A stretch of 64,000 nucleotides of DNA from positions 558,001 through 622,000 of the forward strand of contig JAFCMP010000290.1 of assembly GCA_017506865.1 (NCBI GenBank), written 5' to 3'. Positions 1 through 64,000 of this stretch are shown piece after piece. The notes under the pieces are model-generated. The model made no database searches. It saw only the letters and a list, made by a program, of their open reading frames with translations, and was not told the DNA's origin. The stretch is from Tribonema minus. Its lineage: Eukaryota > Sar > Xanthophyceae > Tribonematales > Tribonemataceae. Every line of letters begins with the position of its first letter. Positions within the stretch are counted from its first letter, which is position 1. The position numbers and the translations under genes are program-made.

Positions 1-3000
1 CGGACATGGACTTGGACCCGCCGGACGATGCCGCGTCACCGCCCCCCCCGACCACCACCACCAGTGGCAGGCCCTCAAAGCCCCAGGGCACGAGCATCCC
101 TGGCTTGGGACCTCTCGACGCCCTCGGTCGTCCACGCACTTGACCAGACCAATGAGGCGGATCTACTGCTGCTACGGTTCACCACGACTGCCAACCCCTT
201 CCGCACTCAGCTGCAGTGCACCCAGTGGGCACGGCGTAGGAGCACGCCACACGACTACTGGCAGACGCCACAGACAGTGCACGTGAGGCGGCACGGGTGC
301 GCCTCCACCATGGTGCCGGGGCGTTTGCTCATCAGGTTTCTCAGACTCTAGTGCAGCGCGGCTACAGGCTGCTGCACCTGCTAGCAGCAATGGCCTTTGG
401 TAGGCAAACGGAGGGAACCGGTATGCCGCCTGCGGCCCGGCTGGCAGCGTTGCTGTCTGGCGACTTTGCGGAGCTACTGAGAAAGACGCTGTCAGCAGCA
501 GCGGCGCTGCGGGCCCCCAAACCAAACAACGCAGCTACGGCGTCGGCACAAACGAACTTCGATGCCGACTGGACGGAGGCTGACTCCAGGCAGCAAACAG
601 CATGCGCTGCCCTCTCAGGCAAGCGACGGGGGGTAGGCCTGGCTGCCGCACGACTAGAGGCGCGTGAAGCATGCACCCCAGCAGACGAGGTCACGGCACA
701 GGTGCTGGCAGCAAAGCACCCTGAAACTGGCACCCGGCCCGGGGTAGTCGATACGCCAATGGTGCAAGTGCGCGGCCTGGTACGCGACGCCCGGCGGCAC
801 TGCTTGCACGGCGCAGGGGTGGCAACGACCGCCGGGCCCGCTGGCAGCGGCAGTCCCGTCTTCGAATCGGGTCAGGCGCATGATCGCAGCGATAGGCCTG
901 AGGATGCTGCCAGCGCAGCCGGACGGCGCCTCGAGGTGGAGGCGACAGACATACTGTCGACCTTGTCCGCAGCAGGGGCGGGGAAGGCAGGAGGGCTGGA
1001 CGGGCTACGCTATGAACACCTCTTGATGGCCGCTGGGCCTGGTGCACCAGTGAAAGCAGCCACCCGCCCCGTGGGCAGTGCCTCGCCAGGACTAGCTGGT
1101 GATACAGAATCGGATGTGATGGAACCGGCATTCGCCCATCACCTGGCCAAGGTGTTCACGACGCTGCTTGTTGAGCCCGAACTGCTGCCGGAGCAATCGC
1201 AACGGCTTCTCCGCGCCTCGGCCCTCTCAGGCATAGGACAGAAGCGGCGTCCGATCGCCTGCTCCAGTGTCTGGCGCAGACTCCTCGGGTCCACAGCGGC
1301 ACGGAGTGTCAAGGGCAAAATATCGGGGCTGCTGGCCTCCATGTCGCAGTTTGGCGTAGGATACCGGTCTGGCGTCGAGCATGTGGCAGCGCGCGCGCGC
1401 GTGTGGCACGAGCTGTATGGCACCACAATCCAGCTGGACTGTGAGAACGCATTTAACAGTGTGGATCGTGCCGCCACTGTGCGGGGACTTATGCTCTTCT
1501 GTCCGGAGCTGCTCCCGCACTTTGAGTCCGTATACTGTGGTGACACTGCCCCAGAGATGCGAGTGGAGGTGAACGGTGAAGCTCGCATTATCTGCTCCCA
1601 CCTAGGGTGCCAGCAAGGGGACCCTCTAGGGCCGCTGTACTTTGCAGTGGCAGCGGCCTTCCTACTCTTCTACCCTGATGGAGTGAATGCGACGCCCGGC
1701 AGTATGCCGGCGTACGGCCACAGCACAGCGGAACCGCCAGCCCCGCACTGCGCTTTCCTGGATGACCTCAACGTGCTGCAAGCTGCCTACTTCGACGATG
1801 CAGCGGCCGCTGGGGTGGCAGAGGTGATCCGTCGGCTTGCGGCATTGGGCCTACGCGTTCGACCAGACAAGTCGCTGGCCATCGCCATGCGCGGCACAGT
1901 GTTTGATGAAGCGGCCAGAGCACGCCTGCGCGCCCTTGACATACCGTTTGTGGACGCCACCATGCCAGAATCCAGTCAGGGCTTTACGTCGGTCGGGGTA
2001 CCGGTAGGGCACCCAGCCTATGTGCATGCTGCCATGAGCAAGCATCTTGTTGACGCAGGGACATGGCGATTGTCGTGGCAGCTAGCTGGAATGGCGCGGC
2101 ATCACCTACAGGCAGCACAGTTCATTCTGCGCAGGTCACTGACGAAGCGCATGGGCTTCTTAGCTCGGGTCGTTGACACGGCTTTGAGTGAGACATGGCT
2201 GCACGCATTTGACGGGTTCTGTGCATGGACGCTTGAACGCATGCTGCACCTGCACGGCTGTGCTACCGCGGCAGTCATGAAGTCACACCTGCTGGCCGCC
2301 TGCACTGCTGGTGACAATGAGGAAGCCAGCAGTGGCAGCGTGCTGGTATTGCCGCGCTTGGGCCCGCCAGAACTCACGGACATCGCAGTGCCACTGCGGG
2401 CGTCACGGTTGCCGGAGCGATGAGGCGGTCTGGGCATGCCGCTTTTGGGGCTACTGGCACCAGCCGCATACACGGCCCAGGCATGCACAACACTGCGGCC
2501 TGCAATAATTCATGCCACTGTGGCAGCAGGGGCCCTGAGGCTCGGCACTGACGAACACGGCGCAGTCACCTGGTTCGCGCAGCACTCATGCGCAATACGC
2601 GAGGACCAGGGACTGCCGCCAATCATCGAGGCCGTGCGACGCTCTACGCGAGCGCTGACAGCTGATGGCGGCGAAAAATCATGCACAGCTGTGGCCGAGC
2701 AGCTCCCAGCATCGTTGCTACGGTGGGCAGCAGATACGACGGCCGCAGCGTCGACGCTCCCCACTGCGGTGCAAGCGATCTACGCCGCAACTGCCGTCAC
2801 GGAGACGGGGACCACTGAGCCAGCCCCACACACCCACGGCATTGTGCCTGGCGCCGAGGCGGCCGCTGCGGCGGCGACCGTACCTGGCCCTCAAGCCGCT
2901 GCCGCGGCTGCCTCTTCCACGCCCGCTAAAACACAAACTAGCGCGGAAGAAAGCAGCTGCAGCGGCGGGCAGGAGGACGACGACGACGACTGGGAGGCCT

Positions 3001-4145
3001 ATGCTGACGAGATCTGCAGGAAGGTAGTGCCCCGCCGCCGGCGCGGTCACTTCACGCAGGGACTACAAGCCGGCCTTTCAAATGTTCTTCGACGTCAATA
3101 CGAGGACTGCCTGGTGGAGGACCTAGAGGCTGCCTCGGCTGGTGCCGTGGGCAAGCCGACGCAGGCTACACTCATTGGTGACTCACGTGACACCAGCCGC
3201 CGCCGCCAACAGGCTAGCGCGCGGGTCCTGGCGCAGCTGCGCAGCCAGCGTGCGTCCGGGGCAATGGCGTGGATGAGCGTGCCACCCGCTGCCAGTGACC
3301 GCCCGGGTGCGGCGCCCATGTCCAGTATGGCAGCAGCCACGATGATTTTGGTTGCGATCTTTATGGACGGGTGGGGCATACAGGGCGAGGTGTGCCCATG
3401 GCGGTGCAGTGACGTGAGCCCCACCTCCACGCATGCGATCAGCTGCCCCAGCCAGCACATACGGGGGCACAACGCGACACACACTGCCCAAAAGCGGTGC
3501 CTACAGCGCATCTTGAGACAGCACCATGTCTCTATTGTCCGCAATGAGGACGCTAGCGTCTTCAAGGTACCGGGGTATCGGGCGGACACAGTCATTGACC
3601 CAGGGTGTCTGCACTTTAGCAGTGCATACCGTAATAAGGGAATAGTGCTAGACACAAGTGTGCGCGCGCCCACAGCGAGCTCGTACCTGACAGGCAAAAC
3701 AAATGCCTCGAACACGGACGGCTATGCTGCTGGGGTGGGGGAGGACGCGAAGGTCAAGCACCACACCGGCACCTTGACGTCATCTTGGGCTTTTGTGCCA
3801 TTCGTGCAGGAGTCGTACGGACGGCTGGGCAAGCAGACAAGCCTTTTTGTTAAGGAGTTGGCAATGCACTCAGCACTGTGCTCAGGGGGGGGGAAGGCAG
3901 ATGTGTTACGCAAGGCCGGGTTAGCTAAGCGTCAGATCCGCATTGAGCTGAGCATATCGCTGGCGCGGGAGTTGGCGGAGCGCGTCATGGCATACACACG
4001 TGGAGCGCGAATGCTGGGCTGTGTTGCGGCGCCGGTATCCAAACTCCTAGGGCACAGCGCAGACTAGGCTGCTGCGTCGACGCAAGCTTTTCGATTGCAT
4101 AGGCAACCCGGCCTCCCTTGGGCCTTTATAAATACAAGTCCATAC
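1..4145 (+). mobile_element. LINE-like retrotransposon copy L1 (3' part, cut by window start)
   Basis: This is a near-identical copy of the element at 38834-44238; base 1 corresponds to about base 40094 there. It contains the reverse transcriptase, CCHC zinc-finger and restriction-like endonuclease parts plus a 78-base 3' UTR ending in CCATAC. There is no poly(A) tail. The 3' junction continues into host sequence beginning GTGCACTAG. The element ends only about 148 bases before the start codon of the WD40/EF-hand gene, so it lies in or just upstream of that gene's 5' region. The 5' end lies outside the window. The ORF is broken (see the pseudogene entry), so this copy is dead although it is young by sequence identity. 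Confidence 0.9.
3..4067 (+). pseudogene. LINE RT-RLE ORF of copy L1, disrupted
   Basis: The reading frame matches the C-terminal 1,350 or so residues of the open copy at 38834-44160. Three lesions are visible by comparison. One base is inserted near 86-88 (CCAGGGCACGAG against CCAGTCACGAG). One base is lost near 237, which restores the frame after about 50 codons. A CGA arginine codon has become TGA at 2421-2423, a C-to-T change at a CpG. Downstream the frame stays open to the natural stop at 4065-4067. Motifs present include RT motif A (LDCENAFNSVD), motif B (QQGDPLGP), motif C (AFLDDL), the CCHC finger and the C-terminal endonuclease. Not functional as a full protein. Confidence 0.9.
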
Positions 4146-4292
4146 GTGCACTAGTGCAAACGTGCATCACAGATTGAATTGAAGTGAAGCTTTGACAGTT
4201 TCATTATCGAAACGGCAAGTGTGAACTTCTCAGCTTCCAGTTTGGCCAGGACAGTGAGAGACGTAAAGGCGCCAAAGGCGAGTTCAGGCGCC

Positions 4293-4403
4293 ATGAGTTT
4301 GGGTGGAGCTGTGGCGGCGACTCTCATGAGCCTGCCGGCGGACAAGCTTGCATCGTTGAGAGAGGAGTTTAGGCGGCAACAGAAAGGACTGACAAAGCTG
4401 CAG
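4293..4403 (+). CDS. WD40/EF-hand gene, exon 1
   Basis: This first coding exon has 37 codons and ends in phase 0 at CTGCAG followed by the donor GTGAGA. It encodes the start of an EF-hand-type helix (ADKLASLREEFRRQQKGL). In related EF-hand/WD40 proteins a segment of about 10-15 residues links this helix to the next conserved part, so a small exon may be missing between here and 6836. Confidence 0.65.
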
Positions 4404-7400
4404 GTGAGAAGTACTGCATGTAGCGCGCCGCACACAGTTAGCGGTGTCGGATACCAGCGCGGCTGCAGTGCAAAACTTGTGTGAACAGGTCTACTTGTAC
4501 TGTCGGCACTGTAGGGTTACTGTAATGATCTTACAAGGGCGCAGCATTGAAGCTGTGAAGCTGCAGTCGCTGCGCCATCGCATTGTAGTACTACGCAAAG
4601 TAGTCAACAGTAGAAAAAGGACTTGACAGTGGAGCTCGTACCTGGACCATTTCGTTGAACGAAAGTCTGACCTACCGTGGCGCGACGGATTCTCAGATGT
4701 GTGAGGTTTGGGTTAGTGTCACCTGACAGCAGCGACTCGCAGTTTGATGGCTTGGCGTAAGCGGTTGTCAATCCAAAGAGTCCAATGATACATATTTTCG
4801 GGCACCACCTCTCGCCACTCCGCAGCAGCAGGTGCGGACTCTTGTGATATCACTTAATTCATTCTAGTTCCAAAATACCTGTGTCTTCTGGCATGTCTGG
4901 TGGTAATGCGAGGCTGAACTGTTGCACTTGCGCTGTCATTGCAGCCATTGGTGAGGGCACACTACGTTGTCTAATTATCAGTGGCACGTCAACTGGCAGG
5001 AGTACAGTACAGGGACTTGATGCTAAATGAGGCAGTCCAAGTCAGGCGCGACGGTTGCACGCTCTGGGGTCGTGTGTGTGTAGCGTTCTGCGCTAACGGC
5101 ACTTTCTTTGTTTAATAACAACACGAGAGTTTTTGAGCCGATCCTGTAGCTAGGCGACTCTATGAGAAGACCAGCAGCTGTGTAGCTCCCCAATCACGTG
5201 TCGCAGGCTGCCTATGGGCTTCTGGTCGTGTCGGGGTGTTAAAGTAGGCGTATGCACGACCTGAAAGCCCTATCTTGATTGCAGTGTCTTGTGACCTCAA
5301 TTTTTGTGGAAGTTGGTGTTTGATTGGACTGGTTAGGTTGAACTTTGTTAAGTGTGGCGTTTAACTGCACTGCTCAAGTTATTGGCTCAGGCATACAGAG
5401 CACTACTTGTTTCCATTGGGTCAATGTGCCCTGCTTGTGACCGTATTCCGTCGGCCGTGCAAGCGACATACTTCAGGTAGAAGTGCCTTGCAACCATGTA
5501 CTACACAGCGGCCAGATGCGCGAGCTTGGCATCCGGCACACTGCAGACTGTACAAATCGCCAAATATACAGCAGGCACAGCTGAGCTGCCTAACCCCAAC
5601 CTACTCCATGCCTGTGGCCGCATTTATGCGCCAATATTCAACCTTTCAGACCTCTTTTGGCCTATTTCTGACACTTCCAAGTACAACTTGGGGCGAAAAA
5701 CAAGTTAGGGGGCATGAGCACTGAAACCAGCACGCAAGCATCATCTTTAGCCACACTGATGATTGCGTGCCACTATGCTAAAACAAAAGGTTTCCATGAC
5801 CGGCATCAAAACGACCGCTAGCCTTGCTGCAGGTCGGAAAATAATTGCCTCTGCAGAGTGACCATGGCCCGCATCCTCAGCATTGCAGTAGTGTAATAGG
5901 CATGCCTGATTTGTGTGAACATATTGCAAAATGAGACACGAGTAGCAATGCAACTTGCCTATGCTGGAATTTATCTACAAATACCCTCATCTGCCGCTTA
6001 TGTGACACTTCCAGGTATGTGAGATATGTCAACGGTGCAGCACATGGTCACTTGCGCACAAAGTGCTCACAACGACAGCGCCATGCATGTGATGATGCTT
6101 GCGCTGAATGTCTGCTGCTTCTGTGTGCTGCTGCCCCTTGCTCCGCTGTAACCGCTGTAACAGTTTGTTGCGGTCATGTTGCAGTACAGCGATGTCCATG
6201 TACAGGGCGACGAGCAGGTGCGCATGCCTGAGCAATGATACGGAAGCCCAATCATTGCTATAAACCTATGAGGCAACGAGCTGTTGAATGCCATCACTCA
6301 TGTCCAGGGAGCTGGCTTTGTGTTGTAACAATGCATGATGAAAAATGGGCCTTGCCTGTCCATAATGACAGCATCGTAACCGCTGAAACCGTAATGGGAA
6401 TGCCACTCGCTTCTGAGGTGTGTAATACTTCTAAGTGTTATTCAGTCATACTCCGACATCTTATGTGAAGATACAAATCAGGTGGAACGAGCTCATGATA
6501 GATTCAAGCACTATAGGGAGGCTGCCAGTTCAGAGAGAATGATCAACAGCGCAGTCGAGCATGAATGCACATACTTGGAAGCACTGTTGTTCCATTGGTT
6601 GACTGAACTCATGGCTCTCACTGAGCCTTCCAATGTAGTATGTAGAAGTATATGCTGCATGAGCGTCGTGCTGTGTGAGCATTGCGGTGACTCTGAGTGT
6701 ACTTGGGATGCTGGCGCGAGTCAAATCGCGAGCAGCGACATGCCCGTGTGCTGTGATGATGCCTTCTCTGACGCCTGATGTTCTGACATGTACGCGTTAA
6801 TGTATGTACATATGCATGTGTATCTTGCTGTGCAGAGAATGACAGCCATGGTCAGCGACCTGGCGGAGCTATTTGCCCAGGTACAGAGAACATGGTCACT
6901 GCTGCAAACATGGTCTGGTCGCATCAGATCACTCTTCAACATACATTCGCAAGTTCAAGTGCTGACGCTCTCTACCTCAACTGGAACATATCTGAAATGC
7001 GTGCTAAAGCATTGCTGGTATGCATGGCGCGCACAGTACATGTTGAGGGTGATGCGCATACCTGAAGTGCCTGTGCAGCACTTGCAAAGATGCTCCTTTT
7101 CAGCAACAGCTCTGATCTTGAAGTGCGCGTGGCGCAGAGACTAGGATGAGGGTAAACTAGGTTTACCTGACCCGGACCCTTGCGCTAAGGTTAGACACAC
7201 CACCTGCCTCCTCACATTTTCGTGTGAGCTTTGTGCTTCACTCAGACATGGTGCGCCTTGCTGCTATACACGTCGTGCCGGTGCTCACAGTTGATCGAAG
7301 ACGCAGCGTCTAACTCTTCTCAACAGAGAGTGCAGTGCAGCATTACAGCTATACTCATGGAGCAGTGGAGACATCACCATTTTCTCTGCTTTAAACTTGG

Positions 7401-10400
7401 AATGTATTTGACAGACCACTTGCAGCATCACTCAACTGAATTTGACCTGCCACTTTGCCGCATCACCTTCGCTCCTATATTCAAGTACAAGTTGCATTGT
7501 AGACATAAAGGACCTGGGCATCGTGATCCTTACTGAGCACTGCCATGTTTCTGTAAGCCTCTTTATTGTGGTGCCTTGGCCTGCAGCTCGACCTGCAGCT
7601 CCGCACGCTTGAGATTCCTAGAGTTGCAGTAGAATGCAACCATGATGACAGAAGTATGCTGCCAGCGGCACCTGGCAACAGAAGTGCGACTGCCAATGAG
7701 CAACTGCATTAGGTCACTCTGATTGTATGCGAATAATCTGCGCCTGCACTGACAGGTGGACGTGAACGGTGATGGCACCCTGGAATGGGAGGAGTTTACA
7801 GGTTTTGTCATTGACCAGGTCTTAGCCATGACCATGGAGACTCCAGACTCTGAGCTTCTCAAAGAGAGGGACCCCCCTCCCCAAGATACATGCTATGGGG
7901 GCCAACCACGCCTAGAGACAAGTTGCGTGCGATTTGCGCCAACTCTGGCACGGCTGTTAGTGTGTCCTGGCCCAGCCATTCAGGTACAGTATGCGTGGAG
8001 GCACGTAACTTTGCATATGTGCGTATGTGCCTCAACGTACGTACTCTTGAAGTACCTGTGTGAAAAATGTGTAGTGGTACTACGGGTGTGTGTAGGTGAG
8101 CATGTCATGCCTACATGTATACTTCGAAGCACTAACATGAACGTGTGAGCACCTTCTCGACAATAGTTCTGAGACATGCGCCTGGTACTGTGATTGATTT
8201 GTTGTGCCATAAGTAGTGCAAAGCGTGTACTTGAAGTAATATTTGAAGTAGTTCATTTGTTTTGTTGAGGCTTGACGCCTGCTGCCTTGACAAGTACTCA
8301 AGGGCGTCTCAAGGGTTCATCATCAACACCTCAAGTCTACTGTACTAATTTGCATATTGTATTCGCACGCGGTTCACAAGTACTTGAACTACTTTGAAGA
8401 CATTCTGTTGTCCTGTTAATATCTTCAGAACATTCAGGAATCACTGCAGATGCATGGATTTTGTCAATCATGACAGGGCACGTATACCTACATAGGCCAG
8501 ACACGCCCCAGGCAGCTCTGCTTGTCGGACATGAGACTTCGTCAGGCAAAAGCTTATTAATGCCCCTGCATGCCGGACATGCACGCAGGTGTACGACGGA
8601 TTCCCACGAGTGACCAAGCACTCCAAGACCAAGCACCAGATTCTCCGCAAGATGGCAGAAATACAAACAGCACCTCCGCTGACGCCTGATCAGCCACACG
8701 CCGCCAGTGCCGCCGCTGTCAGACAAAAAGCCAATGCGGCAGTTACAGCGGTTTCGCCAGTGTCACCCACTACGGCTATACGGGCTGGTCCTCACACGCA
8801 ATGTAAGTCATGGATAGATCACATCCTGTACACTCACTGTGGCTCTGTGATTCAACATTTTCAGTCACGGTATACGCTGACTTGGATTTGTGCACGGGGT
8901 CGGTAGGGACCTTCTGGCTTTGGGTTAGGGTTAGGAATAGGTAACATTGACACCTCAAACAGCAGACGTCACTCAATGGAGGCATGAATGCCGGTATTGC
9001 TTCAGCTGCGGGGCTTGCGACTTCCCGCCTGACATTGCTTTTACCACACGTGTACTTCTATACTTCGAAGTTGATGATGTATGACTACATTTCACCACAT
9101 ACCTACAGAGGACGCATGGTGTAGGGGGTCAACAGTGTCGCTGCACAGACACCGCATTTGCCCTCAAATCAGTTTAGTCATGACGTGTATGCAGAGCGGC
9201 ATTGTGTAGGTCTACATGTCTGTGCATGTGCACTTCACCTTTGTTGACTGAGTATGAAGCTGAGTGAGTGCTGCTCTGCGGCCTGTACAACTGCTTGTCC
9301 TCCACCTTCTTATCGGCAGCATGTGAATTTGCCCTCTGCTCCTGGGCCGCATTGCGCACTACATCAACCAAATTGACACTGTAGGCAAAGCCGTACACCA
9401 CCGCCGTTGTAACATGTGTACTTTGGTGCAACTACCAAGAAGTTTGCGTACAGGAACACGTCCTTCAGTCTACATTGGTACCTTTGCTATCATGCGCATG
9501 AAGAAGCATGTACCTGCCACTGCTGTACATGCATGCTGGGTGCAAGAACAAGCTAACAAGTAGCTGAAGCACGAGAGACGACAGCAGGTAGATGCATCGA
9601 CACATGCCAGATGAGCATGTCCATTCAAAACTTCTTTCAAGTCACATTTATTCAATTCAGCAGTGAAACTACTTCAAAACAGTAATTCAATGTACAAAGT
9701 TGCGCATTTCACTTATTCCACAGATGCGGCAGCTGCGCCAGTCGCCATCAGGGGGCCCATGGCCGAGCAGGAGGCAATGACGCTGCGCCTCTCAACGCGC
9801 ATACAAGAGGCCGCCACCATACACGACGTGACACACATGCCCGAAGTGGGCCTCATCGCAGCCGCACGAAGCGATCAGACCATTGCGTTCTTTAAGGACG
9901 GTGAGGGGTTTGAAGTGGCTGGTTCGGCTGTTACAGGTGCGCAGCAGTACATGCTCGCCTGGGATGGCGTGTCGCAGCGGCTGTTCACCGTGGGCGGCAG
10001 CGCATCCATTGCCGTCTGGGAGCTGGATAGGTGAGCACTGCTGCATTTTCATTTGGGTGTTGTTGTCATCATCAAGTTTTCATGATCATGAACTGCGGGC
10101 GGCAGTGCGTACATTGCCGTCTGGGAGCTGGACAGGTGAGCACTGCCGCATTTGAGCACTGCTGCATTGTTTGATGAAAACGAATCAAAAGATCGTAGAG
10201 CTCTAAGTGACAAGGGATGGTTAGCCGCAAGTGCCTTCCACCAGTAACCGTGGTCGTTGCTGCTGCAGCAATTGGCCACGAGTCAAACAATACCACCGTA
10301 TCCACCAGTCAAAATGACTTCTGTTTGCAAGCTTTCAGCGTCCGAGGCATGGGTGTTCAGTATTGGAAAGGTGACACGTGTTTGGTAGGCCAGCTCCAGC

Positions 10401-13400
10401 CGGCGGCCCAACACAGAGGTCAGCAGCTAGTGATAGCGCTCATGAATGCGCGTAATGTAGAAGGTGATGACGCGGGTTTTGAACCAATCCATGCGGCGAC
10501 ATGGAAGGCTCCAGGTTTGATGTCAATCGATGTGATTTTATCATCTTTTGAAAGCTGTGGGTGGCAGCGCTTCCATAGCAGTCTGGGAGCTCATCGGGTG
10601 AGCATTGTTGCATTTGCGTGGTGTTCTTATGATAATCTTCATAGTCTTCAACTGTGGCCGGCAGTGCTTCCATTGCCGTCTGGGAGCTGGGCAGGTGAGC
10701 ACTGCTGCATTTGCATGGTGTGGGCGGCACCGCTTCCATCGCTGTCTGGGAGCTGGACAATTGAGCACTGCTGCATTGCCTGTGGATATTGTGCGTATGA
10801 GAGAGGTGTGCGTATGAGAGAGGTCTCATGATCTTCAATTGTGTGGCTGGCAGCTTTCATAGTCATGTGGGAGCTGGGCAGGTGAGCACTGCCGCAAACG
10901 CAGGCCGCTCTCAACAGCGTGCTTCTTAATTCCGCATTGGGCGCAGCCATGTGCATGTTTGTGTGTGTGCCATCTACCTTTTGACTGTGCATGACGGCTA
11001 TATATGAATACAGCCGTGTGATGCGATACAAGATCAACATTGCTGCTTTTCACTGTTGACACCACAATGATGGTCAGCGGCGAATTGTGCTCATCGCATG
11101 CGTACTCAATATCGATGCGGCTGTTTTCTCATACGGTACATCTATGGTACTAGTACTGTAGTTCTTTGGTAATACCCCAAGTACCACATTTCTCATTGAC
11201 GTTTGGCACAGCGCATTTGACTGATGGCTCTGCTGCTTGGCCATGCACATGCGCAGAACCAACGAGGTGGAAACTGGCCTAGGCCTCAGGCGCATTGCAA
11301 CACTGACCAAGCACACAGACGTCGTGCTGGCCCTGCTGGCTGTCAGGGATGATGATGTTGAGGTGGGTATGTAGGTAGGCGTGGAGGTGGGTATGTAGGT
11401 AGGGTTGGAGGCGGGTATGTAGGTAGGTTTGGAGGTGGGCATGTAGGTAAAGTTTGGTGGGTGGTATGCAGGTATGCAGTACTGTGGTTGACACAGTGGT
11501 ACGTCAAGACGGAGAGTGTGTGTGACGTGAAGCACCCGAGTCACACCAACTGTGCATGTTGCTGCCGCATTGTATGGTGCTGGAGGTTGTCCTTGATGCC
11601 CGTTGCTTTTGGGAGCCAGGGATAATAATATGGCTATCACATGAGTGACAGACGATATGTACATCAGGTGCAGGATAAGCAGAGCGTAGTGGCATACCCC
11701 TGGTGTGACGTAACCCTAACGGATGGTGGTCTAGCAAGGCCGAGCTTGCTTTGATTAGACGAGCGGAAGGATGACTCCCTGGGTAATTTGCGAGGGTGAG
11801 GGTCCATGTACTTAGTCATGCATACACAGTTAGGCTGAGAGCTTATGGCATGGTTACTCGCAGTGCGATGTCAGGCGCCTTGCATATCCACCAATTGTCG
11901 CAGCACGCCAGATTCCCGTTGCTGAGTCCTTGGGCATGCGGTTTGTAGGTATGTTTGCCAGTGCCAACTGCTCACTGAGTTCAGCACAACGTTGACTTCA
12001 CCTGAGTGCAAAACACGATGCATTATTTGAAAGGCGCCGCATCATGTGCCTTGACTGACCCTTCACATGTGCAACTCCCTGCACTTGAAGTTGAACTCCG
12101 CACTCACCCGCGACTGTTGTTTCTGGGGGGGGCATTGCACTTTGTGCTCCCCAGGGTGGCCACTGCATTGTCTCAGCAGCGCTGGATCGCAAGGTCTACC
12201 TGTGGGACGCAGACAAGCTGGAGTACATGGCATGCAAGGTTGGCAACACGGCTGCCATCAAGAGCCTCTCCTTCGATCCGCATGACAACTTGCTGGTGGG
12301 AGGTGGCTACGAGGGATCCCTGCTATGCTGGGGTGAGACACTTGATGTATAGGGTTGAAGTGGCAGTGGCACTTGATCGTGAATGGTCTACGCGCTCGTT
12401 GCGTGCTTTAAGTCCTACTTGTTAGTGCACTTTGTGAAGGGAGAAAAGACTTCTGCCCCACCAGGCGGCAGTTGGCAAGAATTTACTGGGGTTCAAGGAG
12501 TGAAAGCTCAGCAGCTTTACATGACGGGCATCACATGTGCGTAGCTGATCTGGCCACTGCAGTTTATGACTGCGCGTATTTTGACCGCATGCATGTACAA
12601 AAAGCCGGCCTCACTCAGAGCGTCTAATCTAAACGCATGGCAGCACGATCATAAGCTATCAGTGTGAGTAGCAGGGGCGGCGGACAAATTTGCTCACAAT
12701 GACTTGCAAACGCCTGGCAGTGTTGCGACAGTAGTACTGCAGTTGCGCTTGCCTGAGGAGCAAGCTTTGAGGTATATGAATCCAACCCTGTTGGGGGATT
12801 TATTCAGGGTCCACTTCCTTGAACAGCATCAGGGGCAAGAGTCAAGGATGAGGTGTTTCAGCCCTTGCTGTCACTGCGATTGAAAGGGCACACGCCCAAT
12901 GACCGCGCTAATACCAGCATCCTACATGTGATGTAATTTCTAAAACTCCTCAGATCTGTGGGGCAAGCTCGGTCTGCCCTTGTTCAAGCTGCCGGGTCAC
13001 CGCGTGTGTGTCACGCACGTAGCCTGCATTCCCAGAAAAGGCAGGCTGGTCAGCATGGACGAGGATGGCAGATTGCTGCTGTGGGACTGCAGGAGGTAAT
13101 GAGTGCGCAGGGTGAACTGTGCCTGTACTTCAGTTGTACTCGAAGAGTATATGCGTAGGGAGCAAGTCAGCTGAGCAGCCAGGCTGCAACAACGGGGCGG
13201 TTCAGGTGTGTGCACTCTTGAATGTATTCCAACACTGAGAGGAGTGCCAAAAGTGAGGGCGAGAGTGACTGTGCAGTAACTTCGTATGCTTGAAGTAGAA
13301 GTATATGCTTCGAGCATGCATGCTTGTATTCCATGCATGCATGCATGGAGAAGTAGCAGTTGTGTACTAAGGAGTCGGTCAGGGTTGCGATGCCGATGTT

Positions 13401-16400
13401 GAACTCTCTCTATCATTTCTTGAGTCACGTCACATTCAAGAGTAAGCACGCTAGACTGCGGGTGACACAGCAAATCATATTTTAAGCAGAAGTGTACGCT
13501 GCAATTCTCTGGTGAACCTCACAAATAAGCACAATAACGAAGACCTAACTTCAGCTACTGATATATGTTCATGTTTGTACATAGGGTATGTTGGCCCAGG
13601 ACTTCAAGTAGTATTCATCAGATTGTAGCTGTACCACAACGGAAATTATCACATTGGTGTCCAGCAACGAAATGCGCTGACTATGACCGCTTGCGCCTTG
13701 CCCGGCCACGTATACAGGCATGCAGCACTGGACCCTTCTGAGCGGTTACTCCACACTGTGGACCCTGGGCCAGATGTTCCATGGCACATGGAAGCCATGT
13801 GGACGGAGACCAAGGAAGAGGCAGGGGGGTGGGGGCACTTTGGCATATCCGTCATCACCAGCGGTCGCCGCTTGAGGTTTGTACTTCAACTACATTCATT
13901 GGATCACATGCTGTTCGACTGATGATGTAGATGTGCTCAACATTTCTCAGCAATGAAGCCGCTTGAGGTGTGTACTTTAATTACTTTCAATGGATCACAC
14001 AAGGTGTCCGGCTGCTGGTTGAGTATGTGCTCAACAGTATCTGAGCGGCGAATGCACTGTTTTGCCCATGTGCAGCATAATGAGTCAACCGCATCTGATG
14101 ATGATTAGCATCCTTGCATACAAGCACTGGGATAAAAGCTTACTCGCTTGTGCGACAGCGGACGAATGTTGGTGACAATGCTGCTCTTTGCATCTCAGTC
14201 ACCTCGTGTAGGCAATGCGTGAGAGCACTGGATCTCGACAGTGCCAAGGAGATGCTCTTGAAATACCACCATCTGCACATTCTGAGCTGCTGCTACACAT
14301 GCTGACAACTTAGCAGGCCATTCAGCGGCTGCTCTGCATATGCAGAGTGCAGAGTCTGGCCTGCACTTGAGTTCAATTAACGACGCATGCAACGGCTTTT
14401 AGAATGCATATACTCTCTCCACCTGGTGCTACCATTGCTGCACGCTACACACGCCACGACACCGGTGTCAAGTGCTGTACAAGTAAACACGAGCGCCATC
14501 ATGAGGGTCAGAACGCAATATCAGTCTGAGCATGGACCTGTTGAGCAGTAAACATGCAGCGGACACCAAGAGCACGTCCAACACGACCACCCTACATAAC
14601 ACACCAGATGTGATGTGCAAAAATCTACTATACAGCATGTGATATCATGCTTGATGACGCACTCATATGACAGGTGTAATAAAAATGTCCTCATCACAAA
14701 GCATTAACACGATCCAACCACTTGGCACAACACTGCAGCTGCAGCCCTTACGGCACCTACATCAGCACCGTAGCCAACTGCATAGCATGACACACCCATT
14801 TGACCTGTAACCTGTAACTGCCCACGTTGCAGGGTCTTTGACGTGACAGACCCTCGCAGCGCGGAGCCCCCTCTATCCTGCGCCCTGTTCAACGCCACCT
14901 GCAACAGCTTTGTGACCTGCAACGCGGGCTGGGTCACGCTGTGGGACGCCAGCAGCGGAGCGCTGCTGCGGTCGCGACAGGCCATGGACCAGGACATCAC
15001 TTGTGAGATAGATGCGCTTTTTGTGTATGTAGGACATCACATGTGAGATAGAAGCAGTTGTGTTGTGTATGTGAGATCGAAGCACTTCTTGTTTATGTGT
15101 GTGGTCATAGATCAGGATATCACTTGTGGGATAGAAGCGCATTTGTGTATGTATGTGGCCATGAGGATATCACTTGTGAGATAGAAGCGCTTTTTGTGTA
15201 TGCATGTGGCCATGGGCCAGGACGTCACTTGTGAGATGCTTCTTTTTTGTGTAATGTGGTCCGCTGTGAGGCAAGGACATCTGCTTTTTGTGTGGCCAAT
15301 AATGGGGGTTTGATGATCGTCAGCATATGTGCGGCCAATATAGGGGCTTTCATGGCAGGCAGCATGCCTGAAATGACGCTTGTGGTTTGAAGTACTGTGC
15401 GCAATGTAGGCCATGGTTGTTCAATTCACATGTGCAGAAGAGCTCAGCGTGCGCCGCAAGCGGCCATGCACCAGGACATTGCTTGCTCAGATGGCATGCC
15501 GCAACGCCATCTTGAAGTCTTTTCACTGGCAATAGTCTTGCACGCTTTTCTTTGTTGGCACGTATACCGCAAAGCATTATTGTGATCTGAAAACTGTGGC
15601 TGCTCCATGCAGCTCATTATATCACGTCTATGACGGTTGATGTTGAACGCTGCTGTTGCATTTACGCAGCAGAAGCAGTAGTGCATGTGCATTCACACTG
15701 CATTGGTCCGCTACTCAGACACCCCACGGCTAACAATTACATTTGTATGCCTGGTGTTGTGTGCAGGTGCCGTTTGGGATGGCTGCCAACGCAAGCTGCT
15801 GTTAGGTGGCGGGGACGGTGCCATCACAGTGTATAACTTTCTGAAGGGCACTGTGCTCAGAACGCTGCCCCCAAGCACCGCTGCGGTAACTGCCATGGCC
15901 TACTCTTCTGAAGACAAGGTGGGCACTGACCTGACCTCCTTTGGGAGCTGCGGTGGAAGCCCGCCGGTTGTAACTGCCGGTGTTGCAGTTGATCCAGCTG
16001 CTGTGGAAGTGCTTTTTGTGCTTGCGGTCATTGGTGGCAAACGCACTCGATGCTATGTAAGCCGAATTTGATACTCTCAACAAGTATGTGTGTCGGCACC
16101 AATTTCTACAGTAGTCCATACGTACCACCTCATGATCGAAGAGGGAAAAATATGCATCATTTCCAGCTCTTTTGGCAATACGACACACGCCAGATGCTTC
16201 ATTTTGAAGCTGCAAATGGTGACGACCAATGTCAACTGCAATGTTTTGTTCGAACCAGCGAATAGCAATGTACCCTCAATCACCCCCATCCCTGCAGGCC
16301 CAGCTGCTGGCTTATGATACGCTTTGTTGTACTTCTTCATGTGAGCTTTTTTCGAGAAATCTGCTGCATATATTCTGACTGCATCTGCCCCCCAAATAAA

Positions 16401-19400
16401 TCACGAGAGGACCTGCCCATGATAATGGTTCTTGCACATCTGCAGGTGATGGCGGTGGCAGGATGGGACCGACGCATTCGTGTCATAGACGAGGTTGCCA
16501 GTGAGCGCGATGATCCGCTGCTGCGCCTTATTGATGGCGCACATGATGCTGACATGACGTGTCTGGCACTGAGTCACCCGCTGGGCCTGATTGCCACTGG
16601 TGCCGCTGATGGCTCCCTGAAGGTGCGCTGTCACGCTTGTAGTGCATGCTTTCATTGAGATGAGCACTGTTGCAGATCTTGTTCATACAAGTCCAATGTT
16701 GTGGTTCATGTCGATGGGATGGGGCACTCTTCTTGATGTCAACTAACGTATTTGTATACTATTCCAGTAACTTGTTCAAAGCACCACAAGCGATGAGTCC
16801 GCACGTCGAAGAGATGTGCATGTAGAGAAGCCTATACACCACAAACGCACGTGTTGCTCTCAGGCTTTGCAGAGGCCCACACTGGAAGGTACCCCATTGC
16901 TGCTCAGTGCGTGGTCTCTCAGCCATGCCTAGCGGGCTAGGGTCAGGGTTAGGATTAGGTTATGGTTTCTGTTAAAATTGGCTTGTGCATTGCCGGGGCA
17001 GCACTACTGTGACATATGGAAGCATACCATTGCATTGAAACTTCTGTGCCATCATGACCAACATCATGCACTCGCCCACTTCAGACGCCAGCACGGCATG
17101 CGGAAGGATGTAAGTTGCCGGCTGTAAGTAGCACCGACAGGCACTCGCAAAGCGGCCAGTTGGTCTACCCTGTTGAAAAATCATTTGCACTGTAGACTAG
17201 ACATATTGATACCGATAGTTGCGAAAAAAAGGCAAAGCCAATTAGCCCAGGGCACCCCTGATTCTGCTCATCACCAGTTAGTCTGCATCTTTTGCAGAGT
17301 GACAGCATGCATGTACACGCACTTTCCTCCCAAGCACATGCAACTTCCCCACACACCAATATTACATGTCTCACTCATCTGTCTTTCACATGTGCAGATT
17401 TGGGACTTCCAGTTTCTGTACCTGGAGGGGGATGCCACCCCCTCGCTAGCTGGCGCCGAAGTTCTCTGCACCATTTTTGTGGACCCTTACCCCCTGCTGG
17501 TTGCTGGTAAGTGCCCTGTCACTATGGTGCACGCAACCTGGAAACGCAGCATTGAGGGTCGTATGGCGTCGATTTGAATGCGGCAGCAGAGTCAGCATGC
17601 AGGAATTGCTGAACCTTGAACCAGGTAGCCCTGTACTTCAACTTAAAGTATGTTACACAGCTGTGCACACCGTACTTAAGACTTCAGCGCGACAACTCAC
17701 AGTTTGATACAAAGCTGCACAGCTGCAGTTGATGCTCTGATCAACTGTTCGTTCGCTAACTTCACTGCGTTTAACCTGAGAGAGGATGGACGTTAACTTC
17801 ACCGCACCCAACCTGATAGAGGACGCGAATGCAGCATGAGCTTGAGAGTGTGCTAGCCTGCTGTTGCGGCTTTGACAACAGCCATCACACAGCCATCAGC
17901 CATCGCAGCCATCGCCCTTTGCAGATCCGCTTTTGAAGTGTAAAATGCGAGCATCGGGCGGCATGAATGTTCGGATTTCACACAAGGCTTGATTTCACAT
18001 GCCTGAACTCGGTATGCCTGAAGCAACCTATTGAGCACTGCTGACCTTATTCCTGTGTGCTGGTTGTACTACTTCATTTGAATGAAGATGACGCGTTTTG
18101 TGTGTGGAAAGGTAGTCTACACTGCACCGCAGCTGCAACATGATGGGCTAGCACTCTTGCTGAATGTATTAATTGAGTGTGCTCAGCTCAATTAGCCATC
18201 GATGATAGTCACTGCCCAAGTTGTTCACTACTAAAGGTGCCCTACAGGCACAGTAGGCATCTCCCCATTGAGCACTGCACTAGTCTTACTGTGTGACCTA
18301 TTGCCGGTCTCTGCGCGCTGTCTTTGGATTAGGGGTACACTAGGGTCAGGTCAACGCTTTACCCTTGCTGAAGCAGCCAATGACAATTGACACACCACAT
18401 TCATCTGCTGCTTGCTCACTGCTCCTGGCAACAGGTGACTCGGCAGGGTTCATCTATCTGGTGCCTGTCAGGCCATGGCTTGGCGGCAATGGAGCAGCTG
18501 CCAGGGACAGGGCAGCTCTGCGCTTTCAGAATGACACACGCAGTGGCAGCCCCACCGATGGTGCAGCAGCCGTCACAACGCTCGATGTGCACTACTTTGT
18601 GAGTTTTTGATTGTAGGTTGGAGAACGTGTTGGTGTAACGTTGTGGTGGCGGAGAGCAGGCTTTGCAATGTCTTTCAGTGGCAAACCGTCTGTCCTCATT
18701 GCATTCGGCGTGACCGGCCTCGCCACCCAGATATGCTGCAGGTAACAAGTACAGTGCGCAGTGAGCATATTCTTCAGCACAGATCCCTGAGCTCAAGGCC
18801 ACATTCTTGACCTCAAACTCGATCCCAGCTCGTTACAAATAGTTCACTCATGCTCAATGTGGCCGGGGGGCTTGCCCCAGCTGTCCAATGTGCTAGCCCA
18901 ATGCTCTGTAGTTCAGTCACCCTATCTTGCCAAACTCGCATAGGTCACCGTTCTAAATGCTACTGCACTGCATGGAGCACCTGGGTCTTATGGATGCCGT
19001 TCAGGCGCTTTCATGAGTCACTTTGACGCCGGCACTATACATACTGGCACATAAAAAATGAGCATCAAACCCTAACCCTAGCACCGTGTGCCAAGCATAC
19101 ATAGCCATGCATGCCGGCCAATACACATGCCCTCTCATCAGCGCTCATTGCCTAGCCCTGTATTCGTGTCACAGGCTGATGCGGGCCCCGCCATTGGCAC
19201 ATCATGCATGGGCATCAAAACCTTAGCGCAGTGGTGCACATACTGGCACCACATGCATGCGCGTCAAAACCCCAGCGTCGCTGCGCCAAACATACATAGC
19301 CATGCTAGCCAGTTCAGCATACACATCCCATCATCAGTGCTCATCCCTCTGGCATCATTTCTGTTACAGGCTGATGCGGGGCCCACCATCGGCAGGGGCA

Positions 19401-22400
19401 TTCGCAGCGGCCGCCACGTACTGTTTGTTGGCGATGAGAGCGGCATTGTGAGGGCATGGGACCTGCAGCCGTGTCTGCAGAGTCTGGGCATGCACGCGGC
19501 GCCTGAAGCGGCGCTGCCGCGCAGCAAGAACAACTACAATCCAAGGCGGCGCCTCCACAGGTTGGTTCAGCATTAGGGTCAGGGCTAGGGTTAGGGTTAG
19601 GATTAGGGTTGGTTAGGGTTAGGATTAGGGTTGGGGTTAGGGTTGGGGTTGGGGTTAGGGTTAGGGTTAGGATTAGGGTTCGGGTTAAGGTTGTGGGTTA
19701 TAGGTAGTTAGGCGGGTAGCTAACCCTGACCGTAGCCATAACTACAATCCAAGGCGACGCCTCCACAGGTCGGTTGTCTGCACGAGAAGGGTGCGCTGAG
19801 CAAGGACTTGATGCGAACTCTGAGCTTTGCGGTTTGTCGGCATCAACGCAGTGAAGCGCGCTGCAGTAGCATATGGGAAGCGTTTCTTTGGGTTAGGGTT
19901 AGGTCCTCTGTGACCGTGTTCTTAATGCTGCGAGCACTGATTACGCACAACGTACTGTACAGAAGCATCACACACATGCACACAGAGCCGCATGATCAAT
20001 GTTAACTCGGGATGGGGATGCCGCGAGTCTATGCGCTGGCTCAGTGGCCATAATGCCGGCTTGACCTGATTGTGGGCTGATCCAGTGTTAGGGACACTGG
20101 TCACTATGTGAGTATGCTGCACTTGTGAGCTTGCACTGCAGGCGCACTGATAGCCTGTTGCACACTTATGTCCTGTCACTTGGCTTGGCAGTATAACATG
20201 AAACAAGTTGCAACATGAGCTGCGTAGCAGGGTTTTGCTGTCACATTATTGGCCATGCTGTGCTGGGGATTGTCCTAGTTTCCCCATTGCAGATTTCACT
20301 GCCAACTTGTGTTAGATGTTAGACCGGTGCCCTTCGACGATCTGCCAAGCTCATCACATGAAGTGTTTAACGGAAGTAGCCATACCATTCCTTCAACAGG
20401 CACACTGGCAGGCGCATCACGCATGGCCTTCTGGTCCTGAAACTCGCATTATGTTGTGTATGCAGGACAAAAGCAGAGGCGGCAGTGGGGGCGGAAGCAT
20501 CCATGTCAGCAGAGGCACCGCAGCAGGCACCTGTACATACCGGCCACACACATGCAAATGGCGACAGGCGCAACACTGAACTGTGAGTGCCCCGTAATCT
20601 GTCTCCGCCTGGTGTATGCTTACACCAATTATTGCCGAAGGCATTGCACCGCTAGTGAACGCCCAAGGGCATTGCGCCTAGACATACAACCCCTACTTTA
20701 ACGGGCTACAGTACGCCGCATTACTGCTACTTGAAGTTGGTGCGGCCGTAGTCTTAGCCCAGTGGAGGGCTACATGATCAACCAGAGTCCATCATCTGGT
20801 ATTACGCGGTGATTAATTCATTAGCGATCCGAAACAGTGATGTATCAAGGAGCCTGCATGATGCTCAGGCATGAAGCACTCCTACATGCTGGTGTTTCAA
20901 ACGACCCTGACCATCGCCGTAATGGTTTGCACCCTGGTTCAGTGACTTGTCATCTTAAGTACCGACCTTGAATGCAGGCAATGAAGCCCACATTGCTGCT
21001 GGTGCTTGCCATAGCCTGAAGCCAAATACTTTGCACTTCAATCTAGCCTCTGTGTGTTCTTGGCTCCTGCTTTGAACTACTGCATTCAGTTCCTTCCACT
21101 GCATTGCATTGTGGGACAGCACATCTGGCAGGAGCGCACCTTGTCACTAATGTCAAGGCCCTTCCTTGACTGACGTTGTCCTCCAGCACACCTCCTTTTT
21201 TTGTAGGATTTTTCCTCTGGAGTATCTGACGCACTCCAGAAAACTTTGACATCATCTCTGACGCACATGAGGTGCCGCTATTTAAAAACCTGCTCTGGCC
21301 TGTTATGCTAGCATTCTGGTACATAGGAGTATTATCGAAACGTGCATGCCAGCTCACTGTCTGCCCTCTGTCGTGTGCTTCCTGTATGCCCTCAAACTTG
21401 TTTTATACTACGTTGCAGCACTGGGGCATCACAGGTGGATCGTAGAGTGTCTGCAGCGTCCTCAATACTGCATTGCAGCACTGGGGCATCGCAGGCGGAT
21501 CGCAGAGTGTCTGCAGCATCATCAGCGTCATTCAGCACCGTCGGACAGGGTGGCCCTGGCTTGTCAACTGAGATGGCAAAGGGTGCTGATGCATTGCGAC
21601 CTGCTGGCAGGCACGGTAAGTCTGCTGCAAGTTATCCCTATGGTGACATTCTGCCGTGAAGCATGACTTGAAATACAGAGTGCAATGAATCCTTTGCAGG
21701 TGGTACACTGTCGGAGCTCATACACCAAGCGTCAGTTGATGTTGCAACCAGCTGCAAGCACCGACGTCAACTTGAAGTGCATAATGGTACATATGACGAA
21801 TTTGTGCCATCCTCTGCAATAAAGTTGTGCGCACTTAGGTCACAACCTCATGTCTTGGCATATATATGTACGTTTGGCATTGCAATGTTTACGAAGCTCC
21901 AGGTTGAGCACTACTGCAACATCAATCATTCAACTACTCTTACACTGGACTCTGATCCTAGTTGGATTGCTGCTGCACTGCCTTTCATGTGTTGTGTGTT
22001 TGGCTTCTACTGGATGCCTGCTAGCCATGCGTTCCTTAAGATGCTGAGCGACTTGCATGCATATGCAAAATTGTCATATTATCACTACACTAAAAGACTC
22101 TATGTTGAGCATGGGTGTGCTTTCATATGCTACGAGGACGTATCAGGGTCAGGCAATAGCCGCGCGCTTGTGGCTGCCACTTCTCGCTTAATACAGTCCA
22201 TGCAATGGATCTCCGTTCGTGGTTGTTTTGGAAACTGCACTCGCGACCATGCACACCATGGCACTCATGCGCGCACTTCGGAACAATGACGACAGAGCAG
22301 TGTAACAGCGCTGAGACCCCCTTGCATCCACGTTCACGACTCAACACCTTGTTTCTTCAAAGCATGAGGCACATTCTTTTGTGTGGCACTTGCAGCAAGC

Positions 22401-25400
22401 GTCGTTGATCGGAGGTCCTTCAAGCACGACAGCGTGAGCAGCAGAGACAAGCGCCGCGCAACCGCAACAACGGCGGCAGCAGCGGCGGCGAATGCGGCAT
22501 GCATCGCGGCAACAGGCGATGCAGGGCCGCCCAGACCACTTGAAGGAGTGTCACCGCTTGCAGTTTGGGCAGCTCACGACGAAGGCGTGGTGTCGCTGCA
22601 GGTGAAGTTGCCGATGGCATGTGGAACGTCGAAGCGGCTATTAGTGCGTGCTTTCCCGTGCATGACGCTGCGACAGTCGGCAAAGGGGTTTGTAGAAGTA
22701 TGCATGTGTATCTGCTGCAGTTGTACTTGCTAAAGCCACTACTGCTAACAGCGAAAGCAGGTGACGCAGCACCCGGAAAAGAAATAATAAAAGATGCTGC
22801 ACGTGTGCACAACCTTCATTTGCATCAAGTCGTCACCAGATGAGCAAATATTGCTGCCATGTCTTAGGAGCATTGCCCACGCTTGCATGAATTTTGTCAC
22901 CGAATGAGCACTGCTGCCATGGCGCAGGTCTTTCAAGTGCATATTCCACACGGCTGCCACGATCCTTGTCATTCAAGACTCCCCGTGCATTGTCACCAAA
23001 TGAGCACCTATGCCTTGTTCCAGGTCATCCAGGAACCTCCCATGATCACCACTGCTGTGTTATTCAAGTCATCCAAGGCCCCCCCATGCACAGTCACCAA
23101 TTGAGCACTGTTGCCGCATCTCCCGTCATTCAAGACCCCCCGTGATCACCACTACTGTGTTGTCCATTTCACCCAAGACCCCCCACGCATACTCACCAAC
23201 TGAGCACTGTTGCCATGTCTCAGGTCATTCAAGACCCCCCGTGCCTCATGACGGCCTCATCGGACCGCTCTGTCAAGCTCTGGAGGCTCATCAGCGGCAG
23301 GGGGAAGGCCCCCCAGCGCATCAGCACGCTGACGCACGGGCGCCAGAAGGATGCCAGACGACAAGACGCGTTTAGGTTTCCTGCTGATAGCGGCGAGAGG
23401 CAGAGAATGCGCCTGGCAGAGGCCACGCAGTTGCTGGGTGAGCTGATATAACTGTAAACGGTACCTGTTTACTGCCTGTAGAGATGTGATAAGGATCACC
23501 ACTGAAGCGTCTCCGAGCGTGGCATCAGGCCTGTACTTGTTGTTATGCATGGCTGCAGTATGTGTGTGTATGTATAGGATGCGCCTGGCAGAAGCTATGC
23601 AGTTGTTGGGTTAGCAGACCACACGTGCCAGTCCACTGCCTGTACCTCTTGCACGTAGCCCTTGAAGACCTGCCAGAATGACGCCATGCACTGGCAGGAA
23701 TGCAGGCACCGCACTGCAGAATTGATTGCAGTACTGGACATGCCTGGCACTTGTGCCCGTTAGTTCATTGCTACTTTGACCCATATCATTTTACTGTGCA
23801 CACATAATTGTGGAGCACCTGAGGAATCACGCCTGTTGGGAATTGATGTGTTGCACAAGTCAGTCTAGCACGTATCTGCATGAATTTGTATTCGTCGAGC
23901 CACTGCATGCGGCACATTACTTACCCAGGCTTCAAGCTGCACTGGTAAACATCACATCTGATTTGCAGTCAGCGCCCCCCCCAACCCCCCCTGGCATTCG
24001 CCTCCATTGTTTTCTTTACAAAGTCGCCATCCCTGGCTGCTGCACATGCTATAAGTCAAGCATGCTTGCAGTGCAGATGTACTGGTGCGCTGGTAGTGCA
24101 TTAGGCTAGGCAGCTGCATCGCCCTACTGCAGAAAACGTGACACTGCAAGTACACCATGCATTCAGACGAATGGTAAAAAACCACATGATGCTGTGGCTA
24201 TCCAAATGACGCTCCTGTATCTTGTGTCGTTCCCCGCTGCCCCCGCGCCTCAGAGCAAGTGAGGGCACTGGGTGGCTTGCCACCCCCATCCAATTGGGAG
24301 AGTCCAAGGCCTACCTCAAGGTGCATATGATTCCGCTGATGGCGGCGCCTCAACGCTTTGTGCTACTCAGCTCAATTAGTGCCAGCGCTGCTTTTCCATA
24401 CTTGATTGTCACTGTTTTCATTGTGACTTGCATAGGCTGCTCGTGAAACCCATGTACTTGTCATATATGCAGATATGAGGTACTGGAGCAGACGTGACAA
24501 CACTTGGTGAGACCGAGTGCTGAGCAATGCTTGGTGATGCGTCACTTTTCCTCAAGAGAAGTCACTACCCAAACTCATTACATGCCCAGCGTCTTTGGAC
24601 ACCTAGACCCTGACAGTGGCTTGAGCTCTCTATGTCTGATTCTCAAGGCTTCCATTGAATGATTCCTTGTGAAAGTGCTTGGCTTGTCGAAGCAAGGCTG
24701 CAGACTTCATCCAGCTTTGCGCCAAGATTGCACGATCTGTTGAACTGCGAGCAAATGCCATTAGAGGGCATCAGCGTGTTGGCGATGCGCGTTACGGGAC
24801 CATTGCGACTGCATAATGGATCTACTGAATGACATGGCCTGCTCCAGATTAGCATGTTTCATGCGTGACATGTGTCATTTGCAACACATCCTCAGGGCAT
24901 CTCCCCTGCTTACAAGCGTGACAGACGCGTAATCGCAGGCAGCAGCCATGATGTCACGGACACTGGTGTTTGGCATTGTGTTGGGATCGAATGACAATTG
25001 ATTCATGTGCAAAGGCGCACCACATGCAGCAAAGGAGCGCGTAGAGTACTAGCCTACTTAGTACTACTAGTACATGCAAACACTCACGCGCATGTCGCTT
25101 CTAGTAGTGGGCGGCTGAACTTGAACCAGCAGCATCGAGTAAGATGCATCTGCATGCTGACACATTGGCATCACAGCCCTCACTCCACGCCTTCTGTCGT
25201 CGATCAAGCGCTATGACCGTTGCTGGTGGCACTGCACCTCTGCATTGATATATAGGCTGCCCCTCACCTTACGCCTGACTGTAGGCTTGCTTGTACCTCT
25301 CACCACCAATCGCACAGGAATGGCGATGCCGCAAGGCTGCTACGCAGCAGCAGCGGCGCACGCGCGGCCGCAGCAGCGGAGACAGCAGCCGCCGCCGCCC

Positions 25401-28400
25401 TTGTCACGCGGCTCAGAGAGATGGCTGCAAAGGAAGCTGTCACAGCAACACCCCCCGATGCTGCCACTCTGGCAGCGCGTAAAGCGCTAGGTGCCATGTG
25501 TCAGGCAGCAGCACAGGGTGCTTTGGGGGCGGGCGGGGGGACCCCACCGAAGGGTACACGGCCTTCAACAAAGGGGGGGGAGGGCAAGGGGAAAGGGAAG
25601 GCGAAAGGGGGGCGGCGGCGGCGTAACAGGTACTAAATGAGATGTTGCTGAGGCTGTTGAAACACCTTTGTGGAGTGCTTGCACGTTGTAAGAGTGCGTA
25701 TGTGCCAAATTAAAACCAGGGGGAATCTGCGTCGTCACACATACATACCTGATGCGTCCGCAGGCGCAATATCTGCTATACATGGTGTCATTGCAGCAAA
25801 TGCCTGTTGAAAAACCGCACAGAGTCGCTGGCATAGCACAAATGACGTGATATGCTATGGCTGGCTGGTGTGCAGGGCAAAGAAGGCTCCGGGAGCTGAG
25901 GAAGCAGCAGAAGCCGCACGAAAAGCCAAAGCAGCAAAGGAGAGGGGGGCAGCTGCAAAGGAGGAAGAGAAGAAGCGTGTCCGTGCTCTCTATGGCAACT
26001 ACTTTAGGGTGAGTACCTGAGGGCATGTACTTCAAGTATGGCAAATATTTCAGGGTATGTATGGCAGCTTTCAGTGTATGTATGGCAACTTCTCAAGGTA
26101 TATATGGCATCTACGTAGGGTATGTGACACTACGTGTGGTGATCACCTCACTTCACGGTCGGATGCAAAGGTGAGGTGTGCTTTCGTCTTATGGAGGTTA
26201 GGATTGAAGCCAGGCACACTGCGGGTTCTGATGCCAGGGAAGCGTTGATCACAATGCTGTTGAGCAAAGTTCCCATTGCTCTCACCATTGTACATGACGC
26301 TTAGATGTATCCGAGCGGAGCACGCGCAGGTATGCAGCTAACTCAAACCCATACCCTAATCCTAAGGTAGCAGTGATCAGGTATACAGCAATCAGCACTG
26401 CCACAGAGCTAGTAACAGCAGACAAGCTGGCACTCAGCTTACTTTTGTCGACCATAGCTGATGATGAGCAAAGCTACAAGCATGCAGCCAGTGCGCTGAA
26501 ACCTAGCAGTAAAATTGTGAGACCAGTTGCCAGTGACTTGAGAGCATCAACAATTGATCATCGCAGCTGAAAGCTGGGGCAGAACACTGCTGACATTAAC
26601 TTGCTATAGTCTTGTCATGCCCCGGATCTGCAGCGTGATCGCAGAAGAAGCCAGGCATGCGTGATGATGCCTTACATCCATACGTAGAGGTACATATAAA
26701 AGCTCGAAGTATCACATGAGCTTGTAGGTGGTGTACACTGCTGCTTGCACATGTCGAGGGTTCAAGAGCTACATGTTTTCTCACGTCACAGGAATTGGAG
26801 CGCGCAGCAGTGGCAGAAGCGGCCATGGGAGCCACCCTTCGTGAGAAGAAGGCCCTGCGTCTGGCAGAGCTGCTCAACCCCAGCGCATTCCTACTGGCAC
26901 ACTTGCCAGAGCTCAAAGATGGCATTCTCCAGGTGTGAATATAGCCAAGTTGCCACTGACTTCTTGCAAGTGTCAACGTGCGTCACAGCGTATTGCAGGT
27001 GCTTGTGAACGTCTTAAAGTTGTACATGTGGCTTTTCACACTTGACATGCCGCCGCAGCCTCAAGAACTTTTGCCACAGCAGCAAAACCCAGGCCTTTGG
27101 GAGTACAGGCTTTGAAATTCAGCTGAGGCCCAACCTGGTTGTCTCACGAGAGCCACAGTATAGTGCTTCTGTATCTTCAATTGCGCCTCAAGCTTCCGCG
27201 CACTCCATTTACAAGTCAGGGTACCCTCAAAATTCAAATTAAACAGAGCGTGTACCGACAGGCACTGCTGACCCACCATGGTGTACTTTGAGGTATTCAA
27301 CTTGGGTGACGGTAGTGACGATTTGGACATGATACATGAACTCCATGAGCGCAGTTCACGACCGGAGCATTGGGGACCCTTCCCATTGCAGATCATCCAG
27401 TGTGTGCAAGTGCAGCATGCATGTATGTGTATAATATACTTGCCACATGGCGCATTCTGAAGTAGCTCAAGATCATGCAACACAAGTGCATGCGCGAACA
27501 CTTTTGCATGGCAGGGAGTAGCTAGGTCACAGTGCTGGGATCTGTTTATCATATAGACTGAACACACTCCTTGAGGCCATGTTGCAAAAGTGCACATGCT
27601 GGCCATTAATCTTGGCCTGACCCTAAGCCTGATCACAACCTGATGAGGAACTATTAAAACCTAGGCGCTACATCAGAGCAGCACCTTGTTTAGACCTGGC
27701 GTGCCAAATACTGCTAGCGCCGCGTGCTACTGCTTCCCTGCTTCTGGGCGCCCAAATCGAATACCTCGCTATACCTCACATGCCCTCAGCCCACCCTCAG
27801 CTGATCGGAGCTATTTGGCACACCAAACAACCGACCCTTTGCTGCGCGAGGCAATGAGCTTACACCAAGTGGCTTGCGGCAGCATGACAAGCAGCACTAC
27901 ACACACCGGGGCACTTAAGAATGCTGGTATTTCTAGACAAGTGTGTCATTATGAGAAGTGCACATATGAACGTATCAAAAGCTGCCAGTGCACGCATGCT
28001 TTCTGTATTGTGCATCATGCAGACTGCTATACAACTGACCCCCAATAATCGTGACCTTGACCCTTTGTGCAGAGTCACAAGCGCAAGCACCGCCACCCGC
28101 ACCACGTGGACGTAGAACGCCTCCTGCTGACGCATTCCAGTTCCTCCGCGGACAAGTCAGCATCTAGATCATTGACCAAAAATGGCAGCCAGTCAGATGT
28201 GGAGCAATCCACAGAGGCCGCGGCGCCGTGGTGTGGCGAGGACGCGCACTTTGAGCACTTTCCTGAGAACCGAGACTGTTCTCAGGAACATTCTGCTGTT
28301 GATGCGCCTCAGGGCACGTGTGCCTTCAGTCCTGACAAGGCTGCGTCTCTAGGGCCTTCAGTGGTGTTCACAGATGATGGGCAGGTACATGTGAACCACG

Positions 28401-31400
28401 GGCACAAGTGCGGCGCGGCTGGCAGTCCGAAAGACCCCCAGAAATCAGGTCAGCGGTTTCGGCGCCAGCGCAGCGACCGCCTGCCTGCCCCCGCCCCGCA
28501 GTCCGACGAGCCTGAGCAGCAGGATGATCTGGATTCCGGACTGGGTGTATTAGTGGGAGGGGGCGACACGTGCTTCGACTTGGGCCCTTCCGACGGCGCG
28601 AGCGCGGAAATGCTGGCGGCACGGCGGCAGCTGCAGCGCGCGCGCAGCAACGCGTGCGCGCCGCTGCCGGCCATCACCAACCTGCAGCGCGAGTACTCAC
28701 GACTCAAGACCGCGAGTCTCATGCCTCTGAGTCGTAGCGCCAGCGAGGGGTTCCTGCAGGGGCTCAGGGGGGAGGGGGGCTCTGTGCCCTTGCAGATTCA
28801 GTTGCCGCGAAGGCCGGGTGCGGTGACGCTGGCAGATCTTATTGCTATGGCGCAACGGCAGGCAGAAGTGCAGGCGCGGTGGCGATACAAGGGTACGTTT
28901 AATATGCACGTACAAAGAGAATTACACTTGTACATTGGATGGGCACCACATCCTCAGGTTGCGGCGCAGTGTCATAATACACGAAACGCAGAGCGTGCAC
29001 TATACCAAGTAGTGAGAAGCTCCATTGAATGGCACAATGGCATATGTAGAAATAATCCATGCAGTGGAGATCATGTGAAGTCAGTGACGCCAATGCAGTA
29101 CATTAGCAAGACCTCTCGCAGCCGGCAGAGCACAGTGCTCAACCTAGAGCGGGGAGAGCTATTTGGCAATTAGTGTTGCTGCGCCCTGTATGCGTAAGGT
29201 TTGCGTAAGATTTGTAGCACAGGATGAGGAAGCAAACGGCTTTGGCAGTAGTTGCCTTGCGTCTGGCTGGCTTCAACCAGCATGCTCTATCCGATGATGA
29301 CACTGCACAAGCTGTTGTTTGGTGCTTACTGCCTGACTCACGTCCACTGTGCGCAGTGGCGGCATTTGTTACCCGCCTAGAGAAGCACGGCGGAAGGCCT
29401 CGTTCAGGCCCTGCACCAGGTGACAAGGACACCACTGGGGACAAAAACGACACTGCTCAGCAAAAGCAGCAACCAGGTACACTGACCACGCTTTGCAGTG
29501 TTGTGTATTGACGCGGTAGAAACTACTTCGAAGTACGCAAGGTCAAAACTTGAGTGCAAGGTCAAAACCTTCACAAATCAGCATACAAGGGAAGTCTGGC
29601 ATGCGTAAATGGACTTTCGGCCAAACCCTGTGGCCTGTTTGCTGTTCTGCCTCTGGGTGTGGTTTGTCAGGAGGCTGGCATCAGCAGTGACTAGAATACC
29701 ACATGCAGCGGCTCAGTGCCAACATCACGTCACCCTTGCATCAATCAGCACTTGTTTAATCTGCTGTGCAGACATGATACTTCTACCGCAAATCGATGCA
29801 AGCACATTTGCATGGCCTGCACGTGCTTTCAGTGTGAAACACGACAAGTTGTCCTTCAGTGTCAGCTGTGTGCTGTGAATGGATTCCTCCTAACGTGTGA
29901 ACTTCTTGAAGCAGCCTCAGTTTGCAGAAGAAAGCTGCTCAACTCCACCTGTCTCTCACAGACGAGACCCACAGCTCACCATCACAATACATGCATACCA
30001 ATGCCCCCATGTACATACCTACCCTGCAGAGAGGCCACCTTGGGAGCAGCGCGAAGCACGCATGGCCGCAAGGGCTGCCAAGCTGCGTACACGCATGCAC
30101 TTTGGGCCCTACCACGTGGACGAACTAGCAGCAGCGCTCCACGCTTTCCGCGCTGTCTGCGACGAGGGCGGGCGCGCGGACGTACGCAGCCTGTACAGGT
30201 GAGCGTTCACGTCACCACTTGAAGTAAAAAATTGAAGTTTGGGCAGCAGCGCTCCACGCGTTTCGCGCCGTCTGCGACGAGGGCGGGCGCGCTGACGTGC
30301 GTAGCCTGTACAGGTGAGCGTTCACATCACCACTTTTGAGGTAAAGAGTTGAAGTTTGGGCAACTGGGCTGTGCGTTCTCTGCGCGCGCAAGTCGCTGCT
30401 GCGATGAGCCGGCGGTGGCTGTGCAACAAGTGTGCGGCAGCGTTTGAGGTGTTTCGCGCCACTTGCGCCGACTGCTTACAGGTGCAAAATAACCCTCAGG
30501 GATCACCACGTTGATTCCAGTGCAGGAAGGCGTCACTTGCGGCACATAAAGTTCATGTGAAGGAACACGCTGCATATTGCTGGCCCTTGCAGTCACATGG
30601 CGCGGTGAGCGGCTGCTCTTCCTTTACACAGCTGCATGTGCAGATAGGCCCTTGTATGTGCCACAACGGTTTATCTTTGGTGCTGTTTCAGCTGACAAAA
30701 TATCTGCGCACAATGCAGGCGTGCGAAGGGGCTTTCACTCTCTTTAAAAGCAGACCATCAGGCCATGTTCAAGTATGGCTGAAACTGCATCGATCTATAC
30801 AGCTTTAATGCGTGTGGTTGCTGATGTATCGCTGCCACCCTGTGTACTGTGTCTCCGTGCAGAGCCAAGGAGCTGCGCACACACAAGGCGCAGATGCAAG
30901 AGCTGCTCATCTCAGCCCCAAGGTAGGCACTCAAAGCTCCATCAGCGTGTCATGTATCAAGCTTGTATGTACTTCAAGGTGAAGTACTGCATTGAAGCAT
31001 GAAGTACTTCAATGATGACGAAGCCAGCGCCAGAAAGGCACTGACAGCCTGGTGAAACACACTGCAGGATTAATCAAACTCTAACCATGATTTTAAGCTC
31101 AACTCTAGCCTCTGCAAGACTGCGGTTATAAGTTATCATATTCTCCTAATGAGTCACGGTTCAATGCGCAAAGCTGATGCCTGCCTGGCATTTGGTTGCT
31201 GACCCTTGCTTGTGTCGTGCATTTGTCCTGCATTTGCCCACGACAGAGGCGGCGCTGTGCCTGTCACCCTGGATGACTTCCTGCGTCGGCTGTTCCCGCA
31301 AATGCGGCGTTTTGAGAGGAAGGACTTTCACGCCCTGGTCCACATCTGGGAAGAGGAAGCGCCGCATGACAAGCGCAGCAAGTCGGCTGCCAGTGGAGCT

Positions 31401-32125
31401 AAGAGGGCACCGCGAGTGTCCGAGCAGCAACTGGCAGACCTGAAGGCGCTTTTCGACATCTACGATACAGGTCAGGAGCCCCAGTTGCCAGCATTTAGAT
31501 GACAATCTAATCTAATGTGCTGAAATGTGCTGAAAGCACAAACGCGTCTCATACGTTGAAGTTTACCATGCCCTGTGCAACTCCTCTACAGTAGTAGCTT
31601 ATGAATCATTGCATGGCAACTGTTCCAAATCACCAGTTGCCATGATTTGGGGCACCACCCAAACCACAACAGCATCTTTCACTTCAGATGCGACTGCCGC
31701 CCCCGCTGCCAAGTGCTGCAATGTATGCAGTCGTGCTGTTCTGCTGGTGCGTTCACAAAAAGTATTACTCTACTTCACAGCCTAGAAAACCATCGAACGA
31801 CGAACTTACAGCAACACGCGCGCATTGCTTGCCCCTTGCAGATGGCTCTGGCTGCGTAGACACAGGCGAGCTGCTACGCGCCTTGGACACGCGCTACGAC
31901 CACCACCGCTACCGTACCAGCGCCAGCCCCCGCGGCTCGAGTGCGGAGGAAAGGACACAGAAATCGCCTTCGGAGGCCATGCAACTTGAAGGCGCAATGC
32001 CCTGCCAGGAGGCTGCCGCTGTGTCGAAGCTGGAGCTTATTGAACTTGTACGGGCTGTGGATGAGGACGGCAACGGGGAGTTGAACTTTGATGAGTTTGT
32101 TGAGCTCTTCAAGGATGTTTTCTAG
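4293..32125 (+). CDS. WD40-repeat protein with EF-hands, about 30 exons (WDR49/CFAP337-like)
   Basis: The gene model was built by joining GT-AG exons with matching phase. Exons: 4293-4403, 6836-6880, 7756-7983, 8589-8802, 9724-10030, 11257-11362, 12155-12332, 12954-13095, 13718-13876, 14833-15002, 15767-15918, 16446-16622, 17398-17506, 18435-18598, 19370-19560, 20466-20582, 21479-21615, 21700-21786, 22396-22601, 23224-23437, 24254-24320, 25318-25629, 25876-26008, 26792-26932, 28073-28892, 29357-29476, 30030-30198, 30863-30922, 31247-31470, 31842-32125. The sum is 5,544 nt, an exact multiple of three (1,847 aa). Order: EF-hand (54-65), about 12 WD40 blades (about 115-1040), Ala/Lys-rich helices, a disordered region, and a C-terminal EF-hand pair. 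EF-hand plus WD40 proteins of this plan occur in motile cilia; the exact orthologue is not proven. ATG 4293 is the first ATG after an in-frame stop at 4185. A micro-exon may be missing in intron 1. Introns not described separately hold no gene I can recognise. Confidence 0.82.
4404..6835 (+). other. Intron 1 of the WD40/EF-hand gene
   Basis: This 2.4-kb AT-richer stretch contains only short random frames. The one candidate coding piece is a phase 0/0 micro-exon at 6185-6217, flanked by TTGCAG and GTGCGC. It would add 11 residues between exons 1 and 2. Nothing else is recognised. Confidence 0.5.
6185..6217 (+). CDS. Possible 33-nt micro-exon of the WD40/EF-hand gene
   Basis: A pyrimidine-containing tract and TTGCAG precede 33 in-frame nucleotides, and GTGCGC follows. 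Both ends are phase 0, which fits exon 1 and the exon at 6836. The 11 encoded residues show no recognised motif, so the support is only the splice signals and the length expected from related proteins. Confidence 0.25.
6836..7983 (+). CDS. Exons 2-3: N-terminal EF-hand and start of the WD40 domain
   Basis: Exon 2 (6836-6880) encodes RMTAMVSDLAELFAQ and exon 3 (7756-7983) continues with the 12-residue calcium loop DVNGDGTLEWEE. The loop has Asp, Asn and Asp at positions 1, 3 and 5 and Glu at position 12, so it should bind calcium. The exon then leads into the first WD40 strand (RFAPTLARLLVCPG), which joins directly to VYDGF in the next exon. All junctions are phase 0. Confidence 0.85.
8589..10030 (+). 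CDS. Exons 4-5: first WD40 blades
   Basis: Exon 4 (8589-8802) starts VYDGFPRVTKHSKTKHQ and then runs into a low-complexity Ala/Pro/Val stretch; it ends in phase 1. Exon 5 (9724-10030) encodes a full blade, with the strand RLFTVGGSASIAVWELD closing it, and ends in phase 2. The 3' edge of exon 5 has been copied five more times in the following intron (see the repeat entry). Confidence 0.8.
9990..10890 (+). repeat. Six copies of the exon 5 3' edge plus its donor site
   Basis: The last 35 or so coding bases of exon 5 plus the donor and about 15 intron bases (core GTCTGGGAGCTGGA then GGTGAGCACTG) occur at about 9990, 10097, 10556, 10654, 10719 and 10842. Several copies still read as GGSASIAVWELD-like peptide with an intact GTGAGC donor. 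In the copy at 10719 the donor has changed to ATTGAG. Confidence 0.85.
11257..19560 (+). CDS. Exons 6-15: WD40 propeller blades
   Basis: Exons: 11257-11362, 12155-12332, 12954-13095, 13718-13876, 14833-15002, 15767-15918, 16446-16622, 17398-17506, 18435-18598, 19370-19560. Blade-closing strands are visible in order: VYLWDAD, LLLWDC, LRVFDVT (across exons 9/10), VTLWDAS, ITVYNF, IRVIDE, LKIWDF (across exons 12/13), FIYLVPV and VRAWDL. Phases match at every junction, which is strong internal support. The number of blades, together with exons 4-5 and 20, suggests two propellers rather than one. Confidence 0.85.
11361..11456 (+). repeat. 24-bp minisatellite starting at the exon 6 donor
   Basis: Four units of about 24 bases follow directly from the end of exon 6, each carrying GGTGGGTATGTAGGTAG or a close variant. 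Each unit therefore repeats a donor-like GT site. Confidence 0.85.
13868..14005 (+). repeat. Duplicated exon 9 donor region
   Basis: The sequence GCCGCTTGAGGTTTGTACTT at the end of exon 9 recurs about 93 bases downstream (CGCTTGAGGTGTGTACTTTA), followed in both copies by a similar stretch ending in GGATCACA. Confidence 0.75.
14988..15240 (+). repeat. Five to six copies of the exon 10 donor region
   Basis: The exon end ACCAGGACATCACTT plus donor GTGAGATAGA and a GT-rich tail is repeated at about 14988, 15031, 15072 (partial), 15110, 15164 and 15216, with units of about 40-55 bases. Confidence 0.85.
19060..19395 (+). repeat. Tandem duplication of the exon 15 acceptor region
   Basis: A segment of about 195 bases ending in the acceptor and the first exon bases (ACAGGCTGATGCGGG) occurs twice, around 19172 and 19370. 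Only the second copy leads into the long open exon. Confidence 0.8.
19531..19770 (+). repeat. Exon 15 3' edge duplicated on both sides of the telomere-like tract
   Basis: The last ~29 coding bases of exon 15 plus donor (AACTACAATCCAAGG ... CTCCACAGGT) occur at 19532 and again at 19740, 208 bases apart, with one coding difference (GGCGGCGC to GGCGACGC). Confidence 0.85.
19566..19690 (+). repeat. Interstitial telomere-like (TTAGGG)n tract
   Basis: About 120 bases of TTAGGG and variants (TTAGGA, TTGGGG) lie immediately after the exon 15 donor. Short TTAGGG pieces also occur at about 8927-8936, 16946-16966, 19072-19080 (reverse orientation) and 19890-19903. The exon 15 end, including AACTACAATCCAAGG, is repeated on the far side at 19740. 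Confidence 0.9.
20466..23437 (+). CDS. Exons 16-20: linker and last WD40 blade
   Basis: Exons 16-18 (20466-20582, 21479-21615, 21700-21786) encode a low-complexity, probably disordered linker. Exons 19 and 20 (22396-22601, 23224-23437) encode a final blade: WAAHDEGVVSLQ, then CLMTASSDRSVKLWRL. Exon 18 has a weak donor; GTACAT at 21787 is chosen because it is the only nearby site that keeps phase with exon 19. Exon 17 has two in-frame acceptors, 60 bases apart. Confidence 0.72.
21411..21530 (+). repeat. 60-bp tandem duplication containing the exon 17 acceptor
   Basis: TTGCAGCACTGGGGCATC occurs at 21413 and 21473. Both TTGCAG acceptors, at 21418 and 21478, are followed by the same open frame, and the 60-base spacing keeps the frame, so either could be used. 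Confidence 0.8.
22826..23240 (+). repeat. About 100-bp tandem repeat ending at the exon 20 acceptor
   Basis: Units begin GTCACCRAATGAGCACTG at about 22826 (diverged), 22890, 22991, 23092 and 23192. Each holds a copy of the acceptor and first bases of exon 20 (CAGGTCATTCAAGACCCC in the functional copy). In the 23092 unit the acceptor AG is lost. A half-unit periodicity of about 50 bases is also visible. Confidence 0.85.
23401..23615 (+). repeat. Duplicated 3' edge of exon 20
   Basis: ATGCGCCTGGCAGAGGCC...CAGTTGCTGGGTGAG at the end of exon 20 recurs about 173 bases downstream as ATGCGCCTGGCAGAAGCT...CAGTTGTTGGGTTAG. The second copy has lost a good donor. Confidence 0.8.
24254..26932 (+). CDS. 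Exons 21-24: Ala/Lys-rich helical region
   Basis: Exons: 24254-24320, 25318-25629, 25876-26008, 26792-26932. They encode a strongly biased region: a poly-Ala part, a Gly/Lys-rich basic tract (GKGKGKAKGGRRRRNR), then charged Ala/Glu/Lys helices likely to form a coiled coil, and a short conserved-looking end (LLNPSAFLLAHLPELKDGILQ). Phase agreement across the small exon 21 (1 in, 2 out) supports it. Confidence 0.72.
25990..26125 (+). repeat. Five copies of the exon 23 donor region
   Basis: TATGGCAACTACTTTAGG with donor GTGAGTA is followed by four diverged units (TATGGCA...GGGTATGT), spaced 20-50 bases, in the first part of the intron. Confidence 0.75.
26933..28072 (+). other. Intron 24, no gene recognised
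   Basis: This 1.1-kb intron contains chance frames on both strands, one of 191 codons on the minus strand. None has a recognisable domain or coding-like composition. Confidence 0.5.
28073..28892 (+). CDS. Exon 25: large, mostly disordered segment
   Basis: This is an 820-nt exon, open throughout, following a CTTTGTGCAG acceptor. It encodes a His/Arg-rich start and then a Ser/Asp/Gly-rich, low-complexity stretch, with a more ordered end (TLADLIAMAQRQAEVQARWRYK). It ends in phase 1. No known domain is seen. Its length and lack of stops in GC-rich sequence support coding. Confidence 0.75.
29357..30922 (+). CDS. Exons 26-28
   Basis: Exons: 29357-29476, 30030-30198, 30863-30922. They encode a charged linker and an EF-hand-like helical region (HFGPYHVDELAAALHAF and SLYRAKELRTHKAQMQELL). 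The second half of exon 27 is duplicated in the following intron with only synonymous differences. Confidence 0.75.
30128..30360 (+). repeat. 115-bp tandem duplication of the exon 27 3' half and donor
   Basis: The unit beginning GCAGCAGCGCTCCACGC starts at 30128 (in exon 27) and at 30243 (in the intron). It includes 24 codons, the TACAG/GTGAGCG donor and about 45 intron bases. The two copies differ by six synonymous and no amino-acid-changing substitutions in the coding part. Confidence 0.9.
31247..32125 (+). CDS. Exons 29-30: C-terminal EF-hand pair
   Basis: Exon 29 (31247-31470) encodes helices (TLDDFLRRLFPQM) and the beginning of an EF-hand. Its calcium loop is completed across the splice junction as DTDGSGCVDTGE by exon 30 (31842-32125). 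A second loop, DEDGNGELNFDE, is followed by FVELFKDVF and the TAG stop. A loop that reads correctly only when the exons are spliced confirms the junction. Confidence 0.88.
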
Positions 32126-32685
32126 CGCTTGAGGCATCGGTGAGCAGCTCAGCTCCTGCGGGTAGAGATACTGGTGGCCATGGTACCCACCACACTCTCG
32201 TACGCCCGCTTTGTACCAATTGTACAGGTTTACAAGTTAGAGCCTGAGGATGCAAAACGCATGTTGGTGCCTCCCCCTCCGCTGCGCGCCAAGCTCTTCT
32301 TCACAACTTGGTGTGTTGCTGTCACCGCCAAAGTATGGTTGCTTTGACGCATGTACAGCATGATAGAACATTGGCTTGCGGCGCTGTGCAGGTAAGCAAT
32401 CGTGACCCCGTTTGCACCCGGGATATGCTCAATGCAGCGATCCAACGCTCGGCTACCACTTCATCCCTTTCTGATCAAACTGCTGAGTGCGTTACCAGCT
32501 GCGTCAGTGACTATGTTGTCTGCCATTTGTAGTTACACTTGCAGCGCCCATCTGCGTCTCCTGGCACCCTGCATCTTGATTGCGCTGCACAGTTGCCTAA
32601 TCGCAGCACGCACCTGCTGTGGCGGAAACATCTGTACATGTTGTGATACTGTTGAATTGCAGCGAAAGCGTAGTACCACATGTAT

Positions 32686-32809
32686 GTCGCTGGCGCAGAA
32701 GCCGACGGATCGCGTCATTGCATACATGTGCGGAGCGCGAGTGTTGGGCTGTGTTGCAGTGCTGTGTTGCAGCACTGGCCGGGGGTCCCAGCTCTTGGGG
32801 GCAGACTAG
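32686..32809 (+). mobile_element. Old LINE relic (3' end of the ORF)
   Basis: The frame ending at 32809 reads DRVIAYMCGARVLGCVAVL...QLLGAD-stop, matching the C-terminus of the nearby LINE ORF (ERVMAYTRGARMLGCVAAP...KLLGHSAD-stop). It is clearly more diverged than the other copies, so it is an older insertion or a related subfamily. The flanks are not resolved. Confidence 0.7.
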
Positions 32810-33150
32810 ATTGTTGCATAGGATTGCTGCACAGTATGCAAACCCAGGAGCACACGGGATAGTCAGCCTCCATGAAAGAAAGTCGATGAACATCATGTAT
32901 ACACTTGACGAGAGAACATGGCCAGTACGCGAACCGACAAAGTCAGCTCAATCTGCATGGAACTCCAAGCTTGTCAGTGGAGACGGCTCTCAATTCGAGA
33001 GAGACAGCCGGTCTGCGAACACACCTGCAGATTGGTCAAGCTCAATGGCTTAAAACCACCGCACCTTGATAGGACTACTTGCCCGCGATCACAATTGCTT
33101 TGGATGTGTGTGTATGATCGCGCAACACTTCCCACCACAGCCTCCAGTAG

Positions 33151-33166
33151 TCCTGTGACCACAGGA
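33151..33166 (+). promoter_or_regulatory. 16-bp inverted repeat upstream of paralog A
   Basis: TCCTGTGACCACAGGA has perfect 7-bp arms around AC. The identical 16 bases lie upstream of paralog B at 45881, about 80-100 bases before each start codon. It may be a protein-binding site; this is inference from conservation and symmetry. Confidence 0.45.
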
Positions 33167-33243
33167 ATTCGATGAATCGCCACGGGGGCTGGCTTTCGCT
33201 TTGCACCGCGGATTGCCGGCCCTGACCTGCACTCCTTGCGCGA

Positions 33244-36200
33244 ATGGCCTTCTGCCAGCCCTGCTATGCTTTGCGCCGCCACCACCTTCCACAGATCGAC
33301 CGCTACGCTGAAGGACTCAGCGATGTTCACGGGGAGGCAGAGCTACGCGAGTGGCTGAAGCAGCACCTGCAGCAGCTGGGATGCGAAGTGCTTGCGGAGG
33401 AGTGGGACGTGGTGCCAGGTAATCTCGTGAGCTCGTCGATGAACCTGTTCTGATCCTCGATTTGCGTTGTGCGTGCACCTGTCCTTGAAGATTCGCCGTT
33501 GCAGCAACGGCTCGTGGACTATGGCATGTATCACGTCGAGAGCTGCTAGTGGACTATGGTATAGATATTCATGTTAACGTTCAACACAACCTTATTCTAC
33601 TGCCTTCTTGAGCAGCAAAGCTGCCAGTGTCGTACGGTCTGCGTCATTAGTCGTCATTGGTCGACAAAATCAGAATGTCGTGCTGACGCAGTGCATCGTG
33701 CCTGCTGCACTCGGCCCAGTCATGACGTTTTGTGTGTAGATGTCATGCAGCAGCCTAAGGAGAGTGCCCGACTTACCTGCTGAAGCACCATCTGCGAGAT
33801 CGGGACGCTTCAAGTGTTGTCTGTTTGGCTCTGTACATCATGTACATCATGCTGGCTTGGGACCTCTCGACGCCCTCGGTCGTCCACGCACTTGACCAGA
33901 CCAATGAGGCGGATCTACTGCTGCTGCGGTTCACCACGACTGCCAACCCCTTCCGCACTCAGCTGCAGTGCACCCAGTGGGCACGGCTAGTGGAGCACGC
34001 CACACGACTACTGGCGGACGCCACAGACAGTGCACGTGAGGCGGCACGGGTGCGCCTCCACCATGGTGCCGGGGCGTTTGCTCATCAGGTTTCTCAGACT
34101 CTAGTGCAGCGCGGCTACAGGCTGCTGCACCTGCTAGCAGCGATGGCCTTTGGTAGGCAACCGGAGGGAACCGGTATGCCGCCTGCGGCCCGGCTGGCAG
34201 CGTTGCTGTCTGGCGACTTCGCGGAGCTACTGAGAAAGACGCTGTCAGCAGCAGCGGCGCTGCGGGCCCCCAAACCAAACAACGCAGCTATGGCGTCGGC
34301 ACAAACGAACTTCGATGCCGACTGGACGGAGGCTGACTCCAGGCAGCAAACAGCATGCGCTGCCCTCTCAGGCAAGCGACGGGGGGTAGGCTTGGCTGCC
34401 GCACGACTAGAGGCGCGTGAAGCATGCGCCCCAGCAGACGAGGTCACGGCACAGGTGCTGGCAGCAAAGCACCCTGAAACTGGCACCCGGCCGGGGGTAG
34501 TCGATACGCCAATGGAGCAAGTGCGCGGCCTGGTACGCGACGCCCGGCGGCACTGCTTACACAGCGCAGGGGTGGCAACGACCACCGGGCCAGCTGGCAG
34601 CGGCAGTCCTGTCTTCGAATCGGGTCAGGCACATGATCACAGCGATAGGCCTGAGGATGCTGCCAGCGCAGCCGGACGGCGCCTCGAGGTGGAGGCGGCA
34701 GACATACTGTCGACCTTGTCCGCAGCAGGGGCGGGGAAGGCAGGAGGGCTGGACGGCCTACGCTATGAACACCTCTTGATGGCCGCTGGGCCTGGTGCAC
34801 CAGTGAAAGCAGCCACCCGCCCCGTGAGCAGTGCCTCGCCAGGACTAGCTGGTGATTCAGAATCAGATGTGATGGAACCGGCATTCGCTCATCACCTGGC
34901 CAAGGTGTTCACGACGCTGCTTGTTGAGCCCGAACTGCTGCCGGAGCAATCGCAACGGCTTCTCCGCGCCGCGGCCCTCTCAGGCATAGGACAGAAGCGG
35001 CGTCCGATCGCCTGCTCCAGTGTCCGGCGCAGACTCCTCGGGTCCACAGCGGCACGGAGTGTCAAGGGCAAGATATCGGGGCTGCTGGCCTCCATGTCGC
35101 AGTTTGGCGTAGGATACCGGTCTGGCGTCGAGCATGTGGCAGCGCGCGCGCGCGTGTGGCACGAGCTGTATGGCACCACTATCCAACTGGACTGTGAGAA
35201 CGCATTTAACAGTGTGGATCGCGCCGCCATTGTGCGGGGGCTTATGCTCTTCTGTCCGGAGCTGCTCCCGCACTTTGAGTCCGTATACTGTGGTGACACT
35301 GCCCCAGAGATGCGGGTGGAGGTGAACGGTGAAGCTCGCATTATCTGCTCCCACCTAGGGTGCCAGCAAGGGGACCCTCTAGGGCCGCTGTACTTTGCAG
35401 TGGCAGCGGCCTTCCTACTCTTCTACCCTGATGGAGTGAATGCGACGCCCGGCAGTATGCCGGCCTACGGCCACAGCACAGCGGAACCGCCAGCCCCGCA
35501 CTGCGCTTTCCTGGATGACCTCAACGTGCTGCAAGCTGCCTACTTCGACGATGCAGCGGCCGCTGGGGTGGCAGAGGTGATCCGCCGGCTGGCGGCAGGG
35601 GGCCTACGCGTTCGACCAGACAAGTCGCTGGCCATCGCCATGCGCGGCACAGTGTTTGATGAAGCGGCCAGAGCACGCCTGCGCGCCCTTGACATACCGT
35701 TTGTGGACACCACCATGCCAGAATCCAGTCAGGGCTTTACATCGGTCGGGGTACCGGTAGGGCACCCAGCCTATGTGCACGCTGCCATGAGCAAGCATCT
35801 TGTCGACGCAGGGACATGGCGATTGTCGTGGCAGCTAGCTGGAATGGCGCGGCATCACCTACAGGCAGCACAGTTCATTCTACGCAGGTCACTGACGAAG
35901 CGCATGGGCTTCTTAGCTCGGGTCGTTGACACGGCTTTGAGTGAGACATGGTTGCACGCGTTTGACGGGTTCTGTGCATGGACGCTCGAACGCATGCTGC
36001 ATCTGCACAGCTGCTCTACCGCGGCAGCCATGAAGTCACACCTGCTGGCCGCCTGCACTGCTGGTGACAATGAGGAAGCCAGCAGTGGCAGCGTGCTGGT
36101 ATTGCCGCGCTTGGGCCCGCCAGAACTCACGGACATCGCAGTGCCACTGCGGGCGTCACGGTTGCCGGAGCGACGAGGCGGTCTGGGCATGCCGCTTTTG

Positions 36201-39200
36201 GGGCTACTGGCACCAGCCGCATACACGGCCCAGGCATGCACAACACTGAGGCCGGCAATAATTCATGCCACTGTGGCAGCAGGGGCCCTGAGGCTCGGCA
36301 CTGACGAACACGGCGCAGTCACCTGGTTCGCGCAGCACTCATGCGCAATACGCGAGGACCAGGGACTGCCGCCAATCATCGAGGCCGTGCGACGCTCTAC
36401 GCGAGCGCTGACAGCTGATGGCGGCGAAAAATCACGCACAGCTGTGGCCGAGCAGCTCCCAGCATCGTTGCTACGGTGGGCAGCAGATACGACGGCCGCA
36501 GCGTCGACGCTCCCCACTGCGGTGCAAGCGATCTACGCCGCAACTGCCGTCACGGAGACAGTGACCACTGAGCCAGCCCCACACACCCACGGCATTGTGC
36601 CTGGCGCCGAGGCGGCCGCTGCGGCGGCGACCGTACCTGGCCCTCAAGCCGCTGCCGCGGCTGCCCCTTCCACGCCCGCTAAAACACAAACTAGCGCGGA
36701 AGAAAGCAGCTGCAGCGGCGGGCAGGAGGACGACGACGACGACTGGGAGGCCTATGCTGATGAGATCTGCAGGAAGGTAGTGCCCCGCCGCCGGCGCGGT
36801 CACTTCACGCACGGACTACAAGCCGGCCTTTCAAATGTTCTTCGACGTCAATACGAGGATTGCCTGGTGGAGGACCTAGAGGCTGCCTCGGCTGGTGCCG
36901 TGGGCAAGCCGACGCAGGCTGCACCTATTGGTGACTCGCGCGACACCAGCCGCCGCCGCCAACAGGCTAGCGCACGGGTCCTGGCGCAGCTGCGCAGCCA
37001 GCGTGCGTCCGGGGCAATGGCGTGGATGAGCGTGCCACCCACTGCCAATGACCGCCCGGGTGCGGCGCCCATGTCCAGTATGGCAGCAGCCACGATGATT
37101 TTGATTGCGATCTTCATAGACGGGTGGGGCATACAGGGCGAGGTGTGCCCATGGCGGTGCAGTGATGTGAGCCCCACCTCCACGCATGCGATCAGCTGCC
37201 CCAGCCAGCACATACGGGGGCACAACGCGACACACACTGCCCAAAAGCGGTGCCTGCAGCGCATCTTGAGACAGCACCATGTCTCTATTGTCCGCAATGA
37301 GGACGCTAGCGTCTTCAAGGTACCGGGGTATCGGGCGGACACAGTCATTGACCCAGGGTGTCTGCACTTTAGCAGTGCATACCGTAACAAGGGAATAAAG
37401 TGCTAGACACAAGTGTGCGCGCGCCCACAGCGAGCTCGAACCTGACAGGCAGAACAAATGCCTCGAACACGGACGGCTATGCTGCTGGGGTGGGGGAGGA
37501 CGCGAAGGTCAAGCACCACACCGGCACCTTGACGTCATCTTGGGCTTTTGTGCCATTCGTGCAGGAGTCGTACGGACGGCTGGGCAAGCAGACAAGCCTT
37601 TTTGTTAAGGAGTTGGCAATGCACTCAGCACTGTGCTCAGGGGGGGGGGAAGGCAGATGTGTTACGCAAGGCCGGGTTAGCTAAGCGTCAGATCCTCATT
37701 GAGCTGAGCATATCGCTGGCGCGGGAGTTGGCGGAGCGCGTTATGGCGTACACACGTGGAGCGCGAATGCTGGGCTGTGTTGCGGCGCCGGTATCCAAGC
37801 TCCTAGGGCACAGCGCAGACTAGGCTGCTGCGTTGACGCAAGCTTTTCGATTGCATAGGCAACCCGGCCTCCCTTGGGCCTTTATAAATACAAGTCCATA
37901 CGTACATCATGTGTGCAAGCAGCGCAGACCCCCATTGGCAACTTGACTATTATAGCGCTTGCAAGGTGCAAAGGGTGATTGTTTATACATCTAGGCCTGC
38001 TGTGTCTTTTGTACGAGGGTTCCCGCCCTCAAGCAAAAGTGAATAAAGTCCTCTCTAGATGTCACATGAAGCTGCATGGCTGTTTCATATACTCATGGCA
38101 CAGGGATGCCAAACTGTGGCGTTGGGGACCTGGTGGTGGAGCTGCCATGTGGTACCCATTTGGTCACTGAGATCAAGTTCTTGGATTTCTACGCGCATGG
38201 CAACACAGGTATGTCACACGGTGGCCCCAATCTAGAAACAAGCATATATTTGCAACGCGACAACACTTTTACTCAGGCAGACAGAAACTTAATTCTGGAG
38301 AAGCTGAAAACATGTGGTCAGGCAGCCGTGGCTTGATGCGTGCTGCTTCAGCAGTAGTGAACAATGCATGTCCAGCGGGTGCCACTTAGTCAATACGGTA
38401 GTGCCCATGGCAAATTTGCTGTTCATGGATTTGATGACGGGATTCGCGTAGTCCTGCAGGGCTGCAGCCCGTACATTTCAAAGTGTATGCTACGAAATTG
38501 CAATGCATGCACTTTGACATGTTTTTTTGTTGAAGTTCTACTACGTCCGTGTCACATTATGATGTCAGTGTGCCTCAGCTTTCTGAAGGAAACAGCATGT
38601 AACCTACGTGTGAGGCGTTTCTTACAACAGCCCTTCCAGTGTATTCCACTGCTGCGCAGTGCCAATGTCAGGTGTATGCTGCCCTCTGCTAAGGCTGACA
38701 CTTGATTGAGTCACGCGAACGTGATGCTTGGGCAGAACAGAGTTGGTGTCAGGTCTGTAGACGCTAGCATACGCGTGCTGAACCACCAGCGCCTTTGGCC
38801 ATTTATCTTTTTGATGCTTGCACTTGTACGTACGCGCTCGCTGCCTCGCAATCGAGTACGGCACAAATGAAACGGACAGCGCGGACAGCGGGCACACGCT
38901 CCTGCTGCAACGCCTACAGGAAGAGGGCGTGTGGGGACGGCCCCTCGGTTTGTCTGTGTGGGCCATTGTTGCAGCGGTCTACGCGGTCTCGGTGACGGTG
39001 TGGCAGGCCGAGCCTCAGGCCACTGGCAGCACGCAAAAATCAACAGGGCTGGTGCTGGCACAACTGATGGGGCTGCCAGCGGTATTCGCACCGGCAACTC
39101 CAGCTCAGCCTGACTGCCATCTGGATGTGCTGTGGACGCCGCCTGGGCTATATACAAATGTGGGACACTTTGAACTGCTTGTCGCCCCTGCGGCAGCTCC

Positions 39201-42200
39201 GCCCTTGCCAACCACTATGACAGCGTCGGCGACCACTCAAGCTAACAGCACCCACATCACGGCTCCGAGTCGGACACAGCCCCGTACTGCGCTGCAGTTG
39301 CCACAGCAGCCTGAGCCACTGAGGTGTCCTTTATGCACACTGGCATTTTGGCAGCTTGGTCAGAAAGAGGACAGCAAACAGCGAGGCAAACTGTCAGCTG
39401 CGAGCCGCATGGCACCGGTAGTGGCCCACTTCAACGGTGGTAGCTGCACGAGGTCGATGCTGAACCCTGAGGCGAGCACATCACACTGTCAGCAAAATCT
39501 GGCGACAGCATACGCCAAGGGCATCCGGCAGCAGGTTGATCACGACCCATCCGGTGACCGTGCCCCTTCAGGCAGCAGTACCTGCAACACTGGGGCACAC
39601 CATGCCAAGCGTGTGCAGGAGATGAGCACCATGTATGGTTGCACGGCAGAAGACTTCCTACGGGCGGTAAGGAAGCTGAGTGCATGCACAGGTGCCTGCG
39701 GTCTGGTCCATATGTCAGCCAGCGCGGGGCAGAGGCAATGCGCGCTGACCTCGCCATGCCACACGTGTCGACGGAATGGAAGCGCCCCCACGCGCGCACG
39801 CCCGGCAGTACCCCCGGGCCAGTCCGAGGGCGGGGGTGCGGGTAGCGACGGCGCGGCCGCGGCGGCGGGGGCTGCCGCAGCGACACCTCCAAAGCCACCG
39901 GCGGTGCCGGCTAGTGGCGCTGCCAACTCAAAGTCCAGCAAGAAACGCCCGGCGGCCACGGCAACCGGCGCGCAACGCCGGCGCCGAACGGCAGCTGCTG
40001 CAGCACCGCCTGGCAGCGCCGGCAGCCGCACTCAGTCTAACAGCCTAAGGCTGCAGGACAGCAGCCCCCCCCACGGGACGGCCGTGGGATGGGCGGACAT
40101 GGACTTGGACCCGCCGGACGATGCCGCGTCACCGCCCCCCCCGACCACCACCACCAGTGGCAGGCCCTCAAAGCCCCAGTCACGAGCATCCCTGGCTTGG
40201 GACCTCTCGACGCCCTCGGTCGTCCACGCACTTGACCAGACCAATGAGGCGGATCTACTGCTGCTACGGTTCACCACGACTGCCAACCCCTTCCGCACTC
40301 AGCTGCAGTGCACCCAGTGGGCACGGCTAGTGGAGCACGCCACACGACTACTGGCGGACGCCACAGACAGTGCACGTGAGGCGGCACGGGTGCGCCTCCA
40401 CCATGGTGCCGGGGCGTTTGCTCATCAGGTTTCTCAGACTCTAGTGCAGCGCGGCTACAGGCTGCTGCACCTGCTAGCAGCAATGGCCTTTGGTAGGCAA
40501 CCGGAGGGAACCGGTATGCCGCCTGCGGCCCGGCTGGCAGCGTTGCTGTCTGGCGACTTTGCGGAGCTACTGAGAAAGACGCTGTCAGCAGCAGCGGCGC
40601 TGCGGGCCCCCAAACCAAACAACGCAGCTACGGCGTCGGCACAAACGAACTTCGATGCCGACTGGACGGAGGCTGACTCCAGGCAGCAAACAGCATGCGC
40701 TGCCCTCTCAGGCAAGCGACGGGGGGTAGGCCTGGCTGCCGCACGACTAGAGGCGCGTGAAGCATGCGCCCCAGCAGACGAGGTCACGGCACAGGTGCTG
40801 GCAGCAAAGCACCCTGAAACTGGCACCCGGCCCGGGGTAGTCGATACGCCAATGGAGCAAGTGCGCGGCCTGGTACGCGACGCCCGGCGGCACTGCTTGC
40901 ACGGCGCAGGGGTGGCAACGACCGCCGGGCCCGCTGGCAGCGGCAGTCCCGTCTTCGAATCGGGTCAGGCGCATGATCGCAGCGATAGGCCTGAGGATGC
41001 TGCCAGCGCAGCCGGACGGCGCCTCGAGGTGGAGGCGACAGACATACTGTCGACCTTGTCCGCAGCAGGGGCGGGGAAGGCAGGAGGGCTGGACGGCCTA
41101 CGCTATGAACACCTCTTGATGGCCGCTGGGCCTGGTGCACCAGTGAAAGCAGCCACCCGCCCCGTGGGCAGTGCCTCGCCAGGACTAGCTGGTGATTCAG
41201 AATCGGATGTGATGGAACCGGCATTCGCCCATCACCTGGCCAAGGTGTTCACGACGCTGCTTGTTGAGCCCGAACTGCTGCCGGAGCAATCGCAACGGCT
41301 TCTCCGCGCCGCGGCCCTCTCAGGCATAGGACAGAAGCGGCGTCCGATCGCCTGCTCCAGTGTCTGGCGCAGACTCCTCGGGTCCACAGCGGCACGGGGT
41401 GTCAAGGGCAAAATATCGGGGCTGCTGGCCTCCATGTCGCAGTTTGGCGTAGGATACCGGTCTGGCGTCGAGCATGTGGCAGCGCGCGCGCGCGTGTGGC
41501 ACGAGCTGTATGGCACCACAATCCAGCTGGACTGTGAGAACGCATTTAACAGTGTGGATCGCGCCGCCATTGTGCGGGGACTTATGCTCTTCTGTCCGGA
41601 GCTGCTCCCGCACTTTGAGTCCGTATACTGTGGTGACACTGCCCCAGAGATGCGAGTGGAGGTGAACGGTGAAGCTCGCATTATCTGCTCCCACCTAGGG
41701 TGCCAGCAAGGGGACCCTCTAGGGCCGCTGTACTTTGCAGTGGCAGCGGCATTCCTACTCTTCTACCCTGATGGAGTGAGTGCGACGCCCGGCAGTATGC
41801 CGGCCTACGGCCACAGCACAGCGGAACCGCCAGCCCCGCACTGCGCTTTCCTGGATGACCTCAACGTGCTGCAAGCTGCCTACTTCGACGATGCAGCGGC
41901 CGCTGGGGTGGCAGAGGTGATCCGTCGGCTTGCGGCAGGGGGCCTACGCGTTCGACCAGACAAGTCGCTGGCCATTGCCATGCGCGGCACAGTGTTTGAT
42001 GAAGCGGCCAGAGCACGCCTGCGCGCCCTTGACATACCGTTTGTGGACGCCACCATGCCAGAATCCAGTCAGGGCTTTACGTCGGTCGGGGTACCGGTAG
42101 GGCACCCAGCCTATGTGCATGCTGCCATGAGCAAGCATCTTGTTGACGCAGGGACATGGCGATTGTCGTGGCAGCTAGCTGGGATGGCGCGGCATCACCT

Positions 42201-44587
42201 ACAGGCAGCACAATTCATTCTGCGCAGGTCACTGACAAAGCGCATGGGCTTCTTAGCTCGGGTCGTTGACACGGCTTTGAGTGAGACATGGCTGCACGCA
42301 TTTGACGGGTTCTGTGCATGGACGCTTGAACGCATGCTGCACCTGCACGGCTGCGCTACCGCGGCAGTCATGAAGTCACACCTGCTGGCCGCCTGCACTG
42401 CTGGTGACAATGAGGTAGCCAGCAGTGGCAGCGTGCTGGTATTGCCGCGCTTGGGCCCGCCAGAACTCACGGACATCGCAGTGCCACTGCGGGCGTCACG
42501 GTTGCCGGAGCGACGAGGCGGTCTGGGCATGCCGCTTTTGGGGCTACTGGCACCAGCCGCATACACGGCCCAGGCATGCACAACACTGCGGCCTGCAATA
42601 ATTCATGCCACTGTGGCAGCAGGGGCCCTGAGGCTCGGCACTGACGAACACGGCGCAGTCACCTGGTTCGCGCAGCACTCATGCGCAATACGCGAGGACC
42701 AGGGACTACCGCCAATCATCGAGGCCGTGCGACGCTCTACGCGAGCGCTGACAGCTGATGGCGGCGAAAAATCACGCACAGCTGTGGCCGAGCAGCTCCC
42801 AGCATCGTTGCTACGGTGGGCAGCGGATACAACGGCCGCAGCGTCGACGCTCCCCACTGCGGTGCAAGCGATCTACGCCGCAACTGCCGTCACGGAGACG
42901 GGGACCACTGAGCCAGCCCCACACACCCACGGCATTGTGCCTGGCGCCGAGGCGGCCGCTGCGGCGGCGACCGTACCTGGCCCTCAAGCCGCTGCCGCGG
43001 CTGCCTCTTCCACGCCCGCTAAAACACAAACTAGCGCGGAAGAAAGCAGCTGCAGCGGCGGGCAGGAGGACGACGACGACGACTGGGAGGCCTATGCTGA
43101 CGAGATCTGCAGAAAGGTAGTGCCCCGCCGCCGGCGCGGTCACTTCACGCACGGACTACAAGCCGGCCTTTCAAATGTTCTTCGACGTCAATACGAGGAC
43201 TGCCTGGTGGAGGACCTAGAGGCTGCCTCGGCTGGTGCCGTGGGCAAGCCGACGCAGGCTACACTTATTGGTGACTTGCGTGACACCAGCCGCCGCCGCC
43301 AACAGGCTAGCGCGCGGGTCCTGGCGCAGCTGCGCAGCCAGCGTGCGTCCGGGGCAATGGCGTGGATGAGCGTGCCACCCGCTGCCAATGACCGCCCGGG
43401 TGCGGCGCCCATGTCCAGTATGGCAGCAGCCACGATGATTATGGTTGCGATCTTTATAGACGGGTGGGGCATACAGGGCGAGGTGTGCCCATGGCGGTGC
43501 AGTGACGTGAGCCCCACCTCCACGCATGCGATCAGCTGCCCCAGCCAGCACATACGGGGGCACAACGCGACACACACTGCCCAAAAGCGGTGCCTACAGC
43601 GCATCTTGAGACAGCACCATGTCTCTATTGTCCGCAATGAGGACGCTAGCGTCTTCAAGGTACCGGGGTATCGGGCGGACACAGTCATTGACCCAGGGTG
43701 TCTGCACTTTAGCAGTGCATACCGTAACAAGGGAATAGTGCTAGACACAAGTGTGCGCGCACCCACAGCGAGCTCGTACCTGACAGGCAAAACAAATGCC
43801 TCGAACACGGACGGCTATGCTGCTGGGGTGGGGGAGGACGCGAAGGTCAAGCACCACACCGGCACCTTGACGTCATCTTGGGCTTTTGTGCCATTCGTGC
43901 AGGAGTCGTACGGACGGCTGGGCAAGCAGACAAGCCTTTTTGTTAAGGAGTTGGCAATGCACTCAGCACTGTGCTCAGGGGGGGGGAAGGCAGATGTGTT
44001 ACGCAAGGCCGGGTTAGCTAAGCGTCAGATCCACATTGAGCTGAGCATATCGCTGGCGCGGGAGTTGGCGGAGCGCGTCATGGCATACACACGTGGAGCG
44101 CGAATGCTGGGCTGTGTTGCGGCGCCGGTATCCAAACTCCTAGGGCACAGCGCAGACTAGGCTGCTGCGTTGACGCAAGCTTTTCGATTGCATAGGCAAC
44201 CCGGCCTCCCTTGGGCCTTTATAAATACAAGTCCATACGTACGTACAAGAATCACCGACTTGGTCTGCATTCTGACTAGCCCCTGGATTGTGCTGCTTCT
44301 TGGCTAGCGTTAGCAGCAAGCAACACTCCTTCAAGGTGCCCATGCAGCAGCAGAATATGCTCTTTTTTCTTTCTCCCTACATGCATGCCCTGCTGTTTGC
44401 AGCGACAGTCAAGCGCCGCAAACATCGCCGAGAGGTGGAGCAGCAGGCTTGCCGCTATGGCTCCCTCTGGGCAAAACAATATAGAGGTACTCTAGTGCTC
44501 TGCGCTGACTTTACCAATGAGGGCCTGCACTACCACAGAATCAGACATTGGAAGGGTATGGACCTCTATGCCCTGGCCAGCAGCTGA
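33244..44587 (+). CDS. Paralog A: unknown three-exon protein, PD-(D/E)xK-like, with LINEs in both introns
   Basis: Exons 33244-33418, 38104-38208 and 44403-44587 join in phase 1/1 to give 154 aa. Exon 1 encodes MAFCQPCYALRRHHLPQI, a basic/helical part, and EWDVVPG. Exon 2 encodes GVGDLVVELPCGTHLVTEIK. Exon 3 encodes VKRRKHRREVEQQ and GTLVLCADFTNEGL before the stop. The order D (in GDL), then E-x-K (in TEIK) after about 13 residues, then a basic helix with Gln, resembles the core of PD-(D/E)xK nucleases; this is inference, not a family match. Exon sizes and phases of exons 1 and 2 are identical in paralog B, which supports the model. Removing L2 and L3 leaves introns of about 630 and 780 bases, like those of B (602 and 694). 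The final ~20 residues differ from B. Confidence 0.65.
33833..33851 (+). repeat. Target-site duplication, 5' side of LINE L2
   Basis: GTACATCATG is present here (33842-33851; also overlapping once more just upstream) and again at 37902-37911 directly after the LINE 3' end, giving a 10-bp target duplication. Confidence 0.85.
33852..37823 (+). pseudogene. LINE RT-RLE ORF of copy L2, truncated and frameshifted
   Basis: The frame is open from the 5' junction through RT motifs (LDCENAFNSVD, QQGDPLGP, FLDDL) to about 37396. There two extra A bases (GGAATAAAGTG against GGAATAGTG) shift it to a stop at 37404-37406, inside the endonuclease domain. One extra G in a G run near 37640 returns the frame, which ends at the normal stop at 37823. 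The endonuclease is therefore broken and the N-terminus absent. Confidence 0.9.
33852..37901 (+). mobile_element. LINE-like retrotransposon copy L2, 5' truncated
   Basis: Similarity to the longer copy starts abruptly at CTGGCTTGGGACC and runs to the 3' end CCATAC, flanked by the 10-bp duplication GTACATCATG. This is the expected product of target-primed reverse transcription with 5' truncation. It lies in intron 1 of paralog A, in the same orientation as the gene, with no poly(A). Confidence 0.93.
38826..38833 (+). repeat. Probable target-site duplication, 5' side of LINE L3
   Basis: GTACGTAC occurs here and at 44239-44246 directly after the LINE 3' end. The 8 bases are palindromic and simple, so the exact boundary is uncertain. 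Confidence 0.6.
38834..44160 (+). CDS. LINE polyprotein: RT, CCHC finger and restriction-like endonuclease, N-terminus missing
   Basis: The frame is open for about 1,775 codons. Numbering residues from 38818: RT motif A LDCENAFNSVD near 904, motif B QQGDPLGP near 963, motif C FLDD near 1012, and VRPDKS after it. A CCHC finger (C-x3-C-x8-H-x3-C) is near 1557. A C-terminal restriction-like endonuclease has RADTVIDPG (Asp 1621), LDTSV (Asp 1643) and a Lys pair near 1676, followed by FVPFVQESYGRLGK. The N-terminal part has Ala/Pro-rich linkers, Cys pairs (CPLC, CHTC) and, at the extreme 5' end, a WGRPLGLSVWAIV...GHFELL stretch resembling the C-terminal half of OTU cysteine proteases. RLE-type LINEs nick the target and prime cDNA synthesis there. 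An acidic DDDDDW stretch precedes the basic finger region. Confidence 0.88.
38834..44238 (+). mobile_element. LINE-like retrotransposon copy L3, longest copy, inserted in intron 2 of paralog A
   Basis: This 5.4-kb copy is flanked by GTACGTAC on both sides. It has one long ORF and a 78-base 3' UTR that includes TTTATAAATAC and ends CCATAC without poly(A). The ORF runs out of the 5' end without an ATG, so even this copy is probably 5' truncated. It is nearly identical to L1 and L2, indicating recent activity. It has the same orientation as the host gene. Confidence 0.92.
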
Positions 44588-45234
44588 GAATGAGATGCGC
44601 CTGCGAAAAGGATATGGTACGTCTCTGTACAAAGCTGCAGGGAGGTTCCACATGGGGTCAATTGTAATGGAAGTATACAAAGTAGTTGGACACCTGGACA
44701 CCAGGAACACCGCAGGAGTATATGCAACAAAGATGGGTTTGGCAGCAATTGTATCTCATATGTAAATGAATGAGACTCCACAAATGTGACCCAGCAGCCT
44801 GCAAACACATGCTAATTGCCATGCTTGAGGAGCATAAACACAAGACCGAAGCGACCCTGGGTTGCAAGCGCCATACGCTCTCTGCTCTGAATTGCACCAC
44901 AGTGCATACTTTGAGATATCTGGTGACATGATCATGAGTGCACTGGGCGTCAGCTTCACATATGCCTGTCTTACTGCGCCTGGAGCGCGCTGGTGAACTG
45001 AAGGGCATACATGCACTTTAATTATCACCTCAGAATTACTACTTGGTAGTAGTTAGCGCCCAAGCCTTCAAACTGAAGCAGCGCGGCCTCGACATTTACC
45101 AGGGACTGTGGCTGTAAAGAAATGGCGTCGAGTGCGCCGGATGTTGGCAGCTCCACCCTCCATCTGCTATACTAGTACAGGTAGCACACATTTTCTGCTG
45201 TATTAACTGCAAGGGCTGCTCCAATACAGTGTAC

Positions 45235-45327
45235 GTATGGACTTGTATTTATAAAGGCCCAAGGGAGGCCGGGTTGCCTATGCAATCGAAAAGCTTGCGT
45301 CAACGCAGCAGCCTAGTCTGCGCTGTG
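45235..45327 (-). mobile_element. LINE 3' stub L4 (93 bp)
   Basis: The sequence is the reverse complement of the last 15 bases of the LINE ORF plus its whole 3' UTR, ending CCATAC. Flanks share GTGTAC (45229-45234 and 45325-45330), a 6-bp target duplication that partly overlaps the element by microhomology. This is an extreme 5' truncation and confirms that the 3' UTR end is constant. Confidence 0.9.
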
Positions 45328-45880
45328 TACTCAGTACTGTAATACATGTATCTGTCAGAGCTCACGTACATTGCCTGCAAAGAGAAACTTGAAGTTGCCA
45401 ATGGGCCTTGCTTCAGGGACAAATCAAATGTACCCTACAAACTTGAGTGTGATGCAGTGCGCCCTTGTTCAGCAAACCAAGCAACATATGTCTTCTTTTG
45501 AAAGGAAAAGCAGCATGCCCAACGTCACCATTTCCACCCGCGCAGCTCCAGCGTGAAATCTTAACTTTTCTCCTGCCATTCCAAATTCTGCCTGCCGCAA
45601 GGGGCTTGTTGAATACGTTGAGTCAAAGTTGACGCACGTCAGCAAAAAAAAACTGCTCCACGCAAGAAAACTTGCACTTTCGTGGAGCGAAGCAATTTCA
45701 AGTTCGCACTTGACCCGGCGCGGGCCCGGTAGGAGCGCGAGAGACAACCGTTGCCCTTCGGTCTACGACTGCTGGTGATTGCAGGTGCGGCGCGCCATAC
45801 TTGCAGCCTCCGAGCACCTTTGACCGCCGCAGCAGACACAACGGTGCAGTCTGAACCTATGACCTTATGCTCGCTTGCTG

Positions 45881-45896
45881 TCCTGTGACCACAGGA
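45881..45896 (+). promoter_or_regulatory. 16-bp inverted repeat upstream of paralog B
   Basis: TCCTGTGACCACAGGA is identical to the copy upstream of paralog A, while much of the surrounding sequence has diverged. Confidence 0.45.
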
Positions 45897-45992
45897 GTTG
45901 CAGTTGGGATGAAAAAGTGGCGTGCACTGTCGCTTTACTGCCTGCGCGAGACGGCCGGGGCTGCGATGGAAAAATGCCACAAGCCTGTGAAA

Positions 45993-47738
45993 ATGGCATA
46001 TTGCCGTCATTGCTCTGCGTTGCGCCGTGACCACCTGCCTCTGATCGAGCGCCACGCTGATGGACTCAGAAGTGTGTATGGCGAGGAAGCGCTATGTGAG
46101 TGGCTGAGGCAGCGCCTGAGGCAGTTGGGATGCCAAACACTTGCGAGGGAGTGGGACGTGGTGCCAGGTGACTCAACGCGAGCTGTCAAACCTGACATGA
46201 TGTGACATGTTTTGACCCCAGCCTGAGGTCGTTCCTGCTTCGCGATCCTGCAGTCTCGGTACACATCATAGTCCGTGCAGTGGAACACTGCAGACCAGTG
46301 CCTGGCCATCTGGTGGCGACTGCTTGCACTTACTTAGCAATGATACAGTAGAGCGCTGATCGCAGGCGTGCAAGGTTGTCATCTTCGCCGTCAGGGAGAC
46401 TGCCAGTACCGTGTGGCCTGTTTCCCACCTGCTATTCACGTTTTGATTGTGCTTGCCGATAGCAGCTGCGGTTATGCCCTTGGCGTGCGCTCGTCAGTCA
46501 CCATTTGCAGCCTGACGGTGCCCTGCACAATGGGCGCTTGATCTGAATGTGCATGCTTCCTGAGGCTCCTCAGCTTCCTGCACGGGTTTGCAACCGCTCT
46601 GCAGCAAGTCGTTATGTTAATAAGCAAGCGGTGCACGCTGAATTCAAAGTGTCCCTAGCAGGCAAACCTTGCAGTAACAATGGATATTGAATTGTGTTTT
46701 GCCTGTTAAACCTTGCGTTCAGGTGTCACTGACATGTGATAGCTCTCGCCTACATCTGTGATGCCTCAGGCATGCAACAATTCGGCGTTGGAGACCTGGT
46801 GTCAAAGCTGCCATGTGGCACCCATTTGGTCACGGAGATCAAATTCCTGGATTTCTTTGCACATGGCAGCACAGGTACGTTTCATGTTATCCAGCCGTAC
46901 CAAGCGACAAGCCTGTTACCAAGGCAGAATCATTTCACGTACTTGTGGTGACGCTGTCTGTGTCACCTGGCTGTAACTTGACATTCTTGAAGTGGCGCTG
47001 CGTTGGGAGCAAGTTGCAGTTTCTGGGTAAGGCAGCTCACTCCAGAGCTGCAGCACTGAAACTGAGTCACCTGATACTGGCAGTCAAGGATGTCAAACTG
47101 TGGGCATTGTTGATGTGCGCTCTAACTACCTGCAAAAATATCATTGCCTGGATATTCCAAAATTGAATGCGAGGAGTCGCCTGCGTTATAGACACACTTT
47201 GCAATGCCTCTGCAAAGCTCAGATCGCTCATTCAGACAATACCCTGCTGGAGCAGATTTTGCATTGGCGGTATTGCATTGCTATGCAATTCCCCACATAC
47301 TCTATATTAGGTGTTCGGCGCCGCCGTGCAAGTGCTTTTGAATGGTACATCACAGCTGCACCTGATGCCAGGACATCTCGAAGCTCGCATCAATGCTGTG
47401 TGCTTTGCTGAATGGCCAATCTGCGATCGACATCCGTACGGCATGCTTTCGGACATCAAAGCTCGCATCCCTGCTGTGTGCTGTGCTGAATAATCCATGC
47501 TGGGCATCTGTAGCAGCATTCTTCACGAGTTTCATCAGCACATTCAACTTGAATTATGTTCTCCGCAGCCAAAGTCAAGCGCCGGAAGCATCGCCGCGAA
47601 GTGGAGCAGCAGGATTTTAAGTATGGCGCCCACTGGGCACAGCAGCATGCGGGGACACTGGTGGTGTGTGCCGTGTTCACCAACGAGGGCCTTCAATTCC
47701 AAGGCAGCAAGCAATGCCCTTGCTATGGAGCCTCGTGA
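45993..47738 (+). CDS. Paralog B: unknown three-exon protein, PD-(D/E)xK-like
   Basis: Exons 45993-46167 (175 nt), 46770-46874 (105 nt) and 47569-47738 (170 nt) join in phase 1/1 to give 149 aa. Exon 1 encodes MAYCRHCSALRRDHLPLI and EWDVVPG. Exon 2 encodes GVGDLVSKLPCGTHLVTEIK and LDFFAHG. Exon 3 encodes VKRRKHRREVEQQ and GTLVVCAVFTNEGL. The start Met is the one conserved with paralog A; an upstream in-frame ATG exists at 45969 but is not shared. GDL...TEIK gives a possible D...ExK nuclease core. Introns are short and contain no LINE, so this is probably the less disturbed copy. Confidence 0.68.
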
Positions 47739-48879
47739 ACACAAGGGCAACATCAACAACAAGGGGTCATGTGAATTAGTTGTCCTGTATTGCAGCAGTG
47801 CGGAGTGTATAATAGTACCCTGTGAATGTGCAGAGCGATGTGACCTGGCAGAGGGAAGGGGCACACTATGAAAAGATTGCTTTAAAGTACACTTGTACTT
47901 CAACATGATTCTGGAGTGTTTAAGGAGTTGTTCGATTGTGAGATGGGAGCACTGATGAGTCCAGGCAACTGTTAAGATTTCACCCTTTGTGCCCGACTGC
48001 CCTCAAAATGCTGGCAGAGGGTAGATCTGCTGCAAAAAAATGAATCACTCTTTGATTTTTCGGTTTTGCAAGGTCTCTCTGTGTGAATTGTGTTGCTGCC
48101 GCGTAGCATCTGTTGAGATGAGCAATGAGCATGGCAACAGCTTTGATGTATGCTGTGGAACTGGACAGGACACTGTGGCAAAGTGGGACACAAATGTTAC
48201 AGTAAAGCGCAGGCAAGTACGTGCAGCACATTTGTCTGTGAAGTTGACAACTGCGCACTGCGTAGCTTAATGCACCTCACGCACACTGATGCGTAGAGAG
48301 CTGTTGCTCACTACCCTGTTGTTCCACACCGGCAGAGGTGGACATCAAGGTTACCAATGCAACAGAAGACTGATGCCAGTCGTGTGCTGCTAGAAGTGAA
48401 ATTATTGTAGTGTGTCTACCGGCAAGTGTCATTGCTGTAACCGTCAAGCGTGCAATGAGCATGTGGCCGCCATATGCCCATATGCTTCTACTACTACTTC
48501 TGCGACTGCTGCAATATGACCTTGTCAGCCAATAGGCCTGATGCTATCAGCAGCCACCATCAAAAGTAATACACTCTGCAGGCTCGTCTGCTGCACTGCG
48601 AGTCACAAAATCAAGCACGCTCAACACTTCAATCAGGCTCATGATTGGTGTTGCTGAGCCGTGCAACGCTGCTCAAATGCACCACTGTAGGAATGGTGAG
48701 ACTTGCAGCAAGCGCGCACAAGAACAAAACATGAATCAATCGGGAAGTGCCTTCACCATGAAGCAATGTCCCACATGCAAATGCGCAGACAGAACATAAC
48801 AACACGCACTGGAGGCTAAAAAAGGGGGTAACACGATGCACTGGGTAGATCTTTGTGGTGGAAAAAGTGAACGTCAATA

Positions 48880-49180
48880 TTGAAGTTGCATTCAGACGTG
48901 GATGGGGCTGCACTCATTGTGCGCCTGAAAATGTAACTTGGCCAGAAAATGCACATGCGCTTGTCCCATCAAACAGTCCGTGTCACATGCATGCAGGTAT
49001 GCATACAAAGTGGATGTTTTGAGGCAAGAGAATGGAAACACAGGACACTGAGTACACCCTCATGACAGCAACGGTGAACTTCAACATTTAAGAAGATGTG
49101 TCTGACAGCTAGACGCCGCTGCACAGATTGTGCGTTTGAAAACGCATCTTTGCCAGAAAACTGCACGGCATGTGGGTATT
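48880..49180 (+). other. Two related Cys-x2-Cys segments, possible zinc-finger remnants
   Basis: Frames near 48890 (GWGCTHCAPENVTWPENAHA) and 49106 (RRCTDCAFENASLPENCTAC) align, as does the flanking DNA. The second resembles a RanBP2-type finger, C-x2-C...N...C-x2-C. The first has lost the second Cys pair. No complete gene could be built. Confidence 0.3.
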
Positions 49181-49826
49181 GTTCTACAGATGCAGGAGCG
49201 CGCATGCCCCAGCGTAGCTGTAACATGTCCTGTCTGAGGTCGCCAGCCATTGACCTTGTTCTGCAAGAGAGAGCAAAATCACGCAAGCAGGTAGAAAAAT
49301 GTGAGAAGCTTGATGCCTGCAGTCAGTACTGGAACGCGTCTGAAAGAAGACGCAGAAGTAGATGAAGCAAGCTGAGGGTGCAGCTATGCCCAAAGGATGC
49401 CTGCCATATTCACCTGGAGTGCTCAAAGCCGGCATGCATTCTCATGTTTGAAGCAGAAAACAGGGTATATCGAGGCTGTGAGAAGTGCAGACATCACAGC
49501 AACAGTGCTCAGGGGGGCGATGCGAAGAGGCAGGGCTTTACCTGAGAGTTGAGATCGTGTGCAACGATGCGTAGATCCTGTGTACCATCGTCTCACGAGC
49601 AGTGCTGCCGTGGAGGGCGCCACTCCCCCAGAAAGCAGAAGGGGGGGGGTGGGGGGGCAAGAATGGGGGGCAACAGACGCGCAACAAGCACTCGATACAC
49701 AGAGCAAGAAAGGTGTGAAACGACATAGAACATGGGTCAAAGCGGGTGCACCAAACAAGCTTCGTAGATGCAACTGTTGCATGGATTAGCACGTATGCTC
49801 CGTTGCAAGAAAGCAGGGCTTTACCT

Positions 49827-49844
49827 GGGGGGGGGGGGGGGGGG
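49827..49844 (+). repeat. G18 homopolymer
   Basis: A run of 18 G bases follows GGGCTTTACCT. The same GCAGGGCTTTACCTG sequence without the run occurs at 49531. A second G-rich run lies at 49647-49667. Confidence 0.85.
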
Positions 49845-49998
49845 AGCGTTGCCCCCAGGTTGATGCCCTGTCAAAATAGGGATAGGGCGGGACACGGAGG
49901 AGGACAAGAGACATAGGCAATGAGCGCATCACATGTATGTGGCCTCAAAGTACCATGTGAGTTCAATACATATGTGCATGATGCACATATGCTGACGC

Positions 49999-50166
49999 AC
50001 AGTCAGAGCCCTGGGCCAGCAACACCTAAGAAACTAACCACCAGCAAGGCTTCCGCCGGTGGCGCGGCGCTATTGAGCGAGAACCAGAAGAGACAGAGTG
50101 TGAACTCTAATGGCAGCTCAGCCAGCAATGCCATCGCCGGGAGGCGCACGGGCTGCAAACTGCAGA
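49999..50166 (+). CDS. Possible orphan exon, function unknown
   Basis: An open stretch between GCACAG and GTATAT encodes a Ser/Ala/Lys-rich low-complexity peptide (TPKKLTTSKASAGGAALL and onward). It looks like coding sequence of a disordered protein, but no neighbouring exons were identified. Confidence 0.22.
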
Positions 50167-51711
50167 GGTATATCGCAATTGATAAAGCCTGAGCAGTCGG
50201 CACTCAGCGTTTCGCAGCCGAGTGAAGTCGGAGATCCCGGAAGGGGCAGGATAACGGTAGCTTCACATCGCCAACCGAGGCAACACCGTAGCCTCCGTGC
50301 TTACTGCCCTATACGGCTGGTGAGGGCCAGATACGGTTTCCTGCTAGCACCAGCAAAAGGGCCACAGCCTAGACTGTTTTTTCCCCCGCCACACAAGTAC
50401 TGCGACGGGACGGAATTACTCCCTCTACAGGCCAAGAGTTTAGCGCACCTGACCTACACTGCGGCGTGTGAGAGTCACCCGTCAAAACGCTTGTCCACGG
50501 CTGCACTGGCATTCTATTCGGACTACGCGTTGCCACACACGCGCCCGAATGCCTATTGCTGGTGATCCGGGTTGTCATGTGCCTTACCGCTCGGCACACG
50601 ACGTGCTTGTGAAAGCACCCATGATGTTGCCTCCCCACACACCCAGCAACGGGGTGTTCATGGACCCCACTGTACGGTATGTATGGGGCTCCACCTCAGA
50701 GTGACTCTGAAAATGGAGGCCACGATGGATCTGACCATGCGTCCTACCTTTCCTGCACAACGGACTGATCTGATCAAAGGGGACTTATCTGATCAGGATA
50801 AAAGAAGGCTGGACACTTCCTTGGATCGTCCACGCCTGAAACCACCACAGCTTGTTGCTGTCCACCGTGCGTGACCGTTGGCGCCTCAGCCATTTGGGAG
50901 AAGGCCTTGGTGCTGGCGCTATCCAGCCCCCGAGATGTGCCTTGCGAATGGCAGTTGGAGAAGGACCAGAGAGAGGCTCCATGAGTCCACCTGATGAATT
51001 TTGACAGCTTGTAACTATGCGTACATGAAAGCCCGTGAAGCATCATCTCCGACCATCCCGTGCCCATGGCATGGCGGTACTACCGGAAAGAATGTGGAGA
51101 AAAGAAGCGGCACAGGGTGTTAGCTCACAACGTCGCCAACACGCATGCAGCAGCTACTAGAGTGCTCGCAAGAGGTTCATACGTCAACTCTGACACATTG
51201 CGAGGTGGGCGTGGGGCGTGAGAAGCGCTTGGGCACAGCGATCGATCAACTATGTCGACCGGGGAAGAAAATCACGCAAATCAGCCCACGCATGCGTGAG
51301 ACCTGCGCACGACCTGAGAAACCTGACCTGCGATGTTGGCAAGGCCAGTACGCAAGCCATCAGCCAGGCTGGTAGCACGAAATTGCCTGTAAAAACTCAG
51401 TCACCCTGAGGAAGGCGGTAGACCTTGGTGCTCCTTCCTGCGCAAAGTCCAAGCGCCAGCTGCCCCAGTCAGCAACAAGCCAGTGATAGACGAGCAGCAT
51501 CATGATCACGTTATGATCACCTGCCTCCAGCACCGCACTCAGGCTCCCAGAGGGCCCTGCCTCACCTTCCGTTGGAGAAAAACACGGTTTGATAATCCTG
51601 ATATAATGTACACCTGCAGCGCCATGGGCCACCCACGAACTCAGCAAGCTCCAGCTCACCACCACACACCTCCCAGAGCCGACACACACTCTCTGTGGTG
51701 TGTGTATGGCC

Positions 51712-52262
51712 AGCTGTTTGAGACGGACAAATATGAAGTTTAGACAGATCTGGATCTTCAAATGCAAGGGGGAAGAGTACCCGTTTTACTCATGCCTACT
51801 ACCCTCGAAATGGCTGCTACCCCCCATTCATATCATATTCCATGCTGCCACTCTAATGATATTTGTTTTTTTAAAGCATGACCGCGGCGCCAGTGGCTGT
51901 GCTCAAACGCAGCAGAATCACGTGCACACTTGCAGCATGAGAGGAGTCTTGGTCGCGAGGTGACCATGTCCCCTTTTCAAAGGGTTGAACAAATGCCATC
52001 ACCGTCAATTTCAACTTTTTTTGAGCAAGCCTGTTGCTTTTTCGGTGAGAGAAAAGATGAAGTTCAGGGTAGGGTAGCTTTGGATTTCAGAATGCAAGGG
52101 GGACGGACGCGAGCACCCCGATTGCATACCTTCGCCATGTGCGTACTTGCCCTCCTCCTAAGGCTTCCACCTCACAACAATTTTCTTTTTAAAAGCATGA
52201 CTGAGGCGCCATTGACTGTATTGAGCACAAACACAGCATATTAGTCTACGCTTGCAGATGAA
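51712..52262 (+). repeat. Diverged tandem duplication, about 320-bp period
   Basis: Two units share ATGAAGTTYAG, TGCAAGGGGGA, a T-rich stretch followed by AAAGCATGAC, GAGGCGCCA-like sequence and CTTGCAG. They are old and show no coding potential that I recognise. Confidence 0.6.
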
Positions 52263-52983
52263 AGCGTCAACTGTCTTATCACACCATGCTCCAGAAATAA
52301 GAAAACAAAGCTTGCCGCAAGGTGCATGTTGTGAAGCAGGGCGGGTTGTGCGTGACACCCTCTGGCTCAGACTCATACGTGCACTCATGCTCTGAAACTG
52401 GCAAAACCGCGTAAATTATGAACAGAGAATGATGCAGGCGAAACAGCATGATCAAGTGTCAAGCTGCACAAACGGCACCAGGCATTAGTCGGATCGACCG
52501 ACTGGCCTCAACTAGTAGTAGTGTTGGAATATGAGATGTCCAATACTTAGTGCATACCCTAGGGGTAGGGCACGGTCCAGTTCTAAGGTTTTCTCCAGTA
52601 AGTTCTAGAAAGTTCTTGAAGGTTCTGGTGCCCCTACGGAACATAAGGTTCCCGCTGGCCCTTGTTTTGTGTCAGCGATAATATCACTTCTTCTTCTCCC
52701 AGCTCGAGGCGCCTGCGGGCGGCCTGCGGCCAGGGCATGGCTGCTCTCCTCTCTCTCTGCGCACCCCCAATTTTCCAATGGAGATCATGGTGTGCACACA
52801 GCAGCTGTTGCGGTGATGGGACATCAGTACTTTTCATTTCAGAAAGCTGGTTCAGGCGCGGCAAGCACAGATAATTGGCGTCAAGCCTGCAACCAAACAG
52901 GGCTGGGTTATAGCGGCGCAGCGTCTCACAGCTCATTGACGATCAAAATGTTTGGTGCATGTCAAATGATTCCCTGGGGCCAG

Positions 52984-53579
52984 TGAAGAGCAAAGCCCAG
53001 AGACGCGGCATCACCGCCAGCAAGCCGCAGATCACTCTTGTCACCAGCCCTCTGCTACCTCGCAACTTCGGTGCAGACAACGTCGGTGATGTGATCCGGT
53101 ACTACAGCAGCTGCACTGGTTGGTCTCGCGGCCGCCTTGTAGCGTACCACCCTCGCCATTCACGGCACACCTTCGACGTGCTGTTCACAGGCGAAGCACG
53201 GCCACGGCGCCTGCGTTTGCGTGAGGGGTACTACAAAGTCAACGAGCAAGACGCCAACGCTCCGCTGACGGATCCCCCCCATAGCACTTGGAATCTCATT
53301 GTCGACCAAGCCGACACACCCGTGTCCATTGAGAGTTCCTTGGCTTACATCCGTGCTGTGCTTTAGCCGCCCCCGGATTCACCCTGTGGGGCTCGCCATC
53401 CCTCCTACCGCTCTGACTCGAACACAGCTTTACTTGACACCAGCCGCTCATGTTCAACATAGAGTCTTAGCGTGCGAGTCCTGTGGGCCCAATGTGCCTC
53501 TGTTTGCAGCGCTGATCCCTGATACCGCCGTCGAGGACGACGACGAATCGAAGAAGGGGGAGCTGTTACGGATTGTACA
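52984..53579 (+). repeat. Left LTR, about 596 bp
   Basis: The left boundary is fixed by identity with 63710 onward and begins TGAAGAG. The right boundary is proposed at ...GATTGTACA (53579), because TG...CA ends are usual and a PBS-like TGGTATC follows three bases later. The first 383 bases are the 3' end of the element's own coding frame, ending with TAG at 53364-53366. Confidence 0.6.
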
Positions 53580-54705
53580 TTGTGGTATCCGTGTCTGATG
53601 ATGCCATTATTAGGGCATACCCCTGGTATGTCGGGTGATGATGCAGGGTTTCATACATGTTACTCCTGAGTCAGATCCCCTGGATTGTGCCGAGGATCCA
53701 ATTGCAACTTGCCAAAAAGGCAGCTGCACACTCACTTCTTTCTCTACCTCCGGTCTCGGCACAAGACAGCTATAGCTGAGGACACCCCCACCTCCACAGG
53801 CCTCCACCGACAACAAGGTAAGTTAGCATGCTGTAGCACACCGCTGAGCTCTCATAAAACAGTGGCACTCGAACCAGGCGCTTGTGCGTGTCCTCCGCCT
53901 TAGCTGCGAGGCCTCGCAACGGTTCACAGCGTTGTGCACGGTCGTCTGCCTCAATGGCGGAGCCACGCTAAGCTCGACCGCCCTCCGTAGGCTTCCAGGG
54001 TAGCACAGCGTAGTGTAGCACAGCGTAGTGTAGCACCGCTTGAACGTACACATCGTGGCCGCCTCTCGTGGCCAGCTAACGACAATTGACCCGTACACAT
54101 CGTGGCCGCCTACCGTGGCCAGCTAACCTCAAGTGGGACGCTCCGCCTTCGAAGCGAAGTGGCACTAGTTTATATGTGTGTGTGTGTTTGCGCGAAGCAG
54201 ACGGCATTCACTGGCTCGTGCAGTCTCCCGCGGCTGCTCTCCTGTGTTGCTCAAGCAGGCATGCGCACATGTGTGTCCCGACAGCACCCAGGTGCTCGCA
54301 CATTGCCATGATCGACCATCGAGCCTTGAATGCTGACGTGATGTAGTCAGTAGGGCAGCCCTGACAGAGACTGTCTGCCGCGCCAGCTGCCGTCGGACGC
54401 TGGCACTGCCCTCTCCACGCTCAAGATGCGAGGCGTACAGGTGGCCACCCGTGTTGCATGTCATGACGCCGCCACGGCTTTGGTGGTAGGGCCGTGGACT
54501 TCACATGCACCATTCCTCTCGCAGCGACCCCAGCATCATATCGCAATGGGGGGAGGAGTGGTTTACTGGCAGCAAAGTGCACATGTGATGCTGTGCCCGC
54601 TGCTCCTGTTGGTTCATGACCACACGCATGAGCATAAAAACCACCACTGACTACATGCACCAAAGTCTTGGAGCTCACCCTCTCCCTACTTTCTCGTCTT
54701 AGCAG
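53580..54705 (+). other. 5' leader of the gypsy element
   Basis: About 1.1 kb lie between the proposed LTR end and the start codon. It contains small direct repeats: AGCGTAGTGTAGCAC at 54007-54035, and CGTACACATCGTGGCCGCC at 54044 and 54092. No ORF with a recognised domain is present. TTAGCAG directly before the ATG could be a 3' splice site, so part of the leader may be removed from the mRNA. Confidence 0.5.
53583..53594 (+). other. Candidate primer-binding site
   Basis: TGGTATCCGTGT starts three bases after the proposed LTR end. Its first seven bases match the complement of initiator tRNA-Met 3' ends used by many LTR elements. The remaining match is poor, so the primer is uncertain. Confidence 0.3.
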
Positions 54706-57700
54706 ATGGCAAACAATGAGAGTGGTAACGCGGCTGGGATCCAGGGAGCTGAGCGCAGGGGCAATGGCAAGCGTGCCGCCTCCGCCAGAGTCGCAGCCCC
54801 TGCAACCACTCCGCGTTCGTCCACTGCCGCTGCTGCTGCTGAAGCTGCTGCCAAGCAGGCGGAGGAAGCCGCTGGCCGTCCCCGTGCACGCTCTGGCGCG
54901 GACAACTCCGCCTCGGAGGGTGATGGACGCAGCGAGCGCGCCGCGCAAAACCCGGTGAGCCGTAGCCAAGACGCACTTTCTAGCACTCCTCCCGCTCCTG
55001 GTCGCGCACAGGACACCACCGTCAGGGAGCTTGTTCGCGCATCCAAGGCCATAGCTCTCATCCCTGACCCCCCGACAGACGCTCCGGTGGCAGTCAAAGA
55101 GCTATTTGTGTCATTGCGCGCTGAGCACACCTCCCTCGCAGAGGAGTCGCGCCAAGCCTCTGACGCCGTTAACCGGCTCAAGGTTGCTCTGATGTGCGTG
55201 GACGCCGACATCCAACGCGCTCAGAAGTCTCTTGTCAAGGCCGCCACTGACGCTGAGCGCGCCGATATCCGCGAGCAGCTCACTGCTCTCTCCGCCGACA
55301 AGTCAGAGCTCGACGCTGCGCTGATCTCTTACAGGGCACCCCGCGAGGCCAGCAGCGCTCAGCTGGTCATCCTACGCGAGCTAGCTACTCACGCCCTAAA
55401 CCTTCTCAACGGTGGCGCTACCGCTGAAGAGGTCGTAAACGCCATCGCCGCCAAGCGCAACGCTCGCGCAGGTATTGCTAACCCCTTGCCTGCCCACGAC
55501 GCTCCTCGCGACGCACCCTCCCGCGATCCTGACAGGGAGCGCGTTGCACAGCTGAACATCATCGCCAAACTCCCCTCCACATTATGCCTTGAACCGCTGC
55601 AGCTGACATCTGCGCTTTCCTCACGTGAACGCATGTGGCAGCAGTGGGGCGTGAAGAGGGAGTATTGGTCTGTTGCTCTTGATGCTGCCATCCCTGCAGA
55701 CAAGCGTGCTGAGGTGTCTGGGCTCTCTGCCACCATTGACGGGGTTACCACGGGCTGGGACACCCTCACCTATGACCAGCGCGTAGCTGCCCTCACAACC
55801 AAATATGATGACAAAACTGCACGCCATACTGCGCGCGATGAGTGGTCTCGCCTCGTATACGACTGGCATGCTGAGTCCCCGCGTGACTTTGCCAACAGGC
55901 TTGACACTTATGGCCGGCGTGTAGAGGGGGGCTCTAACGAGGCCACTCGCCGTGAGAAGTTTTACAGCTGCATGCCTGACTTTGTTAAGGTTCAGCTGGA
56001 CAGGCGTGACAACTTCTGGCAGGACCCCCTCACAGTCAGCGTGAACCACGCCGCCGCCGTCTGGCGCACTCACTTGCAAGAGCATGGGATCCCGCTCCCA
56101 GACAGCGTTGGCGCTCACGACACTCCCGCTGTCATCGCCACTGTCACCCCCCCTAAAGGCACCCCTACGCAGGCGCCTGATGCTGCAAGCCTTCCCCGGC
56201 GCAAGGCGTCCAAGGAGGCTAAGCGGCAAGAGTGTGTCCAAGCAGCCCGGTCTGCACTAGAGGCGGATAACACGGAGTTGGCGTTTGCGCAGCTTGCGGT
56301 GCTCCATGGCAAGGGCGCCCCTGCTGCTGCGCCGCCTTCCACGCCTCTCAATTCCGGCAAGCGCAAAGCAGCGCAGGACGGCCAGCCGGCCTCTAACCCT
56401 AAGCCCGGCTTGACCTACAAGCCGTTCAACAACTGGACATGTAAGCGCTGTGGTGTGATGGTTACCACTGGCGAACGGTATGCCGATCATCACGCAAGCT
56501 CTGAGTGCCGGGACAACCGCCGCGCCCCGTCGCGCAGTCGCAGCCGCGACCTTGCGCCGCCTGCCTCTGCCGCGCCTGTCTTCGCGATGCAGGGAGCGCC
56601 CATCTATGCCATGCCGCCGCAAGTGGTCCCGCAGCTGGCTGCCATGCACGGTGCCGGCCCCGCACCCTCCTGGCCCACCGTGTACCAGGCACCTGCTGCC
56701 GCGGCGCCGGCACCAGCCCCAGCCCCCACTGCGGCCGCTGCCGCAGTGCAGCCGTGGACGGCCGACATCCAGGCAGCCATCGCCGCCGCCATGGCCACCA
56801 AACGCAGTGAGTCAGTGCTCGACAGCCGCTTAAGCGTTCACGCACCCCGCTGCGCGACCGCAATGCTTGCTGCGCTGGGCGTCATGTCGTCTGCTGTAGC
56901 TCAGCCTGCCAATGTGTCTGCACCCACGCCTGTTGCAAGTACCCCTGCTGCACCTGCGACATTGCACGTTGCGCGCGCTGCATCGGCATCTACGCCTGGT
57001 GCGAGTGCCCCTGCGGCACCGGTGATACCGCATGCTGCGCATGCCTCTGCTGCATCTGCGCCTACTGACGCTGGCATGACTGCACCGCCGGCACCCTTCC
57101 ATGCACGCCCTCACGTGGCTGTTCCCCCTCCCCCTGCTGCTGCGACCCCTGCCGCGCCTCAGATGAGTGAGCGTGCTAGGGAGCAGGCGATGGAGCGCCA
57201 TCTCACGCACGCGTCGCTGTGCTGCGGGATAGGCGGTTGGGAGGAAGGGTTTGCGCAGGCAAGTAAACTTGGCTTGCATGTCAACACAGTGCTCGCTGTT
57301 GACAACTGCGCGAAGACGTGTGACGCGTATAGGGAGACACACCCTACGTCTGCCGCACCCCAGTGCATGTCATTTGATGATCCCCGCATCATCCACCAAC
57401 TGCGCAAGCTGCGCCCTCACCTCACTACGTCCTCTACCCCTTGCACAGATTTTGCAAACGGGGAGGGAGTGGAGGGAGAGGCGGCGGAGCTGACATACAA
57501 GCTGGCCAAGGTGGTTACGGAGGCAGAGCTTGAGTTGGTGTTGTCAGAGAACGTCCCGCAGATGCTCAAGTCGCAAGCATGGGGTAGGGGGAAGGCCCAC
57601 CTGTTGGCCAATGGGTACGCAGTGTTAGAGACAGTCATCAAGGCATCGGAGCTTGACACCTGCTGCAGGCGTACGCGCGCGCTCGTCCTCATTGTGCGCA

Positions 57701-60700
57701 ACCGCCTTGGTGTCAAGGCCGCGCTCCAGCGCCTTTGCGCAGTCCTCAATGCCATGTGCAATAATGGAATTCCACTTTCCATGAGACATGTTCTGAAGGT
57801 TCCACGCCGTGTTCGCGGTTGCTTCTTGCGCCCTCGCGTGCGTTCCTCCAAAGGCGTGCATGACCTTGATGGACTGTTTGGCAGCCCCACGCGTCGCTGG
57901 CCTGGCTTGCCTGCTGTGAACCCTGCTCACTACATCCCATCCCCCGATGACGCATGTGATGTACGTGATGCTATGACTGTCACCCCCCGCGACATGGCGC
58001 TCATGCTGACATACAGGTCTGACTTGCCAACTGGCAGCCAAGAGCAGTTGCAGCTTTGGCTGGCCAACCTTGTCATGCCTGATGTCGCCCACGCATTCTT
58101 GCTTGCTGCATGGTGCAGTGGCATCTTTGACATGCAAGAGTCCAGCCCCTCTGATGATGGCTTTGCAATGTCATTGGATCGCAACTCGCCCACACCTGAG
58201 TGGCTCGCTGACACTGGCAGCACTGCCGCGCTTGAACACACAGACGGCACGGCCTCACGAGAGATGCAACACACGCTCGTGCAACGCTGCATTACCGCTG
58301 TCCAACGCATCTCCCGCGACAGTGAGAGCACAGCACGTGCCAAACTGTCCGCAGTCGACTTAGTGCCAGACAACACTGGTGAGCAGGAGAGCGACACAGA
58401 CGCGGTCGCGCCCAGCTTTCTCAGAGATGCAGCACCTGACCCAGTCTCTGCAGACGCTGACTCTGACACTGAGCCCATGGACTGCTCAGAAGAAGGGGGA
58501 GAACTCCAACAACCCCAACTTCAACTTCAACAACAGCCCCTTGCGAACCTCGCAGCGCTGAGCTTTTCTCACGTGCCTGTGCAGCCAGGCGAGAAGGTGG
58601 CCTACGCCACAGGCAGCCCCAGCGCTCAACGGTTCATCAACCTCATCACACGCATGCCCCACCAGCGAGACATCAAAGAGCTGAACATGGAGTGCATGCT
58701 GGACAACGGAGCCACGGCGAGCCTGCTGAGCATACAGCAGAGCAGACGGCTCCCAGAAGGTAGCGTACAACCGTTGCGACAGGGTGACTTCACCGCCATC
58801 GAACTTGCAGACAGTAAAACGCGCATCCCTATCACCGGCGCGGTGCAGATGACTCTGCGGTTCAGGAAGACCCTCGTTCGTCATCGGTTTTATGTGACCG
58901 ACATACCCATGCCTGCCATCATCGGCGGCGACTTCTTTGGGAGCTTTGGCAGTAGCCTGTCGTACTCTACCATGGAGTTCTTCCCCACGCCAGACTCCAG
59001 CGTTGCCATCCCCATGCGGCACAAGCTAGACGACAAGGCATCGAGGTTGTGCAACTTCAAGGGCCTCGTGGACAGAGTTGTCGCAGCCCCTGCTCCCCCG
59101 CCCACTGCCAAACGCAGTGCGCGCCTCCTAGAAGAGGTTGTGATGTCACCATTCTCAGAACAAGTGGTCGAACTCGCACTGTTCCCGCCTCCTAAGGACA
59201 CGCCAGAGCACACTGCCTTGATTCATGCGAGCCATGACCAGGTGATGGAGAGCCTAGCTGCGCAGGGCCTTCGCGTAGCCTTCACTGCGGTCACAGTCGC
59301 ACCCAACAACCCTGTCATGGTCAAGCTTGTCAACACTGGCTCCTTGCCTGTCCTCATCGGCAAGAACACCTTTGTGGGCACAGCCATTCCTGCCACAGAG
59401 GAGGACATCCTTGAGCTTGATGAGCAGACCAGTCAGAACACAGAGCAGCTTAAACGTGAGTTGCAGAAGCGCGTGCTGGAATATGCAGTCAGACACCACC
59501 AGTCGAAGGCGTTCAGGCAGGCCGCAGACGCTGCACTCAAAGCCCTAGCCTCCGAACCGCCCATACAGGAGTCAGACTCCCCCAGCACTGCGCCAGGCAC
59601 ACACAGTCCGCAGCGCTCACTTGGCTCCGCCGCCCAAGTGAACGCATACAGCTCCGTCTCAGACGTTTGTGGGGATGAGGAGCTGCGCACCATGCTCATG
59701 ACCGATGGTCAACTCAACCCCATACTCAAGGAGAAGGACTCGAAGGGGCAAGTATGGGCAGACCGAGTCTTTGACGTCTTGAAGCGGCATCGCGCCTGCT
59801 TCCCGGCTGACCCAAAAAACCCGCACGTCACAGACACCACCGAGTTCGACATTGACACCGGTGATGCATTGCCCATGGCGGACAGAGCCAGACGTTGGGC
59901 CCGCGCAGAGGCTGAGTACATCATGCAACAGGTGGCTCAGATGCACGCACGCAAGCAGATTGAGCCCTCCAATAGCCCCTGGGCTTGCAACCCCGTTCTC
60001 GCACGACAGGGTGACAAGATTCGCTTCTGCATCGACTTCCGCAAGCTGAACTCTGTCACCAAGCGAGACAGCCACGGGCTGGGCAACATAGATGACATGC
60101 TGCACAAAGTGCAAGGCACTAAGGTGATCAGCACGCTGGACATGGCTGCTGGCTACCACCAGGTGCCCCTCACCGCGTCCGCAAAGCCCAAAACGGCGTT
60201 CCGCACGCCTGATGGTGGACTCTGGCAGTACACTGTGGCCCCTTTTGGCCTGGTGAACTTGCCTGCACAATTTACGCGACTCATGCACGGTGTGCTGGGC
60301 GAGGAAGCCCTGAAGGACTACGCAACCGTGTACGTGGATGATGTGCTCGTCTATGACACCGACATGGAGGCCCACCTCCAGCACCTTGACGCAGTTCTCA
60401 CGCGCATAGAGGCTGCAGGCATGAGTGTGGCCTGGAAGAAGTGCCAACTCTTCCGCTCTGAGGTCAAGTTCCTTGGACATATCATTGGTGCAGGTGGCAT
60501 TCGCCCTGACCCTGAGAAGGTGAAGGCAATGGCAGACATGAGCGCACCCCTCAACGCTAGGGGCCTCGCAGACAAGCGGCTCGTACAAGTCGCTCTAGGC
60601 GTGTTCAACTATTACCGCCGCTACGTGCGCAACTTTAGCGCCATCGCAGCCCCGCTTGTCGAGCTCACCAAGGATGGCGCGAGCATGGAGTGGAACGCAC

Positions 60701-63700
60701 GCCGCAGAGACGCTTTTGAGCGGCTGAAGCAGGAGATGTGTAGCGCTTCCATAGTGATGCACCCCGACTTCTCACTGCCCTTCGTGCTCTACACGGACGC
60801 CTCCAAGGTCGCCACTGCCGGTGTTCTCACGCAGTTCCGGCCGGTCACGGAGCTTGACAGCCCGCTCATGAAAGCCAAGCCACCAACCTGCACTGGGCGC
60901 ACTAGCCTGGTTGAAGGGACCTTGCAGCGTGAGGTCGTTGTGGGCTACTTTTCAAAGATGAACTCTGTTCAGGACGCCAAGATGGGAGCCACAGCTCTCG
61001 AGTGTCTTGCAGTAGTCTTGTCAATGAACCACTTTCGGCCTTACGTCTGGGGCAGGCCATGCACTGTCGTCACCGACGCAGCTGCCCTCCGCTGGCTCCT
61101 CACACTTCAATCGAATGACGGCAAGCTGCTCCGCTGGGCAATGCGCCTACAAGAGTACGACATCACCGTCCAGCACCGACCTGGCAAGGTCAACTCCAAC
61201 GCCGATGGACCCTCTCGGCTGCCTCAGCAGGCAGAGCTAGACGCGCCCCGCCGTGTCGACCATGCCGATGAGGAGTGGCCAGACTCCATTGCCACTTTTG
61301 ATGCGCCGCCGTCAGGTGTGCAGTTCGCAGACGACCCAGCCACCACACACGCAGTGGAGCAAGCCGACACCACGGAGCCCGGCCAGCGCCCCTCTGACGA
61401 GCGCGTCGCCACCGTGGCCTCATACAAAGGCTACGTCGTGCAGCACTCTATGGGCACGCCTTTCCGCCTTAACGAGCTTGCAGCCTGCCTGGCCAGCTTT
61501 GGAGGCATCGCGCAGTCCCTCAGCGAGGTGACCCCAGAGCAAGCAAAGCAGCTGCTCCACATGCACGCAGATGAGTCCCCATGTGAGGTCGCACTAGGTG
61601 AAGCCGCCACACTGCTCACCCCGGCCACCATGGATATGCACATGAACGCTCTCCTTGACGAACACTTCAAAGGGGACAGGGACAGCCTCGGCTTGGGCAA
61701 CTTCGAGCCCTGGCGTCAAAGCAAGAAGCGTCGCAGCAACGCAGGAAAGGCCGTCCAGGTGGCCACCACCACTGCCACCACAATCGACGCGGACCCCGCT
61801 GACGCCGCCGTTGCACGTAACAACTGTGACGGTGAGCGCCCCCGTAAGCGCACTCTGCCGCGGCCTGAGCCCACGCCTCTTGCTGCGCAGCCAGATCCTG
61901 CCAGTGCTGGACCGCCGCCTACACCTGCCATGCTGAGTCGTGAGGCCTTCATCGAATTTCAGCGCCGCGACCCCTTCTGCTGTGCAGTGACTTGCCTGCT
62001 GGCTGACAAGGAGCTGCCCACGGACAAAGACCTTGCCGTGCACTTGATGGTGGCACGCGAGTGCTACAATCTTGAGCACGACGGTCTCCTCATACACTTC
62101 GCAAGCAGCCATCCCAAACGCGGACAAGTGCTGTGTCAATGGGTCGTCCCTGCCGCGCTACGCACCCTGGTGCTCCGTCTGTGCCACGACGACGCCAGCG
62201 CGGGCCACTCCGGCGTCAGCGCCACCCACATTCGTGTGTTTGAGCGCTACTACTGGACTGGCATGGCCCATGACATCCGCACCTATGTGACCAGCTGCAT
62301 GGCGTGCCAGCTGAACAAGAAGGCCAACACATCCCGGTACAGGACACACCTCTTTCCCCCCACTCGCATGTTCCAACGGCTCAACGCAGACCTAGTCTCG
62401 CCGGGCTCGAGCGCAGGAGGGTTTGAGTACATCCTTACTGTGGTTGAGGCCAGGTCTGGCTTTGTGTGGCTCTTCCCACTCAAGTCTAAAGACTCCAAAG
62501 AGGTGTCAGCGCACCTCTACACTGTCATCCTAGAGGCAGGCGCCCTCGTGGAAGAGATAGTCACTGATCAGGGTGGAGAGTTCATAGCTGGGGTCGTGCA
62601 TGACTTGTGCACCAGCATGGGCGTGAAGAAGATCCAAACCAGTGGCTACCACCCCCAGACCAACGGCGTCGCCGAACGCATGAACGCTCGCGTCTTGCAA
62701 TCACTCCGCCTGTGGGTGAACGACCGCCAAGACAACTGGCACGAAGGCCTCGAGACACTACAGTTTCAACTGCGAGCAACTCCTCGCGACGAAACGGGCC
62801 TGTCACCGTTCTTCTGCGTCTACGGACGTGAAGCCACCCTGCCGCACGACGCGTTTCATCACGCAGACCGTCCCATGGACCTACACACGGAGGTCGAAAA
62901 GCGCGCTGAGTCACGGTTGTTGGCTGAAAAGGTCATCAGTGAAGCCTTCGGCAAGCGTGCTGCCAAAGTGGCAAAGCAAAACGACATTATCAAACGCTCC
63001 GTCAACGTCGCCATCGGAGATTGGGTCCTCGTCAGACGAGAGCCAGTCGAAGAGCGCGCACGCAAGATGGACGAGAAGTACACTGGGCCCTGGCAAGTGA
63101 TGGAAAAAGCAGGTAACTCAGGACTCTCCTTCACATGTCGAATGATGGGCAGCCGCATCAAACAGAAATCTGTGCACGTCACGCACATGAAGCCCTTCCG
63201 GCTCCGCCCCAGCCACTTTGAGCACACATCTCCACACGTGCAACTCACAGCAGCGCAACTGCAAGATCTTCCCCATGAGGAATGGCTCGAACGCATAGTC
63301 GACAGACGCGTCGGCCCCAACGGCAAGTGGCAGTACCGCTACATCGACAGAACGGGCCAGCAGAGCGACTTCACCAGCGAAGCTGCCATGCTTGAAATGA
63401 CGCAGCCGTGGGTACTTGACACATTCCACGCCATGTATGAGCTGCGTTATGGCGACTCCATACCCCTGTACGCGCGCCGCCCCGAGCCTCCAGCCACGCG
63501 ACGGCTCTCGGTTGAGGAGGCCCTACAGCGGTTTTCACGTGGCACGACAGTGGTGCGCGAGGTGACCACCCCCTCTGGCTCACGCGAGTACATCTGGGGT
63601 GCAATCAGCGGTTACCTCCACCCCTACTGGCGCGCTCGCTACGACGATGGCGAATGGGAAGAGCTCAACGCAACTGAGGTCAAGGCTGCCATTGCCCTGG

Positions 63701-64000
63701 CTGAAGCAGTGAAGAGCAAAGCCCAGAGACGCGGCATCACCGCCAGCAAGCCGCAGATCACTCTTGTCACCAGCCCTCTGCTACCTCGCAACTTCGGTGC
63801 AGACAACGTCGGTGATGTGATCCGGTACTACAGCAGCTGCACTGGTTGGTCTCGCGGCCGCCTTGTAGCGTACCACCCTCGCCATTCACGGCACACCTTC
63901 GACGTGCTGTTCACAGGCGAAGCACGGCCACGGCGCCTGCGTTTGCGTGAGGGGTACTACAAAGTCAACGAGCAAGACGCCAACGCTCCGCTGACGGATC
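54706..64000 (+). CDS. Gag-MTase-Pol polyprotein of the gypsy element (C-terminus outside window)
   Basis: One frame is open for at least 3,098 codons from ATG 54706; by the left LTR, the stop should lie 92 bases past the window, giving 3,128 aa. Residues: Gag 1-600 with a C-x2-C...H...C finger near 579; Ala/Pro linker; C5 methyltransferase 832-1145; aspartic protease (LDNGATASLLS, Asp 1333); RT (FCIDFRKLN, STLDMAAGYHQVPL, YVDD at 1876-1879); RNase H (YTDAS near 2029); a ~180-residue spacer with basic KKRR; integrase with HHCC finger from 2494 and DD35E (Asp 2562, Asp 2621, Glu 2657); GPW; chromodomain-like EEWLERIVDRR near 2858; two Tudor-like segments (about 2945-2992 and 3032-3080). No frameshift separates Gag and Pol, so the protein must be cut by its protease or its dosage controlled otherwise. 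Confidence 0.92.
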   Translation, partial: MANNESGNAAGIQGAERRGNGKRAASARVAAPATTPRSSTAAAAAEAAAKQAEEAAGRPRARSGADNSASEGDGRSERAAQNPVSRSQDALSSTPPAPGRAQDTTVRELVRASKAIALIPDPPTDAPVAVKELFVSLRAEHTSLAEESRQASDAVNRLKVALMCVDADIQRAQKSLVKAATDAERADIREQLTALSADKSELDAALISYRAPREASSAQLVILRELATHALNLLNGGATAEEVVNAIAAKRNARAGIANPLPAHDAPRDAPSRDPDRERVAQLNIIAKLPSTLCLEPLQLTSALSSRERMWQQWGVKREYWSVALDAAIPADKRAEVSGLSATIDGVTTGWDTLTYDQRVAALTTKYDDKTARHTARDEWSRLVYDWHAESPRDFANRLDTYGRRVEGGSNEATRREKFYSCMPDFVKVQLDRRDNFWQDPLTVSVNHAAAVWRTHLQEHGIPLPDSVGAHDTPAVIATVTPPKGTPTQAPDAASLPRRKASKEAKRQECVQAARSALEADNTELAFAQLAVLHGKGAPAAAPPSTPLNSGKRKAAQDGQPASNPKPGLTYKPFNNWTCKRCGVMVTTGERYADHHASSECRDNRRAPSRSRSRDLAPPASAAPVFAMQGAPIYAMPPQVVPQLAAMHGAGPAPSWPTVYQAPAAAAPAPAPAPTAAAAAVQPWTADIQAAIAAAMATKRSESVLDSRLSVHAPRCATAMLAALGVMSSAVAQPANVSAPTPVASTPAAPATLHVARAASASTPGASAPAAPVIPHAAHASAASAPTDAGMTAPPAPFHARPHVAVPPPPAAATPAAPQMSERAREQAMERHLTHASLCCGIGGWEEGFAQASKLGLHVNTVLAVDNCAKTCDAYRETHPTSAAPQCMSFDDPRIIHQLRKLRPHLTTSSTPCTDFANGEGVEGEAAELTYKLAKVVTEAELELVLSENVPQMLKSQAWGRGKAHLLANGYAVLETVIKASELDTCCRRTRALVLIVRNRLGVKAALQRLCAVLNAMCNNGIPLSMRHVLKVPRRVRGCFLRPRVRSSKGVHDLDGLFGSPTRRWPGLPAVNPAHYIPSPDDACDVRDAMTVTPRDMALMLTYRSDLPTGSQEQLQLWLANLVMPDVAHAFLLAAWCSGIFDMQESSPSDDGFAMSLDRNSPTPEWLADTGSTAALEHTDGTASREMQHTLVQRCITAVQRISRDSESTARAKLSAVDLVPDNTGEQESDTDAVAPSFLRDAAPDPVSADADSDTEPMDCSEEGGELQQPQLQLQQQPLANLAALSFSHVPVQPGEKVAYATGSPSAQRFINLITRMPHQRDIKELNMECMLDNGATASLLSIQQSRRLPEGSVQPLRQGDFTAIELADSKTRIPITGAVQMTLRFRKTLVRHRFYVTDIPMPAIIGGDFFGSFGSSLSYSTMEFFPTPDSSVAIPMRHKLDDKASRLCNFKGLVDRVVAAPAPPPTAKRSARLLEEVVMSPFSEQVVELALFPPPKDTPEHTALIHASHDQVMESLAAQGLRVAFTAVTVAPNNPVMVKLVNTGSLPVLIGKNTFVGTAIPATEEDILELDEQTSQNTEQLKRELQKRVLEYAVRHHQSKAFRQAADAALKALASEPPIQESDSPSTAPGTHSPQRSLGSAAQVNAYSSVSDVCGDEELRTMLMTDGQLNPILKEKDSKGQVWADRVFDVLKRHRACFPADPKNPHVTDTTEFDIDTGDALPMADRARRWARAEAEYIMQQVAQMHARKQIEPSNSPWACNPVLARQGDKIRFCIDFRKLNSVTKRDSHGLGNIDDMLHKVQGTKVISTLDMAAGYHQVPLTASAKPKTAFRTPDGGLWQYTVAPFGLVNLPAQFTRLMHGVLGEEALKDYATVYVDDVLVYDTDMEAHLQHLDAVLTRIEAAGMSVAWKKCQLFRSEVKFLGHIIGAGGIRPDPEKVKAMADMSAPLNARGLADKRLVQVALGVFNYYRRYVRNFSAIAAPLVELTKDGASMEWNARRRDAFERLKQEMCSASIVMHPDFSLPFVLYTDASKVATAGVLTQFRPVTELDSPLMKAKPPTCTGRTSLVEGTLQREVVVGYFSKMNSVQDAKMGATALECLAVVLSMNHFRPYVWGRPCTVVTDAAALRWLLTLQSNDGKLLRWAMRLQEYDITVQHRPGKVNSNADGPSRLPQQAELDAPRRVDHADEEWPDSIATFDAPPSGVQFADDPATTHAVEQADTTEPGQRPSDERVATVASYKGYVVQHSMGTPFRLNELAACLASFGGIAQSLSEVTPEQAKQLLHMHADESPCEVALGEAATLLTPATMDMHMNALLDEHFKGDRDSLGLGNFEPWRQSKKRRSNAGKAVQVATTTATTIDADPADAAVARNNCDGERPRKRTLPRPEPTPLAAQPDPASAGPPPTPAMLSREAFIEFQRRDPFCCAVTCLLADKELPTDKDLAVHLMVARECYNLEHDGLLIHFASSHPKRGQVLCQWVVPAALRTLVLRLCHDDASAGHSGVSATHIRVFERYYWTGMAHDIRTYVTSCMACQLNKKANTSRYRTHLFPPTRMFQRLNADLVSPGSSAGGFEYILTVVEARSGFVWLFPLKSKDSKEVSAHLYTVILEAGALVEEIVTDQGGEFIAGVVHDLCTSMGVKKIQTSGYHPQTNGVAERMNARVLQSLRLWVNDRQDNWHEGLETLQFQLRATPRDETGLSPFFCVYGREATLPHDAFHHADRPMDLHTEVEKRAESRLLAEKVISEAFGKRAAKVAKQNDIIKRSVNVAIGDWVLVRREPVEERARKMDEKYTGPWQVMEKAGNSGLSFTCRMMGSRIKQKSVHVTHMKPFRLRPSHFEHTSPHVQLTAAQLQDLPHEEWLERIVDRRVGPNGKWQYRYIDRTGQQSDFTSEAAMLEMTQPWVLDTFHAMYELRYGDSIPLYARRPEPPATRRLSVEEALQRFSRGTTVVREVTTPSGSREYIWGAISGYLHPYWRARYDDGEWEELNATEVKAAIALAEAVKSKAQRRGITASKPQITLVTSPLLPRNFGADNVGDVIRYYSSCTGWSRGRLVAYHPRHSRHTFDVLFTGEARPRRLRLREGYYKVNEQDANAPLTD
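57199..58140 (+). CDS. C5 cytosine DNA methyltransferase domain within the polyprotein
   Basis: This part of the ORF carries the ordered motifs of C5 DNA methyltransferases. Motif I is SLCCGIGGWEEGF (AdoMet binding, residue 837 on). A motif II-like VLAVDNCAKTCDAY follows. Motif IV is STPCTDFAN with the catalytic Cys at 913. Motif VI is SENVPQML (Glu 948). Motif VIII is CCRRTRALVLIVRN near 986. Motifs IX/X are VTPRDMALMLTY (1092) and LANLVMPDVAHAF (1119). All catalytic residues I can identify are kept, so it is probably active. The region between VIII and IX, which reads the target in this family, is short (about 90 residues). It would methylate cytosine in DNA, possibly the element's own cDNA or the host insertion site; the target sequence cannot be predicted. 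Confidence 0.88.
63710..64000 (+). repeat. Right LTR (first 291 bases)
   Basis: This stretch is identical to 52984-53274. The polyprotein frame runs into it without a stop, encoding VGDVIRYYSSCTGWSRGRL and onward. The remainder is outside the window. Confidence 0.93.

Follow-up and report, generated by a model that had tools for sequence, protein, structure and literature searches.

The window, as we call the whole stretch of 64,000 nucleotides analysed here, contains a young, multi-copy Ty3/gypsy element with a complete C5 cytosine methyltransferase (MTase) domain in its polyprotein. Our favoured reading, to which we give a probability of roughly 55%, is that this is an autonomous element of a red-lineage alga whose own MTase methylates its cDNA, so that new copies would carry a host-type mark. 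As a rule DNA methylation is directed against retrotransposons; in this compact genome there are hundreds of MTase matches, and many of them lie inside elements that supply an enzyme of their own. If the domain does methylate element cDNA, an alga would offer a way to test why a parasite carries the silencing enzyme of its host, and an active enzyme would amount to a small new methylation tool.

Anatomy and copies of the element

The features of the element are collected in Table 1. The domain order is that of Ty3/gypsy elements (protease, reverse transcriptase (RT), RNase H, integrase), the protease being represented by a motif in the window copy and, at the matching place of the related family L023, by a weak gag-asp_proteas match (E 2e-4, 22.1 bits) that does not reach the cut-off of 28.2. 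Pfam gives no match for the Gag finger-like motif of the window element; families L023, L024 and L026 have a similar motif upstream of the MTase. A primer-binding site was sought in the window element and none was found. The search for a chromodomain after its integrase returned just weak SH3-like and Tudor-like matches, none of them a chromodomain; the Tudor-like stretch is a possible chromatin reader.

Table 1. Features of the window element and its 5′ neighbour
Feature	Position	Strand	Basis or remark
Left-over 3′ end of another copy	52981..53563	+	End of polyprotein gene and polypurine tract; identical to this element's end
5′ LTR, 298 bp, TGTTACGG...TAAAACA	53564..53861	+	TG..CA ends; LTR start set from other copies
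Polyprotein ORF, 3128 aa	54706..64000	+	Stop codon 64090-64092, past the window end; taken from the contiguous contig
Gag finger-like motif C-x2-C-x12-H-H-x4-C, residues 579-601	56440..56508	+	Regular expression
C5 cytosine methyltransferase domain, residues 821-1159	57166..58182	+	Motifs I, IV, VI, VIII, IX and X in canonical order
Putative target-recognition stretch, between motifs VIII and IX	57775..57939	+	Place in alignment and structure model; recognition function inferred
Aspartic protease active-site-like motif MLDNGATASLLS, residues 1331-1342	58696..58731	+	Motif match in the window copy
Reverse transcriptase, residues 1770-1927; YVDD at 60331	60013..60486	+	PF00078, E 1e-28
RNase H, residues 2021-2151	60766..61158	+	PF17917, E 2e-22
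Integrase: H2C2 zinc-binding (2481-2539) and rve core (2553-2646)	62146..62643	+	PF17921, E 1e-18; PF00665, E 4e-8
Weak Tudor-like stretch 3′ of integrase	63598..63687	+	PF21743, E 0.035, 14.3 bits, below cut-off 27.2
3′ LTR	64290-64587	+	Outside the window

The two LTRs of the window copy are identical and form part of an 881-bp direct repeat (52981-53861 and 63707-64587, 100% identity). Since the left-over 3′ end on the 5′ side is likewise 100% identical, the window copy stands head-to-tail with a truncated copy and has no 5′ target duplication. LTRs with TG..CA ends and the short target duplications expected of a Ty3/gypsy element were instead found in other copies: all six with two LTR matches 10.7-10.8 kb apart have such ends and flanking 4-bp duplications, which fits transposition by integrase.

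Further copies, for which the initial annotation had advised a search, are plentiful. There are 17 copies at 96-100% identity; the four besides the window copy whose domain is identical may be separate insertions or redundant contigs. The 17 copies, together with the target duplications in six others, rule out an assembly chimera. Genome-wide, MTases were found in at least 261 places, merged from three partial searches that scored 123 of 378, 108 of 403 and 117 of 397 candidates, and an MTase lies 1.5-6 kb upstream of the RT in 86 of the 108 closest RT matches.

Enzyme class and the two gypsy lineages

The profile search with PF00145, another check proposed at the outset, matched the window domain at E 2.1e-13, with the PC, ENV and RxR motifs present. 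The initial description is upheld: this is a single-ORF Ty3/gypsy element whose complete C5-MTase follows the Gag finger and precedes the protease. The motif IV cysteine, ENV and RxR are invariant across five families, although the other four are only 30-37% identical to the window domain, and the predicted structure is a complete C5-MTase fold, motifs IX and X included. The domain is thereby confirmed as a complete C5 cytosine methyltransferase, methyl transfer itself being predicted. No regulatory domain was found in the methyltransferase stretch of the window element.

The library contains many DNMT3 chains, yet none is among the 52 PDB sequences that match at E<=10, and a one-clade test of the type A sequences (those of the window element's lineage) with a single DNMT3A gave a borderline p of 0.047. 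On these two results we reject the DNMT3 class for the window enzyme. The lack of DNMT3 affinity makes it likely that the domain was captured separately from that of the Klebsormidium Gypsy-Dnmt3 type, as the initial annotation had supposed. Among PDB sequences the type A profile matches DNMT2 best (TRDMT1; 50 bits, motifs I-VIII), whereas its C-terminal half has no significant sequence match. In the best tree type A lies outside DNMT2, and a clade of the two is not rejected (p 0.25); a separate DNMT2-like ORF of the same genome groups with the DNMT2 references.

Protein searches for relatives with the domain alone returned two (98% identity, and 70% over 27% of the query), those with the domain profile three, and those with the polyprotein region none. 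The prokaryote scan gave one archaeal match (27%), and the viral scan two weak loci with type A and zero with L012. A DNMT1-RFD search had no match, and its control likewise had none anywhere.

MTases are carried by at least two deep Ty3/gypsy lineages, types A and B, whose RTs are 31% identical. In type A the MTase precedes the protease, whereas in type B it follows it and the element has a chromodomain (E 1e-6 in L018, above the cut-off; E 8e-5 in L025, below it). The type B structure model was too poor for use (pLDDT 41). In the MTase tree each type forms one clade (99/93 for A, 100/98 for B). It is conceivable, though we hold it at somewhat below even odds, that each of the two lineages independently took up a C5 methyltransferase of an orphan, prokaryote-like kind, type A before the protease and type B after it, and that both domains are under purifying selection. 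The joining of A and B in the best MTase tree, with support of only 67/62, would if anything speak against two sources. The RT of a third group is 36-37% identical to that of type B, and according to the partial MTase lists an MTase lies 1-8 kb upstream of it in none of 27 places; such an MTase-free group would separate A from B, which is only suggestive. If two captures did take place, MTase carriage would be no curiosity but something that LTR elements of this host convergently require.

Selection and possible roles of the domain

Selection keeps the domain in related families, as shown by two related pairs, one per lineage type. In the type B pair L025/L027, dN/dS is 0.069 for the MTase, 0.604 for the linker and 0.038 for the RT; in the type A pair L023/L028 the corresponding values are 0.171, 0.479 (only 5 changes) and 0.049. 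MTase values are thus 2-3.5 times those of the RT and far below those of the linkers that belong to the same ORFs. The window element has 11 near copies, which share history; the five most diverged (14-26 differences) have pN/pS of 0.16-0.24, and the six closest show few changes (e.g. 2 synonymous and 4 nonsynonymous in L036). The features by which a DNMT-encoding retrotransposon is recognised are accordingly all present, namely a C5-MTase in the coding region, many copies, conserved catalytic residues and purifying selection, the pair L020/L022 being unconstrained.

A complete, selectively kept MTase in a multi-copy element suggests DNA marking within the element's own life cycle. The MTase would be translated and packaged together with Gag-Pol, probably released by the element's protease, and would methylate fresh cDNA no later than integration. 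Each new copy would then arrive in the genome with the host's type of mark, and might thereby be taken for self or find a place in tolerated chromatin. Enzyme activity, the element's own cDNA as substrate, sequence context and advantage are what we infer here. In Symbiodinium a DIRS-borne enzyme is described as performing de novo CG methylation (PMC5890265).

That the domain is a passenger with no present function is very improbable: the unconstrained pair (dN/dS 0.85) and the frame-breaking indels in 3 of the 11 near copies, one of which also has a stop, would suit it, but the dN/dS values far below those of linkers in both lineage types and the motifs retained across such divergent families already disfavour it. 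An RNA-directed role, in which the domain would methylate element RNA or the tRNA primer and not cDNA, has more to recommend it and is still unlikely. DNMT2 is a tRNA methyltransferase, and both the DNMT2 chains at the top of the PDB matches and the DNMT2 clade that the tree does not reject count against a role on DNA. In addition, the SymbioLINE enzyme gave no DNA methylation when tested in yeast (PMC5890265), so that DNA is not the sole possible substrate.

The number of MTase places and their spread over two gypsy lineages would also accord with an offence in trans, in which the genome is methylated so broadly that host silencing loses information, or rival elements are silenced. De Mendoza et al. 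(PMC5890265) speculate that the ubiquitous CG methylation of Symbiodinium could be a response to uncontrolled element methylation. Here, however, the observed/expected ratio of CpG stands at 0.838 for the element and at 0.737 for the remainder of the window, which gives no hint of strong CpG loss through 5mC, and we regard this reading as unlikely to the same degree as the RNA-directed one. Self-restraint, whereby the element's methylation of its own copies would silence them once inserted and lower the cost to the host, would agree with the CHH and CHG methylation borne by silent elements, such as the Klebsormidium Gypsy-Dnmt3 copies, in the same paper. It seems less likely still, because identical LTRs and several near-identical copies indicate that the window element was probably mobile recently. 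Methylation of the element's own cDNA is the hypothesis that we retain.

Host lineage and known methyltransferase retrotransposons

On sequence comparison the host is a red-lineage alga, likely a haptophyte, and not the probable chlorophyte of the initial annotation. The genome contains a fragment of plastid rbcL that scores 101 bits to its best PDB chains, which we take to be red-type, and 61 to 1gk8 and chains like it, which we take to be green. The best matches of one antenna protein are haptophyte FCPI chains (122 and 117 bits, the next chains having 92 and 91), which together with the red-type rbcL fragment rules out a chlorophyte. For a second antenna protein, 6jlu and 7vd5, presumably diatom chains, reach 108 bits, against 59 and 57 for the haptophyte chains 8z11 and 9uen among the chains listed, which leaves some probability to another red-lineage group. 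The literature searched holds no haptophyte case of a methyltransferase retrotransposon.

With the bacterial C5-MTases M.HaeIII and M.HhaI the window domain shares the end-to-end fold and the canonical motif order, but it is only 15-16% identical to them and is fused in a retroelement polyprotein. Methyltransferase retrotransposons are already known from Symbiodinium and Klebsormidium (de Mendoza et al. 2018, PMC5890265). According to that paper, Symbiodinium has hundreds of MTases in retroelements, and within this one genus the elements fall into three families of different structure. SymbioDIRS-Dnmt3 and SymbioLINE-Dnmt thus resemble the present case in being retroelement MTases of a photosynthetic protist in the hundreds, but they are DIRS and LINE elements and not LTR/gypsy, and their enzymes, by their description, are Dnmt3 or of an orphan class. 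KnitGypsy-Dnmt3 of Klebsormidium nitens, in the same paper, is a Gypsy element whose Pol polyprotein ORF includes a C5-MTase; it has several copies, is intronless and shows Ka/Ks <0.2, and in its ORF arrangement and copies it matches the window element. Its enzyme is a Dnmt3 and its repeats are described as DIRS-like, whereas the window element has ordinary 298-bp LTRs and, in six other copies, 4-bp target duplications. The present case therefore differs from the known Gypsy one in enzyme class, and adds a further eukaryotic lineage, with a red-lineage host and a second gypsy lineage that carries the domain at another place.

Architecture and insertion of the window element

The initial annotation placed a complete C5 methyltransferase inside the polyprotein of a Ty3/gypsy element, at 57199-58140; both its coordinates and its motifs proved correct, the structural domain spanning about 57166-58182. 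The proposed PF00145 check returned a Pfam DNA_methylase match at residues 835-1003 (E = 2.1e−13), and RVT_1, RNase H and the integrase zinc and core domains were also matched. The methyltransferase follows a finger motif and precedes an aspartic-protease motif. A weak Tudor-like match 3′ of the integrase (63598-63687, E = 0.035) is possibly a chromatin reader where other elements have a chromodomain.

Position of the polyprotein frame and of domains in representative loci of the two lineages
Feature	Position	Strand	Basis or remark
Window polyprotein ORF, 3128 aa	ATG 54706, open through the window's end; stop 64090-64092 in the contiguous contig	+	frame reading
L023 (type A locus)	methyltransferase 984-1131; protease 1547-1630		weak protease match
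L025 (type B locus)	protease 609-700; methyltransferase 871-1189		weak protease match

The element is bounded by an 881-bp direct repeat (100% identical). The true LTR is shorter, 298 bp (TGTTACGG...TAAAACA), its ends being set from short flanks of six other copies with their two LTR matches 10.7-10.8 kb apart, all six of which have a perfect 4-bp target duplication (TCGG, GGGC, CTTG, CGAG, CGTG, TGTG). The 5′ LTR of the window copy is preceded by a polypurine tract and the pol end of another copy, and thus the window copy stands head-to-tail with a truncated neighbour. Another copy (G000:C311:6724-7869) has a reported open frame of 6208 aa, double the normal length, perhaps a head-to-tail fusion. 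Three long-ORF stretches of the window that look alike by eye (297-4067, 33825-37406 and 38818-44160; up to 1780 aa) belong to another element, the last with a weak RVT_1 match (E = 1e−6) slightly below the cut-off.

Two gypsy lineages and their abundance

Two lineages carry the enzyme. In type A (the window element, L023 and, by domain alignment, L021, L024 and L026) the methyltransferase precedes the protease, whereas in type B (L025, L018 and kin) it lies between protease and RT, with a chromodomain at the end; Pfam detected no protease in L018. RTs of the two types share 31% identity, and hhalign shows their methyltransferase domains to be homologous (99.7%) at 25% identity.

The genome (158 Mb, 554 contigs) yielded 22 match rows for the window domain DNA and 42 for the LTR. 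The domain DNA is present in 17 copies at 96-100% identity, the window's included; of these, 16 are close to full length and one is split in two. Over 1201 bp, four other copies are identical to the window's and a fifth differs by one base. Protein-level searches gave at least 123 PF00145 matches (123/378 candidates scored, the window's own copy not among them), at least 109 with the window domain and at least 121 with the type B domain as query; merged (317/353 rows), they define at least 261 methyltransferase places, a figure that takes in fragments as well as L011-L014, four ORFs that are not part of long element frames. A same-strand methyltransferase lies 1.5-6 kb upstream (median 2865 bp) in 86 of the best 108 RT matches; the other 22 may reflect contig ends, deletion or an unscored methyltransferase. 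For type B, 42 of the first 48 RT matches have one 1-8 kb upstream, and at a third RT group (27 rows) none was found among the methyltransferase matches listed.

Constraint on the enzyme and its ancestry

All values below are NG86 counts over few, partly related pairs, taken without a formal test. For L025/L027, dN/dS is 0.069 in the methyltransferase, 0.059 in protease, 0.038 in RT, 0.146 in RNase H, 0.50 in Gag and 0.604 in a linker. For L023/L028 it is 0.171 in the methyltransferase and 0.049 in RT-RNase H, with 0.40 in Gag and 0.479 in a linker, each on few changes. At near-saturated dS, methyltransferase values are 0.21 (L024/L026) and 0.20 (L018/L025); L020/L022 (0.85) is without constraint. 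The domain is free of stops and indels in eight of the window element's 11 near copies. The five most diverged, three of them with indels, give pN/pS of 0.16-0.24 (L044: 17 synonymous, nine nonsynonymous changes); in the remaining six, changes are too sparse, and the ratio is 0.3 or more where calculable. Gag of L023 and L028 is near-identical (dS 0.007) as against dS of 0.10 in the methyltransferase and 0.07 in RT-RNase H, a mosaic that suggests recombination or template switching between subfamilies.

The best PDB matches of the type A profile are DNMT2 (50 bits) and M.HhaI (44), and no DNMT3 chain occurs among its 52 matches at E ≤ 10. In a tree of 42 rows over motifs I-VIII, built without DNMT5, DNMT6, CMT and published element enzymes, types A and B form separate clades (support 99/93 and 100/98, respectively); the two join with support of 67/62, and deeper branches mostly lack resolution. 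One-clade tests with type A gave p of 0.047 for DNMT3A, 0.056 for DNMT1, 0.022 for L011/L012, 0.13 for HhaI and 0.25 for DNMT2; type B with DNMT1 gave 0.22. On the PDB matches, tree and tests, the enzyme is of an orphan class and not DNMT3.

The ORFs outside long element frames at L011:2839-3948, L012:2705-3799 and L013 (C223, C181) encode methyltransferases of 367-390 aa in which, by eye, a motif X-like GNSVVP stands ahead of a motif IX-like stretch, so that their motif order is apparently permuted. That of L012 had no match in viral contigs. Three adjoining ORFs of an 84-kb viral contig (L054, 2983-5835) resemble C5 methyltransferases by eye. P0002 and P0003, each with a longest contig of 16,200 bases (JGI), are pieces of a relative that is 68-70% identical to the window domain, indicating that a close relative exists elsewhere.

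Host, putative role and known systems

A plastid rbcL fragment of the genome is red-type. One antenna protein fits best 9jj8/9uen (identical sequences) and 8z11, and a second fits other FCP chains better. PMC12716418 gives 8z11 as Isochrysis galbana FCPI and EFCPI as the Emiliania huxleyi antenna, and names 9uen once. The rbcL fragment and FCP-type matches point to a red-lineage alga, probably a haptophyte, and the probable chlorophyte host of the initial annotation has to be abandoned.

A single ORF without frameshift would have the enzyme made in step with Gag and Pol, and its packaging with element RNA and RT would then be the simplest expectation. Its putative activity would most likely serve to methylate the element's cDNA, as argued for DIRS by de Mendoza et al. 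(PMC5890265); substrate and benefit are likewise putative.

Literature listings from an open-licence library, exclusive of preprints, showed no haptophyte report of a methyltransferase-bearing retrotransposon. The haptophytes studied are reported seemingly to lack DNMT3 and to have DNMT5 and a DNMT1/CMT-like enzyme (PMC9998398, Commun Biol 2023). A 2019 opinion names stramenopiles, red algae, green algae and charophytes as groups with DAM- and DCM-encoding retrotransposons, the two kinds being treated jointly (PMC6338049). Element DNMT3s are described in streptophytes and dinoflagellates (given as Copia and DIRS), along with 'orphan' DNMTs (PMC12344493, Mol Biol Evol 2025). Methyltransferases under purifying selection were reported in Symbiodinium DIRS and LINE elements and in a Klebsormidium Gypsy (Dnmt3), CG activity being shown for the Symbiodinium DIRS enzyme (PMC5890265, de Mendoza et al. 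2018).
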